The notes below the pieces were generated by a model. It was not told where the DNA came from. It worked only from the letters and a program-made list of their open reading frames with translations, and did no database searches. The position numbers were made by a program, and so were the translations under genes. This document shows positions 1 through 64,000 of a stretch of 64,000 bases of DNA, one piece after another. The stretch's first letter is position 1. Each line of letters begins with the position of its first letter. The stretch is from Plesiomonas shigelloides. Its GTDB lineage: Bacteria; Pseudomonadota; Gammaproteobacteria; Enterobacterales; CAMTGL01. Location: contig NZ_LT575468.1 of NCBI RefSeq assembly GCF_900087055.1, positions 682,001 through 746,000 on the forward strand. Direction: 5' to 3'.

Positions 1-2
1 GT

Positions 3-638
3 TTTAATACCACCAAAAACGGTGCTGTTAATAAAGAGAACACACCCAAAAACGGTAACGTTACCGAAAACGGGTGTGTTAACCAAATGAACACTACCGA
101 AAACGGTACTGTTACTGAGGTAAATACACCCAATTTTGGAGCCAAAGACACCCAAAAACGGGGTACGGAATCTACCAGTAATCTTAAAGATCTAAGATCT
201 AACCCCCTTACCCCCAAGGGGGAAGACGTCCGCCAGCAGGTATCTGACCTGATTGACCACTTGAACCAAAACCTAGTCAAACTGGCTAGCAAACTTGGCA
301 AGCCAGCTCCAACCATGGGATTTCGTGCAGGTACAGCCAATGTTCGGATGATCTCGGCTCGACTGCGTGAGGGTTACACCATGGACGACTGCCGCATGGT
401 GCTGGATTACCTTTCCGAGATGTGGGGCGCAGACGTTGAGATGCGCGAGCACCTGTGCCCGACCACGATTTTCCGACCATCAAAATTCGAAGACAGAGTC
501 GTTAAGGCTCACAACTGGAACGATGCCGGCCGCCCAAGCCGCGCCGGTAATTCATGGGACCGAAATGCACCATCGGCGTTCAACCTGTCAGATGCACTGG
601 ATGACACCACATGGGCTGATAACGGATTGGGGTTGTGA
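3..638 (+). CDS. Phage replication protein O-like (5' end outside window)
   Basis: Initiator-type phage replication protein that would bind the phage origin and recruit the P-like loader encoded next. The frame is open to the left edge with no stop, so the ATG at 87 is probably internal and the gene is truncated by the window. The visible N-terminal part (codons up to about position 180) is a low-complexity linker with repeated N-T-x-x-N-G-x-V units. From about 230 on, the protein resembles the conserved phage replication C-terminal domain (TIGR02220/Phg_2220_C type), with V-x-D-L-I-D-H-L-N, then R-x-I-x-A-R-L-R-E-G-Y-T and a final P-x-x-I-F-R-P-S-K-F-E-D. The stop overlaps the next gene region. 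The family call rests on recalled domain similarity and on synteny with lambda O-P. The repeats in the linker are also DNA-level repeats (see the iteron feature). Confidence 0.75.
   Translation, partial: FNTTKNGAVNKENTPKNGNVTENGCVNQMNTTENGTVTEVNTPNFGAKDTQKRGTESTSNLKDLRSNPLTPKGEDVRQQVSDLIDHLNQNLVKLASKLGKPAPTMGFRAGTANVRMISARLREGYTMDDCRMVLDYLSEMWGADVEMREHLCPTTIFRPSKFEDRVVKAHNWNDAGRPSRAGNSWDRNAPSAFNLSDALDDTTWADNGLGL
13..161 (+). repeat. Iteron-like array (candidate replication origin)
   Basis: Five copies of the 10-mer CCRAAAACGG start at 13, 46, 64, 97 and 152. Copies 1, 2 and 5 are CCAAAAACGG; copies 3 and 4 are CCGAAAACGG. Four are in the same reading register and give N-G repeats in the protein. 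The fifth lies in another register (it reads T-Q-K-R), so the DNA rather than the peptide is conserved. Lambda carries its origin iterons inside gene O, which makes this a likely phage origin. More copies may lie left of the window. Confidence 0.6.
53..66. repeat. 14-bp perfect palindrome inside the iteron array
   Basis: CGGTAACGTTACCG is perfectly self-complementary and joins the end of iteron 2 to the start of iteron 3 in head-to-head fashion. It could be a dimer site for the initiator protein. Confidence 0.55.
203..222. repeat. C/G-rich hairpin after the iterons
   Basis: CCCCCTT (203-209) pairs with AAGGGGG (216-222) around a 6-nt loop, just after two AGATCT sites (188-193, 195-200). It lies inside the O-like coding sequence between linker and C-terminal domain. 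It could be part of the origin or chance. Confidence 0.35.
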
Positions 639-640
639 TC

Positions 641-1375
641 ATGACTGAGATTAAGACCTTTGAAAACTTGCAGGTAAGCAGTTCAGGCATGCGCAACGCA
701 GCGATGCGTGTTGTGGATTACTCGCAGGTGCAGATTAATTCCGAAGCTGTGCAAAACGTGAATGAGATTTTCCGCGAATTGGCGATCACATTCCCTGCGT
801 GGCGTACCGCATACCCAGATGCACAAAGCTTGAACAGTGCCAAGCAGGTTTGGGCAAAGGGGTTGATTGAAAACGGTATTACTGACATGGCCCTGATCAG
901 AGTTGGATTGCGCGTTGCTCGCTCTCAACCGATGCCGTTTATCCCTAGCGTTGGTCAATTTGTCGCATGGTGTCGCGCTGAATCATCCATCCCTGGCTTG
1001 CCTAGCTTGGACGATGTGATGACCGAGTTTGACCGGTTCTGTGCAAACCACCACGACTACAGCATCCCAGAGGCATACCCGTGGTCATCGCCGGTGATGT
1101 ACTGGATTGTGCTGGATATGCGCCGCTCAATGTACCGCTACAACCAGACCGCTGCAGAGGTTCGTTCGACTGCAAAAAATCTGCTTCGGAAGTGGGAGAA
1201 AAAACTGCTGTCCGGAGAGGCTGTGCCATCACCAGTGGCTCAGTTAGAAAATAAACATCGCCCAGCTGGTGTAGCCCAGCAAGCTGACGTTGATGGCCGG
1301 TACCGGATGTTGGGAGACTCAATGCTGGCAGCCATTCGCGCCCGCACATCAGTAGCAAAGGGGGTATTGCAGTGA
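641..1375 (+). CDS. Phage replication protein P-like (helicase loader)
   Basis: Counterpart of lambda P, which takes host DnaB helicase to the origin marked by O. About 244 residues, close to lambda P (233). The most telling stretch is near residues 95-120: M-P-F-I-P-S-V-G-Q-F-V-A-W-C-R, where lambda P has R-P-F-L-P-S-P-G-Q-F-V-A-W-C-R, followed by a similar A-Y-P-W-S-S-P-V-M-Y-W. I chose ATG 641 because the GGGG at 629-632 is at good spacing from it. GTG 635 is an alternative that adds two residues. The O-like stop (636-638) lies just before this start, so the two are translationally coupled. Confidence 0.82.
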   Translation: MTEIKTFENLQVSSSGMRNAAMRVVDYSQVQINSEAVQNVNEIFRELAITFPAWRTAYPDAQSLNSAKQVWAKGLIENGITDMALIRVGLRVARSQPMPFIPSVGQFVAWCRAESSIPGLPSLDDVMTEFDRFCANHHDYSIPEAYPWSSPVMYWIVLDMRRSMYRYNQTAAEVRSTAKNLLRKWEKKLLSGEAVPSPVAQLENKHRPAGVAQQADVDGRYRMLGDSMLAAIRARTSVAKGVLQ

Positions 1376-1584
1376 GTATTAGAAATATCCGGATTGAGTT
1401 TTTGCTCAATGTTGTTCGGAGCAAGCGAAAGGCTTGGACTGCGGTAGAGCTGTGTGAGCAGACCGGTTTGCGTGAGCCTGTCCTTGCTGCTGATCTCGCG
1501 GAGCTGTGTGCTGGCGGCGTGGTGCAGAAAGTCCAAAACGAACAGCAGATGACCTATTTCTTTGCGGAGAGTTTCCGATGCTGA
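1372..1584 (+). CDS. Small winged-helix-like phage protein
   Basis: A 70-residue protein with a GTG start that overlaps the stop of the P-like gene by 4 nt. The middle (T-A-V-E-L-C-E-Q-T-G-L-R, then L-A-A-D-L-A-E-L) reads as a helix-turn-helix, followed by a short V-Q-K-V-Q-N-E...M-T-Y-F-F stretch that could be a wing hairpin. A DNA-binding role is inferred from this pattern only. Many lambdoid phages keep small, poorly known genes at this place between P and the nin-like region. Confidence 0.6.
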   Translation: MSIRNIRIEFLLNVVRSKRKAWTAVELCEQTGLREPVLAADLAELCAGGVVQKVQNEQQMTYFFAESFRC

Positions 1585-1772
1585 TTGCCTTGATGCTAAC
1601 TGGCGTGGTGGTTGTCGTTATCGGTGGACTGTTCATCTGTTCGCGCAGCAGAGCAGTGACCGCGCCGGTGTCTGACTCTAATGCATGGGACGAAGACTTG
1701 AAGGCCGCTCGTGCGCTTCGAGATTTGGCAGCACGCTGTAAAGCGGCTAGGGGAGTGCGTGAGCATGGCTAA
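1578..1772 (+). CDS. Small single-span membrane protein
   Basis: 64 residues beginning at ATG 1578, 7 nt inside the preceding gene. Residues 2-20 (M-L-I-A-L-M-L-T-G-V-V-V-V-V-I-G-G-L) form an obvious transmembrane helix. The rest is a short, charged, alanine-rich cytoplasmic tail. The frame is open further upstream to 1506, but that part lies inside the previous gene and has no better start. Function unknown. Confidence 0.5.
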   Translation: MLIALMLTGVVVVVIGGLFICSRSRAVTAPVSDSNAWDEDLKAARALRDLAARCKAARGVREHG

Positions 1773-1878
1773 ACGCATAATTCGACCGGTAGTAGAACTT
1801 TTGGTTTGGCTGATTGCAGGCGTATCGGTATTGGGGTTTGTGCAAATCCTGCTGGAGCTGCTAGCAAAAGGGGGCTGA
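1765..1878 (+). CDS. 37-residue membrane peptide
   Basis: ATG 1765 to TGA 1878 gives a 37-residue peptide with a basic start (M-A-K-R-I-I-R) and a hydrophobic helix of about 22 residues (V-V-E-L-L-V-W-L-I-A-G-V-S-V-L). A GGGGAG ribosome-binding site lies about 10 nt upstream, and the gene overlaps the previous one by 8 nt, as its neighbours do. It fits the chain of overlapping small genes and is likely translated. Function unknown. Confidence 0.5.
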   Translation: MAKRIIRPVVELLVWLIAGVSVLGFVQILLELLAKGG

Positions 1879-1882
1879 GATT

Positions 1883-2989
1883 TTGCTTTCTGAAAAAACG
1901 TATCTAGTACCGGCATACATCCAGAAGGACTTGGATGTTCTTATGGTCAAGCTGCCCGAACCGGTCCAACGTTTTCAGGGAAAGAAGGTACTGATAACAC
2001 TCGCACCTGACAGCATGCAGAAAAGTGATGCTGGTACGGTTGATGTCAGCCTTGAGGCTGCACCTGAAATGATGGCGTTCTATTCCAGTGAGGCTGTATT
2101 TAATGCCTGTGGTGGCACAAAGGGAATGCGCGCCTGGATTGCGCGGACAAACACCCACCGATGCCAATTGGCGGATGACAAGTTTTGCCATCATGAAAAG
2201 ATTATCTGGGAGAGCCCTTTAGGCGCACTTCAAGTCTGTTGGTATCACGACCCTTCAATATCACGGTGGGCAGGGGACGGCGAATATGCTGCCAAAGTGA
2301 ACCAAGTACTGGATCAGCTGCGCCGTAAATATGTCATCGAGACGATGCGCTCTTGGCTTGAGGTACCTGCAGGCCGGCCTATGTCTCTATATGAGGTTTT
2401 GTGGTTCGCTGTTAGCCAAGAACTCACAGTCCACTTACCCGATGCTCTGATGGCAAAGATGGCTGGCTATAAGGAACCTAAGCCCGAGCCGGTTTTGAAG
2501 TTAGGTGATAAACCTGATTATTGGGAGCGGTTCCGTATCCCAGAAAAGCGCGAGGATTACGTAAAGCAAGGGCGCTCTAGCTTAGTTGAGCAACAACAGA
2601 AGCTTGAGAGAGCGGTATCTTCAGTTCCAGCTTTAGATGCTAGAACAGAGAAGGCAGTTAAAACGCTTCAGGTAGATCCAGAGCCGCCAGCATCATTTAT
2701 GCTCAAACCAAAGCGCATTAGGTGGGTATGTGAAAAGTATACGCAGTGGGTTAAGAACCAGCCGTGTGTCTGCTGCGGATCTCAGGCTGATGATCCGCAT
2801 CATTTGATTGGGCATAACCAAGGTGGCGTGGGAACCAAAGCTCATGACATCTTCACTATTCCACTGTGCCGTCAGCACCATGATGAACTGCATAGAGATC
2901 CTAGGACATGGGCGAAGGTGTATGGGAGTCAGTTGTTGCATGTGGTGCAGACGATAGATGCCGCTTTTTCTCTTGGAATATTAAAGTAA
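1883..2989 (+). CDS. DUF968-family phage protein with HNH-like C-terminal domain
   Basis: A 368-residue protein read from TTG 1883, 8 nt after an AAAGGGGG ribosome-binding site. A later ATG at 1943 is less well placed. The C-terminal 90 residues carry a probable zinc/nuclease motif: C-V-C-C-G, D-P-H-H-L-I-G-H, G-T-K-A-H-D-I-F-T-I-P-L-C-R-Q-H-H-D-E-L-H. This matches my memory of the DUF968 family found in lambdoid prophages (E. coli YdfU type), thought to be nuclease-like. The N-terminal 250 residues have no motif I recognise. It closes the replication/nin-like gene chain. Confidence 0.75.
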   Translation: MLSEKTYLVPAYIQKDLDVLMVKLPEPVQRFQGKKVLITLAPDSMQKSDAGTVDVSLEAAPEMMAFYSSEAVFNACGGTKGMRAWIARTNTHRCQLADDKFCHHEKIIWESPLGALQVCWYHDPSISRWAGDGEYAAKVNQVLDQLRRKYVIETMRSWLEVPAGRPMSLYEVLWFAVSQELTVHLPDALMAKMAGYKEPKPEPVLKLGDKPDYWERFRIPEKREDYVKQGRSSLVEQQQKLERAVSSVPALDARTEKAVKTLQVDPEPPASFMLKPKRIRWVCEKYTQWVKNQPCVCCGSQADDPHHLIGHNQGGVGTKAHDIFTIPLCRQHHDELHRDPRTWAKVYGSQLLHVVQTIDAAFSLGILK

Positions 2990-2994
2990 TAACG

Positions 2995-3033
2995 AATGAA
3001 ACTAAAATTAGAGTTACTAATTTTAGTTTCATT
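2995..3033. repeat. 17-bp perfect inverted repeat over a start codon
   Basis: Arms 2995-3011 and 3017-3033 are perfectly complementary around the 5-nt loop AGTTA. The left arm begins AATGAAACTAAAATT. It sits 5 nt after the DUF968-type gene and contains the ATG of the next ORF. There is no U-run after it, so it is not a standard intrinsic terminator. It could cap the upstream mRNA, hide the next start codon or bind a dimeric protein. Confidence 0.75.
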
Positions 3034-3301
3034 GTGCGCTACATTTTTAGTTAATTCGTATATTAGGAATTACTTTCGTCTTATTGACGGTAGAGAGGCA
3101 TCAGCTGAACTAGTGTTGATGTGTAGATTGGTTATTTTGTTGATTCGTACTTTTTTATTTTTAAATGCTGAGTTTTATCTTTTTGTGCTGATGATTAACT
3201 ATTATTTATATGGCATTGCTAGTTGTGAATGTTTTTTAAAGTTGTTTATGGAATGTTTTATTTTATTTTATTGTAACTATTCTTGTTTGTGTATTGTGTG
3301 A
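2996..3301 (+). CDS. Unknown AT-rich hydrophobic protein
   Basis: An open frame of 101 residues that would be almost entirely hydrophobic (several membrane spans) and unusually rich in Cys, Phe, Leu and Tyr. The base composition is much more AT-rich than the phage genes before it, and the ribosome-binding site is weak. The start codon lies inside a 17-bp perfect inverted repeat. Hydrophobic AT-rich frames often arise by chance, so this may not be a gene. If real, it would be a small membrane protein at the left edge of the cargo block. Confidence 0.3.
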   Translation: MKLKLELLILVSLCATFLVNSYIRNYFRLIDGREASAELVLMCRLVILLIRTFLFLNAEFYLFVLMINYYLYGIASCECFLKLFMECFILFYCNYSCLCIV

Positions 3302-3498
3302 TTTATAAAATCAATGGATATTTTCATTGCGAAAATACTTCCAAAATCAAAATCAGTATTATATGTTATAAAACACCCGGTCATTTTTGTTATTGTGGCT
3401 TTAGGGTTTGGTTAATAATGTGTTTATTTTGCAGTGGATAATAAAGCAAGGAGAGGATAGCCAGGGATAAGGCAAATAAATAAGAAGGTCGTTTTAAA
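3302..3498. other. AT-rich leader of the autotransporter gene
   Basis: No gene is seen. The stretch is strongly AT-rich and presumably carries a promoter of its own for the autotransporter, but I cannot fix -35/-10 boxes with confidence. AAGGAGAGG at about 3449 looks like a ribosome-binding site but lies some 45 nt before the start. The nearer AAGAAGG (about 3482) is the likely one. Confidence 0.4.
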
Positions 3499-6400
3499 AT
3501 GAAATGTTCTCATAATTCAATATTTACAATAGGTTTATTAGCTGCTTCAATTAGTAGTGCGTTTGCTGCTGTTCAAAGTTTTGATGATGGTGGTGTGCAC
3601 AATCTCGTTGGCGTCATTGGTGACAATAAAGGAAACCCTAACACGCCTGCAGTTAGCGCTTCAAATGGCTCTACTGTAAATATTGAAGAGCAATCTAGCA
3701 TATCAGCATTTTCACCTTATTCATTTGGTGTTTTATCATCAGATGCTGCAACTGTTAATATAACCAATTCAAAAGTTAATAGTGTTTCTAACTATTCATT
3801 TTCCGTTGCTGCAAAACAAGGCGGTACGGTTAATATATCAGGTTCTGAGATTACGTCTGAATCAGGAGGTAAGAAACTTCCGAGCAGTGGTTCAGTATTG
3901 AGTAGTGGCAATGGGGCGGTCGTCAATATTGATAACTCAAAAGTGATCGCATCATCCAATGGCTCAACTACGGCTCACGATGGATTAAGAGTTGTTAATA
4001 GTGCCGGTGTTATATCTGAGAATAATGGCTCTGTCAATATAACCAACTCAAGTGTTATTACATCAGGCGATGTTTCATCTGGCATTTTTGCACAGGCAAA
4101 GGGGAATGTTTTAGCCTCTGGAGTTGATGTTACTACATCGGGAAAAACAAGCTCTGCTATAGAAATTACTGGTGGTTCAGAGGCAATAATAAATAACAAT
4201 TCTGTTATAAAAACTACTGGTGATGATTCTCATGGCATCGAGTTAGTCGGTGGTAATGTGACACTGTCTGATTCATCTGTTATGACAGCGGGGCTTTCTA
4301 ACGCTGCTAATGCACAAGGTGCTAACTCATCGTTATCTGTTGAAAATTCTACGCTATCTACCGTAGGAGATAGCGCTCAAGCTATTTATGCGGGAAACAA
4401 AGCAAACGTTTCGCTGAATAAAGTAGGTGTATCCACCTCTGGATTAGGGGCATATGGTGTACTAGCAACAGATAAAGATACAATAGTATCTATTACTGAC
4501 AGCTCCATTTCTACATCAGGAAATAATAATTCAGCACTAAATTATTCATCCAACGCTGTAGTGAGCCAATTCGGTAGCACTGTTACCTTAAGTGGTACTA
4601 ATAAAATAGATACAAAAGGTAATCAGGCAGTTGGTTTATTATCACAGGTTAGTGGTGAAGGATTAGATACATTAATTACAGCTACAGGTAAAACTGAGAT
4701 TAGCACGGAGGGATATAATTCTTTCGGTTTAGTGTCATGTTCACTACAAGGGGGCGGTCGTGAGTGTGTATCCGCCCTGGAAGATGGTAATGATGGAAAC
4801 AATCCAAGCAGTAAATCCTTAATTGAAGGGACTGGCATAACAGTCAATACCAAAGGTGAGGGCGGCTACGCAGTTTATGCTAATGGTAAAGATGCAACTG
4901 TTAATATAAAACAATCATCTTTATCGACAACTGGTGTTAATGCACATGGTATTGCTATTCGTCAAGGTTCGGTAATTGGCGATAATTTGAATGTAAAAAC
5001 CTCAGGTGTTGGTGCTAACGGTGCCACATTATTTAATGGCGGCACTCTTGGTTTATCAAATTCTAGCCTTGTATCAGATAATGCTAATGGTTTACTAATT
5101 ACAGGTAATGGCTCACTAAATCCTGCGGTTATAGCGTTGGATAATAGCTCTGTTGACGGGGCGGTCTCAGGAGTAGCCATAAATGATGGTTCTGCAAATA
5201 TTAATTTGCTAGATAGCCACCTTATGTCATCGAGATCTAATGTTTTGCTTGATAACAAAGGAGGTGAGTTAGCTATTAATGCGCAAGGTTCTATTTTAGA
5301 TGGTGTATCTGTTTTGGGTGACAGTGGGAACACCGATGTTTCTTTAGCCAATAGTGTCTGGAAGCAATCGGCTGGTTCTGTTCTGAATAATCTGGCTATG
5401 AGTGGTAGTGATCTATATTTTGGGAAGGGTAATGATGTTGTATTGTCCTCTCCTGATAGAACCGTTCACGTTAAGGGTAACTATCATGGTGATAACGCAA
5501 CCATTCACTTCGTTACAAAATTAGAGGGCGATAACTCAGAAACCAACAAGTTAATTATTGACGGTGATAGTAGTGGCACATCTCTTGTATCTGTCTCAAA
5601 TGCAGGGGGGATGGGCGACCAAACCATCAACGGAATTGAATTAATCAGTGTTGCTGGCGAATCCAATGGTATTTTTAAACAAAAATCAAGGATTGTTGCT
5701 GGGGCGTATGATTATCAATTAACCAAGAAAGAGAAAGATTGGTACTTAGTAAGTCATCTTACAACACCAGAGCCAACACCAGAGCCAACACCAGAGCCAA
5801 CACCAGAGCCAACACCAGAGCCAACACCAGAGCCAACACCTAAGCCATTGATAAGACCAGAGGTAGGTAGTTATTTAGCTAATAATATTGCAGCTAATAC
5901 GATGTTTAACATGAGCCTTTACGATCGAATTGGTAGCACATACCATGCTGATTTTAATGGAGAAAAAAATCATAGTTTATGGTTAAGACAGGTTGGGGAA
6001 CACACATCATTTAATGATTCATCTGATGGTACTAAAACTAGAGTTAATAGTTTTACGACTCAATTGGGAGGGGATATTTATAAGGGGTCCTCTAATGGTA
6101 ATGATTCTATTACCTTTGGTGCATTTGGTGGCTATGGATATAGTTCAAGTAAGACCAGAGCTGATCTGACAGGTTACTCCGCGAAAGGTCATGTTGATGG
6201 GTATAGCCTTGGTTTTTATGGGACATGGTTTGAAAACCCTCAGCAAGAGAAGGGATTATACGTTGACTCTTGGTTGCAGTATTCTTGGTTTAATAACTCG
6301 GTTGATGGGCAAGAGTTGTCTACGGAGAAATATAAGTCAAAAGGGACAACGGCATCTCTAGAAATTGGCAATATCAATAAACTTAAAGAAACTATTGCGG

Positions 6401-6825
6401 AAGATGGGACCAAAACTAGTCTCATAGTTAAACCTCATGCGCAGCTTATTTATATGGGCGTAAGACCAGATACATTTGTTGAGGGTAATGGTACTGTTGT
6501 TAAGTCAAATATTTCCGGTAATTTTCAAACAAAACTTGGTGTTAGACTCTCTCTTAATGAGAAGTCTATCGATGCAGAAAAAGAAGTTAAAGATATTACT
6601 CCGTTTGTTGAGGCGAACTGGATTCACAATACAAGAGATAATTCAGTTTCAATGAATGGATATAATATTGCTGAGGCTGGCGTGAAAAATGTAGCCCAGA
6701 TCAAGGTCGGTGTTGATGGTAACGTTAAAAACAACCTGAGCGTTTGGGCTAATACATCAGTTCAGGTTGGTGCCCATAATTACACCAGCATTCAAGGTAT
6801 GATTGGTGTAAGTTATAAGTTCTAA
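3499..6825 (+). CDS. Type Va autotransporter (prophage cargo)
   Basis: A 1108-residue secreted surface protein. A signal peptide ends at about residue 23 (S-S-A-F-A-A). Residues about 30-720 form a passenger of repeated units like V-N-I-x-N-S-x-V-x-T-S-G-x-x-S-x-G-I, the pattern of a right-handed beta-helix. A P-E-P-T linker covers about 757-782. From about 787 to the end is an autotransporter beta-barrel that finishes in the typical ...Y-K-F. The only obvious cysteines in the passenger, C414 and C423, form a possible small disulfide loop. Likely roles are adhesion or aggregation, but no enzymatic motif is visible. It is clearly AT-richer than the phage genes, and it sits between replication and late genes, a usual place for lysogenic-conversion cargo. 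Confidence 0.88.
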   Translation: MKCSHNSIFTIGLLAASISSAFAAVQSFDDGGVHNLVGVIGDNKGNPNTPAVSASNGSTVNIEEQSSISAFSPYSFGVLSSDAATVNITNSKVNSVSNYSFSVAAKQGGTVNISGSEITSESGGKKLPSSGSVLSSGNGAVVNIDNSKVIASSNGSTTAHDGLRVVNSAGVISENNGSVNITNSSVITSGDVSSGIFAQAKGNVLASGVDVTTSGKTSSAIEITGGSEAIINNNSVIKTTGDDSHGIELVGGNVTLSDSSVMTAGLSNAANAQGANSSLSVENSTLSTVGDSAQAIYAGNKANVSLNKVGVSTSGLGAYGVLATDKDTIVSITDSSISTSGNNNSALNYSSNAVVSQFGSTVTLSGTNKIDTKGNQAVGLLSQVSGEGLDTLITATGKTEISTEGYNSFGLVSCSLQGGGRECVSALEDGNDGNNPSSKSLIEGTGITVNTKGEGGYAVYANGKDATVNIKQSSLSTTGVNAHGIAIRQGSVIGDNLNVKTSGVGANGATLFNGGTLGLSNSSLVSDNANGLLITGNGSLNPAVIALDNSSVDGAVSGVAINDGSANINLLDSHLMSSRSNVLLDNKGGELAINAQGSILDGVSVLGDSGNTDVSLANSVWKQSAGSVLNNLAMSGSDLYFGKGNDVVLSSPDRTVHVKGNYHGDNATIHFVTKLEGDNSETNKLIIDGDSSGTSLVSVSNAGGMGDQTINGIELISVAGESNGIFKQKSRIVAGAYDYQLTKKEKDWYLVSHLTTPEPTPEPTPEPTPEPTPEPTPEPTPKPLIRPEVGSYLANNIAANTMFNMSLYDRIGSTYHADFNGEKNHSLWLRQVGEHTSFNDSSDGTKTRVNSFTTQLGGDIYKGSSNGNDSITFGAFGGYGYSSSKTRADLTGYSAKGHVDGYSLGFYGTWFENPQQEKGLYVDSWLQYSWFNNSVDGQELSTEKYKSKGTTASLEIGNINKLKETIAEDGTKTSLIVKPHAQLIYMGVRPDTFVEGNGTVVKSNISGNFQTKLGVRLSLNEKSIDAEKEVKDITPFVEANWIHNTRDNSVSMNGYNIAEAGVKNVAQIKVGVDGNVKNNLSVWANTSVQVGAHNYTSIQGMIGVSYKF
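5767..5838 (+). repeat. Six perfect 12-bp tandem repeats in the autotransporter
   Basis: CCAGAGCCAACA is repeated six times without error and then decays (5839 on). It encodes the P-E-P-T linker between passenger and barrel. Gain or loss of a unit keeps the frame and changes only linker length. Confidence 0.95.
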
Positions 6826-6844
6826 CTGTTGTTTGATATTTGCA

Positions 6845-6875
6845 AAAGGGCTGGTTTGTCAGCCCTTTATTTTAA
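6845..6875 (+). terminator. Intrinsic terminator after the autotransporter
   Basis: AAAGGGCTG (6845-6853) pairs with CAGCCCTTT (6860-6868) around a 6-nt loop and is followed by a T-rich stretch. It lies 20 nt after the autotransporter stop, so that gene is probably its own transcription unit. Confidence 0.85.
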
Positions 6876-6966
6876 AAATATTCACTTCAAAATAAATAAC
6901 TCTTATTTTATAAATTTTGCCTCATAGCCATGAGCGCATTAAATTAAATTCTTGACCGGATTCCGT

Positions 6967-7704
6967 ATGAGTACGATTACGCATGATTATTTGATATTTT
7001 GTTATAAATATAATGGTATGGATTTTCATGTGGTTGCCCAGCCAATAGTAAGTAACTCTTCAGGTAAGATAACAGCCGTGGAGCTTTTGCCAAAATGCTA
7101 TAAGGAAGCATGCTTTGATGGGTTATATTTAGAGTCGGGGGTAAATGATTTGGCTAAAATGGCTTGTATTAAGATGCAAGCATTATCCAATATTGTACTG
7201 GATTTTCGTCGTTTTAATATGCATATAAATATCGATGTTAGTGCCCTGCTAAATTCCGAGTTTATATCAGCTGCAATGAATAATCATCATCGTTTCTCAT
7301 TTGAGGTTAAGGGGTTCGATTATGATTATGAGCTTATGCAAAAGGTCAGATCTGCGATCTCGAAATTGAAAGAGTATGGCCATGAAGTATGGCTTGATCA
7401 TTTTGGTGTTAACTCATCATCTTTGTGTACTCTACTTGATTACCCATGGAGTGGGATAAAAATTGATAAGGAAATTGTTTGGCGTAGTTCAATGCATCAA
7501 TTGTTATTGATAGTGGAGGTTTGTAAGTGTCATGTAGATAAAATTATCTTGGATGGGATTGAAAGTAATGACTTACTTAGCTTGTCTAAAATATCAATGG
7601 CTACGGAGAGTCAAGGCTATCATTGGCCTTTGCTTAAGCGAAATGATTTTTTCGCTTTAAATAAAAAATTGCGTAGTCTATCCAAGGGGTTTTATAACAA
7701 TTAA
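6967..7704 (+). CDS. Degenerate EAL-domain protein
   Basis: About 245 residues from ATG 6967 (an upstream TTG at 6952 is possible). It has the EAL fold pattern: A-Q-P-I-V near residue 23, G-K-I-T-A-V-E-L-L where active enzymes have E-A-L, F-S-F-E-V-K near 117, L-D-H-F-G-V-N-S-S-S-L where enzymes have D-D-F-G-T-G-Y-S-S-L, and I-K-I-D-K-E-I-V. The metal-binding signature is broken (the D-D pair is L-D-H), so cyclic di-GMP hydrolysis is unlikely. Similar enzymatically dead EAL proteins act as regulators by binding other proteins (E. coli YdiV type). It is AT-rich like the autotransporter, and regulation of that gene or of host adhesion/motility is a guess from position. Confidence 0.75.
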   Translation: MSTITHDYLIFCYKYNGMDFHVVAQPIVSNSSGKITAVELLPKCYKEACFDGLYLESGVNDLAKMACIKMQALSNIVLDFRRFNMHINIDVSALLNSEFISAAMNNHHRFSFEVKGFDYDYELMQKVRSAISKLKEYGHEVWLDHFGVNSSSLCTLLDYPWSGIKIDKEIVWRSSMHQLLLIVEVCKCHVDKIILDGIESNDLLSLSKISMATESQGYHWPLLKRNDFFALNKKLRSLSKGFYNN

Positions 7705-7739
7705 AATATCTTCATGTTCATATTTTATCCGAGCTGAAG

Positions 7740-8321
7740 ATGGGGCTAGTCATTGATATTAATAATAGGTCAATAGGGGATGCAATTAGCATTGCTACGG
7801 AGGGTGTAACCACCAGCTATGGCGAGGTCAGCTCTGGCCGTGATGAAACCGCAGATAGAAAGATCTGTAAGATGCTAGATAAAGGCAAAGTGCTCGCTGC
7901 AGTTGATAGGCTACCTTCTCATTTATCCGGTTGGCTGTTGGTTGCCTATGCCGCACCTGGCTATATCTCCGATAGACGAGCACAAGAGTTCTATGATGTT
8001 GTCCTGAGCGAGTTCGTTGGTCGCTATGGTGATGCCGGTTTTAAACTTTCCGAAGATCGCTGGGATGCTTTTATCCGACTCATCCCTCTGATCTGCAATG
8101 ACGTAGCTAGACATGGTACTGACGTTGATGCCCAGTATCGACCGGCAGAATACATTGCCGTACTCGCAGCTGATACCGGTTTAGATGCATCGGTATTACG
8201 TAAAGGTTGGCGCCGTGATTGGGCCCCAGCAATTGAATTTGTAAAAAGCATTCTCGACGGTTGGGACGCGCTAGCAAAACAGAAATTTCGACAAGAACTA
8301 GCAACCTTCCATATGGCTTGA
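7740..8321 (+). CDS. Putative late regulator in the position of antiterminator Q
   Basis: A 193-residue soluble protein. It has a compact helical middle (L-P-S-H-L-S-G-W-L-L-V-A-Y-A-A-P-G-Y) and, near residues 140-160, L-A-A-D-T-G-L-D-A-S-V-L-R-K-G-W-R-R-D-W, which could be a helix-turn-helix. I do not recognise the family. It lies after the early genes and before the lysis genes, where lambdoid phages encode Q. The intrinsic terminators downstream inside the late region argue that some antiterminator exists. The Q-like role is therefore positional inference. Its stop codon lies in a 21-bp repeat that recurs at 9295. Confidence 0.55.
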   Translation: MGLVIDINNRSIGDAISIATEGVTTSYGEVSSGRDETADRKICKMLDKGKVLAAVDRLPSHLSGWLLVAYAAPGYISDRRAQEFYDVVLSEFVGRYGDAGFKLSEDRWDAFIRLIPLICNDVARHGTDVDAQYRPAEYIAVLAADTGLDASVLRKGWRRDWAPAIEFVKSILDGWDALAKQKFRQELATFHMA

Positions 8322-8336
8322 TTTTGTTTTGCGGCA
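8316..8336 (+). repeat. 21-bp direct repeat, left copy
   Basis: Begins GCTTGATTT and ends TTTTGCGGCA. It matches 9295-9315 at 19 of 21 positions and includes the stop codon of the gene before it. The two copies bracket the unknown gene at 8459-9247. Confidence 0.8.
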
Positions 8337-8458
8337 TAGGGCATGGATCTTACGGGGCCGGTTTTATGAACAATTCGTGATTTTGTAAAAGGGGTATGTC
8401 TTTTGGACTAAGCTGTGAGAGGGCATCTAAGCCCGTAATCAACCGATAGGGAAATACT

Positions 8459-9247
8459 ATGTCTAATGTTCGTCAGCTTGTTAACGATTGGGTAGCAGGC
8501 GGTGTTAGTTTGGCAGCAACAGCTTCAACGTTGGCCGTTAATACAGAACAGGCGCAGTATGCTGATACTGTTGGGGATTTTTTAGGTATCAACACCAGTG
8601 CTCCTAATGCAAAGGGTATTGAGATTTTTGCTGATCCGCGTAACTTGCCGACCGCGATTTCTAGCATCATGACCCACACCCAGAATAAAGCTGATTTTCA
8701 CCCAGCAGTACAAACACCAGAAGTAGTGGCGCAGCGTTTTTCAAATTACATCATTGGGATGGATAACACGCCATTCTTCCATCTGCTGACTAATGACTAC
8801 GTTAAGCAGACCTTCAAGTCAAAAGACTACAATCAGCTGATTGACCAAATCGTGTCGCTGTACGATGGCGTTAGTGAATCAGACAAGTCGAAGTTGAAGA
8901 GCAAAATCACTGATATGGCTAAGTCTGTCTTCAGTCAGAGCCATTCGGAAAAATGGGAAAACTTGTTTTCTCAGGCGACTATCGACTATTCGAACACCCG
9001 TGAGCCGAAGCTCTACATTTTTTATACCACGCTGCACATGAAGCATGAAAAGAACGGTAAGTCCGAAGTCTCTGAGCAGGAATATACCGTGAATCGTGTT
9101 GAGTATTCTGTGCTGGCAGAGCTGATTCATTCGTACGCAGAAATGTTGTCCGCTTTAGTGAAGACGGATGTGGATGATTGGATGAAGGTCTCTTCTTCAC
9201 CATCTAATCCAACCATCAAGCTGTGCTTTGAAAAAGCGAACGTATAA
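8459..9247 (+). CDS. Unknown protein in a repeat-flanked cassette
   Basis: A 262-residue protein with an AGGGA ribosome-binding site 7 nt before ATG 8459. I do not recognise it. It has no signal peptide or clear membrane span. The N-terminus (V-N-D-W-V-A-G-G-V-S-L-A-A-T-A-S-T-L-A) is a small-residue-rich amphipathic segment. The middle is charged and helical, and only one cysteine is present, near residue 257. It sits alone between the Q-like gene and the lysis genes, is bracketed by near-identical 21-bp repeats and is followed by a terminator. This is the arrangement of an independently expressed cargo gene; immunity, toxin or virulence functions are all possible. Confidence 0.7.
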   Translation: MSNVRQLVNDWVAGGVSLAATASTLAVNTEQAQYADTVGDFLGINTSAPNAKGIEIFADPRNLPTAISSIMTHTQNKADFHPAVQTPEVVAQRFSNYIIGMDNTPFFHLLTNDYVKQTFKSKDYNQLIDQIVSLYDGVSESDKSKLKSKITDMAKSVFSQSHSEKWENLFSQATIDYSNTREPKLYIFYTTLHMKHEKNGKSEVSEQEYTVNRVEYSVLAELIHSYAEMLSALVKTDVDDWMKVSSSPSNPTIKLCFEKANV

Positions 9248-9294
9248 GCGTTATTTTTGGCAGCTCTCATGGATGCATGGCTCCGCATTAGATA

Positions 9295-9315
9295 GCTTGA
9301 TTTCATTTTGCGGCA
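9295..9315 (+). repeat. 21-bp direct repeat, right copy
   Basis: Second copy of the repeat at 8316-8336, differing at two adjacent bases (CA instead of TG after GCTTGATTT). It lies 48 nt after the unknown gene. Confidence 0.8.
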
Positions 9316-9362
9316 GATTTAATATCGTAATCCTATAGTGGATTACTGCATCCAATAGACAT

Positions 9363-9387
9363 AAACCCGCCTCGAGCGGGTTTTTTT
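9363..9387 (+). terminator. Intrinsic terminator before the lysis genes
   Basis: AAACCCGC (9363-9370) pairs with GCGGGTTT (9376-9383) around CTCGA, followed by a run of seven T (9381-9387). It would end transcripts of the unknown gene. Late transcription must read through it or start after it. Confidence 0.9.
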
Positions 9388-9484
9388 GTACCCAAATTTC
9401 GGCCATCAGCCTTTTTGTGCTGGTGGCTTTTTTGTATGCGACTGGTTAGCCCTGACTCGTCGCCATGACGCTCAGGAGGGCTAT

Positions 9485-9805
9485 ATGCCGGAAAAAGACC
9501 CCAGCATTTGGGCAATGCTATGTGCATGGGCGTACCAGAACTCACCAACTATCTATTCCTTTTGTCTAGCCTTCACCATTGCTGCTATCCGCGTTCTCTA
9601 CGGTGGCGGTACCAAACGAACGATGATTTTAGAAGGGGCGCTATGTGGCGCCCTTTCTCTTTCCTTTGTATCGGGAATGAAGTGGTTCGGCATACCAGTT
9701 GACGCTGCTGCATTCATTGGCGGCATGGTGGGTTTTATCGGCGTGAAGCAGCTGCAGATCTTTGCTTTGCGGATCATCAATAAGCACGTACCAAAGGAGC
9801 AATGA
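9485..9805 (+). CDS. Phage holin (lambda S-like)
   Basis: A 106-residue inner-membrane protein that times lysis by opening lesions for the endolysin. ATG 9485 is preceded by a perfect AGGAGG (9473-9478). The opening M-P-E-K and three hydrophobic segments (about 17-33, 43-62, 68-88) match the class I lambda S plan; the frame's upstream extension lacks such a site. It overlaps the endolysin start. Unlike lambda S, there is no second start codon two residues in, so a dual-start antiholin is not evident. Confidence 0.85.
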   Translation: MPEKDPSIWAMLCAWAYQNSPTIYSFCLAFTIAAIRVLYGGGTKRTMILEGALCGALSLSFVSGMKWFGIPVDAAAFIGGMVGFIGVKQLQIFALRIINKHVPKEQ

Positions 9806-10218
9806 TGTCTTTTTACTTGGGCAAACATAGCCTTGAAAACCTGCGAGGCGTGCATCCGGACTTGGTTAAGGTGGTGAAGCGCGCCATCGAGCTGACCAAG
9901 GTGGACTTTAAAGTCATTGAAGGTAAGCGCACCGAAGCTCGCCAGCGTCAGCTGGTGGTCAACGGCAAGAGCCAGACCATGAACAGCCGGCACCTGACTG
10001 GCCACGCGGTGGACTGCGCTCCGCTGGTGGCTGGAATTATCCCGTGGAATGACCGTAAGGTATTCACTGCGGTATCTGAAGCCATGTTCTCTGCAGCCAG
10101 TGAGTTAGGTGTGAAGATTCGCTGGGGTGGTGACTGGAACGAGAATGGTCGTAGCGATGATGAGCGGTTTTATGATGGCCCTCATTTTGAGCTGCGTCGT
10201 GCGGAGTATCCGGCATGA
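9805..10218 (+). CDS. Endolysin, VanY-like (M15) peptidase
   Basis: A 137-residue zinc peptidase that cuts the peptide part of peptidoglycan. The M15 signature S-R-H-L-T-G-H-A-V-D gives H63 and D70 as zinc ligands, with H127 in G-P-H-F-E-L as the third. E-G-K-R-T-E-A-R-Q near residue 39 is also typical of the T5-type/CwlK group. ATG 9805 is 5 nt from AAGGAG; ATG 9802 is possible but too close. No signal peptide, so release depends on the holin next to it. Confidence 0.88.
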   Translation: MSFYLGKHSLENLRGVHPDLVKVVKRAIELTKVDFKVIEGKRTEARQRQLVVNGKSQTMNSRHLTGHAVDCAPLVAGIIPWNDRKVFTAVSEAMFSAASELGVKIRWGGDWNENGRSDDERFYDGPHFELRRAEYPA

Positions 10219-10727
10219 TTAGCCGCCGTGCATTATTGGCCATCGCAATGGCTGTAGTGGCGCTGTGGCTTTTCTCAGAGTGGCGTTACTCCGCAGGGGA
10301 AGCTGCCATGAATGAGGTGTGGCAGTCTCGCTGGATTGCGCGTGATGCTGCTGATGCAGAAGAGCGTCAGCTTAGGCAAGAAGCTGCCCGTACAGAAGAA
10401 CAACGGCGGGCTGATGCTGTAGCAGCTCAGGAGAAAGAGGCGAACGATGAACTGGAAAAAGCAAAGCGTGATGCTGCCGCTGCTGAGTCTCGTGGCTTGC
10501 AGCAGCAACTCAAAACCCTCAGGGCTAAGTTCTCATCCAGTGGCTCCTGCTCGATTTCCGGAGCTGCCGGAGCAGGCAAAGCAGAAGCCTCTATCACTGT
10601 GCTCACCGAGCTGCTCGGCGAAGCTGATGCAGTTGCGGGAGCAATGGCAGAAGAAGCTGACCGCGCTCGAGTAGCAGGTGCTGCATGTGAGCGGATATAC
10701 AACTCAGTAACTAAAACAGGAGATTGA
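10215..10727 (+). CDS. Inner-membrane spanin, Rz-like
   Basis: 170 residues: an N-terminal membrane anchor (about 5-21) then a long, charged, Ala/Glu-rich coiled coil (about 40-110). With the nested Rz1 lipoprotein it would form the spanin complex that fuses inner and outer membranes in the last step of lysis. It overlaps the endolysin stop by 4 nt. The order holin-endolysin-Rz/Rz1 supports the call. Confidence 0.85.
   Translation: MISRRALLAIAMAVVALWLFSEWRYSAGEAAMNEVWQSRWIARDAADAEERQLRQEAARTEEQRRADAVAAQEKEANDELEKAKRDAAAAESRGLQQQLKTLRAKFSSSGSCSISGAAGAGKAEASITVLTELLGEADAVAGAMAEEADRARVAGAACERIYNSVTKTGD
10447..10674 (+). CDS. Outer-membrane spanin lipoprotein Rz1, nested in Rz
   Basis: A 75-residue frame entirely inside Rz in another frame. 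It starts M-N-W-K-K, has a short hydrophobic signal and a lipobox L-S-L-V-A-C, with Cys 18 as the lipidation site. The rest is proline-rich, as Rz1 proteins are. AGAGG lies a few bases before ATG 10447. Nesting of Rz1 in Rz is the lambda arrangement. Confidence 0.85.
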   Translation: MNWKKQSVMLPLLSLVACSSNSKPSGLSSHPVAPARFPELPEQAKQKPLSLCSPSCSAKLMQLREQWQKKLTALE

Positions 10728-10728
10728 T

Positions 10729-10920
10729 GTGATTACTCTTTCACTTGCTCAGATCAAAGAGCTGGCGCGCTTCGCAGAACAAGAAGGGCAGCAAGAATAC
10801 ACCATTACGCATGGCGAGATTCCTGCATTTGAAGACTCTACGGGGAAAAACGTCCCAGCCTATAGCGGCTTGATTGCGTTCTCCGGATCAGTAGATAGCG
10901 GTGTGCTGCAGCTCGGCTAA
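10729..10920 (+). CDS. Small unknown phage protein after the spanins
   Basis: 63 residues from GTG 10729, with CAGGAGA about 7 nt upstream. Soluble, no cysteine, no motif I recognise. It follows Rz by one base and is probably translated in the same late transcript. Confidence 0.55.
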   Translation: MITLSLAQIKELARFAEQEGQQEYTITHGEIPAFEDSTGKNVPAYSGLIAFSGSVDSGVLQLG

Positions 10921-10963
10921 GGGCATTACAGATGGCTTTCAATGAGAGCCATCGATAATGCCC
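10921..10963 (+). other. Long imperfect hairpin between lysis and packaging genes
   Basis: GGGCATTA (10921-10928) pairs with TAATGCCC (10956-10963), and inside it ATGGCT (10932-10937) pairs with AGCCAT (10947-10952), with 3-nt symmetric internal loops. It starts right after a stop codon. The 144-nt gap 10921-11064 has no gene. In phages with this gene order the cos site lies near here, so this may belong to a packaging recognition region. Confidence 0.5.
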
Positions 10964-11064
10964 ACGGGGAGAGCATCTGCACTTATACAGGCTTAGGCCA
11001 ATAGCATCCAGCTCCCGCAGTGGGCAGATTATTGCACCTCGCTTTATTCCAAGAGGAGTGACTC

Positions 11065-11409
11065 ATGAAGTCATCAAGCGTTTATAGCAGTCGTTGGAAC
11101 AAGGCTAGGTTGTCGTACCTAAAAAGCCATCCGTTATGCGTGTGGTGCCGCGAGCACGGGCAGATAACCCCTGCAACGGTGGTAGACCACATTCAACCGC
11201 ACAGGCTCAAAGAGGCTCTGCAGTCAGGCGATAAGGCTGCTATCGATCGAGCGCAGAAATTGTTCTGGGATACCAGCAACTGGCAAGGGCTGTGCAAGTT
11301 ACATCATGACTCAACAAAGCAACGGGCAGAGAAGCGAGGCCGAGCTCAAGGCTGTGATGAGGATGGCATTCCATTCAGTGCAAGCGCGCATTGGGGAGGG
11401 GCGGGTTAA
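11065..11409 (+). CDS. HNH endonuclease next to the terminase
   Basis: 114 residues, with AGAGGAG before ATG 11065. Motifs: C-V-W-C near residue 25, V-V-D-H-I-Q-P-H (the first H pair), then N-W-Q-G-L-C-K-L-H-H-D-S, giving the ββα-metal HNH core. HNH proteins are encoded beside P27-type small terminases in HK97-like phages, where they help terminase cut DNA at cos. Confidence 0.88.
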   Translation: MKSSSVYSSRWNKARLSYLKSHPLCVWCREHGQITPATVVDHIQPHRLKEALQSGDKAAIDRAQKLFWDTSNWQGLCKLHHDSTKQRAEKRGRAQGCDEDGIPFSASAHWGGAG

Positions 11410-11496
11410 AAGTTCAGGGGAAACGCCTTTGACGACCGCCAGTCCTCCTTTTTACGCACAACCGCGAAATGAAAAGTTTTTTTCTGGGAGGTTCTG

Positions 11497-11964
11497 ATGG
11501 CTGGAAGGCGACCAAAACCGACCCACTTAAAGGTGGTAACCGGTAACCCGGGCAATCGAAAACTCAATGATCATGAGCCTAAACCACGACGTGAAGTACC
11601 GAGTCCTCCGGAGCATTTAACCGACTGGGGAAAAATGGCGTGGGTAAAGGTGTCCCTGCTTTTAGACGACATGGGCGTTTTGACTGTGGCTGACTCTTTA
11701 GCCCTAGAACGCTTGTGTGATATTTACGCCGACATCCTGCAGCTACGTGAAACTATCGCGATAGAAGGCAGGACCTACACAACAAAAACTCAGATGGGTG
11801 ATTTCTTGATTAAGGCAAATCCGGCGGTGGCCATGCTGGCAGATGCCGATCGCCGTTTCAAAAGTTACCTCGTTGAGTTTGGTCTCACTCCGGCAGCACG
11901 AACGAAGGTGAAAGTAGATGGTGGAGAGGAAAAAGAAGACCCGCTCAGCCAGTTCTTCGGCTGA
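11497..11964 (+). CDS. Terminase small subunit, P27 family
   Basis: 155 residues starting M-A-G-R-R-P-K-P-T-H-L-K-V-V-T-G-N-P-G-N-R, the opening typical of the P27 small-terminase family. It binds the packaging site and recruits the large subunit. GGGAGG ends 6 nt before the ATG. Its 3' end overlaps the large subunit by 47 nt. Confidence 0.88.
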   Translation: MAGRRPKPTHLKVVTGNPGNRKLNDHEPKPRREVPSPPEHLTDWGKMAWVKVSLLLDDMGVLTVADSLALERLCDIYADILQLRETIAIEGRTYTTKTQMGDFLIKANPAVAMLADADRRFKSYLVEFGLTPAARTKVKVDGGEEKEDPLSQFFG

Positions 11965-13660
11965 CCCGGCAACACAGTATGCACGCGATGTTACTGAAGG
12001 CCGCATTCTCGCAGGCCCTGATATTCGCAATGCATGCAGCAGACACTTAAGAGATCTTGAGCATGGCCCGTCGCGTGGGCTGGTTTGGGATGTCGATGCA
12101 GCAAATCGTGTTATCGATTTCTTTGCCAAGGTACTCAAGCTCAACGGCGGTGAGCATGAGGGAAAGCCGTTTATTCTGCTGCCGTGGCAGTGCTTCATTG
12201 TTGGCTCACTGTTTGGCTGGAAGTCCAGCGATGGTACCCGTCGATTTCGGATGAGCTATATCGAATCGGGTAAAGGCTCTGGCAAATCACCATTAGCAGG
12301 TGGGGTTGGCTTGTATTGCATGGTGGCCGATAACGAGCCGCGTGCCGAGGTGTACGCCGCGGCGACCAAAAAAGACCAGGCAATGATTTTGTTCCGCGAT
12401 GCGGTGGCGATGGTGGATCAGTCGCCTGCATTGTCTACTCGGTTGGTTAAATCCGGTGCGGGACTTAATACATGGAACTTGGCATATCTGCAGACGGGTT
12501 CTTTCTTTAAGCCGATCAGTTCTGATGACGGGCAATCGGGGCCGCGACCGCACTGTGCCTTGATTGATGAAGTCCATGAACACAAAACCAATACCGTCGT
12601 TGAGATGATGCGGGCGGGGACAAAAGGTCGGCGTCAGGCACTAATGTTCCTAATCACCAACAGTGGACATGACAAAACCAGTGTTTGTTATGACTACCAT
12701 GAGTACGGAAGAAAAATCGCTGCAGGCACAGAAGAGGACGACAGTTTCTTTTCGTTTATCTGCTCGCTGGATGAAGGGGATGACCCTTTCAAAGATGAAT
12801 CGTGCTGGGGGAAGGCTAACCCGTCACTGGGTTACACATTTACGGATAAATATCTGCGTGAACAGGTCACACAGGCGCGCGGTATGCCGGCCAAGGAGAG
12901 CATTGTTCGCCGTCTTAATTTCTGCCAATGGGTAGATGCGGATAATCCGTGGATGAGCAGTGATGTCTGGATGGCTCGAGAGAAAGATTTTGAACTCATT
13001 GAGCTGGCTGGTGAGGAATGTTATGGCGGACTCGACTTGTCTGGTACGCGAGACTTAACCGCACTTGCGCTCTATTTCCCAAAGAAAAAAATCTTGGCTG
13101 TTGAGTTTTGGACTCCGCAAGATACGTTATTGCACCGCGCTAAAACTGACCGCGTACCTTATGACGTGTGGGTTAAAAAAGGGCATATGCATGCACCACC
13201 GGGCAAGGCTGTGAAATATGCCTTTGTCGCTGAGCGGATCGCAGAGCTCTCGCAACAATTTGACCTACGGCTTATCGCTTTTGACCAGTATCGGATTAAG
13301 TACCTCGAGCCAGAGTTGGATGAGGCTGGCGTTATGGTGCCGTTGGTTCCTCATGGGCAGGGCTTTTTCAAGGCCCAAGACTCAGGGTTGTGGATGCCTC
13401 ACTCGATTGAGCTGTTTGAGGGATTGTTAGATGACGAGTCCATAACAATAAAAACAAATCCGTGTCTTCGCTGGAATGCCGCGTCAGCAGTAACCGAAGC
13501 TGATCAAAAGAACAATCGTATCTTCGCCAAGAAACGCAGTACCGGTCGTATTGATGGCATTGTTGCCGCAGCGATGGCAATTGGTGCTGCTGAAGGTGTT
13601 GAACTGGACGATGGTGACGTCGAGGGCTTTTTTGATGATCCGATAATCGTAGGTGTGTAA
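11918..13660 (+). CDS. Terminase large subunit (HK97-like)
   Basis: 580 residues. Packaging ATPase: Walker A-like E-S-G-K-G-S-G-K-S near residue 115, Walker B C-A-L-I-D-E-V-H-E near 212. Nuclease: G-L-D-L-S-G-T-R-D near 370 and A-F-D-Q-Y near 455 supply the acidic metal site. This is the two-domain motor that cuts concatemeric DNA and drives it into the prohead. It starts inside the small subunit gene and its last base is the first base of the portal start codon. Confidence 0.92.
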   Translation: MVERKKKTRSASSSADPATQYARDVTEGRILAGPDIRNACSRHLRDLEHGPSRGLVWDVDAANRVIDFFAKVLKLNGGEHEGKPFILLPWQCFIVGSLFGWKSSDGTRRFRMSYIESGKGSGKSPLAGGVGLYCMVADNEPRAEVYAAATKKDQAMILFRDAVAMVDQSPALSTRLVKSGAGLNTWNLAYLQTGSFFKPISSDDGQSGPRPHCALIDEVHEHKTNTVVEMMRAGTKGRRQALMFLITNSGHDKTSVCYDYHEYGRKIAAGTEEDDSFFSFICSLDEGDDPFKDESCWGKANPSLGYTFTDKYLREQVTQARGMPAKESIVRRLNFCQWVDADNPWMSSDVWMAREKDFELIELAGEECYGGLDLSGTRDLTALALYFPKKKILAVEFWTPQDTLLHRAKTDRVPYDVWVKKGHMHAPPGKAVKYAFVAERIAELSQQFDLRLIAFDQYRIKYLEPELDEAGVMVPLVPHGQGFFKAQDSGLWMPHSIELFEGLLDDESITIKTNPCLRWNAASAVTEADQKNNRIFAKKRSTGRIDGIVAAAMAIGAAEGVELDDGDVEGFFDDPIIVGV

Positions 13661-14949
13661 TGGCCAAAACTAAACAACCGGGGCGCGTGAAAAGCGCCCT
13701 TTTAAATTGGTTGGGTGTACCAGTCACTACAACTACCGGATCATTCTGGGACGAATGGTTTGGTACCAGCTCAAGTGGAAAGGTGGTAACGACTGACAAA
13801 ATCATGCGGTTGTCTACGACATGGAGCTGCGTAAGGTTGCTCAGTGAGTCGGTATCCACATTGCCGCTAAAGGTGTACCAGCGGCGAGAGGATGGCTCTC
13901 GGGTATTAGCGCTAAAGCATCCTGCGTATCAAGTGCTTTGCCGACGGCCTAATATCGAAATGACCCCATCACGCTTCATGCTGATGGTGGTAGCCAGCAT
14001 CTGTTTACGTGGCAATGCCTTTGTCGAAAAGAAAATGATTGGCCGCAAGCTGGTAGCTTTGGTTCCGTTACTGCCGCAAAACATGGTGGTTAAGCGCTTA
14101 GACAATGGCCGCCTCGAATACACCTACACCGAAGGTAGCGCAAAGCGTGTTATTCCTACCGAGTTGGTGATGCACATACGCGGATTCGGTTTAGATGGCA
14201 TTTGTGGTTTGATGCCAACACAGGCCGGTATTGATGTGTTTGGTGCAGCAATGGCGGTAGATGAGGCGGCTGCAAAAATATTTGAAAACGGATTGCAGAG
14301 CACGGGCTTTTTATCGTCAGAAAATGCGCTAAATAAAGATCAGCGAGAGCGCTTGCGCAAAAGCCTGCAGAGTTTTATTGGCTCAAAGAACGCAGGCAAG
14401 CTGATGGTATTGGAGAATAAACTCTCATACCAGAATGTGACCATGAATCCGGAGGCGGCGCAGTTGCTGGAAAGTCGCGCCTTTAGTATCGAGGAAATTT
14501 GCCGCTGGTTCAGGATCCCGCCATTTATGGTTGGGCACATGACTAAGCAAAGCAGTTGGGCGTCCAGTGTTGAAGGCATGAATTTGCTGTTTTTGACAAA
14601 CACATTACGTCCACTTCTGGTCAATATTGAGCAAGAGATTGCCCGTTGTTTGCTGGACGATGATGAGGACTATTTTGCCGAGTTCTCCGTGGAGGGCTTG
14701 CTACGCGCAGACAGTGCTGGGCGAGCGGCGTATTACACCACGGCCCTGCAAAATGGTTGGATGAGTCGTAATGATGTGCGCCGTTTAGAGAATCTTCCGC
14801 CAATCTCTGGCGGGGACATTTATACCGTGCAACTTAACCTCACGCCGCTTGAAGATCTGAAGAAAAACAACCTGCAGTCGCTCGCACTGCATAACTTCCT
14901 GTTCCCTGATATTCCTCCGGAACAGTCCCCGCTGAAAAACAACGCATAG
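13660..14949 (+). CDS. Portal protein (HK97 family)
   Basis: 429 residues. The dodecameric ring at the capsid vertex through which DNA passes. Family pattern: T-T-W-S-C-V-R-L-L-S-E-S-V-S-T-L-P near residue 50, a central M-L-M-V-V-A-S-I-C-L-R-G-N-A-F-V and F-R-I-P-P-F-M-V-G near 285. Usual size for the family, in the usual place between terminase and protease. Confidence 0.92.
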   Translation: MAKTKQPGRVKSALLNWLGVPVTTTTGSFWDEWFGTSSSGKVVTTDKIMRLSTTWSCVRLLSESVSTLPLKVYQRREDGSRVLALKHPAYQVLCRRPNIEMTPSRFMLMVVASICLRGNAFVEKKMIGRKLVALVPLLPQNMVVKRLDNGRLEYTYTEGSAKRVIPTELVMHIRGFGLDGICGLMPTQAGIDVFGAAMAVDEAAAKIFENGLQSTGFLSSENALNKDQRERLRKSLQSFIGSKNAGKLMVLENKLSYQNVTMNPEAAQLLESRAFSIEEICRWFRIPPFMVGHMTKQSSWASSVEGMNLLFLTNTLRPLLVNIEQEIARCLLDDDEDYFAEFSVEGLLRADSAGRAAYYTTALQNGWMSRNDVRRLENLPPISGGDIYTVQLNLTPLEDLKKNNLQSLALHNFLFPDIPPEQSPLKNNA

Positions 14950-14960
14950 GATTTTCCCTT

Positions 14961-15818
14961 ATGACTAAACGAACGCTTCCGGCGGCGCCGGCGGGTCGCC
15001 CCTGCGCGCGCGTCTCGTGTGAGTTGTCGCCGGTGGCCATGGAGCGCTGGAATAGCTCTCTGCAGGCGGCAGCATCCGATGATGAAAACACGATTTCCAT
15101 TCTGGATGTCATTGGTGCGGATTACTGGGGCGAGGGCATGACGGCAAAACGAATGGCCGGTTTGCTGCGTGCCATGGGCGGCGCTGATGTGGTCGTCAAT
15201 ATCAACTCGCCCGGTGGCGACATGTTCGAAGGGCTCGCCATTTATAACCAACTTCGGGAGTACAGCGGGCGCGTCACAGTAAAAGTCATCGGCATTGCTG
15301 CGAGCGCCGCTTCCATTATCGCCATGGCGGCCGATGAGCTGAAAATCGGTCGCGCTGCTTTTCTGATGATCCACAACTGCTGGGTTGCAGCCGTTGGTAA
15401 CCGGCATGATTTGGTGCGTGTCGCCCAAGACATGGAGCCGTTTGATCGTGCAATGCAGGACATCTACAGCGTACGCAGTGGGCTAAGCGGTACCGAAATC
15501 ATGGCAATGATGGATAACGAAACCTACATCGGTGGGGCGGATGCCGTGGATAAGGGGATGGCTGATGCATTGTTAGATGCGGATGCCGTTCTCGGTGAAC
15601 CTGACTCTCCTGCCGCAGCGCTGCGCAAATTGGATGCGCTACTCGCGAAAGCTAATACCCCACGCGCCGAACGCCGGCGATTACTGAAAGCCTTGAAGGG
15701 GAGCATGCCGGGCGCTGCCCCCACCAATGACGGTATGCATGACGCTGCCGTAACAATAAACCCTGAAATTCTTGCTGGTCTTGAGTCTGCGCTGAGCACT
15801 CTGGTTCCGGCTGCCTGA
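14961..15818 (+). CDS. ClpP-like prohead maturation protease
   Basis: 285 residues with an S14 serine protease core: N-S-P-G-G-D-M-F-E-G near residue 80, catalytic Ser115 in I-A-A-S-A-A-S and His138 in M-I-H-N. It trims the scaffold-like delta domain of the capsid protein and/or scaffold during head maturation. The first 25 residues are Arg/Pro/Ala-rich and the C-terminal 80 residues are Ala-rich, perhaps a scaffold part. Confidence 0.9.
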   Translation: MTKRTLPAAPAGRPCARVSCELSPVAMERWNSSLQAAASDDENTISILDVIGADYWGEGMTAKRMAGLLRAMGGADVVVNINSPGGDMFEGLAIYNQLREYSGRVTVKVIGIAASAASIIAMAADELKIGRAAFLMIHNCWVAAVGNRHDLVRVAQDMEPFDRAMQDIYSVRSGLSGTEIMAMMDNETYIGGADAVDKGMADALLDADAVLGEPDSPAAALRKLDALLAKANTPRAERRRLLKALKGSMPGAAPTNDGMHDAAVTINPEILAGLESALSTLVPAA

Positions 15819-15833
15819 TATATCGGAGAGCTT

Positions 15834-17051
15834 ATGTCTGAAGTAAATGAAATCCTGAAAAAAGTTACCGCCAGCATTGAAGAGGCGTCTTCTAAATTCA
15901 ATGCAAAAGCAGAAGAAGCGTTGAGCGAAGCCAAGAAACATGGCCAGTTGTCAGCGCAGACCAAAGAGTCCGTCGATAAGATGGCTGTCGAACTCAATGC
16001 CTTGAAAGAAGCCGAAAAAACGCTGAAAGCCTCTCTGGGTGAGTTGGAGCAGCACGTTGCGAATATGCCGTTGGCGAATGCCCAGCAAGTAATTGAATCG
16101 GTCGGTCACCAAGTTGTTTCCGCTGAAGCGATGAAGATGTTTGCTAGTGCCGCTGAAGGTGGCAAGCGCCTTAGTATCCCCGTTAAATCAGCGCTGACTT
16201 CCAGCGGCGTCGCACAAGGTGTTGTTGAGCCGCATCGTTTGCCTGGCATTGATACTGCACCTAAGCAGCGCCTGTTTATCCGTGATCTGATTGCTCCGGG
16301 GCGTACCGGCTCTCCCGCGGTGTTCTGGGTACAGCAGACCGGCTTTACCAATAACGCGGCAGCGGTACCGGAAAATACCACCAAGCCGTACAGCGGTATT
16401 GAGTTCAACACCAAAATCACACCGGTGACCACCATCGCTCACATGTTCAAAGCGTCCAAACAGATCTTGGATGACTTTGCCCAGCTGCAGTCCACGATTG
16501 ATGCCGAAATGCGTTATGGCCTGAAGTACGTGGAAGAGCAGGAGATTTTGTTCGGTGACGGCTCAGGTGCTCACCTACACGGCATCATCCCGCAAGCGAC
16601 GGCCTATAAAGCCGAGTTTGAAGTGGCTGAGCAAAACGGCATTGATGATCTGCGTTTAGCGATGCTGCAGGCGCAGTTAGCTCGTTTCCCTGCATCCGGA
16701 CACGTTTTGCACTTTATTGATTGGGCCAAGATTGAGCTTACCAAAGACTCGTTGGGCCGTTACATCCTTGCGAATCCGGCGTCTTTGGCTGGGCCAACTC
16801 TGTGGGGGTTGCCGGTGGTCGCTACGGAAGCGGCAGCGTTTAAAGGCAAATTCCTGACCGGTGCATTCAATGCCGGCGCTCAGCTGTTTGACCGCGAAGA
16901 GTCCAACGTGGTGATCAGTACCGAGAACGCGGATGACTTCGAGAAAAACATGATTTCTATCCGTTGTGAGGAGCGTTTGGCGTTGGCGGTGAAGCGTCCC
17001 GAGTCCTTTATCTATGGCTCTTTTACCGTACCGGCACCTGCGTCTAAGTAA
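15834..17051 (+). CDS. Major capsid protein (HK97 gp5-like)
   Basis: 405 residues. The first ~100 are a charged coiled coil, the delta domain removed by the protease. Residues about 110-400 fit the HK97 fold (R-D-L-I-A-P-G-R-T near 147, F-K-A-S-K-Q-I-L-D-D-F near 206, R-C-E-E-R-L-A-L-A-V near the end). The SD-like GGAGAG lies before ATG 15834. Whether it makes HK97-type covalent crosslinks cannot be told from sequence alone. Confidence 0.93.
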   Translation: MSEVNEILKKVTASIEEASSKFNAKAEEALSEAKKHGQLSAQTKESVDKMAVELNALKEAEKTLKASLGELEQHVANMPLANAQQVIESVGHQVVSAEAMKMFASAAEGGKRLSIPVKSALTSSGVAQGVVEPHRLPGIDTAPKQRLFIRDLIAPGRTGSPAVFWVQQTGFTNNAAAVPENTTKPYSGIEFNTKITPVTTIAHMFKASKQILDDFAQLQSTIDAEMRYGLKYVEEQEILFGDGSGAHLHGIIPQATAYKAEFEVAEQNGIDDLRLAMLQAQLARFPASGHVLHFIDWAKIELTKDSLGRYILANPASLAGPTLWGLPVVATEAAAFKGKFLTGAFNAGAQLFDREESNVVISTENADDFEKNMISIRCEERLALAVKRPESFIYGSFTVPAPASK

Positions 17052-17067
17052 CCCTTTAGTGTTTCAA

Positions 17068-17086
17068 GGGCGGCCGCGTGCCGCCC
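17068..17086 (+). other. GC hairpin after the capsid gene
   Basis: GGGCGGC (17068-17074) pairs with GCCGCCC (17080-17086) around CGCGT. There is no U-run, so it is more likely an mRNA stabiliser or pausing site that keeps capsid message high than a terminator. Confidence 0.55.
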
Positions 17087-17101
17087 AATCAGGATGTGAT
17101 T

Positions 17102-17374
17102 ATGGCCAAGATGAAAGCCTGCCGACCCATTTTGGTGGGGCGCAACGTCGTGTGTGAAGGCGACGAGTTTGAGACGGACGCACAGCATGCTCGAGAGCTG
17201 GTGGCCAAGGGCTATGCCGTCGGCATTGACATAGATGGTAACAGCATAGAACCAAGCCTAGAGGGTGACGCTGCATCTAATGATGCAGGAACAGATCATG
17301 AATCATCGTCAGATGGTGATGCGGCGCCAGAACAAGCTGTCCCTGCATCGTCCGGTCGTAAAGCAAGAAAATAA
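17102..17374 (+). CDS. Small head protein of unknown role
   Basis: 90 residues from ATG 17102, with AGGA 7 nt upstream. (The frame is open to GTG 17078, inside the hairpin.) The first 45 residues resemble small phage proteins that follow the capsid (M-K-A-C-R-P-I-L-V-G-R-N-V-V-C-E-G-D-E-F). The last 45 are a disordered Asp/Ser/Glu/Ala tail. Function unknown. Confidence 0.7.
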   Translation: MAKMKACRPILVGRNVVCEGDEFETDAQHARELVAKGYAVGIDIDGNSIEPSLEGDAASNDAGTDHESSSDGDAAPEQAVPASSGRKARK

Positions 17375-17388
17375 CACCGGGGGTTTCC

Positions 17389-17715
17389 ATGCTGAGTTTG
17401 GAGTTGGTAAAGCAGCATTGCCGTATAGAGCCAAACTTTGTAGATGACGATACGTTGCTCAACACATACATATCAGCTGCAGTTCGATTCGTAGAAAAGA
17501 AGACGGACCGAAAACTCTATGAGAGTGAGTCTGATGATGGGTTTGCTCAGGATGAAGATGCGTTGTTGCTTGATGCCGATATTACAGCTGCGATGCTATT
17601 GATGATTGGGCACTGGTATTCGAATCGTGAGGCCGTCAGTCAGAATGATGCGACGTCCGTCATGCCGCTAGCAGCGGAAGACATTCTGCAATTTTATCGG
17701 TTTTATGGATTATGA
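17389..17715 (+). CDS. Head-tail connector (gp6-like)
   Basis: 108 residues, all-helical, opening L-S-L-E-L-V-K-Q-H-C-R-I-E. It contains A-A-V-R-F-V-E-K-K-T-D-R and a C-terminal M-L-L-M-I-G-H-W-Y-S-N-R-E-A-V, the marks of the HK97 gp6/phage connector family that docks below the portal. It overlaps the next gene by 4 nt. Confidence 0.85.
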   Translation: MLSLELVKQHCRIEPNFVDDDTLLNTYISAAVRFVEKKTDRKLYESESDDGFAQDEDALLLDADITAAMLLMIGHWYSNREAVSQNDATSVMPLAAEDILQFYRFYGL

Positions 17716-18089
17716 AACCATTAAGAGCCGGGGATCTCCGGTACCGCGCAGTCATTCAACGTAAGCAATCCGGTCGGGATCCAACGGGCGCACCATTACC
17801 AGCAACATGGGGGGAAGTGGGGCGTGCGTGGTGCGATGTCCGATTTATCAGTTCATCTTCTGTAATTGCTACAGCGCAAGACAAAACCATCTCTGTATAT
17901 CTTCTTACATTGCGCAAACGAAATGACGTGTTACCCAGTGATCGAGTGGTAATTCTTAATACTGCTTACCACGTAATTAGTATTGATAACAGCATTCTCG
18001 ATCGGACGTTACTACGAGCTCAGACGGATGTAATTGATGATCAATATTCAGATAGAAGGACTGTCAGCTCTCAGCCAAGCGCTGGATGA
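17712..18089 (+). CDS. Head closure protein (head-tail adaptor)
   Basis: 125 residues of mostly beta type, beginning M-K-P-L-R-A-G-D-L-R-Y-R-A-V-I-Q-R, as in the phage head-tail joining family (SPP1 gp16/HK97 gp7-like). It includes G-E-V-G-R-A-W-C-D-V-R. It overlaps both neighbours. Confidence 0.82.
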   Translation: MKPLRAGDLRYRAVIQRKQSGRDPTGAPLPATWGEVGRAWCDVRFISSSSVIATAQDKTISVYLLTLRKRNDVLPSDRVVILNTAYHVISIDNSILDRTLLRAQTDVIDDQYSDRRTVSSQPSAG

Positions 18090-18459
18090 GTTAGGCGATG
18101 AGGTGGCAAGCCGAGTGCTTGCTAGAGCGGGGCGTAAAGCTATGCGACCAGTGCATGAAGCCATGCGCCAGTCTGCTGGCTATGACGAGTCTAATCACGG
18201 CCAGCATATGCGGGATACGATAAAAATCCGCTCCATCCGAGAGGATGGCGAACGGGTTATACGTGTAGGCCCACAGATGAAAGCGCCTCATTACATCAAA
18301 GCTCGTGCGCAGGAATACGGAACGTCAAAACAAATGGCAAAACCATTTATCCGGCCTGCATTGGATAGCAATATTCAGCAGATTGAAGAAACTCTTCGTG
18401 AAGAGTTAGGTGCGGGTATTGTGCGAGCGCAGCGGAGAATTGCAGCGAAAAACAAATAG
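18037..18459 (+). CDS. Tail-completion/neck protein, HK97 gp10 family
   Basis: 140 residues from ATG 18037, 53 nt inside the previous gene; a TTG at 18034 would add one residue. I-E-G-L-S-A-L-S-Q-A-L-D-E-L at the start and the later H-Y-I-K-A-R-A-Q-E-Y-G-T-S-K-Q-M-A-K-P-F-I-R-P-A are typical of the gp10 family, involved in joining tail to head. Confidence 0.85.
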   Translation: MINIQIEGLSALSQALDELGDEVASRVLARAGRKAMRPVHEAMRQSAGYDESNHGQHMRDTIKIRSIREDGERVIRVGPQMKAPHYIKARAQEYGTSKQMAKPFIRPALDSNIQQIEETLREELGAGIVRAQRRIAAKNK

Positions 18460-18467
18460 GTGAACGT

Positions 18468-18839
18468 ATGCTCGATGTGCATTTGAAAAATGATGCCGAG
18501 CGACTGACGGGGCTACCTGTGTATCCGCTGTTACGACCTGATGATGTGAATGAGTGCATTGTGTATCAGGTGGTCAGCGAGTTTAAGCCGGATACCGGCC
18601 TCGCGGATGTGTCGATCATTACCCAGCGTTACCAATTCAAAATCATCTCTCCTTCACGATTAAAAACCATCGAAACCGAAAAACTCCTGCTGCAGGCATG
18701 GGCTGGATTGGCGCACGCCAAAATTGATGGTTACCCAGTGCAGTATGTTGCGCGTGGAGGATTCACTGAGGATTACGACCACAGTGATGCTGTGTGGTGC
18801 CGGATCCGAGATTTCTTAATTACACATAATGAGGCGTAA
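18468..18839 (+). CDS. Tail terminator-like protein (DUF3168-type)
   Basis: 123 residues with P-V-Y-P-L-L-R-P near residue 18, Y-Q-V-V-S-E-F and a helix ending in W-A-G-L-A. The position between gp10 and the tail tube, and the alternating beta pattern, fit the DUF3168/tail-completion family that caps the tail tube. The exact family is recalled, not searched. Confidence 0.75.
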   Translation: MLDVHLKNDAERLTGLPVYPLLRPDDVNECIVYQVVSEFKPDTGLADVSIITQRYQFKIISPSRLKTIETEKLLLQAWAGLAHAKIDGYPVQYVARGGFTEDYDHSDAVWCRIRDFLITHNEA

Positions 18840-18845
18840 GTAAGT

Positions 18846-19313
18846 ATGAGCGCAAAAAAATCATCTCAGTATGCCATGTTACCTGCGGGTACCAAGGTTT
18901 CTTGGGGAGCTGATACGGCAGAGGATGCCGCACTCAAGCCTCTCCCGAACTGTACCGCAGTCGGTAAGCAAGGTGCCGTGGGTGGCTTTGTCGATTGCAC
19001 CACGTTGTTAGATACCCAAGACCAAGCGATTGCGGATCTGCCAAAAGGGCCAGAGAAAGAGTTTGGCTTCATTGATAACCCAGGCGATGAAGACTTCCAA
19101 GCATTTCTGGATGCAGCCGAAGCCCGTCAAACGGTCAAATTCAAAATTGAAATGCCGAATGGCCGTATTTCTACCAGCTTGATTTCTCTCGCTGGCTGGG
19201 AGATGGCAGAGATTCAGGCGCCAGCCAATAAGGTGATCAGCATTCTGGTCAAAGGTAAACAAAACGATATCCAGTGGAGCAAGAAAGCTTCGCCGGCTGT
19301 AGTTAAAGCGTAA
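18846..19313 (+). CDS. Major tail tube protein
   Basis: 155 residues, beta-rich: L-P-A-G-T-K-V-S-W-G near residue 12, F-I-D-N-P-G-D-E-D-F near 75, and T-V-K-F-K-I-E-M-P-N-G near 95. Polymerises around the tape measure to make the non-contractile tail. No added C-terminal Ig domain, unlike lambda V. Confidence 0.85.
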   Translation: MSAKKSSQYAMLPAGTKVSWGADTAEDAALKPLPNCTAVGKQGAVGGFVDCTTLLDTQDQAIADLPKGPEKEFGFIDNPGDEDFQAFLDAAEARQTVKFKIEMPNGRISTSLISLAGWEMAEIQAPANKVISILVKGKQNDIQWSKKASPAVVKA

Positions 19314-19324
19314 GGGTGTGCGAC

Positions 19325-19663
19325 ATGACTATTAAATCACTGCTTTTGACCGATAACCGCGTCGTAAAAGAAGTCTCACTGTTCGGTAGTAAGACAACCG
19401 TTCGAGCGGTGCCTGTTGCTGTGCAGGTTGACTACATTGCGCTAGTGACGAACGAGAACAAAACAGAACAAGAAAAGGCGTTGGCTGCAGCTGAACTGGT
19501 GCTGGGCGCATTATGCAAGCCGGACGGCACGGCCTATCCGGACGGTGATTTGCCAACGACGGAAGAGCTGCTGGCCAGCCGCTCCAATGCTGAACTGATC
19601 GATGCCGTCAATACTCTGCACCGAATGAGCAATGGCTCGCTCGAGGAAGCTGAAAAAAACTAA
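19325..19663 (+). CDS. Tail assembly chaperone, G-like (short product)
   Basis: 112 residues from ATG 19325, chosen because AAGGG lies 8 nt upstream (GTG 19316 is the other in-frame start). Ends just after a slippery A-AAA-AAC heptamer, so most ribosomes make this short form and some shift into the next frame to make the longer one. In lambda, gpG and gpGT coat the tape measure during tail assembly and are absent from the virion. Confidence 0.85.
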   Translation: MTIKSLLLTDNRVVKEVSLFGSKTTVRAVPVAVQVDYIALVTNENKTEQEKALAAAELVLGALCKPDGTAYPDGDLPTTEELLASRSNAELIDAVNTLHRMSNGSLEEAEKN

Positions 19664-19914
19664 GAAGCTGTCCCCAGCTGATGACATTGTTCGCGCTGGC
19701 TGACCGTTTCAGCCAGCCTGATGTCTCGTTGATAGCCAATCTTCCTCCGGCCATTCTAACCCATTGGTTGGCCTACTTTCGGATTTCAGCTGCAGATCAT
19801 CAAGTCGATACCCCGCCACCTTCTTATCCAACGTCCACTGAGCCGAGCGACACTTTTTTGCAGGCATCTTCGCTAGATGCACAGTGTGCGGCAGTGGCTA
19901 GCATAATGAGTTAA
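19325..19914 (+). CDS. Tail assembly chaperone GT (-1 frameshift product)
   Basis: Predicted fusion of about 196 residues: 112 from the G frame, then 84 from the frame that begins at base 19660 (L-R-S-C-P-Q-L-M-T-L-F...). No stop lies between the slip site and 19912. The second frame on its own has only an ATG at 19681 with no ribosome-binding site, which supports expression by frameshifting. The T part is proline-rich near its end. Confidence 0.82.
19654..19660 (+). promoter_or_regulatory. Programmed -1 frameshift site
   Basis: Heptamer A AAA AAC in the exact X-XXY-YYZ register, directly before the TAA of the G frame. A short stem (19666-19670 with 19675-19679) follows 6 nt later and could act as a stimulator. 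Confidence 0.9.
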
Positions 19915-19916
19915 CT

Positions 19917-22900
19917 ATGTCTGATATTGCCAGTTTGTCTGTGGCGCTACGCCTCAATGCGGCGACCTATCAGCGTGATATGTCTGACGCATTTCAAAAC
20001 ACGGAGCGGAAGGTTAAGGCCACTCACTCTACGATTGACTCTGCCGCGAAAGAATCTGATGCGTGCTATAAGCGGCTGCGGGATAGCATCCTCGATGTTT
20101 CTAAATCATATGCCGGCATGCTGGTGGCTGGCGTTACATTTGACCGCGTGATCAGTGATACGCGCGGTTATACCAAATCTCTATCCGACCTGTCAGCGAT
20201 CACCGGCGCTACCGGTGAACAGTTGGCTTTTTTGGATAAGCAATCTCGTTTGATTGGACAAACCACCACGCTATCTGCCTCTCAGGCTGCTGAGGCATTT
20301 AAGCTGATGGCATCGGCCAAGCCTGATTTGCTCGAATCCAATGAGGCGCTGACGAAAACCACGAAAAGCGCAGTGACATTGGCTGAGGCGGCCGGCATGA
20401 CGCTGCCGGATGCAACCAAGGCACTGGCGTTGTCGTTGAACCAATACAGTGCCAGCGCAGAGCAGGCCGATCGCTATATCAACGTATTGGCTGCTGGGGC
20501 CAAATACGGTTCATCAGAGATTCAGGAAACCACTGAAGCTATCAAAGGTGGTGGTGTTGCTGCCGCACAAGCGGGAGTGCCATTTGAAGAGCTGAACGCG
20601 GCAATTCAAACACTGGCCAAGTCTGAAATCAAAGGGAGTGAGGCCGGTACCGCACTGCGTAATATCCTGCTGATTTTAGATACTGCGACAGACCGAAACC
20701 TACGACCGTCGGTCGTGGGGTTATCTGGTGCCCTAGACAATCTGGGGAAAAAGAATATGGGCACCGCCCAGATGGTGCAGATGTTTGGGCGGGAAAACAT
20801 CACCGCAGCGTCTGTTCTTGTTAAGAACAAAGAGTTGATGAAAGAACTGACCAACCAGTTAACCGGTACATCAACCGCTTATGAACAGGCATCGGCGCGT
20901 ACAGATAATCTTGATGGTGACATTCTTTCTCTTAACTCTGCGGTAGAGGCGTTATCGCTGACTATTGGATCGCGCTTAAATGATTCAATGCGTAGTGGAG
21001 TACAAAGCGTATCAGAATCAGTTAATTACTTGAATGCTAACTTTGAAAGCATTGCTAGTACTGCAAGCAATGTTGCTTTACCTGCAATGGGCCTTTTGGC
21101 GCAACAGGGTTTTATCCGTGTGGTAAATAGTTCTCGCGATGCATGGCGTGCAGGCAGTGAATTGGCGGCTAAAAACATAGAGTCAGCTGCGAGCTTTCAG
21201 GCGAAATCCGCCGCGGCGGTGATGAGCAGTGAGAGCCTGCGAGCTCAAGCTGTGGCGGAGCGTCAAGCTGCTCAGGCGGTGCAAAGTAATCTGGCTGCAC
21301 AGTTGGCGGCAGCGCAATCAGAGAAAACCAGAACAGCCATTCGTACGCAGATGGCTGCGCAGTCAGGAGCTATCCGAACTGCATTGTATGCTGAGAAACA
21401 GGCAATCGATGCGCACACAGCAGCACTGATTCGCAACGAGACTAGCACATTGGCATTGCAACAGGCGCAGCGACAGGCAACTGTGACGGGGCGGATATTT
21501 GCATCAGTGGCTAACGCGCGCAATGCTGCGCTTGCTTTTGTCGGTGGTCCGTTAGGGCTTGTAACTGCTGCATTAACGGTTGGTGCGGCCGGATGGTATA
21601 GCTATGCAGAAAACACTAAACGAGCTAACCAAGAGCTGATTGATTTTGCCGGTAGTGCTGATGTGGCTGTCGATAAAATCAGGAAGATGAATGATATCGA
21701 GCTGGGCGCGTCGGCAGCAAAACTTCGCCAGGCAATTCAGATTCAGACTCGTGAAGCAAAAGAGGCAGCCCAAGAGGTCGAGCGTCAACAGCAAGCGATG
21801 CAGCGGGCCAAAGGGCTGACGGAGTCTCCGGAGTTGCAGCAGATGTATGCTGATCGGCTTGCGGTGCTGAAAGAGAAGCTGGCTAAGGCCAATCAGCAAC
21901 TATCGCAATCCGAGTCGACGCTGCAGATGATCACTGCGCAGCAGACGCAAGGTTTGGCGGATAACTTTGTTGAGTTGGATAAAAACAACCAGCAAACCGG
22001 TATTGCTGCGCGTTTGCAAGCTAAGGTGAACGAGGTTATTAAAACCGGCAATGGTTTGTTGCAGGAGCGCATAGCGCTTTCAAACACGCCAATGATGTCT
22101 CTGTCTGCTGGTGCCGATGAGTTACTGTCAAAGCTGCAGCGAGAAGCTGAGCTGCTCAAAATGACAGATAAGCAGCGCTATGTTGCTCAGTGGACGGATA
22201 AGCTACCTGATGCGACGCCAAGAGAAGTGCAGCTAATCAAACAAAGCGCAGAGGCGCTTTTTGATCAGCAGGAGGCGATAAAGGCTAGCAATAAAGCCAA
22301 GCAAGAGGGGATCCGTTTATCGAAAAGTTTGGCAAAAGAAGCGCAGGAGGAAATTAAGCGGATCCGCGAAGAGTCCATGAGCCGAGTGGCTCAAATTGCC
22401 AACCATGAGCAGCAGTTGCTGAATAAGATTAAGGGCTATGAATCACAAAAAGTCATCAGCACCTTAGAGTCAGAGCGTTTGCGAACGCAAATTCAAGTCA
22501 ATGCGGCACGCGAGCGGCAATCGCTTATCGGTAAGTATTCGCCGATGGCAGCAATACGCCAAGAGATGGCCGACTCGTTAAAAGAAATTAAGGAGTTGCA
22601 AAAGCAGTTCCCTAATGACTTTTCAGCACAAGATGCGCAGGAGGCAATGACAAAGGCAAGAGCTGATTCGCTTCGGCGTATCATGCGTGAAAAGTCGGAG
22701 TCAGCGGTTAGTGCATTGGATGGATTGCAAGGTGAGTTTGACCCGCTTAAAGCGTTGCAAAATGAGATGGCAAAAAAACAAGCTCTCTATGAGGCCGGAT
22801 ATCGCAATGAGCTGATGACCAAGAAGCAGCACCAGTATCTGATGAAGCAATTATCTGAGCAAGGTGCCGCACAGGAACTTGAGATTCAGCAGAATATGTT

Positions 22901-23492
22901 CAAGTCTCAGTCTGCATGGCATGCGGCATCACTCAATGCCATTAACGCAGTAGCCGACAGAACGGCTAACTCGGTAACCGGTCTGATTATGGGAACGCAA
23001 AGTTTGGCGGATGTTATGCGTAGCGCATCAGCCACTATTTTGCAGACCATGGTTCAAACGTTGATGGAGGTTGCGGTAAAAACGTGGGTCGCTCGTAGTG
23101 CAATGTCATTCTTCGGCTTTGGTGGTGGCAGTATTGGCGCTGCTACTACGCCTGGGCTAGGTGATTTGATACCGGAGATCCCGAAGTTTACTGGATATCA
23201 TGACTCTGGAGGTTACATCCCTAGTGGCAGTTTTGGGATTGCTGGGGAGGTGGGGCCAGAGTTTGTCATGGGGCCGGCTCAGATTGTTAGTCGGCGTGAT
23301 ACGGCTCAGATGCTAGGCAGTGGCCAGCGTACGGTACAGATCACGTTGCACAACACGTTTCAAACGTCCGGTGACGGTGGCCTGCAGTCACAGCTATCGT
23401 CGTGGTCTGAGGATATGAAACAGCAAATGTATCAAATAGCCCAAATGGCCATGGTTGATGAAACTAGGCCAGGAGGAATTTTGGCAGGATAA
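19917..23492 (+). CDS. Tail tape measure protein
   Basis: 1191 residues, setting tail length. The N-terminal third has the TIGR01760-type core (S-A-I-T-G-A-T near residue 94, then A-A-E-A-F-K-L-M-A-S-A). Residues about 420-540 and 570-690 are long Ala/Gln/Glu coiled coils separated by a hydrophobic stretch (about 530-560). The last 100 residues hold G-G-Y-I-P-S-G-S-F-G-I-A-G-E-V-G-P-E-F, seen in lambda-family tape measures. The gene starts 2 nt after the GT stop. Confidence 0.93.
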   Translation: MSDIASLSVALRLNAATYQRDMSDAFQNTERKVKATHSTIDSAAKESDACYKRLRDSILDVSKSYAGMLVAGVTFDRVISDTRGYTKSLSDLSAITGATGEQLAFLDKQSRLIGQTTTLSASQAAEAFKLMASAKPDLLESNEALTKTTKSAVTLAEAAGMTLPDATKALALSLNQYSASAEQADRYINVLAAGAKYGSSEIQETTEAIKGGGVAAAQAGVPFEELNAAIQTLAKSEIKGSEAGTALRNILLILDTATDRNLRPSVVGLSGALDNLGKKNMGTAQMVQMFGRENITAASVLVKNKELMKELTNQLTGTSTAYEQASARTDNLDGDILSLNSAVEALSLTIGSRLNDSMRSGVQSVSESVNYLNANFESIASTASNVALPAMGLLAQQGFIRVVNSSRDAWRAGSELAAKNIESAASFQAKSAAAVMSSESLRAQAVAERQAAQAVQSNLAAQLAAAQSEKTRTAIRTQMAAQSGAIRTALYAEKQAIDAHTAALIRNETSTLALQQAQRQATVTGRIFASVANARNAALAFVGGPLGLVTAALTVGAAGWYSYAENTKRANQELIDFAGSADVAVDKIRKMNDIELGASAAKLRQAIQIQTREAKEAAQEVERQQQAMQRAKGLTESPELQQMYADRLAVLKEKLAKANQQLSQSESTLQMITAQQTQGLADNFVELDKNNQQTGIAARLQAKVNEVIKTGNGLLQERIALSNTPMMSLSAGADELLSKLQREAELLKMTDKQRYVAQWTDKLPDATPREVQLIKQSAEALFDQQEAIKASNKAKQEGIRLSKSLAKEAQEEIKRIREESMSRVAQIANHEQQLLNKIKGYESQKVISTLESERLRTQIQVNAARERQSLIGKYSPMAAIRQEMADSLKEIKELQKQFPNDFSAQDAQEAMTKARADSLRRIMREKSESAVSALDGLQGEFDPLKALQNEMAKKQALYEAGYRNELMTKKQHQYLMKQLSEQGAAQELEIQQNMFKSQSAWHAASLNAINAVADRTANSVTGLIMGTQSLADVMRSASATILQTMVQTLMEVAVKTWVARSAMSFFGFGGGSIGAATTPGLGDLIPEIPKFTGYHDSGGYIPSGSFGIAGEVGPEFVMGPAQIVSRRDTAQMLGSGQRTVQITLHNTFQTSGDGGLQSQLSSWSEDMKQQMYQIAQMAMVDETRPGGILAG

Positions 23493-23497
23493 AGTTT

Positions 23498-23527
23498 AGC
23501 CCCGTCTATATAGTCGGGGCTTTTTTT
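23498..23527 (+). terminator. Intrinsic terminator inside the tail operon
   Basis: AGCCCCG (23498-23504) pairs with CGGGGCT (23515-23521) and runs into seven T (23521-23527). It separates the tape measure from gene M, so late transcription needs read-through here. Confidence 0.9.
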
Positions 23528-23539
23528 ATGGAGGCTAAT

Positions 23540-23875
23540 GTGGCGTTACATACTTTTGGCTGGGCTCCGCGTTCTTCCATGGAGGCCAATCACGAGCCAC
23601 GTGTTAATGCGGTTAAGTTTGGCGATGGTTATGAGCAGCGCAGTCCAGACGGGATAAATCATCGGCTGGCCAAGTACCGCGTTGAGTTTCGAGGTACGAA
23701 GGACCGCATTACGGCTATACATGATTTCCTGTTTGATCATGGTGCCGTGCGTGCGTTTTTGTGGACGCCGCCGGATTCATGGCAGCAAGGCCGGTATGTA
23801 TGTCGGAAGTGGTCACGTAAAAGCTACAACACCTATGCCGAAATCAGTGCGGAATTTGATGAGGTGGTGCAGTGA
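23540..23875 (+). CDS. Minor tail protein M-like
   Basis: About 111 residues. GTG 23540 is preferred because GGAGG (23530-23534) sits 5 nt before it; ATG 23528 directly follows the terminator T-run and has no site of its own. Family features: H-T-F-G-W-A-P near the start, V-K-F-G-D-G-Y-E-Q-R-S-P-D-G, and F-L-W-T-P-P. Tail-tip component. Confidence 0.88.
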   Translation: MALHTFGWAPRSSMEANHEPRVNAVKFGDGYEQRSPDGINHRLAKYRVEFRGTKDRITAIHDFLFDHGAVRAFLWTPPDSWQQGRYVCRKWSRKSYNTYAEISAEFDEVVQ

Positions 23876-24576
23876 GAGACATTAGCAATGCCATGATTTT
23901 TGAAACAGCACGCATTGAGCAAGATGCGTTGCTTGTTTTATACGATGTTGATATGTCGGCATTTGGCGGTGATGTATACCGCTTTTATGCCGGAATGACA
24001 GAGCTACGGCAACCGGTTGTGTGGCGTGGGCAAACCTATGTAGCCTTTCCTGTTTCTGGCTCTGGTTTTGAGGGAAATGCTAAAGGTACCAGTAATCGCC
24101 CGAAGCTTACTTTGGCGAATGTGGGTGGACTTCTAACGGGGTTGAACGCTGAGTTTGATGATTTGGTTGGCGCGATAGTAACGCGTCGGCAGGTGTATGC
24201 CCGATTTTTGGATGCCGCAAACTTCCCGCAGGGGAACGTGAATGCGGATCCTACGCAAGAGGTGGTGTTGCGCTTCGAGATTGAGCGCATGATTGAACAA
24301 ACGCGCGAGACCGTTTCTTACGAATTAGCACTACCTTGTGAGACTGATGGTGCGATCATCCCCTGTCGCCCAATTCTCGCGGACGTTTGCCCAGTTGAAT
24401 ATCGCTCGGCTGACTGCGGGTATACCGGCGGACCGGTCGCCGACATCAAAGATAATCCAACCTCAGACCCTGCATGCGATCGCTGCGGCAAACGGCTAAC
24501 CAGCTGCAAGCTCCGGTTTGGCGCTCACAATCCTCTGCCGTTTGGTGGTTTTCCGTCTGCAGCGAAATTCAGGTAA
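23872..24576 (+). CDS. Minor tail protein L-like (Fe-S tail tip protein)
   Basis: 234 residues from GTG 23872, overlapping the previous stop. The C-terminal domain has cysteines in C-P-V-E-Y-R-S-A-D-C-G-Y-T-G, C-D-R-C-G-K-R and S-C-K-L-R-F-G. Lambda gpL is known to bind an iron-sulfur cluster through such a domain. Ends with N-P-L-P-F-G-G-F-P, as family members do. Confidence 0.9.
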   Translation: MRDISNAMIFETARIEQDALLVLYDVDMSAFGGDVYRFYAGMTELRQPVVWRGQTYVAFPVSGSGFEGNAKGTSNRPKLTLANVGGLLTGLNAEFDDLVGAIVTRRQVYARFLDAANFPQGNVNADPTQEVVLRFEIERMIEQTRETVSYELALPCETDGAIIPCRPILADVCPVEYRSADCGYTGGPVADIKDNPTSDPACDRCGKRLTSCKLRFGAHNPLPFGGFPSAAKFR

Positions 24577-24582
24577 TCCATT

Positions 24583-25314
24583 ATGGATAAACAGCAGATT
24601 TTGGCTCATGCCTTGGCATGTGAGCCACAGGAGTCGTGCGGCTTTTTGCTCAGTGATGACTGTTACTATCCCTGTGAAAACGTGGCAGCAGATCCACTGA
24701 GCACCTTTGAGATAGCCCCGCAAGCATGGATTGATGCCGAGCTGCATGGACAAAGCGTGGTAGCCCTTGTGCACAGTCATCCAGATGGAGTGCCATGGCT
24801 GAGTAGTGCTGATCGGCATATGCAGTTACAAACCGGTGTGTCGTGGATCGTCGTGTGTAATGGTGAGCTGCATGAATACCTACCTGTTCCCGCTCTGGCT
24901 GGTCGCGTCTTTGCTCATGGCTCAATGGACTGTTATACCCTGATGCGCGATGCCTATCACCTGTGCGGGATCCGCTTGCCTGAGTTTGAGCGGGCAGATA
25001 ATTGGTGGCATACCGGTACCGAACTGTACTTGGAGAACATGAGTGCCACTGGGTTTTATCAAGTGCCGGCAGATCAGGCTCAGCCGGGCGATATTTTTCT
25101 TATCCATCTAGGTAGCTCTGCTGCAAATCATGCCGCGGTGTATCTCGGTGATCAGATGATCCTGCATCACACACCTAATCATTTTAGCCGTCGCGACCCG
25201 TTTGGTGGGTTTTGGGCGCGCTACCTTCATAGTGTTTGGAGACATGAACAATGGCCATCGTTCGGTTGTATGGCGATTTACAACGATTTGGCCGCCGTTT
25301 CGATTTATCCGTAG
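24583..25314 (+). CDS. Tail assembly protein K-like (JAMM + NlpC/P60)
   Basis: 243 residues with two domains. N-terminal JAMM metallo-isopeptidase-like fold: E-S-C-G-F near residue 18, H64-S-H66-P with S74 and D77. C-terminal NlpC/P60 domain: C117 in M-D-C-Y-T-L-M and H183 in N-H-A-A-V-Y-L-G. Lambda K has the same layout and helps form the tail tip, perhaps also aiding peptidoglycan passage. Confidence 0.9.
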   Translation: MDKQQILAHALACEPQESCGFLLSDDCYYPCENVAADPLSTFEIAPQAWIDAELHGQSVVALVHSHPDGVPWLSSADRHMQLQTGVSWIVVCNGELHEYLPVPALAGRVFAHGSMDCYTLMRDAYHLCGIRLPEFERADNWWHTGTELYLENMSATGFYQVPADQAQPGDIFLIHLGSSAANHAAVYLGDQMILHHTPNHFSRRDPFGGFWARYLHSVWRHEQWPSFGCMAIYNDLAAVSIYP

Positions 25315-25814
25315 CCACGGCGGCAGAGGCGGTGCAGTGCCTGACTTGGCAAATTCCAGATTTACGAACGCATATTCAAAATGGCCGGTACCGGCTGCGT
25401 ATCAACCGTGACGATATCGGTGAACAGGATTTGGTCACGGGCATGACAAGTCCATTACCGGCTAGCGCGGTAATTCACATCGTGCCGGTGGTGAGTGGTG
25501 CCAAGAACGGGTGGTTTCAAACTATTCTCGGCACGGCCTTATTAGCGGCGTCTTTCTTTACGCCGTTTTCGTTTATCTCTGCCGGTGTCTATGCCGCGAT
25601 GGGGACTATCGGTGCATCCATGGCGCTGGGCGGTGTGGCCTCATTGTTGACGAAGACGCCGACATTGCAGAGCCGGACCACCGATAACGGCAAAGAAAAC
25701 ACCTACTTTTCTAGTTTGGATAACACTATTGCACAGGGTTCGTTCGTCCCGTTGCTGTACGGGGAAATGATGACCGGTAGCAAGGTGTTGTCACAGGGCT
25801 TATCAACGGAGTAA
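25251..25814 (+). CDS. Tail assembly protein I-like
   Basis: 187 residues, overlapping the K-like gene by 64 nt. Starts A-I-V-R-L-Y-G-D-L-Q-R-F-G-R-R-F and later has V-I-H-I-V-P-V-V-S-G-A-K, then a Gly/Ala-rich hydrophobic region, the plan of the lambda tail I family. Needed for assembly of the tip complex before J. Confidence 0.88.
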   Translation: MAIVRLYGDLQRFGRRFDLSVATAAEAVQCLTWQIPDLRTHIQNGRYRLRINRDDIGEQDLVTGMTSPLPASAVIHIVPVVSGAKNGWFQTILGTALLAASFFTPFSFISAGVYAAMGTIGASMALGGVASLLTKTPTLQSRTTDNGKENTYFSSLDNTIAQGSFVPLLYGEMMTGSKVLSQGLSTE

Positions 25815-25818
25815 AGCG

Positions 25819-28800
25819 ATGGGTAAGGGCGGCGGGAGTCAGCATACTCCATATGAAGAACCGGATAACCTCAAATCTCGTCAGGTATTGTCACTGATTG
25901 ATCTGATTTCAGAAGGCCCGATTGAGGGGCCGGTTGGTGGATTAAAAGGTGTATTTCTCAATGATACCCCTGTGATCAGCGCATCCGGAGAGGCAAACTT
26001 CAGTGGCGTGAACGCCGAGTGGCGCTCCGGCACGCAAGCCCAAAGTTATCTGTCCGGTTTCCCTGCGGTAGAAAATGAAATCCGTGTTGATGTTGAGGTA
26101 AAGGCGGGTAAACCGGTTGTCCGGAGTGTTACGGATCCGGATATCAACCGCGTGCGCGTGACCGTCGGTGTGCAAGCGCTTCTGCAGATGGAAGATGACG
26201 GCGACATGTATGGCTCGACAGTTGAAATGTCGGTGCAGTTACAGTCCTCCGGAGGCAGCTGGTTTGAGGCGCAGAAGGTGGTGATCAGCGGTAAAACTCG
26301 CAGCACCTACCTGCGCTCGGTAATACTCGATAATTTGCCAGCACGGCCATTCAATATGCGAGTGGTTCGCTTAACAGCAGACAGTACCTCTTCAAAGTTG
26401 GAGAACCGTACGCTGTGGTCAAGTTATACCGAAATCATTGACGCCAAACTGACGTACCCGAATACAGCAGTGGTCGGGATGCAAATTGATCCGGAACAGT
26501 TTAGCGGAGGGGTTCCGCGTCGGACTTATTTGATGCGTGGCCGATTGGTAAAGGTTCCGGATAACTATGACCCGTACAACCGCACCTATACCGGCCTGTG
26601 GACGGGGAATTTCAAAGTTGCCTGGACAAATAACCCCGCGTGGATTTTCTATGACTTGGTGACCTGCGAACGAGCAGGCCTTGGGAAGCGGCTAGGAGCA
26701 TTTGGCGCAGATAAGTTTGCGCTCTACATGATTGGCCGTTATTGCGATGAACGGGTGGATGACGGTTACGGGAATAAAGAACCCCGCATGACCTGTAATG
26801 TCTATCTGGCCGATGCACGCAAAGCTTATGACGTGATCAGCGATTTGGCTTCGGTATTTCGCGGGATGCCGGTTTGGGATGGGTTATCCCTGACTTGTAT
26901 TCAAGACCGGCCAGCAGATCCGGTATGGATGTATACCGAGGCGAACGTTATCGATGGGCGCTTTACCTATCAAAGCAGTGCACGCAAAGCACGACATACC
27001 GCAGTCCACGTCCAGTACATCTCTCCGGATAACGCCTGGCAGACACAGATAGAGTATGTTGCCGATGATGAGGCTATTGCTCGTTATGGTCTGAACGTCC
27101 TTGAAGTCTCGGCATTTGGTTGTACTTCACGCGGCCAAGCGCATCGCACCGGAAAGTGGATATTGGAAACCGAGCGCCTCGAGCGTCAATCCGTATCCTT
27201 CTCGGTTGGCCGTGATGGTCTGAAACACTTGCCCGGTGACATTATTCAAATTGCTGACAGTGGGTATGCAGGGATCCGCATTGGTGGGCGCATTAAAAAG
27301 GTGATCGGTCAGAATGTGCAACTCGACCGTGATGTAGAGTTGCCAGAGATTGATCATGGGGCTACGGCATATCTGACATGGATTGGTGCCGATGCAAAGC
27401 CGGTCAGGACTCAGATATTCAGTCACCCATCTACCGATACCGTGGTTCTGGGCGAAGTGCCGAACGGTATGTGTGCCGGTGATATCTGGACGCTTTCGCG
27501 TGACGATATTCGTCCTCGGCTGTTTCGCTGCATCAAAATCACGGAAGAGAAAACGGATACTGCGACGCAATTCAAAATCGAGGCAGTACAGCACGAGCCG
27601 AACAAAGAGGCGGTGGTTGATGCTGGCGCTGTATTTGACCCTAAACCAGACACGATTTTCGGCGGCAAAATCCCACCCGTTGAACACCTGAAGATTGATG
27701 CTTTCCCCTATGGTGACAGTTATCAAATCAAGATGCGTTGGGATACGCCCAGAGTCATGGAGGGAATTAGCTTTGAAGTGCGACTGAGCCGTGCTGATAA
27801 GTTGCACCTTCGCGACACAACAACCGATCCGGAGTATGTCTGTTACGACTTACCTTTGGGCGACTATACCGTTTCTATCCGCGGTAAAAATGCCGGTGGT
27901 CAGTTAGGCCAAGAGACGGAAAGTACCTTTACGATTGCACCACCAACCGCACCGACATCCTTATTGCTCAGATCAACCAACTTCAGTGTTACCGCTCGCC
28001 CTGTGATTCAGCCACCAACCGCGCTGGGTACGCAGTATGAGTGGTTTAAGGGTATGAGCCGTGCGGAAGTTGAAGCGATGAGCGACCCGCTTGGCCGCGC
28101 CATGATAGTCAACGATCAGGAGTGTGTTCCTGATACTGAATATTGGTATGGCTGCCGTGCGGTGAACGGGGTGGGAAAATCTACCTTGGTGATCGCGAAC
28201 ATCAAAACCAAGCTTCAGCCAGAGGACATTCTCGACCTTATCGGCCCTGAAATTCCCAAGCTGGACTGGGCGAAAGACTTGTCGCAGATGGTGGAAAAGA
28301 ACAGTTCAAACATTGTTCTGCTCTCCGATCGGGCGGCATTAGTCGTCAACAAGGAAGGGCGTGTATCGGGGATTACGGTCACGGCTGAAAGTGAGGCGAG
28401 TGCGGTAGATTTTCTGGCTGACTTTGTTTCGTTTACCGATCCGGACACGCTGCAGCGTAACCTCTATTGGGATAACAGGCGGCGAACGCTGGTGGTGAAG
28501 GGAGAATTGCGGCTGCTGGATGGTACCGCGATATCGAGTAAAAACGATCTGGGGAATGGAGCTGGAGGTGTATTTCGTCTGCGCACCGAAACCGGCGTGT
28601 TCCCTTCTGATGCTCAAACAGCTAATTCACTATTTACCTCAGCCTTTAATACGTTGCCCGGTAAGGACACCGTCTTTACGGTGTACGCGCTGGACGGTAA
28701 CGGCCATATCACGCGCACAGAATCACGGATGTATGACGGTAGAGAGTGGGTGGTACCGAAGCTCTTTATGGATGGTGACCTAATCGCGCTGGGAACAATT

Positions 28801-29409
28801 AAAGGCGATCGGCTGGTGGCTGGTACGGAAATTTACTCACCGGTCATCAAATCAGGGTTAGTTGAAGCGGCAACGATACGTAGTAATGCCTTTCCGCCTG
28901 CATTCGAGCTGTTGCCTGATGGCACACTAAATGCCCGTAAGGCGAACATCACCGGTTCAGTTAATGCGACTTCTGGGCTGTTCCAGAATGTCGTGATTGA
29001 TGAGTCATGTACCGTGAAGCGGCTTTATGCAGACAAAATTGTCGGGGATGTGACGAGGGCGTATACGCTTGGGGCAGTAGGGCACGGGGCCGGCTCAACT
29101 CTACCTGCATATTTGAGCATTAATATTCCGGCATTACCGCGTAACAGTTACATATCCATACCTGCGTTCGCTGTGTTTGGCACGATCAACTATGGTGATA
29201 CACCGGTTGTTGCTAACTATGGCGTCAGCATTAATGGCTCCAATTTTGGTGCTACAGCCTCTGGATACAGTGGATGTGTTGATATGGGATCGGCGACGGT
29301 GCTTATTCCCGCCAACACGCCAATTACCGTTTCAATTAGTGCTCGTGTGGCCAACACACAAAATACATCTTGTCGCAGTATGCCCATCGTTATTTTGCAG
29401 CACTTTTAA
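25819..29409 (+). CDS. Host-specificity tail tip protein J-like
   Basis: 1196 residues. The opening G-K-G-G-G-S-Q-H-T-P-Y-E-E-P-D-N-L-K-S and L-I-D-L-I-S-E-G-P-I-E-G are the J family mark. Fibronectin-like repeats lie at about 620-800, then a helical segment and a DUF1983-like beta segment (about 820-1050). The last ~120 residues, beta-rich and Ser/Asn-rich, are the probable receptor-binding tip. Confidence 0.92.
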   Translation: MGKGGGSQHTPYEEPDNLKSRQVLSLIDLISEGPIEGPVGGLKGVFLNDTPVISASGEANFSGVNAEWRSGTQAQSYLSGFPAVENEIRVDVEVKAGKPVVRSVTDPDINRVRVTVGVQALLQMEDDGDMYGSTVEMSVQLQSSGGSWFEAQKVVISGKTRSTYLRSVILDNLPARPFNMRVVRLTADSTSSKLENRTLWSSYTEIIDAKLTYPNTAVVGMQIDPEQFSGGVPRRTYLMRGRLVKVPDNYDPYNRTYTGLWTGNFKVAWTNNPAWIFYDLVTCERAGLGKRLGAFGADKFALYMIGRYCDERVDDGYGNKEPRMTCNVYLADARKAYDVISDLASVFRGMPVWDGLSLTCIQDRPADPVWMYTEANVIDGRFTYQSSARKARHTAVHVQYISPDNAWQTQIEYVADDEAIARYGLNVLEVSAFGCTSRGQAHRTGKWILETERLERQSVSFSVGRDGLKHLPGDIIQIADSGYAGIRIGGRIKKVIGQNVQLDRDVELPEIDHGATAYLTWIGADAKPVRTQIFSHPSTDTVVLGEVPNGMCAGDIWTLSRDDIRPRLFRCIKITEEKTDTATQFKIEAVQHEPNKEAVVDAGAVFDPKPDTIFGGKIPPVEHLKIDAFPYGDSYQIKMRWDTPRVMEGISFEVRLSRADKLHLRDTTTDPEYVCYDLPLGDYTVSIRGKNAGGQLGQETESTFTIAPPTAPTSLLLRSTNFSVTARPVIQPPTALGTQYEWFKGMSRAEVEAMSDPLGRAMIVNDQECVPDTEYWYGCRAVNGVGKSTLVIANIKTKLQPEDILDLIGPEIPKLDWAKDLSQMVEKNSSNIVLLSDRAALVVNKEGRVSGITVTAESEASAVDFLADFVSFTDPDTLQRNLYWDNRRRTLVVKGELRLLDGTAISSKNDLGNGAGGVFRLRTETGVFPSDAQTANSLFTSAFNTLPGKDTVFTVYALDGNGHITRTESRMYDGREWVVPKLFMDGDLIALGTIKGDRLVAGTEIYSPVIKSGLVEAATIRSNAFPPAFELLPDGTLNARKANITGSVNATSGLFQNVVIDESCTVKRLYADKIVGDVTRAYTLGAVGHGAGSTLPAYLSINIPALPRNSYISIPAFAVFGTINYGDTPVVANYGVSINGSNFGATASGYSGCVDMGSATVLIPANTPITVSISARVANTQNTSCRSMPIVILQHF

Positions 29410-29435
29410 TCCATTTAATCTAAGACAGAACGCAG

Positions 29436-29464
29436 ACACCACCTGTAACTAGGTGGTGTTTTTG
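29436..29464 (+). terminator. Intrinsic terminator between J and side fibre
   Basis: ACACCACCT (29436-29444) pairs with AGGTGGTGT (29451-29459), followed by five T (29459-29463). Confidence 0.88.
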
Positions 29465-29495
29465 TATCTGTACGTCGGACAAGCGAGCTTTTCTT

Positions 29496-31472
29496 ATGTA
29501 CTCAAAAATTCTCATTTCTGGGCGACTGGTGGAGCCAGCCGATGACAAGCCACGTTCAGGTGTAACGTTGACGCTATCCAGCGTAAAAAACAGCAGCGTT
29601 GTACTCAAGCATTCAACTTATCGTTGTGTCACTGGAGGCAATGGAGAATACAGTTTCAGGGCAGCGCCTGGCACTTATGCTGTAGCGGTGAGTGTGTATG
29701 GGGCTGAACCTGAGCGGGTTGGGCAAATTAGTGTGTATGCCGATTCATCACCCGGCGATTTGAACACATTCCTTATGAGCCCTGGTGAGGATGATCTAAC
29801 ACCGGAAATTATCCGGTTGGTAGATAGCATGCGCAGCGAAGCTGTGAAAGCGGCAGAGTCAGCAAAAAACAGTGAGCAAATAGTCACTCAATCAGCAAGT
29901 GATGTTGCGGAGCATGCCCAGCAAGTTGCATCCGATAAGGTCGTAGTGGCGCAAAAAACCACGATAGCCACAGATGCTGCGGCAACAGCAGTAGCCGCTA
30001 AAGAGCAAACGGCTAAAGATGCAGCGGTTACAGAGCAGAACCGGCAGGTAACAGAAACTAAGGCACGAGAGGCTGCAGTGTCTGCAGGCGAGGCAAATAG
30101 CGCGCGTGACAGTATCGTTAATGATGCTGCAGACGTTCGCGCCAAGGCTAAGCAGGTAGCTGATAATACGGTGTCCGTGGCCAATAACACCGCCGCAGTT
30201 CAACGCAATACCGATCAGGTTGCGCAGAATACGCAAACCGTTAGTGTCAAAGCTCAGCAGGTATCAGAAAACACACAATCCGTTGCCGCTAATACACTGT
30301 CTGTTACTCAGATGCGTGATGAGGTTGCAGCTAAAACCAGCATGGCGCAGGGCGCAGCAGATACCGCGACACAGAAAGCTGCATCCGCCGCAGGTCATGA
30401 TGCAGCAGCAGCAGAGTATGCACGCCAAGCACAGGAGGCGGCGCAAGCAACAGCTGGAGCTCTGATTGATGGCGGTGCGGTTAATTTGTCTGGCGGGGTA
30501 TACCCACAGCCTGTAATGGTCGGTAGTACTAAGCGGCCAACTTTCTGGAAGGTTACTACTGGCGGTGTTGTTGGCGGTATTGATTATGGCGTGGGTGACA
30601 CGCTCGTTTACACCACATCTGATGGTGGCAGTTATTACAAAATTGACAATACCGAGTCTGTCACTAGCGTTCAGGGTGAAAAGGGCGCAGTGACCTTAAC
30701 GCCGGGAAAAATTGGGGCAGAGCCAGCTGGCGCAGTCTCGGCCGGAATCAAACAGCATGAAACAAAGAGTGCGGCTCACAATATTAGTGGTATTTATGGG
30801 CTGGATGAGGCGCTGAGCGGGAAGGTGAGCAAGATTATACAGCTTGCGCCTAGAGCTGATTTGAATGCTGTGACCGATACCGGATTCTATCGGCTAAGTT
30901 CGTCTGCCGTGAATGCCCCTGCGGGGTTTTCGGTTGCTTATGGGTTGTTACAGGTCATCCGAGGTAATGATACGATAACTCAAATCATTGCTGGTTATTC
31001 AGATGGTCGCAGGGCGTCACGCTCAGGCAGTCCTGCTGATATTGGTGGTACCGGGAAATATACTCAGTGGTATGAAATTTATGCTCAAAATAGCATTTTG
31101 GGGCAAGTGTCACAGCTTGCCGGAGTTCCAACTGGCGCAATTATAGAGCGTGGTTCAAATGCAAATGGAGAGTATGTAAAGTGGGCTGATGGTACGATGA
31201 TATGTTATTGGCGCGCTAGCTTCTCCACTTCTTGTTCAAGCCCATATGGAGCAGGGTTATATACAGGTAGTGTTACATGGACGTTTCCTGCTCGCTTTAT
31301 TTCCTCACCAATTACTCCGCCACCAGGTATTAGATTAAGTACAGGAGCATCATGGTCGGTACCATTTAGCGCTACACCCACAGAGGCAAATTACTATGTA
31401 GTTGATGCAGCAAGTAGGCCTGCTGGGACTCAGGCTGAGTTTGTTGGTTTTGCTATTGGCCGCTGGTATTAA
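29496..31472 (+). CDS. Side tail fibre (Stf-like)
   Basis: 658 residues. The first ~130 match the prophage tail fibre N-terminal domain (I-L-I-S-G-R-L-V-E-P, then G-T-Y-A-V-A-V, E-D-D-L-T-P-E). Residues about 110-330 are Ala/Gln/Val-rich heptads, a trimeric coiled shaft. The end (about 540-658) has G-Y-T-type sequence and ends F-A-I-G-R-W-Y, common to fibre tips. Base composition falls towards the 3' end, a usual sign of recent tip exchange. No fibre-assembly chaperone (tfa) follows. Confidence 0.88.
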   Translation: MYSKILISGRLVEPADDKPRSGVTLTLSSVKNSSVVLKHSTYRCVTGGNGEYSFRAAPGTYAVAVSVYGAEPERVGQISVYADSSPGDLNTFLMSPGEDDLTPEIIRLVDSMRSEAVKAAESAKNSEQIVTQSASDVAEHAQQVASDKVVVAQKTTIATDAAATAVAAKEQTAKDAAVTEQNRQVTETKAREAAVSAGEANSARDSIVNDAADVRAKAKQVADNTVSVANNTAAVQRNTDQVAQNTQTVSVKAQQVSENTQSVAANTLSVTQMRDEVAAKTSMAQGAADTATQKAASAAGHDAAAAEYARQAQEAAQATAGALIDGGAVNLSGGVYPQPVMVGSTKRPTFWKVTTGGVVGGIDYGVGDTLVYTTSDGGSYYKIDNTESVTSVQGEKGAVTLTPGKIGAEPAGAVSAGIKQHETKSAAHNISGIYGLDEALSGKVSKIIQLAPRADLNAVTDTGFYRLSSSAVNAPAGFSVAYGLLQVIRGNDTITQIIAGYSDGRRASRSGSPADIGGTGKYTQWYEIYAQNSILGQVSQLAGVPTGAIIERGSNANGEYVKWADGTMICYWRASFSTSCSSPYGAGLYTGSVTWTFPARFISSPITPPPGIRLSTGASWSVPFSATPTEANYYVVDAASRPAGTQAEFVGFAIGRWY

Positions 31473-31673
31473 TTACCGCGAGTTTGTGTCTCATTGTGTT
31501 TGAGCTCTTATTGTTTCTTGGAAAAGGATGGTTGAAGTTATGTATTAAGGTAAAACCAATTATGTAGGGGTTAATAGTATAAATTAGCGCTCAGTGTTGC
31601 ATACGTGCGTAAAAATTGTTATGCGAGTGCGTTGTTGGAATAATGCGCCGATCACGTTTTTATTATTTCACTG

Positions 31674-31910
31674 ATGATTTCATTAAGTTTAATTATTATC
31701 ATTTCGGTAATGACAATTGTTTTTTTATCAGGTGAGTATATGTCAACGAAACAAAAGCTCAAGAGAGCATTAAACGAAATTGATGATGCACAGAGAGCGT
31801 TGGTGAGAGCAAGAAACATATCACCTGAGAACCAAGATATTCGGCGTGCATTAAATGAACTAGAGGGCGCTGAATTAAATATAAAAAGAGCAATCCGAGA
31901 GTTAGATTAA
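31674..31910 (+). CDS. Small membrane-anchored coiled-coil protein, unknown
   Basis: 78 residues from ATG 31674: a hydrophobic helix (about 2-20) and a basic/acidic coiled coil with two similar units (R-A-L-N-E-I-D-D-A-Q-R-A-L and R-A-L-N-E-L-E-G-A-E-L). A second start, ATG 31740 after GGTGAG, would give a soluble 56-residue form. It is AT-rich and preceded by a 200-nt gap with no gene, so it probably has its own promoter. Function unknown. Confidence 0.55.
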   Translation: MISLSLIIIISVMTIVFLSGEYMSTKQKLKRALNEIDDAQRALVRARNISPENQDIRRALNELEGAELNIKRAIRELD

Positions 31911-31919
31911 GGAGTTAGA

Positions 31920-32177
31920 ATGACTCAGTTACTAGGCGTTAAAATTTTCCGTACCATTAATATCCCAATTCATGGTCAAATGTACACAATTCATTTTGCT
32001 GAATCTGGCAGTGATCGAGATAACTTTATATTTGTTCGAAATGATGACACCGGAAAACAATCAAGGTTTGAGTTTAGTAAGGAGACCGTCGATGATTATA
32101 AAAAAGCTAATGACGAAGATCTTACTCAACAAGTGTTAGAGATCATTGGCGGTGAGGTTGTAGCGGGTCGTATATAA
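31920..32177 (+). CDS. Unknown small protein at prophage right end
   Basis: 85 residues, with AAGGAG ending 6 nt before ATG 31920 and only 9 nt after the previous gene, so the two form an operon. A soluble, mixed alpha/beta sequence (M-Y-T-I-H-F-A-E-S-G near residue 21, then F-I-F-V-R-N-D-D-T-G). No motif I recognise. Small right-end gene pairs like this are often expressed from the lysogen. Confidence 0.6.
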   Translation: MTQLLGVKIFRTINIPIHGQMYTIHFAESGSDRDNFIFVRNDDTGKQSRFEFSKETVDDYKKANDEDLTQQVLEIIGGEVVAGRI

Positions 32178-32187
32178 ATTTAGGAAA

Positions 32188-32221
32188 AATCGCTACACGG
32201 AGCATTGCTTGTGTAGCGATT
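32188..32221. terminator. Hairpin after the last prophage genes
   Basis: AATCGCTACAC (32188-32198) and GTGTAGCGATT (32211-32221) form a perfect 11-bp stem with a 12-nt loop, 11 nt after a stop codon. T-run is poor, so a weak or protein-aided terminator. Confidence 0.65.
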
Positions 32222-32786
32222 AGTATCATAACTTTAACTTTGGTGTGGTGAGTAGGCATGGGTTACGCCCAGTGAGCGTAATAGCATGTTCTGCTATGCT
32301 GCTGGTGGCTCAAAATGTGCAATCACCTGCATGATTTTTGTTTGTACATACACTTGTACATAATGAATGAGCGAGTAGCTTGATGAAGCCAGAAGCCGCT
32401 GAAATAGGGAAGAGAAGAACCTTTGCAATTATCTCTCACCCAAACACTAGATAAAAAGCAGTGAGTGTGAGGCTTTTTGTGTTGCTTAGCTGTGCAACAC
32501 AAAAAATAACACACGATTTTATTGCATTGAATTTAAATAGTTTTTGGTAAATGTTCACACATATCGCATTAATGCATTTGTCAGTGATTAGTAAAGCCAT
32601 GGGAAAACTTCTTCAAATTCAGTATATAAACGACACATGCCGCATATAAGCATCGTACCGAGCATCCGTTATGCTTGGCGGGCTCTTATCAGTATGGCCT
32701 GTTTTGGCCGGCGCACTGTAGCATAAAAGCCGCATCGACCACAGCGCAGGCACTTTTTTCTCTGTCTTGAGTTTTCTTTTCGCGGA
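32222..32786. other. Gene-free prophage/host junction region
   Basis: No convincing gene or tRNA. It holds TTGTACATA twice (32342-32350 and 32354-32362) and a 12-bp inverted repeat at 32474. The right attachment site must lie somewhere near, between the last phage gene and murR, but the left copy is outside the window, so it cannot be placed. Confidence 0.5.
32474..32505. repeat. 12-bp perfect inverted repeat near the junction
   Basis: TTTTTGTGTTGC (32474-32485) and GCAACACAAAAA (32494-32505) with an 8-nt spacer. T before and A after the stem is the reverse of a terminator, so a protein-binding or attachment-related site is more likely. Confidence 0.6.
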
Positions 32787-33638
32787 TCACACCAGTTTTT
32801 TCACCAGCGCTTCACTGTGCAAAATGCGGTGCCGAGCATTGCCCGCATCTTGCTGCACCATGCCCATAAACAACAGATCGGTCAGTGCCAGCTGCGCGGT
32901 ACGCGAGAACATAGCCGCACTGCGCACGGTCTGCTCATCGGCCACTGTATAGAGGCAATGCGTCGCCAGTTGTTGCAGGCTATTGGGCTGAAAGCCGGTT
33001 AACGCTAAGACCTGCGCTCCTTGCTGGCGCGCTTCTTGCGCCGCCAGATTGACCTCGCGTCGCTCGCCGGAAAAAGAGATTGCCAATAGCACATCATCTG
33101 CGCTCAAGGTTTGCGCAATCGTGAGCTGAACGTGGGCATCCGTTTCGCACAACACGTTGATCCCAATTTTCAGTAGCTTATAGCTGAGATCTTTGGCGAC
33201 CAAGCCCGAAGAGCCGATCCCGCAGATCTGGATCCGTCTCGCTTGCAGCAGCAGCTGAACCGCTTGAGTCAGCGCCGGATCGTCGTTCAGTTGCAAGGTC
33301 GATTGCAAAGTCCGGATGTGTTCGGCAATCAATTTATCCGCCACCCGCGGCAGCGGATCATCACTGCGGATCTGGTTATGCAGCGTTACGCTGTCAGCTT
33401 GCGTTTCGCGGCGGATCACATCATCCCCCAAGGCTAAACGCAGCTCGGTAAAGCCGCGATAACCGAGTTTTTGGGCAAATTTCACCACGCTGGATTGGCT
33501 CACTTGCGCCGCTTCCGCCAAGGCTTTCGACGACATCTGACGCGCCTGCGCGGGAAATTGTTGCAGGTAATCCGCCAATTTTTGTTCGCTAGCCGGCAGT
33601 GACGCATACAGCTGCTGTAGTTTGAGAAGACAACTCAT
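32787..33638 (-). CDS. murR: MurR/RpiR-family regulator of MurNAc use
   Basis: 283 residues. N-terminal RpiR helix-turn-helix (about 20-75: A-E-A-A-Q-V-S-Q-S-S-V-V-K-F-A-Q-K-L-G-Y) and a C-terminal SIS sugar-phosphate domain (about 125-260, with G-I-G-S-S-G-L-V-A-K-D). It is divergent from murQ-murP. In E. coli MurR represses murQP and is released by N-acetylmuramate 6-phosphate. Assignment rests on family plus neighbours. Confidence 0.88.
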   Translation of the reverse strand: MSCLLKLQQLYASLPASEQKLADYLQQFPAQARQMSSKALAEAAQVSQSSVVKFAQKLGYRGFTELRLALGDDVIRRETQADSVTLHNQIRSDDPLPRVADKLIAEHIRTLQSTLQLNDDPALTQAVQLLLQARRIQICGIGSSGLVAKDLSYKLLKIGINVLCETDAHVQLTIAQTLSADDVLLAISFSGERREVNLAAQEARQQGAQVLALTGFQPNSLQQLATHCLYTVADEQTVRSAAMFSRTAQLALTDLLFMGMVQQDAGNARHRILHSEALVKKLV

Positions 33639-33788
33639 CGGGACTCCGTCTGCGGCAGAAGCGGGAATAAGGCCGACCTTTGTCTGTCGTACCTTTTATT
33701 ATAACAAAATGATTATTAACGATAATTCGTCTTAACGACACCCGTTGTGGCGTCAGTTTAGCAAAGTATTGTGTGATTGGCCGCTCAT

Positions 33789-33828
33789 TATTCCAACAAC
33801 CACTTGAACCGTGGAATATATTATTCCA
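33789..33828. promoter_or_regulatory. Candidate MurR operator
   Basis: TGGAATA (33812-33818) and TATTCCA (33822-33828) form an inverted repeat with 3-nt spacer; another TATTCCA lies at 33789-33795. They sit in the 264-nt gap between murR and murQ. The link to MurR is inferred from location. Confidence 0.55.
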
Positions 33829-33902
33829 TTATCATTTCAACGATGTAATTAAAAATTCAGTTAACTGAACTCTTTCAAATTTGCCAGAAACGGAGATACC
33901 GC

Positions 33903-34796
33903 ATGAATCTGGGCCAATTAATTTCAGAAAGCCGCAATCCAAACACCATGGATCTGGATACGCTGTCCACCTTGGAGATGTTGACGCGCTTTAATGCCGA
34001 AGATCGCTTGGTGCCGCAAGCGGTAGCGCAGGAGTTACCGGCTATCGCTAAAGCGGTTGATTGCATCACAGCCGCATTCCAGCAAGGTGGTCGTTTGATT
34101 TACATGGGCGCGGGTACCAGTGGTCGGTTAGGGATCTTGGATGCTTCCGAATGTCCGCCAACCTACGGCGTGCCACATGGCATGGTGATTGGTCTGATTG
34201 CCGGTGGTGAGGGGGCCATTTTAAAAGCGGTGGAAGGGGCTGAGGATAGCGCCGAATTAGGTCAGCATGATTTGCAGCAGCTGGCGTTGACCAGTCGTGA
34301 TGTGGTGGTCGGCATTGCGGCTTCCGGTCGTACCCCTTATGTGCTGGGCGGCTTGGCCTATGCCCGTGCTACCGGCTGTACCACGGTGGCAGTGTCTTGT
34401 AACCCTGATTCTAAAATTGCCGCGGCGGCCGATATTGCCATTTCGCCACTGGTGGGCCCTGAAGCGCTGACGGGTTCGACCCGCATGAAAGCTGGTACCG
34501 CGCAAAAGCTGGTGCTCAACATGCTGACCACCGGCGCGATGGTGAAGCTGGGCAAAGCCTACCAAAACCTGATGGTGGATGTGAAAGCCACGAATGAGAA
34601 GCTGGTGGACCGAGCGTGTCGCATTGTGATGGAAGCCTCCGGAGCGAGCCGCAGTGAAGCCGAGCATTTGCTGGCACAGACTGGCAATGAAGTGAAACCG
34701 GCAATCTTGATGCACCTGACCGGCCTAAATGCCGAGCAAGCCATTGCGCGTTTGGCTCAGCATCAGGGTTACTTGCGTCACGCATTACAGGCGTAA
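33903..34796 (+). CDS. murQ: N-acetylmuramic acid 6-phosphate etherase
   Basis: 297 residues, the family's normal length (E. coli 298). It splits the lactyl ether of MurNAc-6-P to give GlcNAc-6-P and D-lactate in the cytoplasm. G-A-G-T-S-G-R-L-G opens the SIS domain, and E83 in A-S-E-C-P-P-T corresponds to the catalytic glutamate. CGGAG ends about 8 nt before the ATG. murP follows after 55 nt. Confidence 0.96.
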
Positions 34797-34851
34797 ATTT
34801 GCCTCGATGATTGGCCCGACTATTGGCTAGATAAGCAGACAGGATGATCCT

Positions 34852-36228
34852 ATGAGTAACCTCTCCTCGCTGGCAGCGCAGTTGCTAAGCGGTATTGGCG
34901 GCGAAGCCAATATTCGCAAACTGGAAAATTGTATGACTCGCGTCCGGATTGAAGTGTGTGACGAATCCCGACTCGATCTGGCAGCGCTCAAAGCGTTGCC
35001 GGGAGTGAAAGGCTACCTCAAACAAGGGGCCCAGCATCAGTTCATTATCGGCCCGGGGGCGGCAGCCAAAGTGGTGGATGCCATGCAGGCTTTGCTGACC
35101 GGTGCGCCGCCACTGGCCACAGCTGAGAGCAGCGGCAATACCGTTGAGCAAAATAAAGCGGCGGCCAAAGCCAAATACAAAATGCCGGTCAGTGAACTGC
35201 TGAAAAAACTGGGGAATGTGTTTATTCCGATCATTCCAGCTTTCATTGCGTCGGGCCTGATCTTGGGCATTATCAATGTGCTTAAGCGCCCCGATATTGC
35301 CGGTGATTTGGTGGATCAATACCCGAACCTGCTCAATTTGCTAGGGATCTTCGGCAATGCCGTGTTCTCGATCATGAGCATTTTGGTCGGTGTGAATGCT
35401 GCGCGGGTATTTGGCGGCTCGATGGCGATGGGCGGCGTGATGGCCGGGATCTTGACCCATCCCGGGCTGGCGCAAATTGAGCTATTTGGTGAACATCTGC
35501 AACCGGGGCGCGGCGGGATCATCGCGGTGCTGTTGGTGGTGGCGTTCATGTGCTGGGTGGAGAAAAAACTGCGGCATGCGTTGCCAGAATCGCTGGAGCT
35601 GATCCTTAATCCACTGCTGACGACGTTGATTACCGCCAGTTTAGCCATTGTGCTGCTGCAGCCACTGGGCGGTTATATCTCCGATGCCATTGCTCACGGC
35701 GCCAGCTGGGCGATTGAAAAGGGTGGCTTGCTGGTTGGCGCGATTTTGTCCGGGACCTTCTTGCCACTGGTGTTGTCCGGTTTGCATCAAGGCTTAGTGC
35801 CTATTCATGTTGAGTTGCTGCAAAAGTATGGTTCGAACCCGTTACTGCCTATCTTAGCGATGGCGGGGATGGGTCAAGTGGGCGCGGCTTTTGCGGTGCT
35901 GCTGAAAACTAAAAATGCGCGCTTAAAAGCAATGACCAAAGGCGCGTTACCGGTGGGGATCCTCGGTATCGGTGAGCCGCTGATTTTTGGTGTGACCTTG
36001 CCGTTGGGGCGTCCGTTTATCGCCGCCTGTCTGGGTGGTGCGTTGGGCGGCGCGCTGATCTGCTACTGGAAAGTGGCCACGGTGATCACCTTTGGTCTGT
36101 CGGGGGTACCGCTGGCCGTGACTATCGTGCCGGGTAAAGTGCTGCTGTATTTTGCTGGGATGGCGGTGACGGTCGTGGCTGGTTTCTTACTGACGCTGCT
36201 GCTGGGCTTTGACGATCCGCAAGATTAA
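34852..36228 (+). CDS. murP: MurNAc-specific PTS transporter, EIIBC
   Basis: 458 residues: IIB domain (1-90) with phosphocysteine C27 in E-N-C-M-T-R-V, a linker (90-110), and a multi-spanning IIC domain (about 115-450, with G-I-G-E-P-L-I-F-G-V near 375). Imports N-acetylmuramate as the 6-phosphate; it lacks its own IIA domain and needs that of another PTS system. It is operonic with murQ. Confidence 0.93.
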   Translation: MSNLSSLAAQLLSGIGGEANIRKLENCMTRVRIEVCDESRLDLAALKALPGVKGYLKQGAQHQFIIGPGAAAKVVDAMQALLTGAPPLATAESSGNTVEQNKAAAKAKYKMPVSELLKKLGNVFIPIIPAFIASGLILGIINVLKRPDIAGDLVDQYPNLLNLLGIFGNAVFSIMSILVGVNAARVFGGSMAMGGVMAGILTHPGLAQIELFGEHLQPGRGGIIAVLLVVAFMCWVEKKLRHALPESLELILNPLLTTLITASLAIVLLQPLGGYISDAIAHGASWAIEKGGLLVGAILSGTFLPLVLSGLHQGLVPIHVELLQKYGSNPLLPILAMAGMGQVGAAFAVLLKTKNARLKAMTKGALPVGILGIGEPLIFGVTLPLGRPFIAACLGGALGGALICYWKVATVITFGLSGVPLAVTIVPGKVLLYFAGMAVTVVAGFLLTLLLGFDDPQD

Positions 36229-36256
36229 AGCTGAGTGCTAGCCAATCAGAGTGATA

Positions 36257-36287
36257 AAAAAGGGATACGCCATGCGTATCCCTTTTT
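36257..36287. terminator. Bidirectional terminator, murP / chemoreceptor
   Basis: GGGATACGC (36262-36270) and GCGTATCCC (36274-36282), loop CAT, with six A before and five T after. Works for murP on + and for the converging chemoreceptor on -. Confidence 0.92.
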
Positions 36288-36353
36288 GTTGTTGCCGCGC
36301 TAGTTGCTTAGCGCGGCAGCGTACGAAGTTACTGAGCCGTGGATGTACCGCGC

Positions 36354-38456
36354 TTAATAGCGAAAGCGCGACAAATTGGTCATCACTTCGGCGGTAAGCT
36401 CGTTCATATGCTGAGTGTCGCTATTATTTTTACGTGCTCCATCGGCCACTTCGGATGCGGCCTGATTGATGTTGACGATATTGCGGTTGATATCTTCGGT
36501 CACGGCAAATTGCTCTTCGGCGGCGCTGGCAATTTGGGTGGTCATATCTTGAATCTGATCGGCGGCGGTCACAATCTCATCCAGCGCATTGACCGCATGG
36601 GCGATGTCATTTAGCGCCTGCTGACTCAGCTGACGGCCTTCGCTCATGGTGGCTACGGCGTTGCTGGTGGTTTGGCGCAGCGAGTCGATCATGGCCTGAA
36701 TTTCAGTGGTGGAGTGCTGGGTTTTTGAGGCCAGTCCACGCACTTCGTCGGCCACTACCGCAAAACCGCGACCGTGCTCACCGGCGCGCGCCGCTTCAAT
36801 GGCGGCATTCAGTGCCAGCAGGTTGGTTTGATCGGAGATATTGCGGATCACGTCCAAGATGGTGCCGATTTGCTGACTTTGCAGCTCCAGCGACTGGATC
36901 TCCCCAGCCACACTGTCCACTTGCGTCGACAGCTGTTGGATGCTGCTGGCGGTGTCATTCACCACATGCTGACCGCGCTCAACGGCATGACGGGTTTGTT
37001 CAACCGCGCTGGCCGTCATCTGGGCGCTGTCGGTGACTGAGTGCGCGGTGGAGGACATCTCGTTGACTGCGGCAGCAATCTGCTCAATTTCCTGCAATTG
37101 CAGCTGAGTACGGCGCAGCGCCTGTTGGCTACTGACCGCGCTATTGCCTGCCGCTTGTTGCAAGGTCAAGGTGGTACCGGCCACATCGGTGACAATGCTG
37201 TGGATGTGGCTGATCAGTTGGTTAACTTCCCGCGCCAGTTCACCGGTTTCATCTTTACGGCGAATATCCAACCGCTGGGTGAGATCGCCGCCCGCAGCGG
37301 ACAGACGTCGCAGCATCGCCACCACTTGGTTGAGCGGTTGGGCAATGGCGCGCGCGGCCCATCCGATCCCCAGCATGCCGAGTAGGGCTAGCGCCAAGCC
37401 GACAAGCAACTGGATCCAAATGGCTTGGCGGAACTCATCGGCAATGGCGCGCTCGGCGGCGGTAGCTTTGGCTAAGGCCGTCGCTTCGCTGACATCCAGC
37501 ACCACGCCCCATTTTTGTTGCACACCACGCAAGCTAATTGGCGCGAAGACTAACAAGTTACCTTGCTGAGCCAGCACTTGGGTTTTGCCTTGTTGCAGCA
37601 TTTGCCGGATTTGCTCGGTATCGGCGCCGGATAAGGTTTTGCCGATTGCCTCGTTATTACCGGAGTCTGCGGCGATGATGCCGCGCGGGCTGATAATACG
37701 CACGCGGCTGTTGCCGTTAAAAATCTCGCCACTGACTTGTTGTGCTAATTGCTGCAAGAAATTCAGTGAGTAATCGATGCCGACTAAGCCTTGGAACTTC
37801 CCGCCCGTGATCACCGGTACCACAAACGAAGAGAGCAGCGTCTGTTGCCCTTTGACGGTATATACCGATGGGTCTACCGCGCACGCGGACAGACTTTCCA
37901 TTGGGCACAGATACCATTCCGAAGCGCGAATACCGGTTGGACTGGCTTTGGTGGCGTAATAATCGCCGAGCGGGTTCAGATCCAGCGTGCCGTCACCGCG
38001 GTTCCAATAAGGGGCAAAGTTACCACTTTTCTGGCTATAACGGTTGCCACCGCTGTAGGCCAGATCGTTGCCATCAAAGGCATCTTTTTCCCAGCCTGAA
38101 TACACGCTCAGGAAATCGGGGTTTTTATCCAACACATCGCGCAGGAGTTGGGTGGCCGCTTCACGGCTCAGTGGCTGGGTGCTGCTGCGGTTACCGGCCA
38201 AAATCTGGCTTAAGGTCGTGGCACTGGTCAGGGCTTGCTCGAAGGTGCGGCTGATAGTTTGCGCTTCCTCATCGGCTAGCGTTTCCAGCCACTGCGCCGT
38301 ACTTTCTTGGGTGTGGCTTTGGAAATAATGCTGGATGGTGGCAGAGAGGCCGGAGAACGAGCTGTAACAGTAGGCGGAGACACCGGATACCGCCAGCAGC
38401 AGGCTGAGGCCTCCAGTAAAGGTTATCTGATGTTTGATTGAGCGAAATGCGAACAT
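36354..38456 (-). CDS. Methyl-accepting chemotaxis protein, Cache type
   Basis: 700 residues. TM1 at about 12-31, a ~310-residue periplasmic double-Cache-type sensor (Y-S-G-W near 140, Y-Y-A-T-K-A near 165), TM2 at about 345-369, HAMP to about 423, then a long cytoplasmic coiled coil whose tip [18 protein letters not shown] is near 540. No C-terminal methylase-docking pentapeptide (ends S-R-F-R-Y). Ligand unknown; neighbouring MurNAc and chitin genes make a sugar or amino-acid ligand tempting but unproven. Confidence 0.92.
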
Positions 38457-38631
38457 GATCCGATCCTTGTTATCGTTATTGCATCAACAGCTATCGCAGC
38501 GGGAATACGCGAGGTGTCGCGTCGATCGTGAGCCATTTCCCAGATCAATAACAGTGCTTTTAGATGGCCGGATGCCGACATTTTTCGTGGGATCACGAAA
38601 TGTAAATTTTGCGCAGAAAAGAGCCATTTGA

Positions 38632-38661
38632 GGCTAAAGAAAAGGCGGCACTGGCCGCCTT
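38632..38661 (-). terminator. Terminator of the chitinase gene
   Basis: AAGGCGGC (38642-38649) and GCCGCCTT (38654-38661) around ACTG. On the - strand the stem is followed by a T-rich tail (TTTTCTTTA). About 97 nt after the chitinase stop. Confidence 0.8.
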
Positions 38662-38757
38662 AGAAGAGTTAACCTGCCGATTATCGACCGCCGCGGCGCC
38701 CCTATCGGGCACGCCGGACGGTCTGGAAGCTCAGGGTTAAGTGAGTTGCGTGCGCAA

Positions 38758-41700
38758 TTAATAGCTGCAGACGAAGCTCCAGCTGCTGTCGCTACCTGGA
38801 ACGGAGTTAGTCCACCAGTTGGCTTTGTAGACCTTGTTCTGGTAGGCCATCTGGTCACCGCCGGTGGCGAAGCCATTTTGCGTCCAGTTCGGGTACACCT
38901 TCACTTTGCTGACATCAACATTTTTACTGCTGCAGCTGTCAGTTGCGGTACCGCCACCCGTACCTCCACCGCTACCGTTGCCTGCACTCAGGTCGGCTAA
39001 AGGCAGGTTGGGGTATTCGGCGGCAAACGCATATTCGGTGCCATTGATCTTGACGGTGTAGTTAGCTGGGCCTGTGATAGGCAGGTAATACACGATGTCC
39101 AGATCGTAGGTTTCCCCTTTGGCCAGTGTTTTCCAGCTGGGCAGCGTAAAGGCCACGCGATGGAAGTTACCTTTCAGACCACCGATGTTGTCACCGGTAT
39201 GACCGGCTTGGATCACTTTCAGACCGGCGCCAGACTGATCCGCGGCATTGGCCGGTGATGAGGTCGGGATATCAAACTGGAACTCGGTTCCACCTGGGAT
39301 ATCAACGCCGGTGTTGTTTTTAAACTGGACTTTCGGGTTGATCGGATAGTTCTGATCGCCCACTTTAAATCCGCTGATGGTGACGGCAATGTCGACCGCT
39401 TTGGCCGGCATGGCACGTTCGGCCAGTTTGTTACCGTACGCTGGCGCATTTTTCAGGCTGTCGTACAGGGTACTGGTCATGGTGGTGCCGATATAGAACT
39501 CGCCGCCGTTACGCTCTGGATACCAGCCATAGTCACCGGCCAGCTCCCAGATCATGACGCCACCTAAACCTTGATTGGCCACATAATCGGCTTTGGTCTT
39601 GATGGACTCCGCATCTTCGGTGGACAGGAACACTTTCTTCTCGGCGTTCCACAGCCATGGCGCGACCGAGACTTTGTCGTAGTAGCGGACATACTTACCG
39701 GTCAGTTTATCTTGCGGATCGTTCGCTGGATCTAAACCGTATGACTGGATGTAGCTTGGCAGGATCCCTTTTTCCAAGTTCATCGCATGCCAGATGGGGT
39801 TGCCACCACCGGACATTTCTTTGCCTTGGACATCGACATCAAACCAGACGTTATCAATCCCGACCGCGCCGTTACCGCACTGGTTTTTCGGATCGCCACC
39901 GGTGCCCGGTGGGCATTGGGCTTGGTTTGGCAATGCTGCGCTACCCCACAGGCCATTCTCTCCACCACTGACGTTTTGCCAACCACGGGTGTAGTAAGGT
40001 ACGCCAATGTTGATACGACCGGCAGGCATTGAGCCACGGAAGTAGTGTGCCGCCCAATCGGTGTTCAAGTAACCCAGCCCACCGTATTGCGCCGTGCCAT
40101 ACATGTTCCACGCCGCCAACTCCGCATCTTTGCCGCTGTCGAACAGTGGCGCATTGTGGCCGACATAGTTGTTCCATGCCCCGTGCAGGTCATAGGACAT
40201 GATGTTGACGTAATCCAGATACTGGGTGATCTGGTAGGTCTCCATGCCGCGCAGCATGTAGCCGGATGATGGCGCAGCTACGGTCAGCATATAGTGCTTG
40301 TTGTCAGCGGCGCCGGCTTTATCCAGCTCTTCACGCAGGGTTTTCATCAGCACCACATAGGACTTCATCAGATGTGGACGCAGTTTTTCCGAGATAGCAA
40401 AGTCATCTGGGTTACCGGCTTTGGACATCGAGGTGGCGTACTCGTAATCAATGTCCACCCCGTTAAAGCCATACTTGCGGATAAACTCCACTGCGGATTT
40501 GGCAAAGGTTTGGATCCCCGCGGTATTGACGCTGCCATCGGCATTGGTGGTCATGCTGTAGAAGCCACCGGAGGCGACGCGTTTGCCGCTGTCATCAAAG
40601 TATCCGCCGGTTTCCGCCCAACCGCCGACAGAGATCAGGGTTTTGACGTGCGGATAGAGCTTCTTGTACTTGTTCAACAGGTTGAAGTGGCCTTTGTAGC
40701 TCAGGGTCGGATCCATTTCTGCGCCATTCACGCCCGGCCATTGCATGCCGGTAGCCGCATTTTTCGGATCGGCTTCGTTACCGACAGACAGTTTGAAATC
40801 CGGGCTGATATGCGCAAAGGCGTAGTTGATGTGGGTGATCTTATCCCACGGGATATTGCTGGCCAGATACGACGGCTGGCCGTTGGTGCCGGTACGCCAT
40901 GAGGTGAAATAGCCGATGATCCTGCGTGGGTGATCGGCGCCCATCATCTCGCGACCGTCTTTGTCATACACGGTGCAATACGGCACGTTGACGCCAGCGG
41001 TTTTATACAGCCCCTCAGGGCGGCACTGGTCTTGGGTGCTAACGCTAGAACCCACCACTAAGGTGGTCACGCTAGAGGCGCCGACGCCGCCTTTATCATC
41101 GGTGGCTTTGGCCAGCACCGCATGGCTGCCATCGGTGGCTTTCCAGGTGACTTGATACGGTGCGCTGGCGCTGCTGCCAACTAACTGGTTATCAACAAAG
41201 AATTCCACTTTACTGATGGTACCATCGCTGTCTTTGGCGCTGGCGCTCAAGGTGACGCTAGCACCGCTTTGCGCGCTGGTAGGGGCGCTTAGGGTAACAG
41301 TCGGCAGTTGGTTTTCCACTGGCGGTGTAGTGGTGGCGGTAACGGTCACACTGACGCTGTTATCGGTGGTGGCGCCTTTATCATCATAGGCTTTGGCCAG
41401 CAGGGTGTGCGCGCCGGTGGTGGCGGTCCAGGCATAGCTGTACGGCGCGGCGGTGCTGGTGGCGGTTTTCACGCCATCAATGTAGAACTCGACTTTGCTG
41501 ACGCTGCCATCGCTATCACTGGCGCTGGCTTGTAGGGTAACCACATCGCCTTGTTTGAAGCTGGCGTTGTTGGCTGGTGCGGTCAGCTGTACGCTCGGCG
41601 GCGTATTCACCGCCGGTGCGGAGCCACATTCACCCAGCAGTTTCCACTCCTGATAGGCGTTGGAATACTTGTCTGGGGACATATTCTGGTTCCACCAGTT

Positions 41701-41880
41701 GGCCTGATAGGCCTTGTTCTGCTGCTGGACTTTGCTGCCACCGCCATAGGCGGCCGCGCTGTTCCAGACCGGCAGGCTGGTACAGTCGACACTGGCTGCC
41801 TGGGCGGGAAGTGCCATCAGACAGGCCACACTGAGAACGCTCATCGTGAGCGCCGGAGTGAGAGGTTTCTTATTCGACAT
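38758..41880 (-). CDS. Secreted multidomain GH18 chitinase
   Basis: 1040 residues from ATG at 41880 (AGGGATG upstream; the frame's longer N-terminus has no signal character). Signal peptide 1-28 (P-A-Q-A). Then a CBM5/12 chitin-binding domain (about 29-88), two Ig/PKD-like repeats (about 95-190, 193-285: each with D-S-D-G-x-x-S-K-V-E-F), and a GH18 barrel (about 315-790) with F-N-G-V-D-I-D-Y-E as active site near 475. A further C-terminal beta domain (about 825-955), a Gly/Ser linker and a second CBM5/12 (about 983-1040) follow. Cuts chitin outside the cell; such enzymes leave by type II secretion. Confidence 0.93.
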
Positions 41881-42455
41881 GGTTGCATCCCTGAGTCGCA
41901 GAGTAGGGGGGAGCGGCTTGTGCGCAGCACCCTGTGGAGCAGGTCGCTGGGTAAGAAAGCGGCCTACGCTAATAACCATAATCGAAGTATTTTTCCAGCA
42001 ATAAAAATGTTTGTGTGATGTTAATGAATGTGTGAGGTGGATTGGTAATGAGTTGCATACAAAATGCAAAATGAAGGCAATTAGGCGCGGCTTTTTTTCT
42101 AACGAAAATGTCTAACCTGTCTTGTTGCTCTGTTTTTAAATAAATTAACGCTTAAGTCTAATGCTTTGATTAGGTTAAGTTTAGTGTGAGTGTTTCGCGC
42201 GTTTTTTCTCGGAGCGGTGAGAGCTTGATAAGTCATAGCGCAGGGATGCGGCGGTATTTCCCTCTCTCTCCTTCGGTTTTAGCGCCGCTTATCCGCATGG
42301 CGCGGCTTTTGTGATCATGTTGATAACATTTTCAGTAATCAATTCTCAGTAAGAAGAAAGCAGAAAAGAGGGGAAGAGATAAAAAAATAAGAGCAGATCA
42401 AACGGTTCGGATGCGATGCGCGCTGGGGGGATAAATCACTGAGCCTACAAATAAC
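41881..42455. other. Long gene-free region upstream of the chitinase
   Basis: About 575 nt without a supportable gene between chitinase start and the trhP terminator. Presumably holds the chitinase promoter and its regulatory sites (AT-rich around 42090-42190). I see no clear CRP or other operator. Confidence 0.4.
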
Positions 42456-42477
42456 AAGGACGCCCGAAAGCGTCCTT
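42456..42477 (-). terminator. Probable terminator of trhP
   Basis: AAGGACGC (42456-42463) and GCGTCCTT (42470-42477), loop CCGAAA, 104 nt after the trhP stop. On the - strand it is followed by TTGTTATTTG, a moderate T-rich tail. Confidence 0.6.
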
Positions 42478-42581
42478 CATGACTGGCTCACATGCTATGC
42501 GCATACCCAGTGTATGGGGCGCGCACGTTAAACCTCGCCGAGTGAAACCGAGTCAGGCAAAACGTCGCTACACAATGTTGC

Positions 42582-43955
42582 TTAGCCCTGATGCGGATTA
42601 CGGGTGGTGTTGCCGTTGAGGTTACGCATCAGCAGCGCAAAGTTCAGCTCGATATCATCCGGCAGTGGCAGGTAAACGATGTGACCATCACCCGGCGCTG
42701 CGTCAATGGCCTCGCCTTTTTTATTGAACAGCTGTTCGATGGTGAAGTTGATGTTACCGCTTGGGGTCATCAGCTCGACGCTATCACCGACCAAGAACTT
42801 GTTCTTCACCGCTACTTCGGCCAGCCCATTTTTGCGCTCACCGGTAAATTCACCGACAAACTGCTGACGATCGGAAACCGAGTAGCCGTACTCGTAGTTC
42901 TGGTACTCATCGTGCACATGACGGCGCAGGAAGCCTTCGGTATAACCACGGTGCGCCAGTGACTCGAGGGTGTCCATCAAGCTCTTGTCGAATGGCTTAC
43001 CGGCGGCGGCGTCATCAATCGCTTTGCGATATACCTGCGCAGTACGGGCACAGTAGTAGAAAGATTTGGTCCGGCCTTCGATTTTCAGCGAGTGCACGCC
43101 TATTTGCGTCAGACGCTCCACGTGCTGAATTGCGCGCAGGTCTTTGGAGTTCATCATGTAAGTGCCGTGCTCATCTTCAAAGGCACTCATGAACTCACCC
43201 GGACGCTGGGTTTCTTCAATCAGGAACATCTTGTTGGTCGGCTGACCTTCACCCAAGGTTGGCTCGGCGGCCGGATCGATTGTCTGCACAGCAATCGGCT
43301 CTTGCTTGTGCACGATATTCCCCGCATCGTCTTCTTTGCCTTCGTGCATCTTGTATTCCCAACGGCAAGCGTTGGTGCAGGTGCCTTGGTTCGGGTCACG
43401 CTTGTTCAGGTAGCCCGACAGCAGGCAACGACCGGAATAGGCCATGCACAGCGCACCGTGGACAAAAATCTCCAGCTCCATATCTGGCACTTGCTGGCGA
43501 ATTTCGGCAATTTCGTCCAGTGACAGCTCGCGCGACAAAATCACACGGGTCAGGCCCATGCTTTGCCAGAATTTAACGGTCGCCCAGTTAACGGCGTTGG
43601 CTTGCACGGACAGATGGATATCCATCTGCGGGAAAGCTTCGCGCACCAGCATGATTAAGCCCGGATCTGACATGATCAGCGCATCCGGCCCCATATCCAC
43701 GACCGGTTTCAGATCGCGCAGGAAGGTTTTCAGCTTGGAGTTGTGCGGTGCAATGTTCACTACCACATAGAATTTTTTACCTTGCGCGTGGGCTTCATTG
43801 ATGCCGATTTGCAGGTTTTCGTGGTTGAACTCGTTGTTACGCACTCGCAGGCTATAGCGCGGCTGACCGGCATACACGGCATCGGCACCATAGGCGAAGG
43901 CATAACGCATATTTTTCAGGCTACCGGCCGGAGAGAGTAATTCAGGCTTAAACAT
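42582..43955 (-). CDS. trhP: tRNA 5-hydroxyuridine synthesis protein TrhP (YegQ), U32 family
   Basis: 457 residues from ATG at 43955, matching the M-F-K-P-E-L-L-S-P-A-G start of E. coli YegQ (453). Acts in hydroxylation of wobble uridine 34 in tRNA with a prephenate-linked pathway. Family cysteines: G-A-L-C-M-A-Y-S-G-R-C and Q-G-T-C-T-N-A-C-R-W, thought to bind an Fe-S cluster. Upstream in-frame ATGs (43970, 43985) would add 5-10 residues. Confidence 0.93.
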   Translation of the reverse strand: MFKPELLSPAGSLKNMRYAFAYGADAVYAGQPRYSLRVRNNEFNHENLQIGINEAHAQGKKFYVVVNIAPHNSKLKTFLRDLKPVVDMGPDALIMSDPGLIMLVREAFPQMDIHLSVQANAVNWATVKFWQSMGLTRVILSRELSLDEIAEIRQQVPDMELEIFVHGALCMAYSGRCLLSGYLNKRDPNQGTCTNACRWEYKMHEGKEDDAGNIVHKQEPIAVQTIDPAAEPTLGEGQPTNKMFLIEETQRPGEFMSAFEDEHGTYMMNSKDLRAIQHVERLTQIGVHSLKIEGRTKSFYYCARTAQVYRKAIDDAAAGKPFDKSLMDTLESLAHRGYTEGFLRRHVHDEYQNYEYGYSVSDRQQFVGEFTGERKNGLAEVAVKNKFLVGDSVELMTPSGNINFTIEQLFNKKGEAIDAAPGDGHIVYLPLPDDIELNFALLMRNLNGNTTRNPHQG

Positions 43956-43993
43956 GCTGTTCTCTTTCATCTCAATTCTGATCACAAATCAGA

Positions 43994-44016
43994 CCTGTCC
44001 AACCTGATTGGACAGG
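43994..44016. other. Hairpin upstream of trhP
   Basis: CCTGTCCAA (43994-44002) and TTGGACAGG (44008-44016), a 9-bp stem with loop CCTGA, 38 nt before trhP on its leader. Could end rdgC transcripts or regulate trhP. Confidence 0.5.
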
Positions 44017-44313
44017 CAAACGTCAACCGCTGTGCGAGCAAGAAGCGACCGCTGTGGCGGGGGGCTTGCTGGCGCGTTGTTGCGGAGGCAGGCATTCTAG
44101 CATGCAGGGCTGCGAAAGTGTGATCAGGTAGGCAATTATTCCCTGCGCAGTTCTATCGATGTTTTCTATCAATTTTTTATCGATTATTGCGCTGAAAAGA
44201 ACGGTGCTGACGGTAAAAAAGCCAAAGAATAAGACCATGTGGGAGACGAGAGAAGAGGCGCGGACATGACGCCTGGGTTGTTGTTTGTCCGCGCGTGAGG
44301 ATAGTAAAGACGC

Positions 44314-45231
44314 TTAGGCTGTTGGCTCGGCAGGGCCGCCCAGCGCATCGGTCAGCTGGGTGATCAGCGCGGCCAATTCAGCCGTCATCAGCGAGAAGTC
44401 GGCATCGAAACGCTGCGCAGGATCGTCGCGGTCGATGTCATCATTTTGCTCGCGCAGTTCGTCAGCAAATTTCAGGCGCTTGAGCGAGCCATCTTCGCAC
44501 AGCATAAAGCTGATCCGATCTTGCCAATCCAGCGCCAGTTTGGTGACCAGCTTTTGCGCTTCAATGTGAGCGGCAATTTCATCACACACCAGATTTTGCT
44601 GTTTGCAGCGGATCACGCCGCCGTCTTCCAGCACTGATTTGAGTTCAGCTTCCTCCAGCAAGCTGAATCCGGTTGGCACATCACCGCTGCGCACCCATTC
44701 GGTCAGGGTCAATTCAATCGGTTTTTGTACGCTCAGCGGGACTACAGGCAGGCTGCCGATGGTTTTACGCAGCAGGGCCAACAGATCTTCAGCGCGCTTG
44801 GCGGAGGCGGCATCAATCATGATCAGGCCTGCTTGCGGATTGATCCACGCTTGGGTCTGACTGGTTTTGCTAAAGGCGCGCGGCAGCAGGCTGTGCAGCA
44901 CTTCATCCTTGATGGTGTCTTTTTCGGTTTTCTTTAGCTTGCGTTGCTGCTCGGCTTCCAGCTTGGCCACTTTGGCATTGACCGCTTCTTTGATCACGGT
45001 ACCCGGCAGAATTTTCTCTTCTTTACGCGCACAGAGTAAGATATGACCTTGTGTGGTATGCGTAAAAGCACTGCTGTCACGGCCCAGCGGCATCACCCAG
45101 CCGAATTTAGCCATATCCTGACTGCCACACGGGGTGAAGGCAAAGTCAGCCAGCTGTTTTTCCAGCGTTTCTACCGGCAGATCAATGGTGCGGGTGAAAC
45201 GGTAAACCATCAGATTTTTGAACCAGAGCAT
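44314..45231 (-). CDS. rdgC: Recombination-associated protein RdgC
   Basis: 305 residues (E. coli 303), opening [11 protein letters not shown] and [12 protein letters not shown], then E-E-K-I-L-P and [13 protein letters not shown] ring-shaped DNA-binding dimer that limits RecA action. It is divergent from sbcD; the pairing of these recombination genes near phoB is also seen in E. coli. Confidence 0.95.
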
Positions 45232-45485
45232 AGGGATTTTCGCTGTGATGACGGGAAGATACCCAGAATGATAACGGATCTGACTTTAAGTTGTCGCCCG
45301 TTGTTGCTTGCTTAGGCACAATGGGCTTTCTACTGGCATAGAGTGCGAGATGGGCTCATTCGGCGGTATCTCACCGCATCAAAGTGGTCAGCAGGCGAGT
45401 CAAAAATAAGCGAGTCAACCACAGGCGGCTCGTGGTGAGTCAGGCGCGTGGGCGCTTGGTCAAATAAGCGTAATTTGGGATAGGC

Positions 45486-46769
45486 ATGTCGAAGCAGAAA
45501 CTCAAAATTATCCATACGGCAGATTGGCATCTGGGGCATCACCTGCATGGTTATGACCGCAGTGCCGAGCATCAGGCCTTTTTAGACTGGTTGTTGGAAA
45601 CCTTGATTGCCGAGCAAGCCGATGCCCTGTTGGTCAGTGGCGATCTGTTTGATTCGGCGAACCCGCCGGCGGCAGCGTGGCAGATGCTGTACCGCTTTTT
45701 GGCCGAGGTAACGCGCCGCTTACCGGCGCTGAATGTGGTGATGGTGGGCGGTAACCATGATTCACCGAGTAAACTGGATGCCCCACATGAGCTGCTGCGC
45801 GCCTTTAATTTGCACTTAATTGGCGCGGTTAGCCGCGATAGTCATGGCCAGCTTGATTGTGAGCGCCTGCTGGTGCCGCTGTATGACCGTGCGCAACAAC
45901 TGCAAGGTTGGGTACTGGCAGTGCCATTTTTACGCAGTGCCGATTTGCGAACCCCTGCGCGCGATGTTGAGCCTGAGCATGAAGCCAGCGAGCAGGAAGA
46001 AGATCGTTTGATTAGCGGTGTGCGCGAGATCTATCGGCAGGTTACGCAGGCGGCACTGGATAAAGCCAGCGCAGACCAAGTGCCGTTATTGGCGATGGGA
46101 CATGCCTATATGTCGGCCGGACAGCTATCCGAGATGTCGGAGCGCCGAGTGCTGGGCGGTAATCAGCATGCGCTGCCGGTCGATATTTTCTCGCCACAGC
46201 TGAGCTATGTGGCGCTGGGCCACCTGCATCTGGCGCAGCGCGTAGGCGGCCAAGAGCACATTCGTTATAGCGGCTCACCACTGCCGTTGTCGCTGGCGGA
46301 ACATGAGTATCGTCACCAAGTGCTGCGCTGCGAATTTGAGGGCGCGGCGCTGAGTTCAGTGACTGCGCTGCCGGTCCCCCGTTATTGCGACATGCTGCGC
46401 TTACCGACGCGTCCGGCGGATTTAGACACGGTGTTGGCGCAGTTACGTGCGCTGGATTTACCGCCGGTGGATCTGGCACGGCGTCCGTATCTGGATGTGC
46501 AGCTGTTGCTGGATAAGCCGCAGGCGCTGATCCGCGAAAAAGTCTTGGCAGCGCTGGAGGATAAACCGGTGCGGCTGGCTAAAATCAGTGTGAGCTATCC
46601 ACCGCGTAGCCAAGCGCAGGGCGCGCCGTTGCCGCGTTTGGCAGAACTAACGCCAGAGCAGGCGTTTCGCCTATGTTATCAGCGCCGTTTTGACGGTGAG
46701 CCGGCCCCCCAACTACAACAGCTGTTTAGTGAACTGGTGCAACAGGTGGATGAAGAGGAGTTGCCATGA
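45486..46769 (+). CDS. sbcD: Exonuclease subunit SbcD
   Basis: 427 residues. Mre11-type phosphoesterase: H-T-A-D-W-H-L-G near residue 10, G-D-L-F-D near 55, G-G-N-H-D near 90, G-H-A-Y near 200 and G-H-L-H near 245 supply the Mn ligands. With SbcC it cleaves hairpins and blocked DNA ends. Overlaps sbcC by ATGA. Confidence 0.95.
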   Translation: MSKQKLKIIHTADWHLGHHLHGYDRSAEHQAFLDWLLETLIAEQADALLVSGDLFDSANPPAAAWQMLYRFLAEVTRRLPALNVVMVGGNHDSPSKLDAPHELLRAFNLHLIGAVSRDSHGQLDCERLLVPLYDRAQQLQGWVLAVPFLRSADLRTPARDVEPEHEASEQEEDRLISGVREIYRQVTQAALDKASADQVPLLAMGHAYMSAGQLSEMSERRVLGGNQHALPVDIFSPQLSYVALGHLHLAQRVGGQEHIRYSGSPLPLSLAEHEYRHQVLRCEFEGAALSSVTALPVPRYCDMLRLPTRPADLDTVLAQLRALDLPPVDLARRPYLDVQLLLDKPQALIREKVLAALEDKPVRLAKISVSYPPRSQAQGAPLPRLAELTPEQAFRLCYQRRFDGEPAPQLQQLFSELVQQVDEEELP

Positions 46770-49700
46770 AAATTCTGAGTCTGCGCGGTGAGAATCTGGC
46801 CAGCTTGCAGCAGCCGTTCACGATTGATTTTGATGGCCGCATTTTAGGTGAGGCGGGGCTGTTTGCCATCACCGGGAATACCGGTGCCGGTAAAAGTACT
46901 TTGCTGGATGCGATTTGTCTGGCGCTGTTTGATCGTATGCCACGTCTGCAAAGTAACCGCAAAAATGATGCGCAGATTGGCCGTGATGATGACAGTAATC
47001 GGATTGCGGCCAATGACGTGCGTAATATTCTCAGCCGCGGCGCAGCCGAGGGTTTTGCTGAGGTAGATTTTCTGGCTGAAGATGGCCAACGTTATCGCGC
47101 TCATTGGACAGTGCGCCGCGCCCGTGGACGCATCGATGGGCGCTTGCAGCAAAGCGAAATGTGGCTAGAAAATCTGGCCGATGGCGTGCGCTTTGCCGGT
47201 AAGAAAACCGAAGTTTTGGTGCGCATTGAGCAGTTGCTTGGGCTGTCCTTTGAGCAGTTTCAGCGCGCCGTTTTACTGCCGCAGGGCGAGTTTGCCGCCT
47301 TTTTGAAAGCCAATGCCGATGAGCGTGCCGCGTTACTTGAGCGCATGACCGGCGGTGAGATTTACTCGCGGCTGTCACAAGCGGCCTATGAGCGCGCGCG
47401 CAGCGAAGAGCAAGCGCTCAGTCAGTTATCGGCGCAGCTCGGTGATTTACAGCTGTTACCTGATGAAGAGCAAGTGGCGCTGGAGCAGCAAAGTGAGCAG
47501 TTACATCGCCGCTTGGCCGCCCACGAACAGCAGATGGAAACGGTGCGCGCCCAGCAGCAAATTTTGCAGCGCGATAGCGAATTACAGGCGGCGGTTGCCA
47601 GTGGCGAAGCGCATCTGCAGACTTTACAAGCGCGCTTACAGAGCTGGGAGGGTCGTCGTCAGGCGCTGCAAGATGTCGAGCGGGTGCAAAGTGCCCGTTT
47701 GCCATTAAACCGTTTGATGGAAGCGCGTCTGCAACACCAGCGCTCCGAAGACAAACTCACCCAGCAGCAGGCGCTGGTGGCGGAAAGTGAGCGATTACTG
47801 ACAGATATTCGCCAGCAGGCCGATCTTGCCGAGCAGGCATGGCAAAAAGCCGAACTGAGTTGGACGCAAATCGAGCCGAAGCTCAAGCAAGGGGCGCTGT
47901 TAGAGCAACAAATCGACAGTGTTCAGCGCCGACAGCAAGAAAAACAGCGTGAATTACGTCAGCAGCAAGATGCATTACAAAGTGAATTGCAAGCGAGAGA
48001 AAGCCTGTCGCGCTTGATAACTGAAAGAAAGCGAGCGCTTACTGACATCGAGGTGTTATTACAGCCGCTACACGCGTTGGCACCGATCGCCCCGCAGTTT
48101 AAACCGCTGCAAGAGATGCTCGAACAATACCGCCGCACGCAGCAACAGCTCACCGAGTGGCGTGTGCAGGAGCAAGAGCTGATTCAGCGCCAGCCTTATC
48201 AAGAGGCCGCGCTCAACGCTCAGCAGCGTCAGATTGACAGCATCAATACACAGTTGCAGCAATTGGGAGAAGCGCCGGACGAACATAGCCGCTCGCAGGC
48301 CTATTTAGAGCAGCAAAGTTTGCAGCAACAGCAGGCGCTGATTTTAAGTCAGTTGGAGCGAGTGCAGCGGCTGGCCGCCCGTAGTGACAACTGGCTGCAT
48401 CTGTCGCAACTGATTGCTCGTCAGCAGGATGATGAGCAACGAGTGAGCGCACGCCTTGAAGAAGCCCGTCAGCAAATTGCCGCGCAAGAGATCAATCGCA
48501 TCCAGTTGCGCGCCCAGCATGGGGAAGCGGAGCAGGCGTTGCGCCAGATGCTGGCCACCGCTCAGCTTGATGAGTTTCGCCCTCTGCTCAAACCTGAGCA
48601 GCCGTGTCCGCTGTGTGGCTCCTTGACGCATCCGTACCGAGAACATGCACCGCAGTTGCACAGTTTGCTTAGCCGTCAGCAGCAACGGTTGCGTGAGTTG
48701 GAAGCGGCATTGCGGCAAAGCGAAACGGAAATCCAAGCCTTACAGCACTGGTTACAGCAAGCGGCGCAAGAGCAACCGCTGCGCCAGCGTCAGCTCAATC
48801 AGTGGCTAGAGCAGTTGCAGGCCTGTGAGCGTGACATTGCTCCGCTGTGTGTCGAATTAGGGCTGGAGGAGATCTGGCAGATGTTGAGCGTCGAGCAAGA
48901 TGCCGCCAGCTGGCAGCGACAATTACAGCAAACCGCATTGCACTGGCAAAAGCAGGCACAGCAGGCTGAGCTGCACAGCGAGCGGCTGCACATCGAGCAG
49001 CGCCGTTATGAGCAGGTCCAGCAGCAGCGTTTGCAACTATCGCATCAATTAGCCACCGAACGCCAAGCTCTGGCGCGACTGGAGCAAGAGCAACTGCAGC
49101 AACGGGAGCAATTAACGCATCTGCAAGCGCAATTGCAGCGTGAGCAGTTGCAACAAACCGAGCGCGCCGAGAGTTTGGATCGTCAATTTGGTCCTGCGCC
49201 AGTGGGCACTTTGCGTTGGCGCGAGTGGATTGGTCAGTCTTATGCCGGTCAGCATTTACAGATGTTGGCGCAGCAAGTGGCTCAATATCAAAAGTTGACC
49301 GAAGAGCTGGCCCGAGTGCAGTTGCAGCTGCATGAGCATGAGCCGAAGCTGGCTGAATTGCAGGCGCGGATCGCGGAAAAGCAAGCGCGTTGGCAAGCTG
49401 AGCAAGATCAGGTGCAACAGCTGCAGCAAGAGCAGGCAACATTGCAACAGCAGCGGCGCGCGCTGCTGGGTGACATGCCGTTGGCACGTTTGGAAGAGCA
49501 AGCGCGCACGGCGCGGCAAAGCGCTGAACTGCGCCGGCGTCAGACTCAGAACCAGTTGCAAGCCAGCCAGCAAAAAATCAGCGCCGAACAGGCCGCACTG
49601 GCTACCTTGGATGAGCAGCATCAGCAAAATGCTGCTCAATTGCGCCAAGTGTTGGCCGATTGGATGCACTGCCAGCAAGAGCTGGAACTCAATGAGCAGA

Positions 49701-50551
49701 CCTTGTTACATCTGCTGAGTTTTGATGAAGCGTGGCTGCAGCACGAGCGTGCCGAGCTGCAAACGCTGGAGCAAGAGTTGCAACAAGCCAGCACGCGCTT
49801 GCAAGAGCGCCAGCAGCAGCGTCAAGCGTTAGCGCAGCAAGTCGCACAAGCCAGTGACAGTTTGCAGCAGCTGGCGCAAACCCATCAGTTAACGATGGAA
49901 ACCCTGCTTACGGGCTTGCAGCAGCAATTGGAGCTACTGCGTAATCAAGAGTTCGAGCTGAAAAGCCGTCTGCGCCAAGCTGACGAGGCCCGCCAGCGCG
50001 CCGGTAATTTGCGTGACGCGATCGCGCAGCAACAACAGCGTACCGAGCAGTGGCTACAACTGAGCGATTTGATTGGTTCGGCTACCGGCAATAAATTCCG
50101 CACTTTCGCGCAGGGGCTGACGCTGGAGCAGTTACTGCTGGCGGCGAACGAGCATCTAAATGCGTTAGCGCCGCGTTATGCCTTGATGCGCGTGCCGGGC
50201 AGCACCTTGGCGCTGCAGGTAGTTGATCATGACATGGGCGATGAAGTGCGGGCGGTGGAGTCCCTCTCCGGCGGTGAGACATTCTTGATCTCGTTGGCAC
50301 TGGCTTTGGCGCTGGCATCGCTGTGTGCCGATACCAGACGGCTTGGCTCACTGTTTATCGATGAAGGCTTTGGCACGCTAGACCCCGACAGCTTAGAGCA
50401 AGCATTAGCCTGCTTAGATGCTCTGCAAGCCGATGGCCGACAAATCGGGGTCATTTCCCATGTCAGCACCTTGGTAGAGCGCATCGGTACGCGGATAGCG
50501 GTCGAAAGCTTAGGGGGCGGCCGTAGCCGTATTCGGGTGCTAAATCAGTAA
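46766..50551 (+). CDS. sbcC: Exonuclease ATPase subunit SbcC
   Basis: 1261 residues, larger than E. coli SbcC (1048), mostly from Gln-rich coiled coil. Walker A I-T-G-N-T-G-A-G-K-S near 40, long coiled coils (about 180-600, 640-1060), zinc hook C614-P-L-C617 between them, ABC signature S-L-S-G-G-E near 1165 and Walker B F-I-D-E-G-F-G-T near 1200. Rad50-type partner of SbcD. Confidence 0.95.
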   Translation: MKILSLRGENLASLQQPFTIDFDGRILGEAGLFAITGNTGAGKSTLLDAICLALFDRMPRLQSNRKNDAQIGRDDDSNRIAANDVRNILSRGAAEGFAEVDFLAEDGQRYRAHWTVRRARGRIDGRLQQSEMWLENLADGVRFAGKKTEVLVRIEQLLGLSFEQFQRAVLLPQGEFAAFLKANADERAALLERMTGGEIYSRLSQAAYERARSEEQALSQLSAQLGDLQLLPDEEQVALEQQSEQLHRRLAAHEQQMETVRAQQQILQRDSELQAAVASGEAHLQTLQARLQSWEGRRQALQDVERVQSARLPLNRLMEARLQHQRSEDKLTQQQALVAESERLLTDIRQQADLAEQAWQKAELSWTQIEPKLKQGALLEQQIDSVQRRQQEKQRELRQQQDALQSELQARESLSRLITERKRALTDIEVLLQPLHALAPIAPQFKPLQEMLEQYRRTQQQLTEWRVQEQELIQRQPYQEAALNAQQRQIDSINTQLQQLGEAPDEHSRSQAYLEQQSLQQQQALILSQLERVQRLAARSDNWLHLSQLIARQQDDEQRVSARLEEARQQIAAQEINRIQLRAQHGEAEQALRQMLATAQLDEFRPLLKPEQPCPLCGSLTHPYREHAPQLHSLLSRQQQRLRELEAALRQSETEIQALQHWLQQAAQEQPLRQRQLNQWLEQLQACERDIAPLCVELGLEEIWQMLSVEQDAASWQRQLQQTALHWQKQAQQAELHSERLHIEQRRYEQVQQQRLQLSHQLATERQALARLEQEQLQQREQLTHLQAQLQREQLQQTERAESLDRQFGPAPVGTLRWREWIGQSYAGQHLQMLAQQVAQYQKLTEELARVQLQLHEHEPKLAELQARIAEKQARWQAEQDQVQQLQQEQATLQQQRRALLGDMPLARLEEQARTARQSAELRRRQTQNQLQASQQKISAEQAALATLDEQHQQNAAQLRQVLADWMHCQQELELNEQTLLHLLSFDEAWLQHERAELQTLEQELQQASTRLQERQQQRQALAQQVAQASDSLQQLAQTHQLTMETLLTGLQQQLELLRNQEFELKSRLRQADEARQRAGNLRDAIAQQQQRTEQWLQLSDLIGSATGNKFRTFAQGLTLEQLLLAANEHLNALAPRYALMRVPGSTLALQVVDHDMGDEVRAVESLSGGETFLISLALALALASLCADTRRLGSLFIDEGFGTLDPDSLEQALACLDALQADGRQIGVISHVSTLVERIGTRIAVESLGGGRSRIRVLNQ

Positions 50552-50633
50552 CGTAGCAAGTGACTTGAAGCTGCCGGTGGACGTTAGGCGTTTGATAAGC
50601 TTTGCGATCACCGGCAGAACAGGTTTAACGTAA

Positions 50634-50651
50634 CTGTCATAAAACTGTCCC
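50634..50651 (+). promoter_or_regulatory. Pho box of phoB
   Basis: CTGTCATAAAACTGTCCC: two 7-bp halves, CTGTCAT and CTGTCCC, 11 bp apart, close to the PhoB consensus. 39 nt before phoB, so phoBR is autoregulated. Confidence 0.9.
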
Positions 50652-50690
50652 ATAATGCCGCAGACATCTCAGGAGAGAACAGGAACTGTT

Positions 50691-51380
50691 ATGGCAAGAC
50701 GCATCCTCGTCGTTGAAGACGAAGCTCCCATCCGGGATATGGTTTGCTTTGTACTGGAGCAAAAAGGTTATGAGCCAGTTGAAGCGGAAGATTATGACGC
50801 GGCTCTGAGCAAAATGGCCGAGCCGTATCCAGATCTGATTTTACTCGACTGGATGCTGCCGGGGGGCACCGGGATCCAGCTCATCAAACACCTCAAACGT
50901 GAAGAGCTCACGCGCAATATTCCGGTGGTCATGCTGACGGCGCGGGGGGAAGAAGAAGACCGCGTGCGCGGGCTGGAAGTGGGCGCCGATGATTACATCA
51001 CCAAGCCCTTCTCACCCAAAGAGCTGGTCGCGCGGATTAAAGCCGTAATGCGCCGTATCGCACCCACCTCGGTGGAAGAGGTGATTGATGTGCAGGGGCT
51101 GCGTTTAGATCCTATCTCACACCGCGTAACCGCCGGTGAACAACCGCTGGATATGGGGCCGACCGAGTTCAAGATGCTGCATTTTTTCATGACGCATCAG
51201 GAGCGGGTATACAGCCGCGAACAACTCCTCAATAATGTATGGGGAACCAATGTGTACGTGGAAGACCGCACGGTAGATGTGCATATCCGGCGGCTGCGTA
51301 AGGCGTTGGAAGGCAGCGGACACGATCGCCTGATTCAAACAGTGCGCGGCTCCGGCTACCGTTTTTCGACCCGGTATTAA
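50691..51380 (+). CDS. phoB: Phosphate response regulator PhoB
   Basis: 229 residues, as in E. coli. ATG 50691 gives the [12 protein letters not shown] start; the frame's upstream extension covers the leader. Receiver domain with phosphorylation site D53 (L-L-D-W-M-L-P-G-G) and K105-type lysine in I-T-K-P-F-S. OmpR-type winged-helix domain (about 130-229, [12 protein letters not shown]). Activates the Pho regulon when phosphate is low. Confidence 0.97.
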
Positions 51381-51455
51381 GTGGCAGGATAAAACAACCT
51401 GCGACAGCGGCACCTCCCTTGCTGAAAACGTCAGTGTGGAGATATGGAGTACCCC

Positions 51456-52766
51456 ATGGTTGAACGTTTGTCATGGAAAACGCTGGCGCGCGAGCTGGCG
51501 TTTTTTTATATCCCAGCGCTGGTCGCTGGGCTGATTTTTGGTCATTACCTTGAATTATTGCTGGCCGCCTCTGTGTTGGCACTGTTGTGGCATTTTTATA
51601 ACCAGTTGAAGTTATCCAGTTGGTTATGGGTGGACAAGAGCATGACCCCGCCCACCAGCCGTGGTAGCTGGGGGCCGCTGTTTAACGGGATTTACCGTTT
51701 GCAGCAGCGCAACCGGCGGCGGCGACGCGAGCTGGCCACCTTGATCCGCCGTTTTCGTAGCGGAGCGGAATCCTTGCCCGATGCGGTAGTGGTGTGTACC
51801 GAAGAGGGCAGCATTTTTTGGTGTAACAAACTGGCGCAGCACATGCTGGGGTTTCGTTGGCCGGAAGACAGCGGGCAGCATATTTTGAATCTGGTGCGTA
51901 ACCCTGATTTCGCCGCCTATCTGCAAACGCAAAATTTCAGCAAAGCGTTGGTGATCCCCTCGCCAGCGAACCACGAGCGCTATGTAGAGTTGCGCGTCAT
52001 GCCTTACAGTGAAGGGCAATTGCTGATCGCCGCGCGCGATATCAGCAAAATGCGCCAGTTAGAGGGCATGCGGCGCAATTTCTTTGCCAACGTCAGCCAT
52101 GAACTGCGCACGCCGCTGACCGTGTTGCAGGGTTATTTGGAAATGCTGGATGACGATCTGGATCCGGCGCTATGGGCCAAAGCGCACAGCACCATGTTGG
52201 AGCAAACGCGGCGGATGGAATCTTTGGTCGAGCAGATCCTGACCTTATCGCGCATTGAAGCAGCACCCGAGATTAACTTGAGTGAGCCGGTTAACGTGCC
52301 GGTGATGCTACAACAATTGGAGCACGAAGCGGCGGCGCTCAGTCAAACCCATCAGGTTAGCTTTGAGGTCGACCCACAACTGCTGGTGTATGGCGATAAC
52401 GAGCAGCTACGCAGTGCGGTGTCGAATTTGGTGTATAACGCCATCAATCACACCCCTGATGGCACGGCAATCCGCGTGCGTTGGCGCGCTACACCGGCCG
52501 GTGCGTGCTTTGAGGTGCGTGATAATGGCCCAGGGATCCCCGCCAATCATTTGGGCCGATTGACCGAGCGGTTCTATCGGGTGGATAAGGCGCGCTCACG
52601 CAAAACCGGTGGTAGCGGCTTAGGGCTGGCGATTGTGAAACACGCGTTGATCCACCATGACAGTCGTCTGGATATTCAAAGTACCCTCGGCGAAGGCAGT
52701 GTGTTCTCGTTTGTCTTGCCTCGTTCACTGGTGGTGCGCGAAGACTTGTTACCGCATTCGCATTGA
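51456..52766 (+). CDS. phoR: Phosphate sensor kinase PhoR
   Basis: 436 residues from ATG 51456 (GGAG 8 nt before), matching the E. coli M-x-E-R-L-S-W-K start; ATG 51444 is possible. Two membrane spans (about 10-55), a PAS domain (about 95-190), H-box [11 protein letters not shown]-box [10 protein letters not shown], and G-boxes D-N-G-P-G-I and G-G-S-G-L-G-L. Phosphorylates PhoB; held inactive by the Pst transporter and PhoU when phosphate is plentiful. Confidence 0.96.
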
Positions 52767-52842
52767 TGCGGCGGCGCGGCGGCATCCGTAATGGTGTTCA
52801 CGCCAATGCAAAAGGTAAAGAAAGTTACGTTGAAAGGCCGGA

Positions 52843-52882
52843 TTGTCATTTAACTGTCATTTTTTAGCGATAAAACTGTCAT
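52843..52882 (+). promoter_or_regulatory. Tandem Pho boxes of pstS
   Basis: Half-sites start at 52843 (TTGTCAT), 52854 (CTGTCAT), 52865 (TAGCGAT, degenerate) and 52876 (CTGTCAT), all 11 bp apart: two adjoining 18-bp boxes. 58 nt before pstS. Confidence 0.88.
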
Positions 52883-52939
52883 CAACGAGCCGGATACTGG
52901 CTGCGACTTCCACGAAGGACCGTTTTACGGAGAGAGTGC

Positions 52940-53911
52940 ATGAAAGTAAAAACCCTGGTAAGCGCATTAGGTTTCACTCTGATGGCGTCTTTTGCTAGCA
53001 GTACTTATGCCGCAGTAGACAGCAGCTTGCCTGAATATAAAAAAGTCAGCGGTGTGTCTGGCAATCTGTCATCAGTGGGTTCTGATACCCTGGCTAACTT
53101 GATGACCTTATGGGCAGAGCAATTTAAGCGCGAATATCCGAACGTTAATATTCAAGTGCAAGCGGCAGGCTCTTCTACTGCGCCTCCAGCACTGACTGAA
53201 GGCACGGCGCAGCTGGGCCCGATGAGCCGTAAAATGAAAGGCAAGGAAATTGAAGCCTTCGAGAAAAAATTTGGTTATCAGCCAATTGGGGTTCCGGTGG
53301 CGATCGATGCGCTGGCCGTCTTTGTTAACAAAGATAACCCAATCAAAGGCCTGAATTTTGAACAACTGGATGCCATTTACTCCACCACGCTGAAGTGTGG
53401 CGCGAATGAGCAAGTGACCCGTTGGGGTCAGCTGGGTGTGACCGGCGAGCTAGCGAATAAAGATATCCAGCTGTATGGCCGTAACTCAGTATCCGGTACC
53501 TATGGCTACTTTAAAGATCACGCCCTGTGTAAAGGCGATTTTCGTAGCAACGTGAACGAGCAACCAGGCTCTGCATCGGTCGTGCAGTCAGTGGGCGCGT
53601 CCCTGAACAGCATCGGTTACACCGGTATCGGCTACAAGACCTCTGGCGTGCGCGCCCTGCCTTTGGCAGAGAAAGGGGACAAGTATGTTGAGCCAACCGA
53701 AGAAAACGCTGTGAATGGCTCGTACCCGCTGTCACGTTACCTGTATATCTACGTGAACAAGCATCCGAACAAGCCACTGGATCCAATGACAGCAGAGTTC
53801 TTGAAGATGGTTCTGTCCAAGCAAGGACAAGAGCTGGTCGCCAAAGACGGCTACATTCCGGTGCCAGCGAAAGTCTTGGAAAAAGATCTGGCCACTCTGG
53901 GCCTGAAATAA
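52940..53911 (+). CDS. pstS: Periplasmic phosphate-binding protein PstS
   Basis: 323 residues. Signal peptide to about residue 24 (S-S-T-Y-A). Phosphate-site pattern V-G-S-D-T-L near 47, A-A-G-S-S-T-A-P near 74, G-R-N-S-V-S-G-T near 180. This is the PstS type found in Vibrio and Pseudomonas rather than the E. coli K-12 type. Feeds the PstC-containing transporter encoded 8 kb away. Mg-rich SD GGAGAG precedes ATG 52940. Confidence 0.93.
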
Positions 53912-53949
53912 GCGCTCAAGTTCGCTGCCAAGATCCCATGCGGATAAAA

Positions 53950-53983
53950 AAACAGGCCATCTTCGGATGGCCTGTTTTGTTTG
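53950..53983. terminator. Bidirectional terminator, pstS / tdh
   Basis: AAACAGGCCATC (53950-53961) and GATGGCCTGTTT (53966-53977) around a C(TTCG)G tetraloop, with A-rich and T-rich flanks. Serves pstS and the converging tdh. Confidence 0.95.
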
Positions 53984-54016
53984 GTAAGGTAATCAGGATT
54001 ACCAGCCTGAACGTGA

Positions 54017-55042
54017 TTAATCCCAGTTCAGGATCACTTTGCCTGATTGACCCGATCCCATGGCATCGAAGCCTTGTTGGAAATCATCGATAGCAAAGCG
54101 GTGAGTGATGATAGGGCTCAGATCCAGACCCGATTGGATCAGGCTGGCCATCTTGTACCAAGTTTCGAACATCTCGCGACCGTAAATGCCTTTGATGAAC
54201 AGCCCTTTGAAAATCACCTGATTCCAGTCAATCGCCATGGTGGATGGCGGAATGCCCAGCATGGCAATTTTGCCGCCGTGGTTCATGCGCAGCAGCATTT
54301 CTTGAAATGCCGACGGTACGCCGGACATCTCCAGCCCCACATCGAATCCTTCGGTCATGCCGAGCTCGGCCATCACATCGGCCAGCTTTTCTTTGCTGAC
54401 ATCCACGGCGCGTGTGGCACCCATTTTTTCGGCCAGCGCCAGACGATACGGATTCACATCGGTGATCACCACGTGCCGCGCGCCGACATGCCGACAAACG
54501 GCGGCCGCCATGATCCCGATTGGGCCAGCGCCCGTGATCAACACATCCTCACCGACCAAATCGAACGACAGCGCAGTGTGCACCGCGTTACCGAATGGAT
54601 CGAAAATCGCCGCCAGATCATCGGGAATGTTGTCCGGCAGTTTGAATGCGTTAAAGGCAGGGATCACCAGATACTCGGCAAAACAGCCCTGACGGTTAAC
54701 ACCGACGCCGATGGTGTTACGGCATAAGTGGGTGCGGCCGGCACGGCAGTTGCGGCAATAACCACAGGTGATGTGGCCTTCGCCAGAGACGCGATCGCCA
54801 ATGGCAAACCCACGCACCTCCTGACCAATAGCGACCACTTCGCCCACGTACTCATGGCCGACCACCATCGGGACGGGAATGGTTTTTTGTGACCACTCAT
54901 CCCAGTTGTAGATGTGCATGTCGGTACCGCAGATTGCGGTTTTGCGGATTTTGATCAGTAAATCGTTGTGTCCCAGCTCCGGAGCCGGTACGTCGGTCAT
55001 CCAGATCCCTTTTTCGGGATGTAATTTGGAAAGTGCTTTCAT
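54017..55042 (-). CDS. tdh: L-threonine 3-dehydrogenase
   Basis: 341 residues from ATG at 55042, the length of E. coli Tdh; the frame's 23-residue extension is untypical. NAD- and zinc-dependent oxidation of threonine to 2-amino-3-ketobutyrate. Catalytic zinc site I-C-G-T-D-M-H and G-H-E-Y-V-G, structural zinc C-G-Y-C-R-N-C...C, Rossmann motif G-A-G-P-I-G. Follows kbl in one operon. Confidence 0.96.
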
Positions 55043-55093
55043 ACTGATGACTTCACTGTTGTTGGCCGAGGTTGGCATTGATGGCAAAAGGCC

Positions 55094-55109
55094 GAGGCGC
55101 GCACGCCTC
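55094..55109 (-). other. Hairpin between kbl and tdh
   Basis: GAGGCG (55094-55099) and CGCCTC (55104-55109), loop CGCA; on the - strand it is followed by GGCCTTTTGCC. A weak attenuator or message-stability element. Confidence 0.5.
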
Positions 55110-55118
55110 AACCTGGCA

Positions 55119-56309
55119 TTAGATCACGTTCAATTCGCGGCCGATGCGGATGAAAGCATCAATGGCGCGATCCAATTGCTCTCGGGTGTGCGCGGCAGAC
55201 ATCTGCGTGCGAATGCGCGCCTGACCTTTCGGCACCACCGGATAAGAGAAGCCCACCACGTAAATGCCTTCTTGCAGCATGCGGCTGGCCATTTCTGCAG
55301 CCAGTTTGGCATCGCCCAACATGACTGGGATGATGGCATGATCGGCGCCAGCCAGTGTGAAGCCGGCCGCGCTCATGCGCTCACGGAAATAGCGGCTGTT
55401 TTCTTGCAGGTGTTGGCGCAAACTGCCGCCTTGCTCGAGCAGCTCCAGTACTTTGATGGACGCTGACACAATTGCTGGCGCCAGTGTGTTTGAGAACAGA
55501 TACGGGCGTGAGCGCTGACGCAGCCAGTCGATCACCTCTTTTTTGCCTGAGGTGTAACCACCGGATGCGCCGCCGAGCGCTTTGCCCAGCGTACCGGTGA
55601 TGATGTCGACGCGCTCCATCACCTGACAATATTCATGGGTACCACGACCGTTTTCGCCGATAAAGCCCACAGCGTGCGAGTCATCCACCATCACCAGCGC
55701 ATCGTATTTATCAGCCAGATCGCAGATGGTTTTCAGGTCGGCAATCACGCCATCCATGGAAAAAACGCCATCGGTGGCGATCAGCTTAAAGCGTGCGCCA
55801 TCTGCAGTGGCTTGCTGCAATTGCTGCTCCAGCGCGGCCATATCGTTGTTGGCATAGCGGTAACGCTTGGCTTTGGACAGACGCACGCCATCAATGATAG
55901 AGGCATGGTTCAGTGCATCGGAGATGATGGCATCTTCGGCCCCCAGCAGCGTTTCAAACAGGCCGCCGTTGGCATCAAAACAGGAGGAGTACAAGATGGT
56001 ATCTTCGGTGCCGAGAAAGGCGGACATCTTGCGTTCCAGCTCATGGTGCAGGTCTTGTGTACCACAGATAAAACGTACCGAGGCCATACCAAAGCCGTGC
56101 TGATCCAGCCCGTGTTTGGCCGCTTCAATCAGTGCCGGATGGTTAGCTAGTCCCAGATAGTTATTGGCGCAGAAGTTCAGCACTTCGCGTCCACCAACCT
56201 CAATCTCTGCTTGTTGAGCAGACGTGATAACGCGCTCTTGTTTATACAATCCATCGGCTTTGACTTGCTCTAATTCGTTAGCCAGATGGCGATAAAATGC
56301 GTGGGACAT
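55119..56309 (-). CDS. kbl: 2-amino-3-ketobutyrate CoA ligase
   Basis: 396 residues (E. coli 398). PLP enzyme that splits 2-amino-3-ketobutyrate with CoA into glycine and acetyl-CoA, the step after Tdh. PLP lysine in [10 protein letters not shown] near 245; D-D-S-H-A-V-G-F near 208; N-N-Y-L-G-L near 48. Confidence 0.96.
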
Positions 56310-56640
56310 CCGATTCTCCTCGTGAGTCTGTGGAATATGCCCAAAATGGCAAGATTTTACGCTGCCCTATATTACGTTGTCTGACGCGTAGGACAGCCGG
56401 TGACGGCGCGGAAATTTAACAACTGTGAAATGGATCAACGGCGCGCCGCGGCGCGAGCGACCCGTGGCGGAGTACCGTGGCCAGACTGAACTCAACAACC
56501 CTGAGCAAGCCCTATATGACACCGGTTGTCGGCTTGTGTGAGCGGCATCGGTTATCGATAGGTGGTAAGTGGCAGGTGCGCGCGATGCCCATAGCGCGCA
56601 TCCTGTCATTATGCGCTCTGGTTGCTAGCCCAAATTATGG
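56310..56640. other. Gap upstream of kbl
   Basis: 331 nt between kbl start and the DsrE-family gene end. It must carry the kbl-tdh promoter. No terminator, operator or small gene could be supported. Confidence 0.4.
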
Positions 56641-56991
56641 TTAGACCCGAATATAAGCATAGCCTTGTTGCTGCTTTTGGGTCAGCGCGACAATGCCGGC
56701 GGGCACGACCAGCACAAAGTCGGTCAGTCGCTCGGGCGCTACCGCCAATGCATTAAGCGCATTGTGACAGACACAAAAACGCACGCCTTGACGTGACAGC
56801 TCGCGCATGTTGTCGATGAAACCTAAGTTTTCAGCCACCGGTTGTTGCAGCGCAATTACACCCGTGCCGACAGCCACCACCTGAATATCCACGTCTTCGA
56901 CCCGATTTTGCGCATCGCGCAGCGTATTGTGGATTTGGTGTAGCAGCACGCCCCAGCGTTCGTGGGTATCAATATGAAACAGTATTTTCAT
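56641..56991 (-). CDS. DsrE-family protein
   Basis: 116 residues from ATG at 56991 (M-K-I-L-F-H-I-D-T-H-E-R-W). Alternating alpha/beta pattern with V-Q-V-V-A-V-G-T-G-V near 40 and the family cysteine region G-V-R-F-C-V-C-H-N-A near 70, as in DsrE/DsrF-like proteins. Such proteins often take part in sulfur relay, but the substrate here is unknown. Confidence 0.78.
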   Translation of the reverse strand: MKILFHIDTHERWGVLLHQIHNTLRDAQNRVEDVDIQVVAVGTGVIALQQPVAENLGFIDNMRELSRQGVRFCVCHNALNALAVAPERLTDFVLVVPAGIVALTQKQQQGYAYIRV

Positions 56992-57274
56992 GATGAAAGG
57001 TCCGAATCTACCGCTTAAGGAAGGTAGCAAAAGCATGCCGTCGGCAAGGCTGACTTGTCATCTGGCTTAAGGTCAGAAAATGTAACTTAGCGCTAAGTAG
57101 ATATGTCCGCAGGAGGCGATCACCGGCGGAGAATAAGAACCGCTAATTAGCTCCGCGAATGAGACGAGGTCGGCGAGTTGCCGACCTTGGTAAGCGATGG
57201 GTAAACGATACTGGCAATGGTGCTGTGACTGGAAGTGCTGTCATTGCGGGGTAAAGCGGTATCAGTGCCAGCCA

Positions 57275-58168
57275 TTAAGGCACATCGTACCCCAGTGCCG
57301 CTTTGCGAATACGGAACCATTGTTGACGCGTCAGCGGCAGGGTTAATGCCGCCGCCGCTTGTTGGACGCGCTGGATTTTCCCTGAGCCAATAATTGGCAG
57401 TGGCCGGCTTGGTAAGCGCAAGACCCACGCGTACACCACTTGTTCGATACTGGCGGCGCCCAGTTCCTGACGGATGGTTTCCAGCTCGTCACGCAGCGGC
57501 TGATATTCCGGCGCGCTGAACAGGCGTCCACCGCCCAAGCAAGACCAGGCCATAGGGGCGATGCGACGCTGCTGGCAATCATCCAGCGTACCGTCTAGTA
57601 ACAGGTCTTGGTACTGCGGTGAAATCTCCAGCTGATTGGTGACCAGCGGGAAATCCAGTCGACTTTGCAACAAGGCAAATTGCGCTGGCGTGAAGTTGGA
57701 TACCCCGACATGGCGCACCTTGCCATTGGCTCGCAGCTGGACGAACGCCTCGGCCACGTCATCGGCGTCCATTAATGGATCGGGGCGATGGATCAGCAGC
57801 AAATCGAGATATTCGGTGTGCAAGTTACGCAACGATTGCTCGGCACTCTGGATGATATGGCGCGCTTCGGTATTGTAGTGATTGAGCTGGTGCTCGGGGC
57901 GGGCGGTCAGCGCAATTCCACATTTACTGACGATTTCAATCTGTTGGCGCAGATGCGGAGCCTGTTTCAGCGCCGAGCCAAACGCCGCTTCGCATTGATA
58001 GCCGCCATAGATATCGGCGTGATCTGTGGTGGTGATCCCAAGGTCGATATGTTGCTGGATGAAATCAGCCAGTTGCATTGGTGTCATGTTCCATTCCAGC
58101 AAACGCCAGTAGCCCATCACCATGCGGGAAAATTGCGGGCCGTCAGCGGCCAGTGTCACTCGTTCCAT
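57275..58168 (-). CDS. ydhF: Aldo-keto reductase YdhF
   Basis: 297 residues, very like E. coli YdhF (298): V-M-G-Y-W-R-L near 17, D-H-A-D-I-Y-G-G-Y near 48 with catalytic Asp and Tyr, I-V-S-K-C-G with Lys near 82, and L-L-L-I-H-R-P-D with His near 125. NADPH-dependent reductase of unknown natural substrate. Confidence 0.93.
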   Translation of the reverse strand: MERVTLAADGPQFSRMVMGYWRLLEWNMTPMQLADFIQQHIDLGITTTDHADIYGGYQCEAAFGSALKQAPHLRQQIEIVSKCGIALTARPEHQLNHYNTEARHIIQSAEQSLRNLHTEYLDLLLIHRPDPLMDADDVAEAFVQLRANGKVRHVGVSNFTPAQFALLQSRLDFPLVTNQLEISPQYQDLLLDGTLDDCQQRRIAPMAWSCLGGGRLFSAPEYQPLRDELETIRQELGAASIEQVVYAWVLRLPSRPLPIIGSGKIQRVQQAAAALTLPLTRQQWFRIRKAALGYDVP

Positions 58169-58231
58169 CTTAAATCCTTGTCATTCATTCCTTGGCGCCC
58201 ATGCCTAGCTCGCCACATAACGCGCTTTTGA

Positions 58232-58263
58232 CAAAAAAGTGGCCCACGGTGAGCCACTTTTTG
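58232..58263 (-). terminator. Terminator of ppk-ppx
   Basis: AAAAAGTGGC (58234-58243) and GCCACTTTTT (58253-58262) with a 9-nt loop; on the - strand it is followed by a T-run. 40 nt after the ppx stop. Confidence 0.9.
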
Positions 58264-58301
58264 TCAGGCGAGCGCCTTAACCGAATAGCTTATCGCCGCG
58301 A

Positions 58302-59858
58302 TTAATCATCGCTGTGCTCAGCCGGAATACCGGCTTCTTCGATGGTCAGTGACCAGCCGATGTCTTGCAGGTAATTTTGCTCAATTTCCAAGTCGGCTTG
58401 CACCAACGCATTTTGCGCCAGATAAGTTTCAGGCAGAATCAAGCGCCAGTCATGGCCGTGGCAATACAAACGCATAAACGCCGGTGGATTAGAAGCTTGG
58501 CGCAATTTATTAAACAGTACGCTCATACGCAGCAAACGGATCAGCGCTTGCACCTGCTTTTTCTTGAACAGGGCAAACGAAGGCAAACCATCGAGCTTGA
58601 GCGCTTTACGCTGAAAGCGCACTAACGTCGCCAGCATGTTTTGCTGCTCTTGGTTGAAACCCGGCAAGTTGGTGTGCTGCAAAATATACGCCGAGTGGCG
58701 ATGAATGCCGCTGTCGTTGATACTCAGCCCCACTTCATGCAGCAATGCCGCCCAACCGAGCAGCGTTTCTAAGCGTGGGCTGGCCGCATCTTGGTTATCC
58801 GCTTGCCACTGTTGATACAAGTTGAGCGCAGTATCCCGCACTCGACCGGCTTGTTCGCGATCGATGCGATAGCGTTCGGCCAGACTCAGCGCGGTGCGCA
58901 CCCGAATGTCTTCGTAGCGAAAGCGCTCTTCCATTTCATACATGACCCCTTCACGCAGGGCGCCATCGGAAAAACGCATCTCTTTGATTTGCAGCTCATC
59001 GAAAACGCCGCACAAGATGGCCAGCCCCGGTACGAATACCGCTTGGCGCTCATCCGGCAGACCCGGCAATTTCAACGAGGCAAAATCATCGAAGGCCAGC
59101 ACTTTATCGGTGATCTGCTGCAAACGCTCACGGGTGATGTGACCATCTTTTTCCCCCAGCGCCAAGATCACTTCGTGGATGGCTTTGATAGTGCCTGATG
59201 AGCCGAGAGCAAAATCCCAGTTCAGCTGACGGTACTGCCAGCTTAAGTTTTCGATTTTTTGCTGCGCGGCGACGCAGGCTTTGCGAAATGCACCGGCCGA
59301 AATTTTTCCGGCAGGGAAAAAGCGCTGGGCAAAGCTGACGCAACCCATCTGACGGCTTTCGGCGAAAATGGGATCGAAACCTTCACCAATCACCATCTCG
59401 GTCGAGCCGCCGCCGATATCCACCACCAAACGGCGGCCAGTTTCGGACTGGGTATGGGCGACGCCAAGATAAATCAGACGCGCCTCTTCTTGCCCGCTGA
59501 TGAGCTCGATGGGGTAGGGCAGCACAGCCGCTGCTTGGTCCAGAAACTGTTCGGCGTTGACGGCGCGGCGCAGAGTGTGGGTCGCCACGATGCGGACATT
59601 GTCCTCATCAAAGCCCTGCAAACGCTCGGCAAACAGCGCCAAACAGGCCAAGCCGCGATCCATCGCCTCTTGGCTTAAGTGATTTTCCGCATCTAGCCCA
59701 TCGGCCATATGCACCCGTTGTTTGATACGTGACAGGATCTGCAGTGAGCCATCAACAATTCGGGCGACCACCATGTGGAAGCTGTTCGAACCTAAGTCGA
59801 TCGCGGCAATTTCTTTTGGCTTACTGGCATTAACATTAGGCATTGAGGTGATTGGCAT
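58302..59858 (-). CDS. ppx: Exopolyphosphatase
   Basis: 518 residues from ATG at 59858 (GGCGGA upstream), which overlaps the ppk end by 23 nt; ATG 59843 would give 513. ASKHA fold: [10 protein letters not shown] near 20, E-E-A-R-L-I-Y-L-G near 120, V-D-I-G-G-G-S-T-E near 140; HD-like C-terminal domain with L-H-E-V-G-L. Removes terminal phosphates from polyphosphate. Confidence 0.95.
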
Positions 59859-61932
59859 CGTTATCCGCCTGCTGTTCTCGTTGTTCGACACCTTTGAGGT
59901 AATCATAGATAGCGATCTGTGACTGCAGTTTGCGCTTGTTGCCGCGCGGAACATAGCGGTTACTCAGCTCTTTATCGATGATGCGAGCCTTGACGGTATC
60001 GTTAAATTGCAGATCCAGAATATCCAGTACCTGTTTTTTCAGACGCGGGTCGAAGATAGGCGCGCCCACTTCAATCCGGTAGTCGATATTCCGGGTCATC
60101 CAGTCGGCAGAAGAGATATAAACCAAAGGCTCTCCGCCGTTTTCAAAAGCATAGACTCTCGGGTGCTCCAGGTAACGGTCCAGAATACTGGTGACCTGAA
60201 TATTTTCGCTGACATCCTTCAAGCCCGGCACCAGTGAACACATGCCGCGGATCAGCAAGCGAATCGACACCCCTGCATTAGACGCGGCGTACAGCCGATC
60301 GATCAGACCTTTATCGACCAGATTATTGATCTTGAGCGAGATTTTCGCGGTCTGGCCGCTTTGGGCATTCAAGATCTCTTGATCGATGAGCTGATACAGC
60401 ACTTTGCGCGAGTTTTGTGGCGACACGATCAAGTGCTCGAAGGTCACCGGACGGTACGGGTTTTCGATAAAGTTAAATACCCGACGCACTTCATTGGTGA
60501 TGCGCGGATCGCGGGTCAGCAAGGTGAAGTCGGTATACAGACGCGCGGTTTTCTCGTGGAAGTTACCGGTGCCCACGTGCGCATAGCGCTCGTAGTTATC
60601 CCCTTCTCGGCGGGTGATCAGGCACAGTTTGGAGTGAATTTTCAGCCCCGGGATGGAGAAAATCACGTGCACGCCTGCTTCGGTCAGCTGCTTGGCCCAG
60701 TGAATGTTGGCCTCTTCGTCAAAGCGAGCTTGCAGCTCAACCACCACCGTCACTTTTTTACCGTTGTTGGCGGCGTGGATCATCGAGTCGATGATGCGCG
60801 AGTTTTTCGCAACCCGATAGATATTGATCTTGATTGAGACCACGCTCGGATCAAAGGAGGCCTGCCGCAAAAACTCCGTAAAGTGGTTGAAGGTGTGGTA
60901 CGGGTAGTACAGCAGCACATCGCGTTCACGAATGGCATCAAAGGCGGTATCGTGACGCAAGAAAATGGATTGCTCCATCGGCGGCAGCGGTTTGTTGACC
61001 AGTGAGGCTTTGCCCACATCCGGAAAACCGATGAAGTCTTTGAAATTGTGATAGCGTCCGCCCGGGATCACCGAGTCGTATGAGGAGATCCCCAGCTTAT
61101 CTTTCAGGAAATCCACCAACTCATCAGGCATATCACGCTGATAGACAAAGCGCACCGGCTCGGCGGTCAAACGTTGCTTTAAGCTGTACGACATCTGCTC
61201 TAGCAGGCTGGATTCGAGCTCGTTGATCAAGTCGTACTCGGCATCGCGCGTCATCTTCATCGAGTAAGCGGCTAATGAGTCGTACTCGAAAAAGCCACGG
61301 AAGATGTCATCGAGGCAAAAACGAATGATGTTATCCAGCAAGATGATGGTTTTACGGCGGCGCGGTTTTTCTTGCGGCAAAGAGACAAAGCGCGGCAGAC
61401 GATCGGAGGGGATCTCAATCAGGGCATATTGGATGTCCTGATCTTTACGCATCTCGACCACCAAGTAGGTGTAGTCATCCTGCATAAACTGCACCAAATC
61501 GACCTGTGACGACAGCATGGTCGGGGTGATGAACTGCAGAACATTATGGCGGAAATACTCTTTCAGCCAGCGTTTTTGGCCATCGGCCAATTGGCGCTCG
61601 TTAATCAGGAAAATCTGATTACGTGCCATTTCCAGTAACAGTTCGTTATACAGTGAATCAAAATCCTGATTCATGCGTAGAACGCGTGATTGGATTTTTT
61701 TCAGGAGATGCCGTGCGCTGGCTTCGGTGCCTTGCTCTTCGTTAATCAAAATGCGCCGCTTCACATCGGCAAAGCGCACTTTGTAAAACTCATCGAGGTT
61801 GTTGGAGTAAATCCCTAGAAAACGCACGCGCTCAATCAGCGGGTTGGTTTTGTCGGCCGCTTCTTGCAAGACGCGCTCGTTAAAGGAAAGCCAACTGAGC
61901 TCTTTTTCAATATACAGCTTTTCCAGACTCAT
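59836..61932 (-). CDS. ppk: Polyphosphate kinase
   Basis: 698 residues (E. coli Ppk1 688). Makes polyphosphate from ATP. H433 in K-I-H-S-K corresponds to the autophosphorylated histidine and H452 in Y-A-H-V-G-T-G-N lies 19 residues on, as in E. coli (435/454). First gene of ppk-ppx and divergent from pstC. Confidence 0.96.
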
Positions 61933-62084
61933 AATGTTTCCCTAAATCATCCATGTCACAGGATTGTCGTACACCACTGAAGCTCATGTTTCCCTGCAGA
62001 CGAACAATCGTGAGGCATCACTAAAAACTATATAATATTTCACTGATATCAACATATTAGTGTAACTAAGTCTATAAACAATCT

Positions 62085-62102
62085 TTGTCACATAGCTGTA
62101 AT
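62085..62102. promoter_or_regulatory. Pho box between ppk and pstC
   Basis: TTGTCACATAGCTGTAAT: halves TTGTCAC and CTGTAAT, 11 bp apart. 48 nt before pstC on the + strand; it could also affect ppk. Confidence 0.8.
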
Positions 62103-62149
62103 ATAACCGACATACAATTCGCTACATCATGTAGTCAATGGGAATACAC

Positions 62150-64000
62150 ATGGTTGATGCAGTCAGTCTTTCATTAAAGGGAAGCAAAAGCCGAGCCTTA
62201 AAAGATAAGCTCGCAAAGTATGGTGTCACCGGCGGCGGAATGCTGGTTCTGGTCGCACTGATGCTGATTTTCTTTTATCTACTGTACGTGATTTTGCCAC
62301 TGTTTAAATCGGCTTCAGTCGAAAAACAGCAGCAGGTGAGCGTGAACACACAAAAGCCAGCGCTTGCGCTCGGGCTGGATGAGCGCAGCGAAGCCGGTTA
62401 CCGTCTGACGACGGACGGTGAGCTGACCTATATTCAACTGGCTGCCGATCGTACTCAGCCTCCGGGCACGGTGCTGTTGCAACAAAAGATCAGCCCCAAT
62501 AGCACCTCGGTGGGTTATACCATTCCGAGCGTGGGCATTTATGCTTTGGGCAATGCCGATGGCTCGGTGAGTGTGGTGCAACCGCAGTTCTCTTCCCTGT
62601 TCGGGACGGATAACCAGCGTCATACCACGCCAAAAATCAAATACCCTCTGGGGGAAACGCCACTGCTGCTGGATAGCCAAAAGCAGCCGTTGGTGCGTGT
62701 AGCGGTCAGTGTGCAAGAGGACTCTGCCGAGCTGGTGGGTCTGACTGCTGACCATCGCCTGCTGTTTGGCCGTTACAGCGAAGATGAAAATATGCTGAGC
62801 GGGGAAACCGAATGGAAGGGTGATGTTCAGGCTATCGCGGATATTCCCAAGCAGATTAATGAGCTGCTGCTGACACCAAACGGCCGTTTTTTGTATCTGC
62901 TGTCTGGCAAACAACTGCACATCTTTGATTTGCGCGGTGATACGCCTGAGCTGCGTGAAGTGGTGACCTTAAGCCAAGATGCGACGCCAACTAAACTGGC
63001 CTTAATGCCGGGAGGCAGTTCGCTGCTGGTGGCTACCGATGATGGTCGCATCACGCAATGGTTTGATGTTAACAAGGGCAAAGGCCCAGTGTTGACGCAA
63101 ATCCGTGAGCTGGAAAACCATGCTGGCCCATTGGTGCAACTGCAACCTGAGTATTTCCGCCGTGGCTTTGTCACGCTGTCTGATAACGGCAATGTGGGTC
63201 TGTACTACACCACCAGTGCCAATAAGCTGCTGCAAGAAAAGCTGCTGGATAAAAAACCAAATGCGTTGACCATTTCTTCGCGTGCTAATGGCTTGTTGCT
63301 GGAAGAAGATGGCAGCTGGAAGTTGTACCAAGTACACAACGAGCACCCTGAAGTAAGCTGGAGTGCCTTGTGGGACAAAGTCTGGTACGAAGGTTATCGT
63401 GAGCCGCAGTATGTGTGGCAGTCCACCTCCGCCAGTGATGATTTTGAGTCCAAGCTGAGCTTGGTGCCGATCTCCTTCGGTACCCTGAAAGCAGCTTTCT
63501 ACGCCATGTTGTTTGCTGTGCCATTGGCTTTGGCCGGCGCAATTTATACCGCCTACTTCATGTCGCCGGGGATGCGCAAAGCGATTAAACCGACCGTGGA
63601 GATCATGGGCGCGCTGCCTACCGTGATCTTGGGCTTCTTGGCCGGTTTGTGGTTGGCTCCGGTACTTGAGCAATACCTCACTGGGGTGCTGACCTTCTTG
63701 GTCTTGCTGCCAGTGTCGATTTTGCTGACCGCCTTTGTCTGGGGCCGTCTGCCAGAGCGTTTGCGCTCTAAAGAGGGCTGGGATGCACTGGTGTTAGTGC
63801 CGGTCATTTTGCTGGTGGGCTACGGCTCGTTCTCGGCCAGCTCGTGGATCGATCACGCCTTCTTTGGTGGCAACATTCGCGATTATCTGAGCAACGATTT
63901 GGGCATCACCTTTGACCAGCGTAACGCCTTAGTGGTGGGGATTGCGATGGGTTTTGCGGTGATCCCGAATATCTTCTCGATTGCGGAAGATGCGATTTTC
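62150..64000 (+). CDS. pstC: Phosphate ABC transporter permease PstC, long form (3' end outside window)
   Basis: 617 codons visible from ATG 62150, open at the right edge. TM1 at about 30-50, then about 390 residues outside the membrane with beta-propeller-like repeats (G-R-F-L-Y-L-L-S-G near 245, L-L-V-A-T-D-D-G-R near 290, G-F-V-T-L-S-D-N-G near 340). The permease proper begins near 443 (F-G-T-L-K-A-A-F-Y-A) with A-L-P-T-V-I-L-G-F near 487. E. coli PstC lacks the large insert; Vibrio and Pseudomonas relatives have it. pstA, pstB and phoU probably follow. Confidence 0.92.
   Translation, partial: MVDAVSLSLKGSKSRALKDKLAKYGVTGGGMLVLVALMLIFFYLLYVILPLFKSASVEKQQQVSVNTQKPALALGLDERSEAGYRLTTDGELTYIQLAADRTQPPGTVLLQQKISPNSTSVGYTIPSVGIYALGNADGSVSVVQPQFSSLFGTDNQRHTTPKIKYPLGETPLLLDSQKQPLVRVAVSVQEDSAELVGLTADHRLLFGRYSEDENMLSGETEWKGDVQAIADIPKQINELLLTPNGRFLYLLSGKQLHIFDLRGDTPELREVVTLSQDATPTKLALMPGGSSLLVATDDGRITQWFDVNKGKGPVLTQIRELENHAGPLVQLQPEYFRRGFVTLSDNGNVGLYYTTSANKLLQEKLLDKKPNALTISSRANGLLLEEDGSWKLYQVHNEHPEVSWSALWDKVWYEGYREPQYVWQSTSASDDFESKLSLVPISFGTLKAAFYAMLFAVPLALAGAIYTAYFMSPGMRKAIKPTVEIMGALPTVILGFLAGLWLAPVLEQYLTGVLTFLVLLPVSILLTAFVWGRLPERLRSKEGWDALVLVPVILLVGYGSFSASSWIDHAFFGGNIRDYLSNDLGITFDQRNALVVGIAMGFAVIPNIFSIAEDAIF

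Follow-up and report, generated by a model that had tools for sequence, protein, structure and literature searches.

The window, a 64,000-nucleotide stretch of the complete, single-contig 3.41-Mb genome of the gut bacterium Plesiomonas shigelloides, contains a plus-strand block composed of an AT-rich leader (2990..3498), an autotransporter gene (3499-6825) and a gene for a standalone, degenerate EAL-fold protein (6967..7704). The block is flanked on the left by an HNH-type DUF968 phage gene (1883..2989, plus strand; 201 bits in Pfam) and on the right by a phage gene that occupies the Q position and encodes 193 aa (7740..8321, plus strand). The original prediction had described an AT-rich block between a DUF968-type and a Q-like gene, and the base composition agrees with this, with GC contents of 0.28 (leader), 0.39 (autotransporter gene) and 0.35 (EAL gene) compared to 0.44-0.57 in the compared neighbouring phage and host genes; GC3 values within the block are 0.27 and 0.33. 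The DUF968 assignment of the left flank also stands, whereas the label 'Q-like' describes the position of the right flank, since the 193-aa protein matches solely PHROGs of unknown function. The 23S rRNA primer specific for P. shigelloides, 25 nt long, has exact matches at ten places of the genome, in line with the host assignment; its sequence is given in a paper on isolates of this species (PMC7409234).

The leader (28% GC) opens with a perfect 17 bp inverted repeat with a 5-nt loop (2995..3033), which marks the left edge of the block and closely follows the stop codon of the DUF968 gene. The repeat is 100% complementary and folds at -19.8 kcal/mol (z -6.6); it is a candidate terminator, regulatory or junction hairpin. 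The leader also contains an ORF of 101 aa (2996-3301) for which no family match exceeded the cut-off, and a scan of its plus strand found no consensus sigma-70 promoter upstream of the autotransporter. A further hairpin follows the autotransporter gene at about 6845-6868 on the plus strand and resembles a terminator, with a 9-bp stem (AAAGGGCTG/CAGCCCTTT), a 6-nt loop and then ATTTT, and a folding energy of -15.5 kcal/mol over 6830-6885 (z -3.0). It was not listed by the consensus terminator scan because just four U directly follow the stem. As this hairpin separates the autotransporter and EAL genes, co-regulation of the two is not required.

The prophage and the cargo status of the block

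The block resides in a lambdoid prophage of about 41.3 kb that is bounded by a near-perfect 43-nt repeat, with attL at genome position 673280-673322, beyond the window, and attR at 32553-32594 of the window. Positions 1..32594 of the window thus belong to the prophage as delimited by the att repeat. The left end of the prophage encodes an S24-type repressor and a weak match to an integrase, and a P-like gene and late genes are also present in lambdoid order. A search with the 193-aa gene identified a sister prophage, IMG/VR contig IMGVR_UViG_2831953396_000003 (L180), that shares 97.7% identity with positions 1-1530 of the window and 97.9% with positions 9418-14593. Sequence comparison shows the stretch in between, 1531..9417, to be a mosaic module that is exchanged relative to L180. 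In the L180 module the DUF968 gene (60% identical at the amino acid level) and the 193-aa gene (62%) enclose just one gene, which reads as RusA-like. The autotransporter gene was not found in any part of the L180 record, which is possibly incomplete, and no EAL gene was found within the 16.6 kb of it that were examined. Since L180 is near-identical on both sides and yet lacks the block, the autotransporter and EAL genes are optional cargo within an exchanged module; the location of the block inside an att-bounded prophage, along with its lack in so close a sister, marks it as accessory. Together with the domains of the autotransporter, this bears out the expectation of phage cargo encoding a surface-type protein.

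The autotransporter and the EAL-fold protein

The autotransporter ORF encodes an 1108 aa classical monomeric autotransporter. Its C-terminal β-barrel (PF03797, residues 827-1085) scores 133.7 bits in Pfam against a cut-off of 26, and is preceded by an AC_1 autochaperone (residues 627-741; 91.6 bits). The best solved relatives in the PDB are the AIDA-I barrel (4mee, 4e-80) and the IcsA autochaperone (3ml3/5ke1). By its barrel and autochaperone behind a passenger the protein is a classical (type Va) autotransporter, and these matches confirm the predicted 1108-residue autotransporter, whose own terminator is represented by the terminator-like hairpin downstream of the ORF. The N-terminus reads as a Sec signal peptide (predicted at about residues 1-23) and export to the surface is putative. 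The passenger (about residues 24-626) is rich in repeats, the pattern of which suggests a β-helical structure. Between passenger and barrel lies a PEPT linker (about residues 755-785) encoded by a 12-bp tandem repeat of 6.6 copies (5762..5840, plus strand), and because the repeat units are in frame, slippage alters the length of the linker without a frameshift.

Like the AIDA-I-type, MisL and IcsA-like adhesins, the protein combines an AC_1 autochaperone with a PF03797 barrel. It differs from them in being carried by a prophage and in falling far below every curated cut-off of the NCBIfam models for named autotransporters (MisL, AIDA-I, ShdA and YfaL). The top score, 402/1297 bits with MisL, is for the C-terminal part alone, and the AIDA-I score is 307/1200. 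No passenger homologue with a known binding specificity was found.

The EAL ORF encodes 245 aa from an ATG at 6967, a more likely start than the alternative upstream TTG at 6952, and matches PF00563 with 55.1 bits (Pfam cut-off 31.3). An EAL fold is predicted by an AlphaFold model built on a 15-sequence alignment (pLDDT 86.5; a two-sequence alignment gave a poor model with a pLDDT of 48), which VIA-align superimposes onto YahA (Z 22.6), YdiV (3tlq, Z 21.1) and STM1697 (5hxg, Z 19.6). The catalytic YahA scores as high as YdiV and STM1697, and therefore the fold alone cannot separate a catalytic from a degenerate EAL protein. The catalytic set (E, N, ExxE, DD, K, EGVE, Q) is incomplete in the alignment; 8/11 positions are kept and 3/11 are changed, namely the second E of ExxE to G116, the second D of DD to H145 and the first E of EGVE to D196. 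The protein had originally been described as dead; it is indeed degenerate, and judging from the three substitutions the loss of c-di-GMP phosphodiesterase catalysis is likely. The E to D change at position 196 is conservative, and the three changes fall short of proving that catalysis is lost.

The nearest EAL relative found is a chromosomal paralogue in the same genome, located at 859,960 with no autotransporter nearby, that shares 38-39% identity. The paralogue keeps both DD and EGVE, and thus decay seems to have gone further in the phage protein than in this relative. No close relatives were found in IMG/VR, just distant EAL proteins (Roseburia, Treponema and others) in the genome contig collection, and no DNA match among E. 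coli genome sequences. Neither the EAL gene nor the next two genes gave a defence match in PADLOC. P1-like phages also encode a standalone EAL protein from a short AT-rich gene on a temperate phage; unlike the window protein, it keeps 11/11 catalytic-site positions and has no adhesin nearby. One of these P1-like phage relatives is annotated as YdiV.

Adhesin and EAL genes on other mobile elements

No EAL gene (E < 1e-3) was found beside any of the 18 autotransporter relatives from other genomes, in windows of 16-19 kb. The prophage-borne relatives comprise six IMG/VR contigs (L043-L048) that carry autotransporters in the P-nin region, most of them at the same P-to-nin/DUF968 position as the window block. 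Just the barrel half of these proteins resembles the window autotransporter (47-48%), and theirs have a longer N-terminal extension; an EAL gene close by is present in just one of the six. The two genes do not form a strict two-gene unit. Co-occurrence in relatives had been set beforehand as the test of such a pairing, and in most relatives the genes occur independently. P. shigelloides itself was represented in the comparison by a single genome.

A looser association between adhesin and EAL genes on mobile elements holds, and in this form the predicted linkage recurs both in a further prophage and on plasmids. The prophage is the lambdoid L103/L046 (IMGVR_UViG_2884086401_000004), in which a 225-aa EAL protein is followed after a gap of 63 bp by an 855-aa autotransporter with AIDA stalk, pertactin and barrel domains, then by a 193-aa protein and a second autotransporter. 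All of these genes lie between P and DUF968, the same phage site as that of the window block. No relatives of the L046 autotransporter or EAL protein were found among other IMG/VR contigs, and the small protein beside the autotransporter has no homology to proteins of the examined fimbrial loci. On AIDA-I-type E. coli plasmids an EAL gene is situated between two HTH/AraC-type regulators, with an autotransporter or a remnant of one a few kb away. The plasmid EAL proteins are nearly identical and are therefore counted as one case; the autotransporters of three of the plasmids (L099, L122 and L123) were missed by the autotransporter profile and are taken from the annotation of the records. The autotransporter-linked EAL proteins do not form one clade in a FastTree tree read for its topology alone, which is consistent with separate origins.

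Standalone EAL genes are also found near fimbrial operons. Chaperone-usher genes are located within about 8 kb of 12/21 standalone EAL loci compared to 0/15 control loci encoding multidomain EAL proteins (Fisher test, p = 2e-4 by locus and 0.024 with loci hand-grouped into types), where many of the 21 loci are orthologues and thirteen of them were found with the L046 EAL protein, which is itself adhesin-linked. EAL proteins from comparable fimbrial neighbourhoods (L098, L131, L058 and L130) are relatives of the window protein. They retain catalytic-site residues that it has lost, and the DD and EGVE residues are likewise kept in the adhesin-linked EAL proteins of the plasmids and of L046.

EAL proteins are known from fimbrial adhesin clusters, with STM0551, MrkJ, SfaY and FimK as examples, among which STM0551 is a repressor of type 1 fimbriae and an active phosphodiesterase in vitro (PMC3487979). 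Like these proteins, the window EAL is a short protein encoded beside an adhesin system, which in this case differs in being an autotransporter in a prophage. Autotransporters have in turn been reported in Klebsiella prophages, namely ehaB and agn43 (PMC12649213). Hence an autotransporter in a prophage and an EAL gene in an adhesin cluster are each already known, and the present cases widen it to include autotransporter genes of phages and plasmids. Searches of openly licensed papers yielded no description of a phage-borne autotransporter with a degenerate EAL protein, nor of a recurring adhesin/EAL linkage on mobile elements.

Possible roles of the cargo

The explanation towards which we lean, with slightly more confidence than doubt, is that the block is lysogenic-conversion ('moron'-type) cargo of the P-Q region which provides an adhesin and a probably non-catalytic EAL regulator. 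We infer that the two genes are functionally linked and that both are expressed. The lysogen would export the autotransporter through its own barrel and display the β-helical passenger, which may promote attachment or aggregation. The EAL protein, if inefficient at hydrolysing c-di-GMP, could act as a regulator that binds either a protein partner, in the manner of YdiV, or c-di-GMP itself, in the manner of FimX. It would then tune the behaviour of the cell surface, possibly including the autotransporter or the host's own EAL paralogue, with a target other than FlhDC. STM0551, MrkJ, SfaY and FimK provide a precedent from fimbrial systems (PMC3487979), although STM0551 is described there as catalytic. 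The missing consensus promoter upstream of the autotransporter, the hairpin that splits it from the EAL gene and the lack of an EAL neighbour in most autotransporter relatives all speak against this explanation.

The main rival, which is possible rather than probable but keeps substantial weight, is that an adhesin gene and a captured host EAL gene are two independent pieces of cargo, brought together as chance neighbours by mosaic exchange and sharing the low GC content of horizontally moved DNA. The nearest EAL relative is chromosomal and does not lie beside an autotransporter, and so two AT-rich genes may have become adjacent in the window by chance. This reading is also favoured by the terminator-like hairpin that separates them, by the counts of 0/18 and 1/6 in the neighbourhood surveys and by a tree in which autotransporter-linked EAL proteins do not group as one clade. 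Against it, a similar neighbourhood occurs at the same site of another lambdoid prophage and on the AIDA-I-type plasmids, and fimbrial operons are found near standalone EAL genes far more often than near those encoding multidomain EAL proteins.

A regulatory link could also take a catalytic form, in which an active or weakly active phosphodiesterase lowers local c-di-GMP and represses the adhesin, a mode of action put forward for STM0551, MrkJ and SfaY in fimbrial systems. The eight retained catalytic-site positions and the precedent of STM0551, a fimbrial repressor with activity in vitro (PMC3487979), would fit such a role, but the substitutions in ExxE, DD and EGVE, residues of which DD and EGVE are kept by the adhesin-linked EAL proteins of the plasmids, L046 and the fimbrial loci, make it improbable. 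The degenerate standalone EAL proteins YdiV and STM1697 are anti-FlhD4C2 factors, and a phage-encoded protein of this type would block FlhD4C2 and render the lysogen non-motile. The window protein is like both in its EAL fold, its standalone architecture and its incomplete active site, and EAL relatives do occur in P1-like phages, including the one annotated as YdiV. However, it shares just 14-17% identity with YdiV and STM1697 over the structural alignment and is no closer to them in fold than to catalytic EAL proteins such as YahA. Moreover, no match to FlhC or FlhD was found in the complete host genome by a search that was positive for the E. coli control. The YdiV mechanism is thus unavailable in this host, an anti-FlhDC role was rejected and the motility regulation that had been envisaged is ruled out in its YdiV/FlhDC form, which leaves a YdiV-like factor as the least probable account. 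P. shigelloides uses FlaK/FlaM (PMC11242183).

The preferred explanation of an adhesin with a non-catalytic regulator can be taken further, to a more speculative proposal that we regard as rather unlikely in its full extent. Mobile elements of the Enterobacterales would repeatedly and independently assemble cassettes of an adhesin and a standalone EAL protein, at P-Q sites of prophages and on AIDA-I-type plasmids, and the EAL protein of the window would have turned into a regulator without catalysis, disturbing either the host EAL paralogue or c-di-GMP signalling. The phage would in this way set the attachment state of its lysogen in a host that lacks FlhDC. If the EAL protein does control adhesion, prophages would carry a surface protein together with its control element. 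The adhesin-plus-EAL pairings suggest that mobile elements have come upon this means of changing bacterial adhesion more than once. As P. shigelloides lacks FlhDC, other targets of a degenerate EAL protein could be studied in this host without interference from the flagellar effect described in E. coli and Salmonella.

Further AT-rich islands and RdgC

The left arm of the prophage that carries the autotransporter contains a two-gene AT-rich island (positions 11181-12880 of L020, the piece of the same genome covering this arm; genome 675181-676880), which encodes proteins of 341 aa and 223 aa with GC contents of 0.37 and 0.30, respectively. Neither gene has a match in Pfam or PADLOC, and the island looks like additional cargo. 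Between the tail fibre and attR (window 31674-32177) lie two short AT-rich ORFs, with GC contents of 0.34 and 0.37, which are possibly also additional cargo. A perfect 17-bp AT-rich hairpin (window 2995-3033, z -6.6) sits right at the left edge of the AT-rich block that harbours the autotransporter. The prophage itself encodes RdgC (L020 13322-14233, 399.6 bits), and the flanking chromosome contains an ORF (window 44314-45231) with an N-terminus similar to the prophage RdgC.

PHROG naming of the autotransporter

The C-terminal half of the autotransporter (window 3499-6825) is matched by phrog_15824 (2.9e-153). This PHROG is called 'tail fiber protein proximal subunit', a name probably given in error to a phage autotransporter.

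EAL genes in other phages

The P1-like phages L016, L017, L019 and L164-L167 encode a standalone EAL gene between lxc and mat that retains the complete catalytic set, and that is usually adjoined by a divergent gene of ~244 aa. In L103, another lambdoid prophage, which bears an EAL-autotransporter cassette of its own, a small protein of 193 aa and unknown family is encoded next to the cassette (12366-12947), and a divergent gene pair at 7552-8777 reads as CadC-like.
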